The position numbers were made by a program, and so were the translations under genes. Positions 1-32,594 of a stretch of 32,594 nt of DNA are shown here, one piece after another. The DNA is taken from contig SLCE01000090.1 in the NCBI GenBank assembly GCA_007125985.1, positions 1-32,594 of the forward strand, given 5' to 3'. This stretch comes from Ectothiorhodospiraceae bacterium (GTDB lineage: Bacteria > Pseudomonadota > Gammaproteobacteria > Nitrococcales > Aquisalimonadaceae). The notes below the pieces were generated by a model. It was not told the DNA's origin. It did no database searches and saw only the letters and a program-made list of their open reading frames with translations. Position 1 is the stretch's first letter, and every line of letters begins with the position of its first letter.

Positions 1-756
1 CCGGACCAGAAACCGGCGGCCCGGGAACAGGTGTGCGGCGCGCTGCAGGCAGGCGGTTTCGGTCACCGGGAGGTGATTGTCCGCGTCAACAGCCTGGATA
101 CCTCCTGGGGCCAGGACGATCTGGAGGCCGTGGCGCAACACCCCCTTGATGCAGTGCTGCTTCCCAAGATCAGTGAAGTGGAGGATGTCACGCGAGCGCT
201 GGAAGTGCTGGACCAGGCGGGCGCGCCAGAGGAGTTGGCGATCTGGATCATGGCAGAGACGCCGCTGGGCATTCTCAACATCCAGGACATCTGTCGTTCA
301 TCGCCACGACTGGAGGTTCTGGTCATGGGCACCTCCGATCTGGCGCGGGATCTACGTGTGCGCCATACAGCCGACCGGGTGGGCCTGCTGGCCGCCCTTT
401 CCCGTTGCATGCTGGCGGCCCGTGCCTATGGCTTGGAGATTCTCGACGGCGTCTACCTGGACCTGCACAACGCGGAAGGCTTCCGCGATGCCTGCTTCCA
501 GGGGCGGGATCTCGGCTTCGACGGAAAAACCTGCATCCACCCCACCCAACTGCAGGTGGCAAATGAGGTTTTCAGCCCCACACGGCTGGACGTGGAACAC
601 GCCAAGGAGGTGATTGCGGCCTGGAGGCAGGCCGAGGCCGAGGGACGGGGCGTGGTGGTGGTGAACGGGAAAATGGTGGAATCCCTGCACGTGGAGGACG
701 CCGAGCGCGTTCTTCGTTTGCACGAGGCGATTGAGCAGGGACACAACCAAGGCTAA
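1..756 (+). CDS. CitE/HpcH-family CoA-ester lyase (malyl-CoA or citramalyl-CoA lyase-like), 5' partial
   Basis: The reading frame is open from base 1, reading PDQKPAARE before the GTG at 31 used by the ORF track. Because that segment matches the family's conserved region after the first acidic metal ligand, the gene must begin left of the window. Visible family motifs are MAETPLGILN, VMGTSDLARD, LDGVYLDLHNAEGF and KTCIHPTQ, the last being the conserved substrate-binding stretch of CitE-like TIM barrels. These Mg-dependent enzymes cleave or form 3-hydroxyacyl-CoA esters such as malyl-CoA, beta-methylmalyl-CoA or citramalyl-CoA; the exact substrate cannot be told from this fragment. Its TAA stop overlaps the stop of the convergent TRAP permease gene by four bases, so the two genes share no spacer. 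Family assignment is firm; substrate is inference. Confidence 0.88.
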   Translation, partial: PDQKPAAREQVCGALQAGGFGHREVIVRVNSLDTSWGQDDLEAVAQHPLDAVLLPKISEVEDVTRALEVLDQAGAPEELAIWIMAETPLGILNIQDICRSSPRLEVLVMGTSDLARDLRVRHTADRVGLLAALSRCMLAARAYGLEILDGVYLDLHNAEGFRDACFQGRDLGFDGKTCIHPTQLQVANEVFSPTRLDVEHAKEVIAAWRQAEAEGRGVVVVNGKMVESLHVEDAERVLRLHEAIEQGHNQG

Positions 757-3506
757 CAACTCCGGGTTTGGTTGCCAACAGCCCGGCGTCGTTGCAGCCA
801 CCAAACCAACGCCAGCAGGGCCAGCGCCGGCAGGAAAAACCATCGGGAGTCCGGCCGCTCGGCCGGGGTCAGCACCTCGGTGATGCGCTGCCCATTGGCA
901 ATGCCCACACGGTCCGCCTGGCTGCCATAGCTGACACTCGACACCTGTACCTGCTCACCAAAGGCCATCACCAGCACGCCGGCCCCCTGCAACCGGTCAA
1001 AGCCATCACCCTCGTCATCCACGCGCAACATCACCAGGCGCGATACATCCCGCCCTTCACTGTCCATGCCTTCCACCCGGAAGCGCAGACGATCGCCGCC
1101 ATCCAGCGCGCTCACATACTCCACGGCCTCATGCGCCGGCAAGGCATCAAATTCCGGCGCGACACGGTCCATCCAGTAGCCGGGGCGGAACAGGGTGAAC
1201 GCGATGAGCAGCAGAGCCGCCACCTCATACCAGCGCGTACGCACCACGAAGTACCCCTGGGTGGCCGCCGCGAACACCAGCATGGCAATGGTGGCGCTGA
1301 CAAAGGTCAGCACCAGATCCCAGGCGCTGTCGATACCGATCAACAGCAACTGCGTATTGAAGATAAACAGAAACGGTAGGGCCACCGTGCGCAGACTGTA
1401 GTAGAAGGCATGGATCCCGGTGCGTATCGGGTCGCCCCGCGCCACGGCGGCCGCGGCAAAGGATGCCAGCCCCACCGGCGGCGTCACATCCGCCATGATG
1501 CCGAAGTAGAACACAAACAGATGGACCGCAATCAGCGGCACCAATAATCCGGCCTGCGCTCCCAGATCCACCACCACCGGCGCCATCAGGCTGGCGACGA
1601 TGATGTAGTTGGCGGTGGTGGGCAGGCCGAGGCCCAGCACCAGGCTGAGCACCGCCACCAGTATGAGCATCAACATCAGATTGCCGCCGGAAATCACCTC
1701 CACCACCTGCGTCAGCACCAGTCCAACGCCGGTCATCGCAACAGTGCCGACAATGATCCCCGCCGCCGCCGTGGCAACGCCGATGCCCACCATATTCCGC
1801 GCCCCCTGCACCATACCGTCCAGCAGATCCCGTACACCCTGCCAGGCGGCCTCCCCGTAACGGCCGCGGCGGCGTAACAGATTGAGCAAGGGCCGTTGCG
1901 TCAAGAGAATGAAGATCAGGAAACTCACCGCCCAGAACGCGGACAGGCCCGGCGACAGCCGTTCCACGATCAATGCCCAGATCAGCACCACGATGGGCAG
2001 GATGAAGTGCAGGCCGCTGTTGATGGTGGGGCCCGGTGCAGGGAGTACGTAGACCGGCTTGGACGGGTCGTCGTGCGGCAATTCCGGATAACGTGCGGCG
2101 TTCCACAGCAGCCCCAAGTAGCTTGCGAGCACCAGCACACCAATCATCACGTTGGCGGCCGGGCCAAAGACGGTGCGCGTCCAGCCGATACCGTAGTACA
2201 CCAGGGCCGAGAGCACGATCAGCCCCACCAGCACCGTGGCAAAGGTGAACAGCTTTTGGTAAAGAGGCGTCACCACCCGCGGCGGAATGCCGCGCATGTC
2301 CGCCTTGAGCGCCTCCAGGTGCACGATGTAAAGCAGCGCGATATACGAAATGACCGCCGGCAGGAAAGCATGGCGGATCACCTCCAGATAGGTGATGCCC
2401 ACATACTCCACCATCAGAAACGCGGCAGCCCCCATCACCGGCGGCATCAACTGGCCATTCACGGAGCTGGCCACTTCCACGGCACCGGCCTTCTCTGCCC
2501 GAAACCCGACTCGCTTCATCAACGGAATCGTGAACGTCCCCGTGGTGACCGTATTCGCAATCGACGAGCCGGAAATCACCCCGGTCATGCCCGAGGCCAC
2601 CACCGCCGCCTTCGCCGGCCCGCCGCGCAGATGGCCCAACAGAGAGAAAGCCACCTGGATAAAGTAGTTGCCGGCACCGGCCCGATCCAGCAGCGCGCCG
2701 AAGAGCACGAACAGGAACACGAAACTGGTGGACACACCCAGGGCGATACCGAACACGCCCTCGCTGGAGAGCCAGAACTGGGACGCTGCGCGCGAGAACG
2801 AGGCACCCCGGTGGGCAATCAGGTCGGGCATGTACGGCCCGCCAAATGTATACACCAGAAACACCAGGGCAATCATGGCCAACGCGGGCCCCAGTGACCG
2901 CCGCGCTGCTTCCAGCAGCGTGATCATACCCACGCCGGCCACCATCAGATCCGCCAATACGGGCCGTCCGGGGCGGCCGGCAAGCTCTGTGTGGAAGAGG
3001 TAAAGATAGAAAGCCGAACAACCGGCAGCAATGGCCAGCAACCAGTCCAACAGCGGAATGCGGCGGGCATCCTTCTCCAGTATGCCGCCCAGCGCCACGG
3101 CAACCAGCGTCCCGGCCAGCACCAGCAGCACGGACACATGGGGCGTGCCCGGCAACGCCCGCCCCTGCCCCGAAAGCAGCGCAGCCCATAACGTCAGCGC
3201 CGCGAACACCAGATACAAAACCGGTGCGACGCCAAACCGCCCCTGGCTGCGCCGGCCGGGGAACAGCAGATAAACCAGCAACAGGGCGAAGGTCAGGTGA
3301 ATGGCCCGGGCCTGTGTATCGGGAAACATCCCGAAGCCGACCATGAACGGCAACGGCGAGGCAATCCAGAGCTGGAAACAGGACCAGGCCAGTGCCACAA
3401 GGTAAATGAAGCGGGCGGTGAGCCCCTGTGGATGGCGCTCACCGCCCTCAAGGTTGGCCAGGCGCTTCGCGGCCTCGTCACCCGACAGCGTGTTCGATTC
3501 CGTCAC
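753..3506 (-). CDS. TRAP-TAXI transporter fused permease (DctQM fusion) with C-terminal DUF3394-like tail
   Basis: A 917-residue inner-membrane protein that would import its substrate by Na+- or H+-driven symport with the periplasmic TAXI binding protein encoded just upstream. The N-terminal third resembles the fused small (DctQ-like) subunit and the rest is DctM-like, with the family signature GSSIANTVTTGTFTIPLMKR near residue 310 and a second GLGLPTTANYIIVA repeat near residue 640. After the transport core comes a soluble stretch ending in a PDZ-like segment (YGSQADRVGIANGQRITEV, about residues 860-880) and one last membrane helix followed by QRRR, as in permeases with a DUF3394 tail. The GTG at 3506 is preceded by GAGGGAG at a suitable distance. 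It lies 55 bases downstream of the binding-protein gene, in the same direction, with a hairpin between them. Confidence 0.93.
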   Translation of the reverse strand: MTESNTLSGDEAAKRLANLEGGERHPQGLTARFIYLVALAWSCFQLWIASPLPFMVGFGMFPDTQARAIHLTFALLLVYLLFPGRRSQGRFGVAPVLYLVFAALTLWAALLSGQGRALPGTPHVSVLLVLAGTLVAVALGGILEKDARRIPLLDWLLAIAAGCSAFYLYLFHTELAGRPGRPVLADLMVAGVGMITLLEAARRSLGPALAMIALVFLVYTFGGPYMPDLIAHRGASFSRAASQFWLSSEGVFGIALGVSTSFVFLFVLFGALLDRAGAGNYFIQVAFSLLGHLRGGPAKAAVVASGMTGVISGSSIANTVTTGTFTIPLMKRVGFRAEKAGAVEVASSVNGQLMPPVMGAAAFLMVEYVGITYLEVIRHAFLPAVISYIALLYIVHLEALKADMRGIPPRVVTPLYQKLFTFATVLVGLIVLSALVYYGIGWTRTVFGPAANVMIGVLVLASYLGLLWNAARYPELPHDDPSKPVYVLPAPGPTINSGLHFILPIVVLIWALIVERLSPGLSAFWAVSFLIFILLTQRPLLNLLRRRGRYGEAAWQGVRDLLDGMVQGARNMVGIGVATAAAGIIVGTVAMTGVGLVLTQVVEVISGGNLMLMLILVAVLSLVLGLGLPTTANYIIVASLMAPVVVDLGAQAGLLVPLIAVHLFVFYFGIMADVTPPVGLASFAAAAVARGDPIRTGIHAFYYSLRTVALPFLFIFNTQLLLIGIDSAWDLVLTFVSATIAMLVFAAATQGYFVVRTRWYEVAALLLIAFTLFRPGYWMDRVAPEFDALPAHEAVEYVSALDGGDRLRFRVEGMDSEGRDVSRLVMLRVDDEGDGFDRLQGAGVLVMAFGEQVQVSSVSYGSQADRVGIANGQRITEVLTPAERPDSRWFFLPALALLALVWWLQRRRAVGNQTRSC

Positions 3507-3528
3507 GCACGCTCCCTCGACAGACTAG

Positions 3529-3553
3529 CCCTCCGGCCGGCGGAGCCGGAGGG
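3529..3553 (-). repeat. Intercistronic hairpin between TAXI binding-protein and permease genes
   Basis: A perfect 9-base inverted repeat (CCCTCCGGC / GCCGGAGGG) with a 7-base loop sits in the 55-base gap between the two TRAP genes. No T-run follows on the minus strand, so it is more likely an mRNA-stabilising or attenuating stem than a full terminator. Binding-protein-first transport operons often carry such stems, giving more binding protein than permease; that role here is inference. Confidence 0.6.
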
Positions 3554-3561
3554 TGGCCGCA

Positions 3562-4554
3562 TCAGTCTTCCAGCAGACCCGCCTCACGGAAATACCGCTT
3601 CGCACCCTCATGCATCGGAGCGGACAAGCCCTCGCTGATCATCACCTCGGCTTCCAGAACGCCAAACGCGGGGTGCAGGCCCTTGAACATATCTAGGTTC
3701 TCGAACACCGCCTTCGTGACCTGGTAAACCACCTCTTCCGGTACGTCCGCCCGGGTCACAAAGGTGGCACCCACGCCGAACGTCTCCACGTCCGCGTCAT
3801 GGTTCGGATACATCCCGCCAGGAATCGTGGCATCGAAGTAGTACGGGGTTTCGTTCACCAGCTTGTCCACCGCCTCTCCGGTGACCGGCACCAGCCGTGC
3901 ATCGCAGGTCGCGATGGGCTCCTGGATAGAGCCCGATGGATGCCCCACCGTGAAAAGCACCACGTCAATGCGGTTGTCGCACAGCGCAGCCGCCTGCTCC
4001 CGTGATGGCAATTCGGAGGCCAGCGAGAAGTCATCCATCGTCCAGCCGTAGACCTCCATCAGGCGCTCCACCGTACCCCGCTGACCGGAACCGGGGTTAC
4101 CCACGTTCACACGCTTGCCCTTGATGTCGTCAAAGCTGCTGATGTTTGCATCCGGCCGCGCCACAACAGTAAAGGGCTCCGGGTGCAGTGAGAATACCGC
4201 GCGCAGGTCCTCATTCGCGCCCTGATCCGCAAACTGATCCGTTCCGTTGTAGGCATGGTATTGCCAGTCAGACTGCACCACACCGAACTCCAGGTCGCCC
4301 TCGGCAAGCGCGTTCAGGTTGTAAATTGAGCCAGCCGTGCTCTCCGCCGAACAACGGATGCCATGCTCGCTGCGGCCGCGGTTGACCAGGCTGCAGATCG
4401 CCCCGCCTGTGGGGTAGTAAACCCCGGTCACGCCACCGGTGCCGATGGTGGTAAAACGTTGCTCAGCCTGCGCGGTACTGGCGAAGGCACCTGCTGCGAT
4501 CAGCAAACCTGCGGCCGCCAGGCCCGCGATTCGGTGCACATTGTTCTGCGTCAT
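3562..4554 (-). CDS. TAXI-family TRAP transporter solute-binding protein
   Basis: A 330-residue periplasmic protein that captures the ligand for the permease encoded next to it. The N-terminus is a typical Sec signal peptide: a basic start, the hydrophobic core [14 protein letters not shown], and a likely cleavage after STAQA. The mature protein begins with the TAXI hallmark [17 protein letters not shown], and [14 protein letters not shown] and [12 protein letters not shown] are further conserved blocks. Cysteines near residues 52, 69, 193 and 218 could form two disulfides in the periplasm. GGAGAG precedes the ATG by about eight bases. Known TAXI ligands include glutamate/glutamine-like and C4/C5 dicarboxylate compounds; this ligand is unknown. 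The nearby CoA-ester lyase could hint at an organic acid, but only weakly, because the two genes are convergent. Confidence 0.94.
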
Positions 4555-5180
4555 GGTTACTCTCCATCCTCTACCGTAGTCCCTTCATACTAACCTTTCA
4601 GGCAACTCTGTCATGCTTCAGCGCAATGCAGGTCTGTGCGATTGGTTAAGGAGGCGCTGATCTATTCCCATAGTGCTCTGTGAATCCATTCGCGTGCGCT
4701 GACAAGGCGGCGTTCGCAGGCAATGTGGCCGGACACGCTGCAAAGCCTACAAACGACCACGCCGCGGCGCTGGCGCCGACCAGATAGGCTACCTGGCCTC
4801 AGAGTGTTACCCGGGCGCCCCTGTCGTCTTGGAACATTTCAGTTTCATGGTAGCTCGAAACAACCCCGAACCAATACCAGAGTTGGGCTGCAGGTGCCTG
4901 AGACACATTCTCGCGAGTTGATACGGCTCAGCGGACCCGTTACCGAACGCTCCGGTGATCTATGCGTACTGAGTCACCCGGACCTCGTTGGGTTTGCCCG
5001 AATCAACGCCTTTTCGGACTTCGTCACGGAGGGCATAAGGGCAAGGCTACAACTTTGGGCTGAATGAGGCAGCAGCGGTTTATCGCGGATGTCCCAAACT
5101 GCGCGGGCGCCGGAAGGGTGTGCCATGCTGAGATTGTATGTTCTGAATAGGTGATTCCGCCATCAAGGAGGGCAATCGGT
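4555..5180. other. Intergenic region between divergent TAXI and alcohol dehydrogenase genes
   Basis: About 626 bases with no convincing gene. It contains the truncated repeat copy at 4657-4747 and must hold the divergent promoters for the TRAP operon and the alcohol dehydrogenase. The 114-codon ORF at 4723-5067 starts inside the repeat, is arginine- and proline-rich in its first half as out-of-frame GC-rich DNA tends to be, and matches no family I recognise. No clear -35/-10 pair was identified. Confidence 0.6.
4657..4747 (+). repeat. Truncated, internally deleted copy of the MITE-like element seen at 28667-28937
   Basis: The segment from CTGATCTATTC through GCAGGCAATG matches the left part of the element at 28679-28746 with scattered substitutions. 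It then jumps directly to ACACGCTGCAAAGCC, which matches 28889-28903 just inside the right terminal repeat. The middle of the element, roughly 140-150 bases, and the whole right terminal inverted repeat are missing. Both copies are in the same orientation relative to the window. This is a relic with no coding capacity. Confidence 0.8.
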
Positions 5181-6263
5181 ATGGCACAAATGATGAAAGC
5201 CGCTGTATTCGTCGAACCCGGTCGGATCGAGATCGATGACAAGCCTGTTCCGGATGTGGGTCCGAACGACGCCCTGATCCGGGTAACCACCACGACCATC
5301 TGCGGCACCGACGTCCATATTCTCAAGGGCGAGTATCCGGTGAAAAAGGGTCTGACCGTCGGGCATGAGCCGGTCGGCGTGATCGAGAAGCTCGGTTCCA
5401 GCGTCACCGGATACTCGGAAGGACAACGGGTGATTGCCGGCGCCATCTGCCCCAGTTTTACCTCCTATGCCTGCCAGGACGGCTGCGCCGCCCAGGATGG
5501 AGGCCATACCGGACATGGCTACAAGCCGATGGGCGGCTGGCGCTTCGGCAATACCATCGACGGCGCCCAGGCCGAGTATCTGGTGGTCCCGGACGCCCAG
5601 GCCAACCTCGCGCCGGTTCCCGATGGTCTGAGCGACGAACAGGTACTGATGTGCCCGGACATCATGTCCACCGGATTCGCCGGGGCCGAAGCCGCCGGTA
5701 TCCGCATAGGCGACTCGGTGGCAATCTTCGCCCAAGGGCCCATCGGACTCTGTGCCACAGCCGGTGCCCGGCTGCGCGGTGCCGGAATGATCATCGCCGT
5801 GGATGGTGTCGACGAGCGGCTAAACATGGCGAAACAGCTTGGCGCCGATGTCACCTTGGACTTCCGCAAAGTGGATGTCGTGGACGAGATCCTCAAACTC
5901 ACTGGCGGGCGTGGTGTGGATGCCTCGATTGAGGCCCTTGGGCTGCAGAGTACCTTCGAGGCCGCACTGCGCGTCATCAAGCCCGGGGGCACACTGTCCA
6001 GCCTCGGTGTCTACTCCGAGGATCTGCAGATCCCCCTAGGCGCCTTTGCCGCCGGCCTCGGCGATCACAAGATCGTCACCTCGCTATGCCCGGGCGGTAA
6101 GGAACGCATGCGCCGCCTGATGCAGATGATCGACACCGGGCGCATTGATCTCGGCCCCATGGTGACGCATCACTATGGCTTGGATGACATTGCAGAGGCC
6201 TATGACCTCTTCTCTCATCAGCGCGACGGTGTTCTCAAGGTAGCGATCAGACCCGGTCAGTAA
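5181..6263 (+). CDS. Zinc-dependent alcohol dehydrogenase (TbADH-like medium-chain dehydrogenase)
   Basis: A 360-residue cytosolic enzyme of the medium-chain dehydrogenase superfamily, closest in motif pattern to the tetrameric secondary-alcohol dehydrogenase of Thermoanaerobacter brockii. Catalytic zinc ligands are Cys41 (TICGTDVH), His62-Glu63 (GHEPVG) and Asp160 (CPDIMSTG); the four-cysteine structural zinc lobe of horse-liver-type enzymes is absent. GGWRFGNTIDGAQAEY and CPGGKERMRRLM are also shared with the TbADH group. The cofactor loop reads FAQGPIG, and the acidic VDGVDER after the second strand suggests NAD rather than NADP; this is inference. The ATG at 5181 is preferred over the GTG at 5151 because AAGGAGGG lies about ten bases before it. 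It stands alone on this strand; the physiological alcohol is unknown. Confidence 0.92.
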   Translation: MAQMMKAAVFVEPGRIEIDDKPVPDVGPNDALIRVTTTTICGTDVHILKGEYPVKKGLTVGHEPVGVIEKLGSSVTGYSEGQRVIAGAICPSFTSYACQDGCAAQDGGHTGHGYKPMGGWRFGNTIDGAQAEYLVVPDAQANLAPVPDGLSDEQVLMCPDIMSTGFAGAEAAGIRIGDSVAIFAQGPIGLCATAGARLRGAGMIIAVDGVDERLNMAKQLGADVTLDFRKVDVVDEILKLTGGRGVDASIEALGLQSTFEAALRVIKPGGTLSSLGVYSEDLQIPLGAFAAGLGDHKIVTSLCPGGKERMRRLMQMIDTGRIDLGPMVTHHYGLDDIAEAYDLFSHQRDGVLKVAIRPGQ

Positions 6264-6294
6264 GTGGCGGTCCCTGGACTTCCCCCGGACGCGG

Positions 6295-6705
6295 CTACCG
6301 GCTTCTGGTTTTGCCCAGACGCTTGGCGTTCGCACGCGCGCGCCGGCGTACTGGCGCGATGCCCGCATTCAGAACACCCATCGCGGCGCTTTGGACTTGC
6401 TGCATGGAGTCGGCAAGCGATGGCCGACCACCGAACCAGGGGCTCCACCAGGACCGCATGAGCGAAAGCGTCAACGCCTGATTGGCATACAGCATCTGCC
6501 ATGCCATGGCGTTCCAGGATTCCCCGAACGCGGCGACTTTTTCGGCGCCCATGCGGCGAAACTCGCCCCGATCCCGGGAGGTTGGATTGGCCCCGGAGGT
6601 AGCCATCCTGGCTACCCGATGCGCGATAACCTGAGGGACCGCAAGCGCAAGTGCCGCTGTCTGTGTGGCCATACGTTTTCTGCTTTGGCGTGTAGAAGTT
6701 GACAT
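6295..6705 (-). CDS. Phasin-like polyhydroxyalkanoate granule-associated protein
   Basis: A 136-residue basic protein, with the start moved from the ORF-track position (6789) to the ATG at 6705 because GGAGA lies seven bases upstream and the extra 28 residues look non-coding. The central part, FRRMGAEKVAAFGESWNAMA, followed by an aromatic-rich stretch (SLMRSWWSPWFGG) and a basic tail with repeated Arg/Lys, resembles small phasin-type proteins that coat polyhydroxyalkanoate granules and can bind DNA through the basic ends. There is no signal peptide and no convincing transmembrane helix. No PHA synthase or depolymerase lies in the window, so the role rests on resemblance alone. It is convergent with the alcohol dehydrogenase and divergent from the aminotransferase gene. 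Confidence 0.58.
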   Translation of the reverse strand: MSTSTRQSRKRMATQTAALALAVPQVIAHRVARMATSGANPTSRDRGEFRRMGAEKVAAFGESWNAMAWQMLYANQALTLSLMRSWWSPWFGGRPSLADSMQQVQSAAMGVLNAGIAPVRRRARANAKRLGKTRSR

Positions 6706-6722
6706 TACGTTGTCTCCGAAGA

Positions 6723-6737
6723 AGGAGTAGCACTCCT
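6723..6737 (-). promoter_or_regulatory. Small hairpin in the leader of the phasin-like gene
   Basis: A perfect 6-base inverted repeat (AGGAGT / ACTCCT) with a 3-base loop lies 18 bases upstream of the chosen ATG, just before the ribosome binding site. One arm is itself Shine-Dalgarno-like on the minus strand. It could affect translation or act as an operator half-pair; no function is demonstrated. Confidence 0.35.
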
Positions 6738-6966
6738 GACGAGGTGTGTGGCGCGCCGCCACGCATCGCGTGAGCGGGTCGGGATGCACGTGAAGCTAGC
6801 CCATTGATGGGGCGCGGTCGGTGCGGCGGCGCACGTAGGCTGGATGCCATCGCCGCGACGGAGAAATTGATCGAAATGCACGCGACGTTTCACAGTCGCT
6901 CCAGGGCGTCGTAGAGTGAAGGTAGAGTGCTTTTCCTTGGTTGCGGATACCGCGAGGAGAACAGCC

Positions 6967-8289
6967 GTGAACGAAACCCAGGGGCGCCGCCGGAAACGCA
7001 GCAACGGGCCGGACATCCATTTGAATCTGAATGTGCGCGGGCTGGGCCAGTCCGCGACCCTCGCCATCAATGAGCGCTCCGCCGCACTGGCCGCATCAGG
7101 TCATCAGGTCTACCGCTTCGGTCTCGGTCAGTCACCCTTCCCCGTTCCGGCGCCGGTGGAGGCGGAGCTGAAAAACAATGCCCACCAGAAGGATTACCTG
7201 CCGGTGCGGGGACTACGCAGCCTCCGGGAAGCTGTGGCGGATTTTCATCGCCGCACCCAGGGCGTGGAGTTCACCGCCGATGATATTCTGATCGGACCCG
7301 GCTCCAAGGAACTGATGTTCATCCTACAGCTGGTCTACTACGGGGACTTGGTCATTCCCACGCCGAGTTGGGTTTCCTATGCGCCACAGGCGCACATAAT
7401 CGGCCGCCAGATCCGCTGGGTGGAAACCCGGGCGGAGCATGATTGGCGGCTGTTGGCCGAAGACCTGGAAACGCTGTGCGAGCGCGATCCGACGCGACCA
7501 CGCATCCTGATTCTGAACTATCCGAACAACCCCACGGGCGACAGCTATACCGCCGACGAACTGCGCGGGCTGGCGGCCGTGGCGCGCAAATACCGTGTGG
7601 TTCTTCTGTCGGATGAAATCTACGGTGAAGTGCATCACCGTGGCCAACACGTCTCGGTGGCCCGCTATTATCCGGAAGGCACCATCATCAGCAGCGGGCT
7701 GAGCAAGTGGTGTGGAGCCGGAGGCTGGCGGCTGGGCACGTTCGCCGTCCCGCACAATCTGCATTGGCTGCTGGACGCCATGGCCGTCGTGGCCAGCGAA
7801 ACCTTCACGTCCACTGCGGCCCCCATCCAGTACGCCGCCGTCAGGGCTTTTCAGGGCGGTACTGAGATAGAGACGTACCTGCAGCGATCCCGGCGCATTC
7901 TGCGCGCGCTCGGTGGGCATTGCTGGAAACGCCTGCGCAAGGGGGCACGGCTCACCCTGCCGCGCCCGAAAGGCGGGTTTTACCTGTTCCCGGATTTCGG
8001 TCCCCATCGGGAGGCCCTGGCGAAGCGCGGTATACGTACCAGCGACTCCCTTTGCGAGGCGCTGCTGGAGGAAACCGGCGTGGCCACCCTACCCGGCAGC
8101 GCCTTTGGGCGCCCGCCCGGCGAGCTCACGGCCCGCCTCGCCTATGTGGATTTTGACGGCGCCCGGGTGCTTGCAGCGCTGGATGACATGCCCCCAGGGC
8201 AGGAGCTGCGCATTGATTTCCTGTCCACGTATTGCCCGAAAGTGGTGGACGGCGTGGACGCGATCGTGGAGTGGGTCCGCCGGCTTTAA
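6967..8289 (+). CDS. Class I/II pyridoxal-phosphate-dependent aminotransferase
   Basis: A 440-residue fold-type I aminotransferase. Motifs in order: FGLGQSPFPVP near the N-terminus, the PLP-phosphate turn GPGSKELMF, LNYPNNPTGDSYT with the conserved Asn, SDEIYGEVHH with the Asp that contacts the pyridine ring, SGLSKWCGAGGWRLG containing the Schiff-base lysine, PKGGFYLFPDF, and ARLAYVDFDG where the arginine should bind the substrate carboxylate. The overall pattern is that of aspartate/aromatic-type enzymes, but the amino donor cannot be assigned. The start is placed at the GTG at 6967, with GAGGAGA seven bases before it, rather than the GTG at 6916 of the ORF track. It runs alone and converges on the diguanylate cyclase gene. 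Confidence 0.92.
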   Translation: MNETQGRRRKRSNGPDIHLNLNVRGLGQSATLAINERSAALAASGHQVYRFGLGQSPFPVPAPVEAELKNNAHQKDYLPVRGLRSLREAVADFHRRTQGVEFTADDILIGPGSKELMFILQLVYYGDLVIPTPSWVSYAPQAHIIGRQIRWVETRAEHDWRLLAEDLETLCERDPTRPRILILNYPNNPTGDSYTADELRGLAAVARKYRVVLLSDEIYGEVHHRGQHVSVARYYPEGTIISSGLSKWCGAGGWRLGTFAVPHNLHWLLDAMAVVASETFTSTAAPIQYAAVRAFQGGTEIETYLQRSRRILRALGGHCWKRLRKGARLTLPRPKGGFYLFPDFGPHREALAKRGIRTSDSLCEALLEETGVATLPGSAFGRPPGELTARLAYVDFDGARVLAALDDMPPGQELRIDFLSTYCPKVVDGVDAIVEWVRRL

Positions 8290-8305
8290 GGAAGCGCTTT
8301 AATCC

Positions 8306-8331
8306 GAGTGCCGGGGCGTCACCCGGCGCTC
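8306..8331. terminator. Possible bidirectional terminator between aminotransferase and diguanylate cyclase genes
   Basis: A 10-base stem with a single G-T pair (GAGTGCCGGG / CCCGGCGCTC) and a 6-base loop lies 16 bases after the aminotransferase stop and overlaps the last codons of the convergent diguanylate cyclase gene. Position and strength fit a shared terminator, but neither side has a clear T-run. Confidence 0.45.
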
Positions 8332-9464
8332 AGCTCATCCAAGCGGCACAGAACCCGGTTTCTGCCCTGCCTCTTGGCCCCATACAGGGCGTTATCGGCT
8401 GCCGCCACCAGCCCGTCCAAGGAGTCACCATCAGTATATGAGGCGACGCCCAGGCTCACAGTCACCGGCGTATGCGCCTCAACGGCCTTGCGGATACGCT
8501 CCGCAACCACCTGGGCACCCGCCAAGTCCGTGTGCGGCAGCAGAACCAGGAATTCTTCGCCACCGTAGCGAAACGCCTGATCCGCCGCGCGCAGTTCATT
8601 GCGCAAGATGGCGGCAAGTTGCATCAGCAATTTATCGCCTTCCGGATGGCCGTAAGTGTCGTTGTAGGCTTTGAAATGGTCGATGTCCAACATGACAATC
8701 GACAGCGCCGTCTGGTACCGGGAAGCATTCTCCATGCCTGCAGCCAATTGCGCCTCCATCAGGCGCCGATTACCCAGGCCGGTCAGCGGATCGCGGATGG
8801 ATTGCTCCTGAACCTCGGCGAACAGCCGCGCATTCTGGATGGCCAGCCCGAACTGATTGGCAATAGCCGAGAAGGTGTCCAGCTGTGCCTGCTCGATGCG
8901 ATAACCTGCGGGCAGATAGCAGAAGAAAACACCCACCACCTGCTCCTTGGCGCGCATCGAAAGCGTCAGGTGTGCTTGTCCCTCACCTGCCGGATGGCGG
9001 AGCGTGCAACGCGGATCACTGGTGCAATCATTGACCAGCACCGCTTCTGCGCCCTCCTTTGCCACGCGGCCGCAGAGGCAGTCGCCCACCCGCATGCCCT
9101 CATGCGCAGCAATGAACTCCTCACTGCCTCCTCGCTCTGCCGCAAGCCGCATGGCGCCATCCGGCTCCACGAGGAAAACGCCCACCGGTCCTGACCCGGT
9201 CTCAGGAAGCGCCTCGGCCATCACATCAAGAAGTTCAGAAAGAAGCTGATCGATATCCCGCGTCCGGATAATCGTGGAAGCAACGCGATAGAGGCTGGAG
9301 AGTTGCTGATTACGCTGTTCCAGAGTGGCCTTCGCCCGCTTGAGTTCAGTCAGTGCGTCTTCCCAAAGGCGGCGCATGCGATCCGCCTGACGCATGCCTT
9401 GCTTCAGCAAGCGGTTCTCCCGCTCCAGCTGTTCGATTCGGCGTGAATCCGGCGAGATGTCCAT
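8319..9464 (-). CDS. GAF-GGDEF diguanylate cyclase
   Basis: A 381-residue soluble enzyme predicted to make cyclic di-GMP from two GTP. Residues 5-60 form a coiled coil, 65-215 a GAF sensory domain and 225-375 a GGDEF domain. The active-site motif is GGEEF at 301-305, the metal-binding LDIDHF starts at residue 259, and an RxxD product-inhibition site (RAAD, 292-295) lies five residues before GGEEF, so the enzyme should be active and feedback-inhibited. The GAF domain has four clustered cysteines (129, 131, 147, 153), in GDCLCG and DCTSDPRC, which may bind a metal or sense redox state. The gene lies only seven bases after the di-iron protein gene on the same strand, so the two are very probably co-transcribed. 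No membrane helices are visible. Confidence 0.94.
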   Translation of the reverse strand: MDISPDSRRIEQLERENRLLKQGMRQADRMRRLWEDALTELKRAKATLEQRNQQLSSLYRVASTIIRTRDIDQLLSELLDVMAEALPETGSGPVGVFLVEPDGAMRLAAERGGSEEFIAAHEGMRVGDCLCGRVAKEGAEAVLVNDCTSDPRCTLRHPAGEGQAHLTLSMRAKEQVVGVFFCYLPAGYRIEQAQLDTFSAIANQFGLAIQNARLFAEVQEQSIRDPLTGLGNRRLMEAQLAAGMENASRYQTALSIVMLDIDHFKAYNDTYGHPEGDKLLMQLAAILRNELRAADQAFRYGGEEFLVLLPHTDLAGAQVVAERIRKAVEAHTPVTVSLGVASYTDGDSLDGLVAAADNALYGAKRQGRNRVLCRLDELSAG

Positions 9465-9471
9465 GGCCAGT

Positions 9472-10257
9472 TCACCCCAGGTCCGGATAGATCAGGTCGG
9501 TGCCACAGCGCAACGTCCGCAAATACTCCAGCGCAGGCGTCACGTGCTCAAGGCCGAGCACAGATCCGTGCTGCGGCAGGATGGCGTGAATCGGGAGCCC
9601 TTCAATCTGGCGGACGAATCCCCGCGCAGCGACGTTGGAGGCCATGTACTCGGTGTTGAACAGATCCATCTTCGCCGCATGCTCCTCAAACGAGGTCACC
9701 TTGAGCTGCCAATCCATATCCAGAGCGGCCCAGATATCACCGGAAAACAGAAAATGTGATGCCTCGTCGTAGGTGGCGATCGCGCCGGGAAAATGGAGGA
9801 ATGGCGCTGCGATGAACCGCAGGGCATTGCCTGAGGGGAGTGTCAGGGTTGGATGCGCTTCCGTATCGTATGCCCGGTAATCCGTGATTCCATAATGCGG
9901 CAACAGTACATGGGTCCGCGGCGAGGCGATGACCGGCGTATCCGGGAACCGCTCAAGCCAAAGCACCATGGACGCCGCCACATCCGGGTCCTGGTGACTG
10001 AGCACCAGCCCCTCCACCTGGGATGCGGGCATGACCTGCTCCACGCGTCGGTAGATCAGATCAAAGGAGTAGCGGCTGCCCGGGTCAATCAGATACCCCG
10101 CATCACCATCCGTGAGCAAATAGACATTGCAGCGAAACGCCGCATCCTCCGGCACCCCCAGCCAATAAACCGCCCGCGCTCCCTCATGGAACAAACAGAC
10201 GGGTGTATTCAGATCATCGATGACGGCGTCAAGCTGTATACCTCTGGCCTGCTTCAT
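9472..10257 (-). CDS. ODP-like metallo-beta-lactamase-fold protein (oxygen-binding di-iron type)
   Basis: A 261-residue protein with a metallo-beta-lactamase fold and the ligand pattern of the ODP/FprA-type di-iron branch. Predicted ligands are His88, Asp90 and Asp92 in SHQDPD, His155 in FLHFPG, Asp174 in SGDIWAA and His230 in LPQHGS. The flavodoxin domain that follows this fold in flavodi-iron NO/O2 reductases is absent, so it is a stand-alone version. Stand-alone relatives are known as O2/iron-binding sensor proteins in chemotaxis. GGGAG precedes the ATG by six bases. It is the first gene of an operon with the GAF-GGDEF protein, suggesting that O2, NO or iron status is passed to c-di-GMP production. 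Hydrolase activity is less likely but not excluded. Confidence 0.85.
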   Translation of the reverse strand: MKQARGIQLDAVIDDLNTPVCLFHEGARAVYWLGVPEDAAFRCNVYLLTDGDAGYLIDPGSRYSFDLIYRRVEQVMPASQVEGLVLSHQDPDVAASMVLWLERFPDTPVIASPRTHVLLPHYGITDYRAYDTEAHPTLTLPSGNALRFIAAPFLHFPGAIATYDEASHFLFSGDIWAALDMDWQLKVTSFEEHAAKMDLFNTEYMASNVAARGFVRQIEGLPIHAILPQHGSVLGLEHVTPALEYLRTLRCGTDLIYPDLG

Positions 10258-10583
10258 GTGTGCTCCCTGCGGTTACATGTTGCCTACCGTGTTGCTCGCG
10301 GATGCAAGGGTACTACCCGGGGCATCAGGATGCACCTTGCAGAGTCAGGTTTACCCGGCGGTACCATGCCATCGATCCCGGCCTGGTCGGGATCGTCAAA
10401 GAAGCGGTGTGTACCTCTGCCCCCGTCCTCAAACTCCCAGAATCCATGCCGCAGTGCAGCGTTACCCCATCCGAAATCTATGGTTAACATGCTTTCGGAT
10501 TACCGAAAAACGGGGATCCACCTGACGATCGGCCAACAGCGGTCAACAACAATCCTGGCCAAAAGCTGCAGAGGAGAAAGCGC
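10258..10583. promoter_or_regulatory. Divergent regulatory region (di-iron/GGDEF operon versus cstA cluster) with three palindromes
   Basis: About 326 bases without a convincing gene. It contains GGGTA-C-TACCC at 10308-10318, the perfect 8-base inverted repeat CGATCCCG / CGGGATCG (7-base loop) at 10373-10395, and TTTCGG-ATTA-CCGAAA at 10493-10508, 75 bases before the cstA start. Any of these could be an operator, but no known consensus is matched. The 68-codon minus-strand ORF at 10284-10490 has no ribosome binding site and no recognisable family. Confidence 0.45.
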
Positions 10584-12266
10584 ATGAGCGCGATCGTGGT
10601 TTTACTTGCCGGCCTGGTGGCCATGGCGCTGGGCTATTTCATCTATTCCAAGTTCATAGCGGAAAAGATTTTCCAGCTCGACCCCAATTTCCGCACCCCG
10701 GCAAATGAGTTCGAGGATGGTGTGGACTATGTTCCCACCAACAAATTCATTCTATGGGGACACCATTTCACCTCGGTCGCGGGCGCCGCACCCATCGTCG
10801 GCCCGGCAATTGCCGTGATCTGGGGCTGGCTACCGGCCTTCCTCTGGGTCATCTTCGGCACCATCTTCTTCGCCGGGGTGCATGACGCCGGCGCGATCTG
10901 GGCGAGCGTTCGCAACCGCGCCCGCTCCATTGGCGCGGTCACCGGTGACGTGATCGGCGCACGGGCGCGCAGCCTTTTCATGATCGTGATTTTCCTCGTG
11001 CTTCTGATGGTGAACGCAGTGTTCGCCGTGGTGATCGCCAACCTGCTGATTGCCAACCCATCGGCAGTGGTCCCTGCCTGGGGAGCGATCCTGGTGGCGC
11101 TGATCATCGGCCAGATGATTTATCGCCGCCGGACGAATCTGCTCACCGTCTCGATTATCGGCGTCGTTGCCCTGTATGGCCTGATCCTGATTGGGCCGAT
11201 GGTTCCCATCAGCCTGCCGGAGAGCTTCCTGGGTCTGCCCCAGAACAGTCTGTGGATCCTGATCCTGTTCCTGTATGCCGCCATCGCGTCGTTGTTGCCC
11301 GTATGGGTGCTGCTGCAACCGCGGGACTACATCAACGGCTTGCAGTTGTTCATCGGCCTGGGCATCGTCTACGCGGCCGTTCTGATCGGCAATCCCACCA
11401 TGGTGGCGCCGGCGGTGAACCCGGATGTCCCGGCCGGCACGCCGTCGCTGCTGCCCTTGTTGTTCGTCACCATCGCCTGTGGCGCCATTTCCGGCTTCCA
11501 CGGCCTGGTGTCCTCCGGCACCACCTCGAAGCAGATCAAGAACGAGAAAGATGTGCGCTTCGTCGGTTACTTTGGTGCCGTCGGCGAAGGTTCACTGGCC
11601 CTGGCCGCGATACTGGCCACCAGTGCCGGTTTCGCTACGCTGGCGGAATGGCAGGCACTGTACTCGAGCTTCGGCGCCGGGGGCGTGAACGCCTTTGTGC
11701 AGGGCGGTGCCAACATCGTCTCAGCCGGGCTCGGTCTGCCGCAGGACATTGCGGTGACCCTGTTGACCGTGATGGCAGTGCTGTTTGCGGGAACGACCAT
11801 GGACACGGGCATCCGGCTGCAGCGCTACATCATGCAGGAATGGGGCACCATCTATAACATCCCGGCTCTGCGGAGCATTCCTGTGGCCACCGTCGTGGCA
11901 GTAGGCGCCTGTGTCGCGCTGGCCTTCGGTGCTGGTGGTCTGGACGGTAGCGGTGGCCTGCTAATCTGGCCGCTGTTCGGCACCACCAACCAGTTGCTGG
12001 CCGGTTTGACCCTGCTGGTGATCACCGTGATCATCGTCCGCCTGGGGCGGCCCATGTGGTTCACATTGATCCCGTTGGCCTTCCTGCTGACCATGACCAC
12101 GTATGCCCTGCTCATTCAACTGGTGAGCTTCTACAATGACGGCAACTGGTTCCTGCTGTTCCTGGATGTGGTAATCCTGATCGCCGCCATCCTGGTGCTG
12201 CTAGAGTGCGTGGGCGTACTGCGCAAACATCTGCGGGAACGGGATGCCCGTCAATCCACCGGTTGA
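10584..12266 (+). CDS. cstA: Carbon starvation protein CstA (pyruvate/peptide transporter family)
   Basis: A 560-residue polytopic inner-membrane protein. CstA family members import pyruvate or peptides, often under carbon limitation. Family blocks are WGHHFTSVAGAAPIVGPAIA near residue 60, FAGVHDAGAIWASVRNRARS near 100, GFHGLVSSGTTSKQIKNEKD near 310 and a C-terminal 5-helix part (FGTTNQLLAGLTLLVIT). It is clearly shorter than the roughly 700-residue E. coli CstA and BtsT. AGAGGAGAAAG precedes the ATG. The next gene begins only seven bases after the stop, so cstA heads a cluster with the cory-CC-star and ArsA-like genes. Family is firm; substrate is inference. Confidence 0.95.
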   Translation: MSAIVVLLAGLVAMALGYFIYSKFIAEKIFQLDPNFRTPANEFEDGVDYVPTNKFILWGHHFTSVAGAAPIVGPAIAVIWGWLPAFLWVIFGTIFFAGVHDAGAIWASVRNRARSIGAVTGDVIGARARSLFMIVIFLVLLMVNAVFAVVIANLLIANPSAVVPAWGAILVALIIGQMIYRRRTNLLTVSIIGVVALYGLILIGPMVPISLPESFLGLPQNSLWILILFLYAAIASLLPVWVLLQPRDYINGLQLFIGLGIVYAAVLIGNPTMVAPAVNPDVPAGTPSLLPLLFVTIACGAISGFHGLVSSGTTSKQIKNEKDVRFVGYFGAVGEGSLALAAILATSAGFATLAEWQALYSSFGAGGVNAFVQGGANIVSAGLGLPQDIAVTLLTVMAVLFAGTTMDTGIRLQRYIMQEWGTIYNIPALRSIPVATVVAVGACVALAFGAGGLDGSGGLLIWPLFGTTNQLLAGLTLLVITVIIVRLGRPMWFTLIPLAFLLTMTTYALLIQLVSFYNDGNWFLLFLDVVILIAAILVLLECVGVLRKHLRERDARQSTG

Positions 12267-12273
12267 GGTGCAC

Positions 12274-12591
12274 ATGAGCAAGGGTGACCGTCCGGACCGG
12301 CAAGACCGGTCCGGCTCCCCCAACCGAGGCGATGGCCGGGCCTGGCTGGAACAGGCCCGGCACTTTGCCGAGGAGTTCTACTTCGGTCGTTATCGTTCCA
12401 CCATTGCCCGGGCCCGGCGTGATCAGGACGACCTGTTCATGCTGCTCGTGTTTTCGGAGATGATGGGCGTGCCCAACCCGGCCACGTACTACACGCTGGA
12501 GTTGCAGCCCCTCCTGTTGGAGCGCTTCCATGACTGGCACCGCCGCATGGGTATGGAGCACTCCCCCCTGGATCACTTTCGCTGCTGCTGA
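12274..12591 (+). CDS. Cory-CC-star protein (small soluble protein ending in Cys-Cys)
   Basis: A 105-residue protein with a charged, low-complexity N-terminus, a helical core (WLEQARHFAEEFYFGRY, then DDLFMLLVFSEMMGVPNP) and the invariant-looking end DHFRCC directly before the stop codon. That terminal Cys-Cys-stop, together with an ArsA-like ATPase gene right after it, is what defines the family named cory-CC-star in public annotation. There is no other cysteine in the protein, no signal peptide and no membrane segment. The ATG at 12274 is chosen over 12244 because TTGAGGTG lies just before it and the upstream start would overlap cstA. Its stop overlaps the ATPase start (TGATG), indicating translational coupling. 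Function unknown; a thiol- or metal-handling partner of the ATPase is inference. Confidence 0.82.
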   Translation: MSKGDRPDRQDRSGSPNRGDGRAWLEQARHFAEEFYFGRYRSTIARARRDQDDLFMLLVFSEMMGVPNPATYYTLELQPLLLERFHDWHRRMGMEHSPLDHFRCC

Positions 12592-13619
12592 TGCCTGAAC
12601 AAGACGCGATGACCAACCTGCTGGACCGCCGCATTCTTTTCGTCGGGGGCAAAGGAGGCGTTGGCAAGACCACAACAGCTGCCGCCTTGGGCGTGCTGGC
12701 AGCCGAACGCGGCAAGCGTTGTCTGGTGGTATCCACGGACCCGGCCCATTCCCTGGGTGATGCCTTTGACCGGGAGATCGGCGACCGCATCACCGGCATC
12801 ACCGCCGGCGTCTGGGGCCTTGAAATCGACCCGGACGCCCAGGCAGCCCGTCACCTGGATGCGGTCACAGAGCAGATGAAACAGCTCGCGGCACCCGAAA
12901 TGCACGCAGAGCTGGAACGACAGATGCAGATGGCGCGCATGTCGCCTGGCGCCGTGGAGGCTGCATTACTGGAAGAGGTCTGTCGGGTCATGCTGGAGGG
13001 GATGGAAGACTATGACCTGGTGATCTTCGACACGGCACCCACCGGCCACACCCTGCGCCTGCTTACGCTGCCCGAGGCCATGGCTGCCTGGACCGATGGG
13101 CTGCTGGCGCACAACCGCAAATCCAAGGAGCTGGGCGAGGTTCTCAAACACCTGACCCCCCGGGGCAGCCGGGCAGACGTCCCGACACCCTTTGATGATC
13201 CGGACGAAGACCCGTTCGAGGGTATGGACCGGCGCACGCGGCGCATAGCCGAGACGCTGCTGAACCGGCGCCGCCTGTTCCACCGGGCCCGCCGACGGAT
13301 CACCGACGCAGAGACCACCGGCTTCGTGTTCGTGCTGACCCCGGAGCGGCTGCCGATTCTGGAAACCCATCGCGCCATGCATGCGCTGCGACAGTTCGAC
13401 ATCCCGCTGTGTGGCGCCTTCGTCAACCGGGTGCTGCCAGCGGACGCGGACGGCGAATTCCTACGCCGCCGCCGGGAACAGGAGGCACGCTACCTGGATG
13501 AAATTCCCCAGGCGCTGCATGGATTGCCCACCCGCCAGGTGCCCATGCTGCCGGAGGACATTCAGGGGTTGGACTCCCTGCGTGCCGTGGCCGCGCACCT
13601 GGATCGCTTGGGGATTTGA
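12591..13619 (+). CDS. ArsA/Get3-like P-loop ATPase, single nucleotide-binding domain
   Basis: A 342-residue cytosolic ATPase of the SIMIBI class. It shows the deviant Walker A GGKGGVGKTT (residues 19-28), switch I STDPAHSLGDAF with Asp50, switch II DTAPTGHTLRLL (147-157) and a late AFVNRVLP block. A single domain means it should work as a homodimer, as Get3 does. The family includes the ArsA arsenite-pump motor and the tail-anchored-protein targeting factor Get3. Here there is no arsB or arsR nearby, no Get3-type CXXC and only three cysteines (44, 131 and one near 275), so classic arsenite extrusion is not supported. It starts within the stop codon of the cory-CC-star gene; the ATG at 12609 is an alternative start. 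A role with that protein or with CstA is inferred from context. Confidence 0.9.
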   Translation: MPEQDAMTNLLDRRILFVGGKGGVGKTTTAAALGVLAAERGKRCLVVSTDPAHSLGDAFDREIGDRITGITAGVWGLEIDPDAQAARHLDAVTEQMKQLAAPEMHAELERQMQMARMSPGAVEAALLEEVCRVMLEGMEDYDLVIFDTAPTGHTLRLLTLPEAMAAWTDGLLAHNRKSKELGEVLKHLTPRGSRADVPTPFDDPDEDPFEGMDRRTRRIAETLLNRRRLFHRARRRITDAETTGFVFVLTPERLPILETHRAMHALRQFDIPLCGAFVNRVLPADADGEFLRRRREQEARYLDEIPQALHGLPTRQVPMLPEDIQGLDSLRAVAAHLDRLGI

Positions 13620-13643
13620 GCCACAGGCGGCTATTATGCCGCC

Positions 13644-13922
13644 ATGCAGACATTCATCTTGATCTTGATCACCCTCGTGGGCATCGCCGCTGCCTTCTAC
13701 GCGCATTGGCGCCTGCCTTACCAGACACCGAATCCCCGTCAACTCCGTATCGGGCGCATTGTGCTGGTCTCCACGGGGCTGGCCTTTGGTTGGATTTCCG
13801 CCCGGGTCTACGGCATTGCCACGGATCTGAACGTGGTCATCGTCTTCATCGCCGGTTTCGGGCTCATCCATGTCCCCGCAGCAGGGGTGCTGTTTATCAA
13901 GACGTTTCGGCCCGAGGAGTAA
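13644..13922 (+). CDS. Small integral membrane protein of unknown function, downstream of ArsA-like ATPase
   Basis: A 92-residue protein with three predicted hydrophobic segments (about 3-19, 41-57 and 62-84) and a short charged tail. The ATG at 13644 is the only in-frame start after the ATPase stop 24 bases upstream. The ribosome binding site is weak (AGGCGG, rather far from the start), so translation may depend on coupling. I recognise no family. Same strand and close spacing place it as the last gene of the cstA / cory-CC-star / ATPase cluster, with a convergent thioesterase operon beginning ten bases after its stop. Confidence 0.7.
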   Translation: MQTFILILITLVGIAAAFYAHWRLPYQTPNPRQLRIGRIVLVSTGLAFGWISARVYGIATDLNVVIVFIAGFGLIHVPAAGVLFIKTFRPEE

Positions 13923-13931
13923 GCGGAGCCG

Positions 13932-14390
13932 TCACTGCTCCACAAGATCCTCCTGCCGGGTGAGCAGAAAATGCGCCCGCGCGGTGGCGACGATTTTTTC
14001 CCGATTGCTCTGCCAGGTTTCCACCGACACGTTGGCCACGCGCTGCCCCTGCCGTACAACCCGGCAGACCGCAAAGGTATCCTCCGCCAGCCCAGGGCGT
14101 AAGTAGTCGATGGAGAAATCAATCACCTTCGGCTGCATGGCGCTTTCCATGTTCCACAGCAGGTGCATGATGGCCGCGTGCTCCATGAAAGCGCCGATGG
14201 CACCGCCATGCAGGGCGGGCATGACCGGGTTGCCGATGTTCCGTTCGTTATAGGCGAGTCGGAACAGCAATTCCCCGCCCTCTTCACGGAAATCAATGCC
14301 CAGAAAACGGGCATACGGGAACAGATTCATAGCGCGCGCGTAATCGCCGTCGGCCCGGGCCTGACGAATAATGGCGACGATATCCTTCAT
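13932..14390 (-). CDS. Hotdog-fold thioesterase (PaaI/YigI-like), second of a tandem pair
   Basis: A 152-residue hotdog protein predicted to hydrolyse acyl-CoA or aryl-CoA thioesters in the cytosol. The long central helix and its lead-in read PALHGGAIGAFMEHAA, the PaaI-type HGG block with the following acidic residue in the active-site region, and IDFSIDYLRPG is the typical next strand pair. The ATG overlaps the stop of the upstream thioesterase gene by four bases (ATGA), with AGGAG nine bases before it. It is clearly diverged from its neighbour (different helix residues: EHAA versus DQTS), so the two may form a heteromer or have different substrates. Substrate unknown. Confidence 0.88.
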   Translation of the reverse strand: MKDIVAIIRQARADGDYARAMNLFPYARFLGIDFREEGGELLFRLAYNERNIGNPVMPALHGGAIGAFMEHAAIMHLLWNMESAMQPKVIDFSIDYLRPGLAEDTFAVCRVVRQGQRVANVSVETWQSNREKIVATARAHFLLTRQEDLVEQ

Positions 14391-14848
14391 CCCTGCTTGC
14401 TCCTGCGGCGGAAAAGTGGCCCGACTTTCATGAAGCTGCTGACACTGGTGGCGACCGGCCGCTGTTCATCGACGGTAAACGCAGAACAACGGACAAAACA
14501 GATGTAACGCGTGACCTTGAAGCACTCGGCGCGCGCGTACACCGCATGCCCGGATTCCGCGGCGGAGAGATGATCAATGCGAAGATCAAGAGTGGCCACC
14601 TGTTGCGCCACATCGCTGGCGAACGAAGCCGCCCCACCGCTGGTCTGGTCGATCAGCGTGGTAATCACGCCTCCATGAATGAACCCCGTGACCGGGTTGC
14701 CCACCATAAAATCCTGGAACGGCACCCGCATGAGCAGCATCCCCTTGTCCACCTCCAGTACCTCGACACCCAGGGCGTTCCCGTGCGGCAGACGGGAGAA
14801 AAACAGCCGGATCTGTTCGTCTCGTGGCAGCTTGTCCAACTCGGTCAT
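14387..14848 (-). CDS. Hotdog-fold thioesterase (PaaI family), first of a tandem pair
   Basis: A 153-residue PaaI-type hotdog protein. The block GFIHGGVITTLIDQTSGGAA contains the HGG motif and the Asp at the start of the catalytic helix, and LRIDHLSAAESGHAVYARAE is the usual following strand. It should act on CoA thioesters; members of this family commonly clear dead-end acyl-CoAs. Start and stop each overlap a neighbouring gene by four bases, placing it between the DUF2750 gene and the second thioesterase in one operon. GAGGA lies eight bases before the ATG. The exact substrate cannot be predicted. Confidence 0.9.
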   Translation of the reverse strand: MTELDKLPRDEQIRLFFSRLPHGNALGVEVLEVDKGMLLMRVPFQDFMVGNPVTGFIHGGVITTLIDQTSGGAASFASDVAQQVATLDLRIDHLSAAESGHAVYARAECFKVTRYICFVRCSAFTVDEQRPVATSVSSFMKVGPLFRRRSKQG

Positions 14849-15330
14849 CCGTTTCCGTCCTCTGCGCCCTCCCGGGGCAGCAAACCCTCGGCGTCCATCA
14901 GGCTGATCATCAGTTCCAGGTCAGCCTGCAATTCCAGGGGCGGAACCTCAACGCCTTCCAGCGAGGCATCCCAGTTGACGCCGACGTGATACCCGTCCCG
15001 CTGCATGCTGGGCAGCCAGTGCTCCAGCAGATCGTCCAGGGAAACGGCGCTAGGCGTATAGTCGGCCCAGTCTCCATCGGCACAGGCACTGGCTCCCCCC
15101 TCTGACGACCACAGCGGGAAAGCCGCCGCCCCTCCACCGGCGGATTCAGCCAGGGCCCAGCCTTCTTCATCCTCGAGACCCCATACAAAACCACCCAGCA
15201 CGGCATCCTTCAGAAAAGCCTGCTGCGCGGGATCCAGTTCAGCGAGTTCTGTTGGCAATTCCACAACCTGCCCCCCAATGACTTCGTACGGTACTCTACT
15301 CCCCACCAAAGGGGCTTGCCAGCCATCCAT
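14845..15330 (-). CDS. DUF2750-family protein
   Basis: A 161-residue acidic cytosolic protein. The block VWGLEDEEGWALAES, then AFPLWSSEGGASACADGDWADY and SLDDLLEHWLPSMQRDG, is the conserved pattern of DUF2750 proteins, which have no established function. It appears to lead the thioesterase operon: its TGA overlaps the ATG of the first thioesterase gene (ATGA). The ATG at 15330 has only a distant GGAG, so the start is less certain; a start further inside is possible because the family core begins near residue 30. It is divergent from the EamA transporter gene. Confidence 0.83.
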   Translation of the reverse strand: MDGWQAPLVGSRVPYEVIGGQVVELPTELAELDPAQQAFLKDAVLGGFVWGLEDEEGWALAESAGGGAAAFPLWSSEGGASACADGDWADYTPSAVSLDDLLEHWLPSMQRDGYHVGVNWDASLEGVEVPPLELQADLELMISLMDAEGLLPREGAEDGNG

Positions 15331-15432
15331 CGTGACGAATGGCTCCGTGTTCTCGCCGGATCAAGCAGGCGCTGAAGTTGGCACGCCACTGCGTTACATT
15401 GGGCGGATTTAGCACTGCAGAGGAATCGAACA

Positions 15433-16371
15433 ATGCCGCATCCGCAGAGCCGGGACATGCTGGCTTATGCTGCGCTGGTGTTCACCACCCTGTTCTGGGC
15501 CGGGAACGCTGTTGTCGCTCGTGGAATGATCGATACCATTCCCCCCATGGGCCTATCTTTCTGGCGCTGGATGCTGGCGTTCCTGATCATTCTGCCGTTT
15601 GCCGCACCTCATCTGCGCGCCGCCCTGCCCACGGTGCGCCAGCACTGGGGAAGCCTGTTCCTCCTCGCACTACTCAGTGCCGGTCTGTTCAACTCCCTGC
15701 TGTATCTGTCCGCCCACACCACCACGGCAGTGAACATCTCCCTGGTGAGCGCGGTCATGCCGATCATGATCGGCCTCATGGCGTTCCTGCTGCTTGGTGA
15801 GCGACTGGCACGATGGCAAATGTACGGTATCACCCTGGCATTGGTCGGCGTCCTAGTGATCGTCAGCCGCGGCTCGCTGGATGTGCTGCTGTCGGTGGAT
15901 TTCGCGGCCGGCGACCTGCTCATGGTGATTGCGGTGGCCTGCTGGGGTCTGTATTCGGTGCTGCTGAAAAAGCGCGGCATCCAGATGCACCCGGTGGCAC
16001 TGCTGGCGGTGATGATCGCCATGGCGCTGCCGGTGGTCCTGCTGTTTCACTTGGTGGAAATCGCCCTCGGCTATCACACCAAGCTGGGTGGTGAGTTAGT
16101 GGCGCCGCTACTCTACGTGGCGATTTTCCCCTCACTCCTCTCCTACATGGGGTGGAACTTCGGCGTCAAGGTACTGGGGCCATCGCGCTCCGCCATGTTT
16201 CTCTACCTGTTGCCGCTGTTCGGCGCCGTTCTCAGCATTCTGTTCCTGGGTGAGGGGCTGCACCTATACCATGCTGCCGGCGGCGTGCTGGTGCTGGGGG
16301 GGCTGTATCTGTCGACGCGCATCCAGCGCACGCCGGCCATGCGCATGGTGGAGGAACGCAGGAAACGGTGA
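15433..16371 (+). CDS. EamA/DMT-superfamily exporter
   Basis: A 312-residue inner-membrane protein with about ten hydrophobic helices arranged as two EamA repeats (roughly 10-145 and 155-295). The first repeat begins YAALVFTTLFWAGNAVVARG and ends with the repeat-terminal FLLLGERLARWQMYGITLAL; the second ends LFLGEGLHLYHAAGGVLVLGG. These transporters usually export amino acids or small metabolites; specificity is not readable from sequence. AGAGGAA lies eight bases before the ATG. No close operon partner is evident; the next gene on this strand starts 156 bases downstream. Confidence 0.93.
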   Translation: MPHPQSRDMLAYAALVFTTLFWAGNAVVARGMIDTIPPMGLSFWRWMLAFLIILPFAAPHLRAALPTVRQHWGSLFLLALLSAGLFNSLLYLSAHTTTAVNISLVSAVMPIMIGLMAFLLLGERLARWQMYGITLALVGVLVIVSRGSLDVLLSVDFAAGDLLMVIAVACWGLYSVLLKKRGIQMHPVALLAVMIAMALPVVLLFHLVEIALGYHTKLGGELVAPLLYVAIFPSLLSYMGWNFGVKVLGPSRSAMFLYLLPLFGAVLSILFLGEGLHLYHAAGGVLVLGGLYLSTRIQRTPAMRMVEERRKR

Positions 16372-16527
16372 GGGAGTGCTGAACCGGCCCCATGGCGGTC
16401 TGCTTTTTCGGCGTGCTCGCAGGGCTGCGCGCAGTATAATTGGAACAATTCAGCGCTTCCCTGACTTGCGTTACGCGGTCAGAGTCCCAACATCTGCGAA
16501 CAGGCCAATTCACAGCCAGAGTTGAAC

Positions 16528-16830
16528 ATGCGACAGGTTTTTTTGATCAACGGCCGCCGGCCGAACCCACTGGTTCAGATTCTCGGCGTGATCGGCGGGG
16601 CGCTCATGCTGGTGGCTGCGCTGTTTGTCGGCGCATTCGTATTCCTGGCGCTGCTTGGCCTGGCGGTGATCGGTGGCCTGCTGTTCAGCCTGCGGGTCTG
16701 GTGGTTGCGGAGACAGTTCCGGAAAGCCGCCGCTCAGCAGCAACAGGCGGGCCGCACCCGGCGTGAACAGCACCAAGAGCGTCGCAGCACGGTCATCGAA
16801 GGCCGTGTCACCTCCCGCCGCGACGAGTGA
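16528..16830 (+). CDS. Small two-helix membrane protein of unknown function
   Basis: A 100-residue protein with a short N-terminal cytosolic or periplasmic segment, two adjoining hydrophobic helices (about 17-38 and 39-57), then a basic, glutamine-rich tail ending in STVIEGRVTSRRDE. The ATG at 16528 is used rather than the TTG at 16522. TATAAT occurs at 16435-16440, about 90 bases upstream, without a good -35 box. I recognise no named family, though small proteins of this design with a VIEG-type tail are widespread in gammaproteobacteria. It is convergent with the PHP-domain gene, one base apart. Confidence 0.65.
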   Translation: MRQVFLINGRRPNPLVQILGVIGGALMLVAALFVGAFVFLALLGLAVIGGLLFSLRVWWLRRQFRKAAAQQQQAGRTRREQHQERRSTVIEGRVTSRRDE

Positions 16831-17682
16831 TCAGGCTGGCTGGTGGTGGCTGGACCAATCCACCCAGACGGGGGTCACCGTGGGGGGAAGCGGGTCGAGC
16901 CGCCCCAGTTCGATCCACGGGTTCTCAGGGCCGTGGAAATCCGATGCCACGGAGCCCTTAAGCCCGAAACGCAGTGCATAACCCACGCTGGTGCGAACAC
17001 GCTGCGCCCCGGTATTCCCGCAACACACTTCCAGTGCCTCCCCACCGGCATCCCGGAATGCGGTGAGCACACGGCGCATCCATGCCCCGGTGAACCCGTA
17101 GGCCAAGGGATGCGCCAGAACAGCACAGCCTCCCGCAGCACGAATGTGGGCCACCGCCTCCTCCATGGGCATCCAGTCCACACCAACCCAGGCGCGCCTG
17201 CCCCGCTTGAGATAGCGATCAAACGCCTGTTGTAATTCCCGCACCACGCCCTGTTCCAGCAGGAAGCGGGCGAAATGGGTCCGTGTGGGCACCGTTCCCC
17301 CGGCCTGCAGCAGCACCTGGTCCGCATCGGCCACGCCGGCCTTCTTCAGCTTTTCCGCCATGTGTTCGGCGCGTGCCCAACGCCGTGCGCGATTATCCCG
17401 CAGCCCCGCTTCAAGGGCGGGATGCGCCGGGTCCAGATTGAGCCCGACCACATGCAACTCCCGCCCATTCCAAAGGGTGGATATCTCCACGCCGGGCACC
17501 AGGGCCACGCCCTGATGCCGCGCCTCCTGAGCTGCCGCGTCCAATCCGTCCACCGTGTCATGATCAGTGAGCGCGAGCACGGAAACACCCTGCGCCGCCG
17601 CACGTGCCACCACCGCCTCCGGCGCCAGCGTGCCGTCGGATTCGGTGGAGTGACAATGCAGATCAATGCTCAATGAGCGCAC
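16831..17682 (-). CDS. rnm: RNase AM / PHP-domain nucleoside-3',5'-bisphosphate phosphatase
   Basis: A 283-residue cytosolic metallophosphoesterase similar along its length to E. coli YciV (RNase AM). That enzyme matures the 5' ends of rRNAs and can hydrolyse nucleoside-3',5'-bisphosphates. PHP motifs in order: DLHCHSTESDG, LTDHDTVDG, PGVEISTLW, HVVGLN, THFARFLLEQG, AVLAHP and SDFHGP, supplying the His/Asp ligands of a multi-metal site. The GTG at 17682 is chosen because GGAGG lies nine bases upstream; the ORF-track start at 17712 would run past that site. It is divergent from the Mla-like operon with about 110 bases between the starts. Confidence 0.88.
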   Translation of the reverse strand: MRSLSIDLHCHSTESDGTLAPEAVVARAAAQGVSVLALTDHDTVDGLDAAAQEARHQGVALVPGVEISTLWNGRELHVVGLNLDPAHPALEAGLRDNRARRWARAEHMAEKLKKAGVADADQVLLQAGGTVPTRTHFARFLLEQGVVRELQQAFDRYLKRGRRAWVGVDWMPMEEAVAHIRAAGGCAVLAHPLAYGFTGAWMRRVLTAFRDAGGEALEVCCGNTGAQRVRTSVGYALRFGLKGSVASDFHGPENPWIELGRLDPLPPTVTPVWVDWSSHHQPA

Positions 17683-17791
17683 GTTGTTGAACCTCCAGCA
17701 AAGCCCGACCACTACAGGCCACGGGCTGACCGCGGCCTGTGGTAATGTTCACGTACATGACTTGTTGAACTCTGGAAAAACGATCAGTTTC

Positions 17792-18919
17792 ATGAGCAGG
17801 CACCATCCGGCACAGGAACCGTCCCCTGGTCTATCCCGTGAGGGAGCCGTACTGGCCTGCCGTGGCAACTGGACCGCGTCCCAGCTTAACCGCCTGGAAC
17901 GCCTGCTGCACGAGTTGCAGGCCGAGCATGGCGCCCGCTGGCAGCTTGATACCAGTGACATTAGCCGCATGGACACCGCCGGAGCGTTGATGTTGCACCG
18001 GCTGCGGGAACGCCTGGAACAGGCCGGCGTGGAACTGGATCTATCCGGTCTGTCCCAGCGCCATCGGGATCTACTCGACCTGGTCCATGAGACAGAGTCC
18101 CTGCCGCCGCCCAGGCCCCGTTTCCAGGGCCCCCTGGAAGGGCTGGGGCGAAGCGCCACTGAAATCGGCCGTGAGGCCGTTGATTTTCTGGCCTTCATGG
18201 GCCAGTTCGCGCTGGATTCCCTACCCCGGCTCCTGCGTCCGCATCGTTTGCGATGGAAACAGATCGTCGCCGAGATCGAGATCGCTGGCGTCCGCGCCAT
18301 TCCCATTCTCGGCCTGCTGGTCTTCCTCACCGGCGTTGTGATTGCCTATCAGGGCGGCGCGCCGCTGGAACAATACGGCGCCAACATCTTCCTGGTGGAT
18401 CTGCTGGTCATCACCATGCTGCGGGAAATGGCCCCGCTGATGACCGCCATCATTGTGGCAGGCCGCACTGGCTCCGCCTATGCGGCTCAGATCGGGACCA
18501 TGCGCATAACCGAGGAGATCGACGCGCTTCGTGTCACGGGTATCACCCCCTTTGAAATCCTTGCGCTCCCCAAGGTACTGGCTCTAGTGCTGGCCATGCC
18601 TCTGCTCACCCTGTTTGCCGACGTGGTGGGCGTATTCGGCGGCATGGTGGTGGCCAACGCCATGTTTGACGTCAGTTTTGCGGAGTTCATCCGCAGAATC
18701 CCGGATGCCATGGCGCCGAGTTCCTTCTGGGTGGGCATCATCAAGGCGCCCGTCTTTGCAGTGATCATCGCGTCTGTGGGCTGCTACCACGGCTTCGCGG
18801 TCCGCGGCAGCACGGAAAGCGTGGGCCGCGCCACGACGCGCGCCGTGGTGCACGGTATCTTCCTGGTCATCGTGGTGGATGCCCTGTTCTCAGTCATCTT
18901 CAACCAGCTGGGGCTGTAG
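17792..18919 (+). CDS. MlaE-type lipid ABC transporter permease with fused N-terminal STAS domain
   Basis: A 375-residue inner-membrane protein. Residues about 15-110 form a STAS domain (GAVLACRGNW, LDTSDISRMDTAGALML), the role that the separate MlaB protein plays in E. coli. The remainder is an MlaE permease with the hallmark IIVAGRTGSAYAAQIGTMRITEEIDAL. With the ATPase, MCE protein and lipoprotein encoded after it, it should move phospholipids between inner and outer membrane. The ATG at 17792 is the first plausible start; the ORF track begins upstream inside the divergent gene. The ribosome binding site is weak. The ATPase gene starts two bases after its stop. Confidence 0.92.
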   Translation: MSRHHPAQEPSPGLSREGAVLACRGNWTASQLNRLERLLHELQAEHGARWQLDTSDISRMDTAGALMLHRLRERLEQAGVELDLSGLSQRHRDLLDLVHETESLPPPRPRFQGPLEGLGRSATEIGREAVDFLAFMGQFALDSLPRLLRPHRLRWKQIVAEIEIAGVRAIPILGLLVFLTGVVIAYQGGAPLEQYGANIFLVDLLVITMLREMAPLMTAIIVAGRTGSAYAAQIGTMRITEEIDALRVTGITPFEILALPKVLALVLAMPLLTLFADVVGVFGGMVVANAMFDVSFAEFIRRIPDAMAPSSFWVGIIKAPVFAVIIASVGCYHGFAVRGSTESVGRATTRAVVHGIFLVIVVDALFSVIFNQLGL

Positions 18920-18921
18920 CC

Positions 18922-19686
18922 ATGGCCGCCGAGAATCTGGTGGATGTGCAGGATCTGGAAACGCGCCTGGGCGGAAACCTGATCCATGAGCATTTGAACC
19001 TGAACGTGGAGCGCGGTGAAATTCTGGCGATCGTCGGCGGCAGCGGCAGCGGCAAGACCGTGCTTCTGCGTCACATGATTCTGCTCACGCGCCCCACGGG
19101 CGGCACGGTCCGCCTGTTCGGGGAGGATTCCCGCCATACCTCGCCCCCCCTGCTCCGAGACCTGCGTCGCCGTGTGGGGGTGATGTTTCAGCACGGCGCC
19201 CTGTTCACTGGCATGACAGTCCTCGAGAACGTCTGCTTTCCCATCGCAGAGCACAGTCACATGAAACGCGGCCAGCGGGAGGAGCTGGGTATGCTCAAAA
19301 TCCGCCTGGCCGGTCTGCCGCCGGAAGCCGCCGGCAAACTCCCCAACGAGCTCAGCGGGGGCATGGTGAAGCGGGCCGCACTGGCCCGCTCCCTGGCCAT
19401 GGATCCTGAACTGCTGTTTCTGGATGAACCCACCGCCGGACTGGACCCGGTGAGTGCCGGCGCATTCGACGAACGCATCATGGAACTGCGGGAATTACTG
19501 GGGCTGACTGTGGTCATGATCACGCACGATCTGGATACCTTGTGGACCGCCACCGACCGCGTGGCATTTCTCGCCGAGCGCAAGGTGGTGGCCGAAGCCC
19601 CGATTGCGGAACTGGTGGACACCCCGCATCCTGAGATCAGTGGTTATTTCACCGGCACCCGCGGCAGGACGAGGAGATCGCACTGA
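18922..19686 (+). CDS. MlaF-type lipid ABC transporter ATPase
   Basis: A 254-residue cytosolic ABC ATPase. It has Walker A GGSGSGKT near residue 39, Q-loop MFQHGALF, signature LSGGMVKRAALARSL and Walker B LLFLDEPTAGLDP, followed by the switch histidine in MITHDLDTL. The pattern, especially FQHGALFTGMTVLENVCFP and GGMVKRAALAR, is that of MlaF/Ttg2A-type ATPases of MCE lipid transporters rather than amino-acid importers. It begins two bases after the permease stop, and its own stop shares a base with the next start (TGATG), so it is the second gene of a tight operon. Confidence 0.93.
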   Translation: MAAENLVDVQDLETRLGGNLIHEHLNLNVERGEILAIVGGSGSGKTVLLRHMILLTRPTGGTVRLFGEDSRHTSPPLLRDLRRRVGVMFQHGALFTGMTVLENVCFPIAEHSHMKRGQREELGMLKIRLAGLPPEAAGKLPNELSGGMVKRAALARSLAMDPELLFLDEPTAGLDPVSAGAFDERIMELRELLGLTVVMITHDLDTLWTATDRVAFLAERKVVAEAPIAELVDTPHPEISGYFTGTRGRTRRSH

Positions 19687-20633
19687 TGGAAACCCGCGTC
19701 GGATACATCGCAGTCGGGCTGTTTGTGCTATTACTCGGCACCGGCCTCATCGGTGCCGGCCTTTGGTTCAGCGCCGACCTCAGCACGCGTGACTACACCC
19801 GCTACACAATCTATTCGGAGGAATCGGTCAGCGGCCTCACGGGAAATGCGGAAATCAAGTTTCATGGCGTCAACGTGGGACGGGTGCACAGTATCCATCT
19901 GCTGCCCGACGAACCCGGCCGGGTACGCATCGAGATCAACGTGGACCGTGAAACACCGGTCCGGGCGGACACCACGGCCCAACTCGCCACCCAGGGACTG
20001 ACCGGCTTTGCCCACATCGAACTGCGCGGCGGCTCTGCAGATGCCGGCGCGCCCGACACCCCTGAGGGCGAAGCGTATCCGGTCCTGGAAATGCGGCCAT
20101 CGCTGGTTAACCGCCTGGAGGCCGGTCTCGCCCGCGGGGTGGAGACGCTGGACGAACTCTCCGGTCAGGTGGCGCGACTACTGGCTGATGAAAACCTGGA
20201 TGCCATTACCGCCACGCTGGTGAATCTGGAGGAACTAAGCCAGCGTCTGGTGGATAACGGTGCCCGCCTGGAGCGGATCCTGGAATCCAGCGAGACCATC
20301 ATGGACCAGACCGCCGTGGCCAGCGAACAGCTGGTCCCGCTGTTCGAGCAGATCGAGACCGCCCTGTCCGGCGTGGACAGCATGAGCCGTTCCCTGGAAG
20401 ACGCGGCGCGTCGCGCCGGACAGGCCAGCGATGAGGTCGCCGACGTGGGCCGCGAAAGCGCCCGCAGTCTGCATCAGTTCAGCAGCAGCACCTTGCCCCA
20501 GCTCACCGAACTCATGATCGAACTGCAGGATGTGGCAGCCGGAATCAATCGCCTCACCGATGACATCAGCGAACAGCCCAACCGCCTGATTTTCGGTCGC
20601 CCGCAACGCCCATCCGGCCCCGGAGAAGAGTGA
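19686..20633 (+). CDS. MlaD-type MCE-domain lipid-binding protein
   Basis: A 315-residue protein anchored by one N-terminal helix (GYIAVGLFVLLLGTGLIGAGLW), followed by an MCE domain at about residues 38-115 (VSGLTGNAEIKFHGVNVGRV, QLATQGLTGFAHIELRG) and a long helical region rich in Glu, Leu and Ser to the C-terminus. MCE proteins form hexameric rings in the periplasm that carry lipid for the ABC core. It is longer than E. coli MlaD (about 183 residues); the extra helical tail resembles other MCE proteins with coiled-coil needles. Start and stop overlap the flanking genes, so production should be coupled with them. Confidence 0.92.
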   Translation: METRVGYIAVGLFVLLLGTGLIGAGLWFSADLSTRDYTRYTIYSEESVSGLTGNAEIKFHGVNVGRVHSIHLLPDEPGRVRIEINVDRETPVRADTTAQLATQGLTGFAHIELRGGSADAGAPDTPEGEAYPVLEMRPSLVNRLEAGLARGVETLDELSGQVARLLADENLDAITATLVNLEELSQRLVDNGARLERILESSETIMDQTAVASEQLVPLFEQIETALSGVDSMSRSLEDAARRAGQASDEVADVGRESARSLHQFSSSTLPQLTELMIELQDVAAGINRLTDDISEQPNRLIFGRPQRPSGPGEE

Positions 20634-20635
20634 AC

Positions 20636-21244
20636 ATGCGCCCTTACACGACGGTACTGCTCCTGGCTCTGGTTCTGCTGACCAGCGGCTGTATGTCCCT
20701 GACCGGCAGCCAGCAGACGCACCCCCAGACCTGGCAGTTGCTCGCCCCGGAAATCAGCGGCTTCCGCGACGAGCCGCGGGCCGCATCCATACTGGTGAGC
20801 CGCGTTAAGGCCATGCCGGGTTACGATACCGCGGCACTTGCATACCGGGAGAGCGACCACGAGATCCGCTATTACGCACGCAACAGCTGGTCCGACCGGC
20901 CCGCGAGACAGCTGCAACCGGTGCTGGTGGAGCACCTGGAAAACCGGGGTCTGTTCCAGACGGTACTGGCCGGCCCCGCTTCCCTGGCCACCGATTACCG
21001 CCTGGAAACAGAGCTGCTCTACCTGGAGCTGGATTTTCGGCAGGAGCCGGGCCAGGCGCGCATGGCCATGCGCGTGCGGCTCATCGACCAGGAGGACCAA
21101 GACCTGCTCATGAGCAAAACCCTGCGCAGCCGGGCGGAGATGGGCGCAACCCACCCCGAAGCCGGCGTTGCCGCGGCCAATCAGGCATTGGCGAAACTGC
21201 TGGAGACACTGGAGCGGGAACTGGCGGCAGCCCTGGAGGAATAG
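20636..21244 (+). CDS. ABC-type transport auxiliary lipoprotein (PqiC/YmbA-like)
   Basis: A 202-residue lipoprotein. The signal peptide ends in the lipobox LTSGC, and no Asp follows the cysteine, so outer-membrane sorting is expected. The mature part (SILVSRVKAMPGYDTAALAYRE, ARNSWSDRPARQLQP, VLVEHLENRGLF) matches the ABC_trans_aux family that includes PqiC. With the preceding MCE protein it probably forms the outer-membrane end of the lipid transporter. The ATG at 20636 is preferred over the GTG at 20630 because GGAGAAGAG lies just upstream. It is the last gene of the operon and converges on recQ. Confidence 0.88.
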   Translation: MRPYTTVLLLALVLLTSGCMSLTGSQQTHPQTWQLLAPEISGFRDEPRAASILVSRVKAMPGYDTAALAYRESDHEIRYYARNSWSDRPARQLQPVLVEHLENRGLFQTVLAGPASLATDYRLETELLYLELDFRQEPGQARMAMRVRLIDQEDQDLLMSKTLRSRAEMGATHPEAGVAAANQALAKLLETLERELAAALEE

Positions 21245-21260
21245 CCCGCCAATCCGATCA

Positions 21261-23096
21261 TCAGCGGCGATACGCCGCCAGCACATCGAGGAAGGCCGCA
21301 CCGTAGCGTTCCAATTTGGCCTCACCCACCCCGCCGATGCCGGCCAGTTCCTCAAGGCTGGCCGGGCGCTTCTCCATCAGCTCCATCAGTGTGGCATCGT
21401 GGAAAATCATGTACGGCCGCACGCCCTGCGCATCGGCCAACTGGCGCCGGCATGCACGCAGCGCATCCCATAGCTGCTGGTCAACCTCCGCCACGAAATG
21501 CTCACTGCTGGAACCCCGCGAGCGCTTGCGTGCGGCGGTATCCCGCCGCAGCTCCAAGCCCTGCTCGCCCCGCAGCAAGGGGCGGCAACGGTCAGTGAGA
21601 GAGAGCGTGCTGTAGCCTTCGGAGTCCACCGCCAGGTACCCCAGAGCCAGCAACTGCCTGAACAGGGTCCGCCAGCCCTTGGCATCTAGCTCCGTGCCGA
21701 TCCCGAAGGTGGATAACCGGTCATGCCCCAGAGAGCGGATACGCTCGGTTTCCTTCCCCAGCAGCACATCCACCAGGTGGGCAACACCGAAGCGCTGACC
21801 TGTGCGATACACGCAGGACAAGGCCTTGCGGGCGGGTTCCGTGGCCTCCCAGGTCGGCGGCGGGTTCAGACAGTTGTCACAGTTTCCGCAAGGCTCCGCC
21901 AATTCCTCGCCAAAGTACCCCAGCAAATGCTGTCGCCGACACCCGATCAGTTCGCAATAGGCGAGCATGGCCTCAAGCTTCTGCCGCTCGACCCGCTTCT
22001 GCTGCGCCGCCGCTGCCGATTCCTCCAGCAACTGCCGCAGCATCACCACATCCTGATGACCGTAAACCATCCAGGCATGCGCCCGCAGGCCGTCACGCCC
22101 GGCGCGACCCGTTTCCTGGTAGTAGGCCTCGAGACTGCGCGGCAGATCCAGGTGGGCAACAAAGCGCACATCCGGTTTATCGATACCCATACCGAAGGCG
22201 ATGGTCGCGACCATGATCACCCCGTCCTCGCTGACGAAGCGTTGCTGGTGCGTGCGCCGCTGCTGCGCCGACAGCCCGGCATGATAAGGCAAGGCGTTCC
22301 AGCCCTGCGCCTGCAGCCACGCGGCTGTCTCGTCCACACGTCGCCGGGACAGGCAGTAGACGATCCCCGCATCGCCGCGGTGCTCACGCTGCAGGAAACG
22401 CAGCAACTGCTGCCGGGCGTTGTTTTTCGGCGCCACCTCGTAGCGAATATTGGGTCGGTCGAAGCTGCTGATGAAGCGGCGCGCCTGCTGCAGCCCAAGC
22501 CGTTCCGCGATCTCCTCCCGCGTGCGCTCATCCGCGGTGGCCGTGAGCGCGATCCGGGGCACTGCGGGAAACCGTTCATGCAACTGCGACAACTGCAGAT
22601 ATTCCGGCCGAAAATCATGGCCCCACTGGGAGACACAATGGGCTTCATCGATGGCGAACAGGGACAGCACGCACTGATCCAGCAGCGTAAGGGTACGGGG
22701 GTGAAGCAATCGCTCCGGGGCCACGTAGAGCAAGTCCAGCGTTCCTGCCTGCAACTGGGCTTCCACGGCCCGAACCTCATCCAGGCTGAGGCTGGAATTC
22801 AGGCAGGCGGCGCGAACACCGGCCTGCACCAGCGCTTCCACCTGATCATGCATCAGCGCGATCAGTGGCGAGACCACCACGGCGGTGCCTGGCATCACCA
22901 GCGCTGGCACCTGATAGCACAGCGACTTGCCGCCGCCCGTAGGCATGAGCACCAGCGCATCGCCACCCTGCACCACGTGCTCGATCACGTCTCCCTGCAG
23001 GGGGCGGAAGCTATCGTAACCGAACACACTGCGCAGAGCCTGCTTGGGGTCGCCAACAAGGGGCTGTCCGGGCTCGGGAAATCGTTGGTTTTCCAT
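21261..23096 (-). CDS. recQ: ATP-dependent DNA helicase RecQ
   Basis: A 611-residue 3'-5' superfamily-2 helicase that unwinds recombination and stalled-fork structures. Motifs in order: [15 protein letters not shown] (Walker A), [19 protein letters not shown] (DEAH plus the RecQ aromatic-rich loop), [21 protein letters not shown], the conserved [10 protein letters not shown], then the zinc-binding cysteines (CELIGC, CGNCDNC), the RQC winged helix and a C-terminal HRDC domain ending at AAYRR. Length and domain order match the E. coli protein. It lies about 60 bases downstream of fadH on the same strand, so read-through from fadH is possible but not shown. Confidence 0.97.
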
Positions 23097-23156
23097 GAAA
23101 TCTCTGGCTATTGAGGAACGCGCATCGCGTTGCTGTGGGCGATGACGTTACTGAGC

Positions 23157-25223
<2,067 letters not shown>

Positions 25224-25299
25224 TCATGGAAGCGCACAATCTAGCACGACCCGGCATAGGCATGGCTTTACCGGGCGAAAGATTAGTAAACTCCCGGCC

Positions 25300-27216
25300 A
25301 TGCTGAACTTCGTGAACCTTTCCCTGCGCCGGGGCAGCAATCTGCTGTTCTCAGAGGCCAACCTCACCATCCATGCCGGCGAGCGCGTGGGCATCGTTGG
25401 CGCCAACGGCACCGGCAAGTCGAGCCTGTTCGGGCTCATCCGCGGCAGCCTCCACGCCGATGCCGGCGAGTGCCAACTGCCGCCCGGGCTGGTGATCGCC
25501 CATGTTGCCCAGGAGACGCCGGCCGACGAACGACCGGCGCTTGAGTACGTGATGGACGGGGACGCGGAACTGCGCCGGGTGCAGGCCGCGCTCGCGCGGG
25601 CGGAGCAGGCCGCCGATGGAACGCGCATTGCCACCCTGCATGAACAGATGCAGACCATCGGCGCCTATGATGCCCATGCCCGCGCGGCACGGCTGATGCA
25701 TGGCCTCGGGTTCACGCCGGGCCAGGAACAGGTGCCGGTGGCCAGCCTCTCCGGCGGTTGGCGCATGCGGCTGAACCTGGCCCAGGCCCTGATGTGCCGA
25801 TCCGACCTGCTGCTCCTGGACGAGCCCACCAACCATCTGGATCTGGACGCGGTCCTGTGGCTGCAGGACTGGCTTTGCAACTATGCCGGCACCCTGCTCC
25901 TGATCTCCCACGACCGGGAGTTCCTGGACGCCGTGGTGAAACGCATCATCCATGTGGATCAGGGTCGGCTCCAATCCTATACCGGCCATTACACGGATTT
26001 TGAGCGTCAGCGCGCCGCCCGGCTGGAGCAGCAGCAGGCGCAGCACGAACGCCAGCTGGAGGAACGCGCCCGCCTGCAGCAGTTCATTGACCGTTTTCGC
26101 GCCAAGGCTACCAAGGCACGCCAGGCACAGAGCCGTATCAAAGCGTTGGAACGCATGGAGTTCACCCAGGCGGTGCGCCAAACCCAGGCATTCCAGTTCA
26201 GCTTTATGGAGCCGCGAAAGCTGCCGAATCCGCTGCTGCAACTGGAAGACGCGGCCGTGGGTTACGGGGAAACCGCGGTGCTGGCCGGCGTGAACCTGCA
26301 GCTCTCGCCGGGCGATCGCATCGGTTTGCTGGGGCCCAACGGGGCGGGCAAATCCACACTGATTCGCGGGATTGCCGGGTATCAGCCGCTGCTCTCCGGA
26401 AAGCGCCAGACCGCGCAGGATCTCACCGTCGGCTATTTCGCGCAGCACCAGCTGGAGCAGTTGGATCCGGCCGCCTCGCCGCTGCTGCACCTGCAGCGCC
26501 TGGACCCGCGCGCCACCGAGCAGAGCCTGCGGGACTTCCTGGGCAGCTTCGGCTTTCCCGGTGACAGCGCCCTGGCGGACGTCGCCCCGTTGTCCGGCGG
26601 CGAGAAGGCGCGGCTGGCACTGGCCCTGCTGGTCTATCAGCGCCCTAACCTGTTGCTGCTGGATGAGCCCACCAACCACCTGGACCTGGACATGCGCCAG
26701 GCTTTGGCCATGGCCTTGCAATCCTTCTCCGGCGCTCTGGTCGTGATCGCCCATGACCGTCATCTGCTGCGGATGACCACGGATCAGCTATTCCTGGTGG
26801 CGGATCACCGCGTATCGGAATTTGACGGCGACCTGGACGACTACGCACGCTGGCTGGCCTCCCGGCGCCAGGAGGCTGACACGGGTTCCGGCGATGATGA
26901 CGACGGTTCGCGCACGACAGCTGCGGACCGAAAGGAGCAGCGGCGCCGGGATGCGGATCGGCGCAAGGCGCTGCAACCGCTGCGCCGTCGCGTAGAAAAG
27001 CTGGAAAAGGAACTCGGCAAACTTGAGGCGCGCCGGGCAGGCCTGGAAAGCGACCTCGCTGCGCCGGAACTGTATGACGCCGGGAACAAGGCGCAAATGC
27101 AAACGCTGCTGCAGGAGCAGGCCGCGCTGATGCAGCGCCTTGAACAGGTGGAGAATGACTGGATGCAGGCTGCTGCGGAGCTTGAAGCCGCCGAAGCGGA
27201 ACCCAACACCGGCTAG
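25300..27216 (+). CDS. yheS: ABC-F family ATPase YheS
   Basis: A 638-residue soluble twin-ATPase of the ABC-F class, thought to act on ribosomes rather than in membranes. Two ATPase domains have Walker A GANGTGKSS and GPNGAGKST, signatures LSGGWRMRLNLAQAL and LSGGEKARLALALL, and Walker B LLLLDEPTNHLDLD in both. The linker RAKATKARQAQSRIKALERM is the interdomain arm placed near the peptidyl-tRNA in this class, and the charged C-terminal coiled coil begins near residue 545. The sequence matches E. coli YheS (637 residues) closely throughout, for example QETP and YVMDGD near the start. No strong ribosome binding site is visible before the ATG. Confidence 0.95.
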   Translation: MLNFVNLSLRRGSNLLFSEANLTIHAGERVGIVGANGTGKSSLFGLIRGSLHADAGECQLPPGLVIAHVAQETPADERPALEYVMDGDAELRRVQAALARAEQAADGTRIATLHEQMQTIGAYDAHARAARLMHGLGFTPGQEQVPVASLSGGWRMRLNLAQALMCRSDLLLLDEPTNHLDLDAVLWLQDWLCNYAGTLLLISHDREFLDAVVKRIIHVDQGRLQSYTGHYTDFERQRAARLEQQQAQHERQLEERARLQQFIDRFRAKATKARQAQSRIKALERMEFTQAVRQTQAFQFSFMEPRKLPNPLLQLEDAAVGYGETAVLAGVNLQLSPGDRIGLLGPNGAGKSTLIRGIAGYQPLLSGKRQTAQDLTVGYFAQHQLEQLDPAASPLLHLQRLDPRATEQSLRDFLGSFGFPGDSALADVAPLSGGEKARLALALLVYQRPNLLLLDEPTNHLDLDMRQALAMALQSFSGALVVIAHDRHLLRMTTDQLFLVADHRVSEFDGDLDDYARWLASRRQEADTGSGDDDDGSRTTAADRKEQRRRDADRRKALQPLRRRVEKLEKELGKLEARRAGLESDLAAPELYDAGNKAQMQTLLQEQAALMQRLEQVENDWMQAAAELEAAEAEPNTG

Positions 27217-27226
27217 GGGTCGGGTA

Positions 27227-28501
27227 TCAGCCCAGCGCGGCCAACTGCATTCCCGCCTGCTCCATCATGATACGCCGCGGATCGAAACCCGCTTCACCGG
27301 GGCTGATCACGCGGCGAATGGTCCATGCCGCGATTTTGCCCTCATTCGACACGGCGGACAGATCCACCATTTTGGGCTTTTCGCGCATGCGCCCGTCCGC
27401 ATTCTTCACCAACAACACGCGCGGCAGCAGGCGGGTGTTCTCGTCGGCATCCATCACCAGCCCAATGGCCCGATTGCCGAGTTGCACCAGGCTGCCCACC
27501 GGATAAATCCCCACACAGCGGATGAAAGCTTCCACCAACGTGCGGCCGAACGCGTTATCGGCATGGTCATACATCATGCGCAGCGCCTTGTCCGTGGGCA
27601 TGGCCCGGTGATACACACGGTCGCTGGTCATGGCATCGTAGACGTCAGCAATGGCCACCGCGAGCACGGGCAGTTCCAGTTCATCGCCGAGCAGTCCGCG
27701 GGAATAACCAGCACCATCAATGCGCTCATGGTGACTGCGGATGATCGACAAGGCCACCTCGGGCAGCTTTCCGGTGCGCTGCATTAGCTGGTAACCATCC
27801 TCTGCGTGCCGCTTCATCACACTGAATTCGTCGCGTGTCAGGGCTCCGGGCTTGTTGAGGATTTCCAGCGGCGTCTGTGTCTTGCCGATATCATGCAGCA
27901 ATGCTCCCAGACCGATGGTTTGCAGATCCTCGCCGGTGTAGCCGAGGTAACGGCAAAACGCCAGTGTCAGCACACAGACATTCAGACAGTGCAGCGAAGT
28001 GTACTCATCCTTGCGCTTCAGCTGGGTCAGCCACACGGCGGCATTGGCATCGGTGGAAATCACGTCCACCAACTGCCGCACAACCGCCTTGGCTTCCTCG
28101 GTATCCAGGCTGTGGCCCAGGCGGGCGTCGTGGAATACCTGCCGCAGATAGACGCGACTGGTCTCCCGTGCCTTGCCGGCCTGCCTGGTGGTCTTGCGGA
28201 AACTCTTCAGGTCGGTGGACCGCGGCAACGGCACCGATGGCGGCCGATAGATCACCGGGCTGCCGGCTTGCGGCTTCGTGCGCCGGCGCCTGGGAATGGT
28301 GCCGGATCGGGCATCCACAGGCACCCGTGACTGCTGGATATCCACATAGACGAACTGGCAGTAGGCGCGCAGCTGTGCCAGCTCTTCCTCCGAGCTGATC
28401 ACGAACCCCTGAAACAGGAAAGGCGTCTCGATCCAGGGACGATCGAGTTCGGCCACGTACATACCGAGTTTCAGGACGGCAACATCCAGTCGCTGCTGCA
28501 C
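27227..28501 (-). CDS. HD-GYP-domain cyclic di-GMP phosphodiesterase with N-terminal DUF3391
   Basis: A 424-residue soluble protein. Residues 1-120 match DUF3391 (VAVLKLGMYVAELDRPW), and about 130-330 form the HD-GYP domain, which degrades c-di-GMP. The HD pair is in LLHDIGKTQTP, with the metal ligands LHCLNV, RHAEDG and SHHERIDGAGYSRG. The name-giving GYP is GYS here. A further about 90-residue domain follows (PVGSLVQLGNRAIG). The GTG at 28501 is chosen because family members begin close to the DUF3391 motif and GGTGGGA lies upstream. The ORF-track GTG at 28552 has no ribosome binding site, but it cannot be excluded. It is convergent with yheS, ten bases apart. Confidence 0.9.
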   Translation of the reverse strand: MQQRLDVAVLKLGMYVAELDRPWIETPFLFQGFVISSEEELAQLRAYCQFVYVDIQQSRVPVDARSGTIPRRRRTKPQAGSPVIYRPPSVPLPRSTDLKSFRKTTRQAGKARETSRVYLRQVFHDARLGHSLDTEEAKAVVRQLVDVISTDANAAVWLTQLKRKDEYTSLHCLNVCVLTLAFCRYLGYTGEDLQTIGLGALLHDIGKTQTPLEILNKPGALTRDEFSVMKRHAEDGYQLMQRTGKLPEVALSIIRSHHERIDGAGYSRGLLGDELELPVLAVAIADVYDAMTSDRVYHRAMPTDKALRMMYDHADNAFGRTLVEAFIRCVGIYPVGSLVQLGNRAIGLVMDADENTRLLPRVLLVKNADGRMREKPKMVDLSAVSNEGKIAAWTIRRVISPGEAGFDPRRIMMEQAGMQLAALG

Positions 28502-28576
28502 GGAATTCCCACCACTGGCCAGTGCATACTTTTCATGCCCGAGGAGGGCCACGGGCTTTATAATGCCTTGTAAGTG

Positions 28577-28585
28577 ATTATACCA
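28577..28585 (-). promoter_or_regulatory. Extended -10 promoter element for the HD-GYP gene
   Basis: On the minus strand TGGTATAAT is an exact extended -10 (TGn plus TATAAT), placed 75 bases upstream of the chosen GTG. No good -35 hexamer lies at the proper distance, as expected for an extended -10 promoter. It would give a leader of about 70 bases if translation starts at 28501. Confidence 0.5.
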
Positions 28586-28656
28586 TAGCGGTACTTCTAC
28601 GGTAGAGCCGCCAGGCGGCGATCACGCCTCTGGCAACGGGTGCACCACCCGCCGCT

Positions 28657-28675
28657 TTTCCCTAGACTAGGGAAA
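28657..28675. repeat. Perfect palindrome at the left edge of the MITE-like element
   Basis: TTTCCCTAG-A-CTAGGGAAA is a 19-base perfect palindrome straddling the left outer end of the terminal inverted repeat. It could be an insertion footprint (two element ends abutting) or chance similarity around a CTAG target. Confidence 0.6.
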
Positions 28676-28701
28676 CACTGATCTATTCGCATGGTGCTCT
28701 G
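28667..28701 (+). repeat. Left terminal inverted repeat of the MITE-like element
   Basis: 35 bases, beginning CTAGGGAAACACTGATC and ending GGTGCTCTG. It matches the reverse complement of 28903-28937 except at two positions. Confidence 0.85.
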
Positions 28702-28902
28702 CGGAGCCATTCGCGTGCGCTGACCAGGCGGCGTTTGCAGGCAATGGCCGTCGCCCTTGTCAAGAACGCCAACGCCGCTCAGCGTGCGCGAAGGGCCCGC
28801 CCTGCGGGGCTTAGCAGCGTGTCCGGTTGCCGCGTTGCGGCTCTTGCCAAGGGCTTGCCATTGCCGGCGAGCCGCGCCTCGCCCCCGAACACGCTGCAAA
28901 GC

Positions 28903-28937
28903 CAGAGCACCATGGGAATAGATCAGTGTATCCCTAG
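28903..28937 (-). repeat. Right terminal inverted repeat of the MITE-like element
   Basis: 35 bases, beginning CAGAGCACCATGGGAAT and ending TATCCCTAG. It pairs with the left repeat at 33 of 35 positions. Confidence 0.85.
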
Positions 28938-29008
28938 AGCCACGCCAGCGCAGCGCGTGCGTGGTCTCGTCGAATTTCACACTCAGTCACCCATTGGTAC
29001 AGATCAAC

Positions 29009-30907
29009 GTGCTACTCAACGCCCGTCAAATCACCGTAAGCTTCGGTGCCCAACCCGTGCTCGACCATGTGGATTTTACCATCGACGCCGGGGAACGCGT
29101 GTGTTTGCTGGGCCGGAACGGCGCCGGCAAGTCCACCCTGATGAAAGTGATCGCGGGAGAACTGGTTCCGGAAGACGGGGAACTGGTGGTCCGCCCTGGC
29201 CTGCGGGTGGCGCGCCTGCCCCAGGAGTTACCACGGGACTTCAGCGGGACGGTCTACGAACTGGTCGCCCAGGGTCTGGGCGACATTGGCGAGCTGATAA
29301 CGCGCCATCATCAGCTTGCGCAGGCGCTCACCTCCGACGGCGACCATGGCCGGCTGATGGCGGAGATGGAGCGCGTTCAGCAGGCCCTGGAAAGCGCCGA
29401 TGGCTGGACTTTGCACCAGCGGGTGGAAGCAACACTCACGCGCCTGGAACTGCCCGGTGACGAGCCCATCGATCAGGTCTCCGGGGGCATGGGCCGCCGG
29501 GCGCTGCTGGGTCAGGCGCTGGTGCAAAACCCGGACATTCTCCTGCTCGACGAGCCCACCAACCACCTGGATGTCACTGCGATCCGCCAGATGGAGGAGC
29601 TACTCCTCGGCTGGCAGGGCGCCCTGCTGTTCATCACCCACGACCGGGCTTTCCTGCAACGGCTGGCAACCCGGATTGTGGAGCTGGATCGAGGCCGGTT
29701 GCGCAGCTACCCCGGCGACTACCAACGCTACCTGAAGACCCGTGAGAACGAGTTGGCCGCCGAGGACAAGGCCCGGGAGCAGTTCGACCGTGAACTGGCC
29801 CGTGAGGAAGCCTGGATTCGCCAGGGCATCAAGGCCCGGCGCACACGCAACGAGGGTCGGGTACGTGCGCTGCAGGACATGCGGCGCCAACGCGCGGAAC
29901 GCCGCGGGCGCCAGGGTAGCGCCGGCTTCGACCTGCAGGGCGCCGAGCGGTCCGGGAAGTTGGTCATCCGCGCCGAGGGAATCAGCCACGGCTTCGACGG
30001 CAAGCCGCTGATCCGTGATTTCTCCACCACCATCATGCGCGGCGACAAAGTGGGGCTGATCGGCCCGAACGGCAGCGGAAAAACCACGTTGCTCAACATT
30101 CTGCTGGGTGATCTGGAGCCTGACCGGGGGCGGGTGCGCCTGGGCACCGGTTTGGAGATTGCCTATTACGACCAGTTACGCCAACAGTTGGACGAGAGCA
30201 GGACCGCCGCGGAAAATGTTTCCGGTGGGGCCGACACCGTCACGGTGAACGGGCAACCGCGTCATATCATCAGTTATATGAAGGATTTCCTGTTCACGCC
30301 GGAACAAGCGCGAGGCCCGATCAACGCGCTGTCCGGCGGCGAGCGCAACCGGCTGTTGTTGGCCCGCTTGTTCACGCGGCCAGCCAATCTGCTGGTCCTG
30401 GACGAGCCCACCAACGACCTGGACCTGGAAACCCTGGAGTTGCTGGAGCAACTCCTCGTGGATTACACGGGAACGGTGCTGCTCGTAAGCCACGACCGGG
30501 CGTTTCTCGACAATGTGGTGACCAGTTCACTGGTGTTCGAGGGCGATGGCCTGGTCAGGGAATACGTGGGCGGATACAGCGACTGGGAACGGCAACGCCC
30601 CAAGCCAGCCACAGGCGCCGCAGCACGTCGCGACAACGGGGCGCCCCCGCGCAAGCAGGCGGAGCAACCAGCCTCCCGGACCAAATTGTCCTATAAGGAC
30701 AAGCGGGAACTGGAATTACTGCCTGCCCGTATCGAGACCCTGGAGCAGGATCACGAAACCCTGAGTCAGCAGATGGCCGATCCGGCGTTCTATCAGAAGC
30801 CTGCGGAGGAAATCGCCGCCGCCACGGCTCGCCTCGCGCTACTGGAGCAGGAACTGGAAACGGCCTTCGAGCGCTGGGAAGCACTGGAGCAGACGAGCAA
30901 GGGTTAA
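29009..30907 (+). CDS. uup: ABC-F family ATPase Uup
   Basis: A 632-residue soluble twin-ATPase of the ABC-F class. In E. coli, Uup (635 residues) affects ribosome function and limits precise excision of transposons. Walker A motifs are GRNGAGKST and GPNGSGKTT, signatures VSGGMGRRALLGQAL and LSGGERNRLLLARLF, and Walker B LLLLDEPTNHLD and LLVLDEPTNDLDLET; the NDLD form in the second domain is Uup-like. The linker GIKARRTRNEGRVRALQDMR and a C-terminal coiled-coil, DNA-binding-type tail (LSYKDKRELELLPARIETLE) complete the match. The GTG at 29009 is chosen because it gives the family N-terminus (LLNARQITVSFG); the ORF-track start at 28961 adds unrelated residues next to the mobile element. Confidence 0.94.
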   Translation: MLLNARQITVSFGAQPVLDHVDFTIDAGERVCLLGRNGAGKSTLMKVIAGELVPEDGELVVRPGLRVARLPQELPRDFSGTVYELVAQGLGDIGELITRHHQLAQALTSDGDHGRLMAEMERVQQALESADGWTLHQRVEATLTRLELPGDEPIDQVSGGMGRRALLGQALVQNPDILLLDEPTNHLDVTAIRQMEELLLGWQGALLFITHDRAFLQRLATRIVELDRGRLRSYPGDYQRYLKTRENELAAEDKAREQFDRELAREEAWIRQGIKARRTRNEGRVRALQDMRRQRAERRGRQGSAGFDLQGAERSGKLVIRAEGISHGFDGKPLIRDFSTTIMRGDKVGLIGPNGSGKTTLLNILLGDLEPDRGRVRLGTGLEIAYYDQLRQQLDESRTAAENVSGGADTVTVNGQPRHIISYMKDFLFTPEQARGPINALSGGERNRLLLARLFTRPANLLVLDEPTNDLDLETLELLEQLLVDYTGTVLLVSHDRAFLDNVVTSSLVFEGDGLVREYVGGYSDWERQRPKPATGAAARRDNGAPPRKQAEQPASRTKLSYKDKRELELLPARIETLEQDHETLSQQMADPAFYQKPAEEIAAATARLALLEQELETAFERWEALEQTSKG

Positions 30908-30974
30908 GGAAACGCAGGCCGGCATGAAAACGGAGCACACGCAACTTGCGGCGGGCACGGGGTCGGGATCATTG

Positions 30975-31050
30975 ATTTACAAATAATGCATTGCGACGGA
31001 TCAGGCTGTTATGATGACTTTGTGTCCATTGATCGAGGCAAGGAGCCCAA
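30975..31050 (+). promoter_or_regulatory. AT-rich putative promoter/operator region of the marR-family gene
   Basis: The 149 bases between uup and the MarR gene include an unusually AT-rich stretch for this GC-rich DNA, with GATTTACAAATA, the palindrome AATGCATT and TTATGATGA. MarR proteins usually repress their own promoter through a short palindrome, so this is the likely site. No -35/-10 pair with correct spacing could be fixed. Confidence 0.35.
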
Positions 31051-31056
31051 CCAGCC

Positions 31057-31578
31057 ATGACGCCCGAACGCGTAACCAGGCAGGGAGACGCGAGCCCTGA
31101 GCCGCTGCCATACAGCAAGCACGCCCTTCGCGCCTCACTGCACCTGATGATGTGCTCCAAACGTCTGGAGCAGACAGTGAACGATCTGTTCCGTACCCGC
31201 TTCCAGAGTTCACTGTCCCGCTTTGATGTACTCGCCCAGTTGGACCACGCCGGCGATGGCGGTCTTAGCACCAAGGCGCTGGCGAGACGGCTGGTGGCCT
31301 CCAAGGGAAACATCACACGCCTGCTGGACCGGATGGAGGCGGATCAGCTGATCCGTCGTAAACCATGCAGGACTGACCGGCGGGTGAGCCACATTCTCAT
31401 GACGCCCACCGGCGCCGATCTGTTCCGGTCCATGGCCAAGGATCATGAGGCGTGGACCGAGCGGCTGTTCGAGGTGCTCTCCAGCGAGGAACTGGAACAT
31501 CTGGTGGAATTGGTGGACCGGGTGCGCGCGCACATGGCCGGCCTCTGCGAGACAGCGGACAAGCCAGGAACCACCTGA
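31057..31578 (+). CDS. MarR-family transcriptional regulator
   Basis: A 173-residue winged-helix regulator expected to bind DNA as a dimer and respond to a small ligand or oxidation. The helix-turn-helix is in LSTKALARRLVASKGNITRLLDRMEADQLI (about 72-101), and the wing carries RRKPCRTDRRVSHILMTPTG with the conserved DRR. The N-terminal 20 residues are a polar extension beyond the usual family length of 140-150. Cysteines occur near residues 33 and 106, the latter within the wing, a position that might allow redox sensing; that is speculative. AAGGAG lies upstream of the ATG at somewhat long spacing. It is convergent with the VWA gene. Confidence 0.9.
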   Translation: MTPERVTRQGDASPEPLPYSKHALRASLHLMMCSKRLEQTVNDLFRTRFQSSLSRFDVLAQLDHAGDGGLSTKALARRLVASKGNITRLLDRMEADQLIRRKPCRTDRRVSHILMTPTGADLFRSMAKDHEAWTERLFEVLSSEELEHLVELVDRVRAHMAGLCETADKPGTT

Positions 31579-31598
31579 GCGCTCATTTGCTCAGGTGG
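31571..31598. terminator. Bidirectional terminator hairpin between marR-family and VWA genes
   Basis: A perfect 10-base inverted repeat (CCACCTGAGC / GCTCAGGTGG) with an 8-base loop spans the 4-base gap between two convergent genes and includes both stop codons. Symmetry lets it serve both directions. There is no long T-run on either side, so strength is uncertain. Confidence 0.6.
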
Positions 31599-32594
31599 CG
31601 CATCCCCTGCTCCAGACCCTCCAGGGTGAGGGGATACATCTGATCGCCCATCAGTTCGCGGATGATCTGGATTGACTGGGTGTAGCCCCAGCGCTGCTCC
31701 GGTTCCGGATTCAACCAGATTGCCTTGGGCCAGGTGGCTTTCACGCGCTCCAGCCAGACGGAGCCCGCCTCTTCGTTCCAGTGCTCCACACTGGCGCCGG
31801 GGTAGATGATCTCGTAGGGGCTCATGGTGGCATCCCCGACGAAGATCACCTTGTAGTCCGGACCGTAGGTGTGCAGAACGTCCAGCGTGGGAATGGTTTC
31901 GCTGTGCCGACGGCGGCTATCCTTCCAGACTGTCTCGTAGAGGCAGTTGTGAAAGTAGAAGTACTCCATGTGCTTGAACTCGATCCGTGCGGCGGAGAAC
32001 AGTTCCTCACACACCCGGACGTGGTCATCCATGGAGCCACCCACGTCGAAGAAGATCAGCACTTTCACGGCGTTATGGCGTTCCGGCACCATTTTCAGGT
32101 CCAGGTAGCCCGCATTCCGGGCCGTTGAGCGGATGGTGTCATCCAGATCCAGCGTCTCCGCCGCGCCCTGCCGCGCAAACTGCCGCAGCCGCCGCAGCGC
32201 CACCTTGATATTGCGGGTACCGATTTCCCGGGAGCTGTCCAGGTTGCGGAACTCCCGCTTGTCCCAGACCTTCACCGCCCGCCGGTGGCGCGACTCCTTT
32301 TGCCCGATACGCACGCCTTCCGGATTGTAGCCGTCAGCACCGAACGGCGAGGTGCCGCGGGTGCCGATCCACTTATTACCCCCCTCATGGCGCTTTTCCT
32401 GCTCTTCCAGACGCTTTTTCAACGTCTCCATGAGCTTGTCCCAACCACCCAGGGCTTCGATCTTCGCCTTTTCTTCTTCGGACAACACCCGCTCGGCCAG
32501 GCTACGCAGCCACTCCTCGGGCAGCTCCGTGATCAGGTCTTCACCAATCACCTCCAAGCCTTTGAAGTAACTACCGAAAACCTGATCAAAACGG
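31583..32594 (-). CDS. CoxE-like VWA-domain protein, 5' partial
   Basis: The ORF track begins at a TTG at 32557, but the frame stays open to the window edge and reads FDQVFGSYFKGL just before it, like the N-terminus of CoxE-like proteins, so the true start is to the right of the window. At least 337 residues are visible. The VWA domain starts near VLIFFDVGGSMDDHV, where the metal-site motif is DxGGS rather than DxSxS, as is usual in this subfamily; HNCLYETVWKD, then YKVIFVGDATMSPYEI, follow. Such proteins normally work with a MoxR-type AAA+ ATPase as a chaperone for metalloenzyme or cofactor assembly; the partner gene would lie beyond the window. It is convergent with the MarR gene, four bases apart. 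Confidence 0.88.
   Translation of the reverse strand, partial: RFDQVFGSYFKGLEVIGEDLITELPEEWLRSLAERVLSEEEKAKIEALGGWDKLMETLKKRLEEQEKRHEGGNKWIGTRGTSPFGADGYNPEGVRIGQKESRHRRAVKVWDKREFRNLDSSREIGTRNIKVALRRLRQFARQGAAETLDLDDTIRSTARNAGYLDLKMVPERHNAVKVLIFFDVGGSMDDHVRVCEELFSAARIEFKHMEYFYFHNCLYETVWKDSRRRHSETIPTLDVLHTYGPDYKVIFVGDATMSPYEIIYPGASVEHWNEEAGSVWLERVKATWPKAIWLNPEPEQRWGYTQSIQIIRELMGDQMYPLTLEGLEQGMRHLSK

Follow-up and report, generated by a model that had tools for sequence, protein, structure and literature searches.

In Escherichia coli, the CstA transporter has a partner, YbdD, which is encoded downstream of it and which, like the small protein described below, ends in Arg-Cys-Cys. Hwang et al. 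found that constitutive uptake of pyruvate by E. coli requires ybdD along with cstA, and that deleting ybdD lowers uptake about as much as deleting cstA (PMC5847655); the word "cysteine" is absent from this 2018 paper. DUF466 proteins end in Cys-Cys or Cys-Sec, which Cravedi et al. interpreted as pointing to redox activity (PMC4607533), and CstA is in turn absent from this 2015 paper. In 2010, Castillo & Saier reported CstA-CstX-ArsA operons, and described 26 CstA-ArsA associations in bacteria and archaea, 24 of which include the small CstX protein (PMC2963123). According to the same paper, the CstA-linked ATPases are single-domain proteins of approximately 330 aa that are not found in arsenic operons, the ATPase is proposed to energise CstA via CstX, and cluster 17 holds Halorhodospira and Alkalilimnicola ehrlichei; no mention of a Cys-Cys tail or of YbdD was found in the text examined. 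The operon kind (2010) and the tie between YbdD and CstA (2018) are already known. A link between the operon, YbdD and the terminal Cys/Sec pair of DUF466 was not found in the open-access literature, nor was anything relevant found there on CC-star, KCU-star and a tail link to CstA.

The locus studied here lies on a contig of an Ectothiorhodospiraceae bacterium (SLCE01000090.1), the whole 32,594-nucleotide stretch of which is referred to as the window, and has the following features:

10584..12266, + strand: CstA-family transporter of the short type, 560 aa (Pfam PF02554, 463.6 bits)
12274..12591, + strand: cory-CC-star protein (CC-star), 105 aa (NCBIfam NF041419, 136 bits, cut-off 80)
12583..12588, + strand: terminal Cys-Cys codons of CC-star (read from the sequence; invariant alignment columns C83 and C84)
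12591..13619, + strand: single-domain Get3/ArsA-type ATPase, 342 aa (TIGR00345, 270.6 bits, cut-off 135)
13644..13922, + strand: small membrane protein, 92 aa, outside the system (lineage-specific neighbour of the trio)

The four genes are on one strand with spacings of 7, -1 and 24 bases, and the ATPase start codon shares one base with the stop codon of CC-star. Coordinates, strand, lengths and spacings agree with the original prediction, as does the end of the 105-aa protein, which is HFRCC-stop with no further Cys in the protein. This protein belongs to NF041419 by its score over the curated cut-off and its Cys-Cys-stop end, and the ATPase to TIGR00345 by its score, P-loop and switch motifs. 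The CstA scores 242 bits against the NCBIfam CstA equivalog cut-off of 1188, far below it, as expected for a member of the short clade. The Pfam families of the window neighbours are thioesterases, DUF2750, EamA, ODP and GGDEF, and a Pfam search of these neighbours found neither ars genes nor arsR beside the trio, in line with the earlier statement that there is no arsenic operon context.

The locus shares with the Castillo & Saier operons the identical three genes, a single-domain ATPase of approximately 330 aa and the lack of arsR (PMC2963123). The features that define those operons there, adjacent same-strand cstA, cstX and arsA without arsenic genes, are all present in the window. One difference is that CstX is described as a single-TMS auxiliary protein of approximately 90 aa (archaeal cluster 14), whereas CC-star has 105 aa, a best hydropathy window of about 1.0 in the window protein and no clear TMS. 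CC-star is nevertheless very probably CstX because A. ehrlichii is present in both sets and the gene order matches: locus L055 is from another A. ehrlichii strain and its trio order is identical. This judgement draws on species and gene order rather than on CstX sequences. The original prediction called the system undescribed, a claim that fails since CstA-CstX-ArsA operons have been in print since 2010 (PMC2963123). The trio is an already known, if so far putative, bacterial module for nutrient uptake.

A search for CC-star with one genome per species gave 218 relatives. The 80 loci retained from these are named as Halomonas and its relatives, Ectothiorhodospiraceae, Idiomarinaceae, Halopseudomonas, Alkalimonas and others. 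CstA is located 5' and the ATPase 3' of CC-star in 79 of these 80 loci, and the same-strand order CstA > CC-star > ArsA is found in 97 of 98 scanned loci, which correspond to about 90 distinct ones because some places, though few, were counted twice. In the single exception, L031, CC-star and the ATPase are together and CstA is on a separate contig of the same genome. Depositor annotation of plasmid records gives the same order in Pseudochrobactrum and Paracoccus (Alphaproteobacteria) and in Cytobacillus (Bacillota), the last with a 95-aa ORF between CstA and CC-star. The trio is therefore present in Gammaproteobacteria, Alphaproteobacteria and one Bacillota plasmid, or two phyla, in a survey concentrated in Pseudomonadota, where Bacillota are covered by this one plasmid and archaea by the 2010 paper (PMC2963123). 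That CstA, CC-star and the ATPase form one conserved unit is well supported, and the connection to CstA, originally marked as inference, is strongly supported. The fourth gene behaves differently: tblastn places it next to the trio in the window and in just two of the 80 retrieved genome loci, L002 and L012, and its product has no NCBIfam family and only a sub-threshold Pfam match. It is a local, lineage-specific neighbour and not part of the system. The neighbour survey proposed with the original prediction thus upheld the three-gene reading, and the four-gene system, with the small membrane protein as a member, was rejected. Clustering of further recurrent neighbours, which is muddied by antisense ORFs, established no extra partner.

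Protein distances are correlated for all pairs within the trio (r 0.90-0.92). This correlation, the conservation of the operon and the coevolution trees published in 2010 (PMC2963123) would all fit the proposal of Castillo & Saier that the ArsA-like ATPase directly energises CstA transport with CstX/CC-star as a coupling linker. However, shared descent alone predicts the distance correlation, E. coli CstA and BtsT are described as proton symporters, and the ATPase is missing from long CstAs, from a clade of CstAs with a tail of their own (the cis-tailed clade) and from partner-less short clades. Since several CstA clades have no ATPase, the CstA fold can do without it, and direct energisation is considered unlikely.

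Conservation of the terminal cysteines, on which the original prediction had also been made to depend, held: phmmer recovered 74 distinct sequences of CC-star, every one of them ending in Cys-Cys. In an alignment of 24 sequences, FHxWHxRxG and both terminal Cys are among the invariant columns, with H65, H68, C83 and C84 unchanged throughout. Hydropathy analysis of CC-star gave best 19-residue values of 1.0-1.4 and no clear transmembrane segment. The AlphaFold (AF2) model of CC-star consists of helices followed by a loose flexible tail (pLDDT 75), and the model of YbdD likewise has helices and then a loose tail (pLDDT 83). A search for similar folds, started from the CC-star model, gave no match, and a sequence search of the PDB found no structure for CstA, CC-star or YbdD.

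Both E. coli pairs, CstA-YbdD and BtsT-YjiX, resemble the locus in that a transporter of the CstA family is followed by a small partner protein with an Arg-Cys-Cys end. A published E. coli triple mutant of cstA, ybdD and btsT failed to grow under the conditions chosen. They differ in that their CstA is long (approximately 700 aa) and from a different deep clade, their partner is DUF466 rather than CC-star, and there is no ArsA-like ATPase. The DUF466 or KCU-star selenoproteins (NF033934, PMC4607533) share the terminal vicinal Cys-Cys, which is Cys-Sec in some Campylobacterales, but showed no significant sequence homology to CC-star, and no selenocysteine form was seen among the CC-star sequences recovered. 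CC-star has no Pfam match to PF04328 at E 0.1, and profile comparison with YbdD gave an hhalign probability of 3%. The full local score of CC-star against YbdD exceeded all 60 column shuffles, and with the Cys pair removed 12 of 60 shuffles scored as well as the real comparison, so the excess over the shuffles is due to the Cys pair. The resemblance is functional, in a location downstream of CstA and a Cys-Cys end, and not one of family membership. YbdD is a better analogy for CC-star than ArsD, as its tail is the same and its gene occupies the same position next to CstA.

The sources of the tail are complementary across genomes. PF04328 (YbdD/DUF466) is present in 54 of 299 Pseudomonadota genomes, all 54 of which have a long CstA; the YbdD-type gene is directly 3' of it in 52, and in the other two the genes are on different contigs. 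YbdD tails read at these loci are RCC or KCC, except that L171 has the variant CPC. YbdD is found in 1/57 CC-star genomes versus 54/128 other CstA-bearing genomes, with a Fisher value of 7e-10 for this avoidance that is overstated owing to kinship among the genomes and the different sampling of the two sets. In the only genome with both (L026/G317), YbdD is next to a long CstA of its own and CC-star accompanies a short CstA.

The motifs GGKGGVGKT (P-loop), STDPAH and DTAPTGHT are kept at no less than 95% per position across 88 orthologous ATPases, and since the P-loop and switch motifs are kept, the ATPase should hydrolyse ATP. Its deviant P-loop and its switch I and II motifs resemble those of Get3/TRC40 and ArsA, and it scores 270 bits with TIGR00345. 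Get3 proper differs by the CXXC zinc motif at its dimer interface, which is missing from the family of the window ATPase (0/88 orthologues), as the original prediction had read from the window protein. The ArsA arsenite pump differs by its tandem domains and metalloid-binding cysteines, whereas the window ATPase has one domain, scores 154 bits with TIGR04291 (ArsA pump) against a cut-off of 650, and has no conserved Cys column among the 88 orthologues (best 23%). It is accordingly predicted not to be an arsenic pump.

These data also bear on the hand-off to the ATPase that had first been suggested by analogy with ArsD. The ArsD metallochaperone has an ars context and a cysteine acceptor on its ATPase; the trio has neither, and the lack of a conserved ATPase Cys is evidence against an ArsD-like cysteine relay, which is disfavoured. 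A broader form, in which CC-star acts as a metal or metalloid chaperone passing a ligand to either the ATPase or CstA with HxxH and Cys-Cys as the candidate site, draws on the invariance of H65, H68, C83 and C84 and on the retention of the two His and Cys-Cys in YbdD as well. In addition to the missing acceptor and arsenic genes, the cis-tailed CstAs, which keep Cys-Cys without a YbdD-like domain, speak against it, and it is regarded as quite improbable.

In 27 genomes picked to represent each partner state, TIGR00345 was over its cut-off in 7/7 with CC-star and in 0/20 of the others, which have YbdD, a tail in cis or no partner. The ATPase therefore follows CC-star and not CstA or the tail as such, making CC-star its likeliest client, and CC-star is probably the ATPase client. 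If the ATPase were instead a Get3-like targeting factor inserting CstA or another membrane protein with CC-star as adaptor, its place in TIGR00345 would be explained, as would the PGxxEA motif and switch regions of its orthologues, which we take to be Get3-like. Polytopic membrane proteins such as CstA are expected on the SRP route, however; most CstA clades have no such ATPase and CC-star has no clear transmembrane segment, and an insertion role is judged very unlikely.

On balance, the trio is somewhat more likely than not to be a transport module in which CC-star brings a dithiol to CstA and the ATPase is the chaperone of CC-star. CstA would be the membrane transporter, with pyruvate or small peptides as substrate by homology to E. 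coli CstA/BtsT. CC-star would be an accessory subunit, small and cytosolic, with a flexible tail that offers the terminal dithiol to CstA from the cytoplasmic side, and would do for the short CstA what YbdD (DUF466) does for the long CstA of E. coli. The dithiol would probably serve as a redox-sensitive switch or a nucleophile that permits or tunes transport, and the ATPase may be a dedicated homodimeric ATP-driven chaperone that docks or resets CC-star on CstA. From the genomic patterns we infer the role of the dithiol, the loader role of the ATPase and the physical contact of CC-star with CstA.

A third arrangement of the tail is found among long CstAs. The PF04328 match is missing in 8 of 62 long-CstA genomes, and in seven of these CstA itself ends RCC; in the eighth, G114, it is broken across contigs and no tail is visible. 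Within the family that has both states, all six CstAs with YbdD are tail-less and all eight complete CstAs without YbdD end RCC; of its remaining genomes, two have CstA fragments only and two have no CstA. In the CstA tree the cis-tailed CstAs branch from within the YbdD clade, which suggests one replacement of a trans by a cis tail. The switch is probably a single evolutionary event, and the within-family counts (6/6 and 8/8) are for this reason not independent observations. The fused tail may be the equivalent of YbdD where YbdD is absent.

These comparisons suggest that CstA transporters often have a two-cysteine tail, carried either by one of two small partners or by CstA itself. It is plausible, and a little short of probable, that the terminal dithiol is a working part common to most CstAs, supplied by YbdD in trans, by CC-star in trans with the ATPase, or by a fused tail. 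If so, CC-star and YbdD would be redox subunits related by analogy or by very distant homology, and the ATPase would be a machine of the Get3 type that has specialised in a soluble client with a Cys-Cys tail. A common tail would account for the need for YbdD in pyruvate uptake, suggest a use for the C-terminal selenocysteine and a function for CC-star, and name a likely client for a Get3/ArsA branch without a known substrate.

Two groups of short CstAs have no CC partner, and the tail is thus not strictly required for every CstA. The first, f4 (L158-L160), is 59-60% identical to the window CstA, also has no ATPase and is positioned inside the CC-star clade of the CstA tree; it is best read as a joint loss of CC-star and the ATPase. 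The second is about 42% identical to the window CstA. Comparison of the groups with and without a tail gave no convincing CstA residue that covaries with it. One cysteine, C299 of the window CstA (untrimmed-frame position 331), does not vary in any of the groups compared, whether they have a tail or not.

The short CstA proteins encoded by three of the compared loci (L158, L159 and L160) share approximately 59-60% identity with the window CstA and are accompanied by neither CC-star nor the ATPase, yet they are nested inside the CC-star clade of the CstA tree, so the two partner genes were apparently lost together in this lineage.

Two Natronospirillum genomes encode an extra CstA immediately 3' of the ATPase gene (L073:7421-9091 and L074:7427-9097), and these second copies are placed as sisters of the first copies in the CstA tree. 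On a Cytobacillus plasmid, a 95-aa ORF (L150:5630-5914) with no match in NCBIfam is located between CstA and CC-star. At L171:7823-8041, the tail takes a variant CxC form in place of Cys-Cys: the YbdD-like protein encoded there terminates in RRCPC.

Around the trio, the window encodes:

753-4554, - strand, TRAP-type transporter (DctM with DUF3394) beside an NMT1-like binding protein
13932-14848, - strand, two neighbouring hotdog-fold thioesterase genes with a 4-base mutual overlap
17666-21244, + strand, Mla-type lipid transport cluster
25300-27216, + strand, ABC protein with duplicated ATPase domains
27227-28552, - strand, HD-domain (DUF3391) gene
28961-30907, + strand, ABC protein with duplicated ATPase domains

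The thioesterase pair is convergent with the trio. The Mla-type cluster is composed of an MlaE permease bearing an N-terminal STAS domain, an ATPase, an MlaD protein and an auxiliary lipoprotein. Further downstream, the HD-domain gene has one of the ABC genes on each side.
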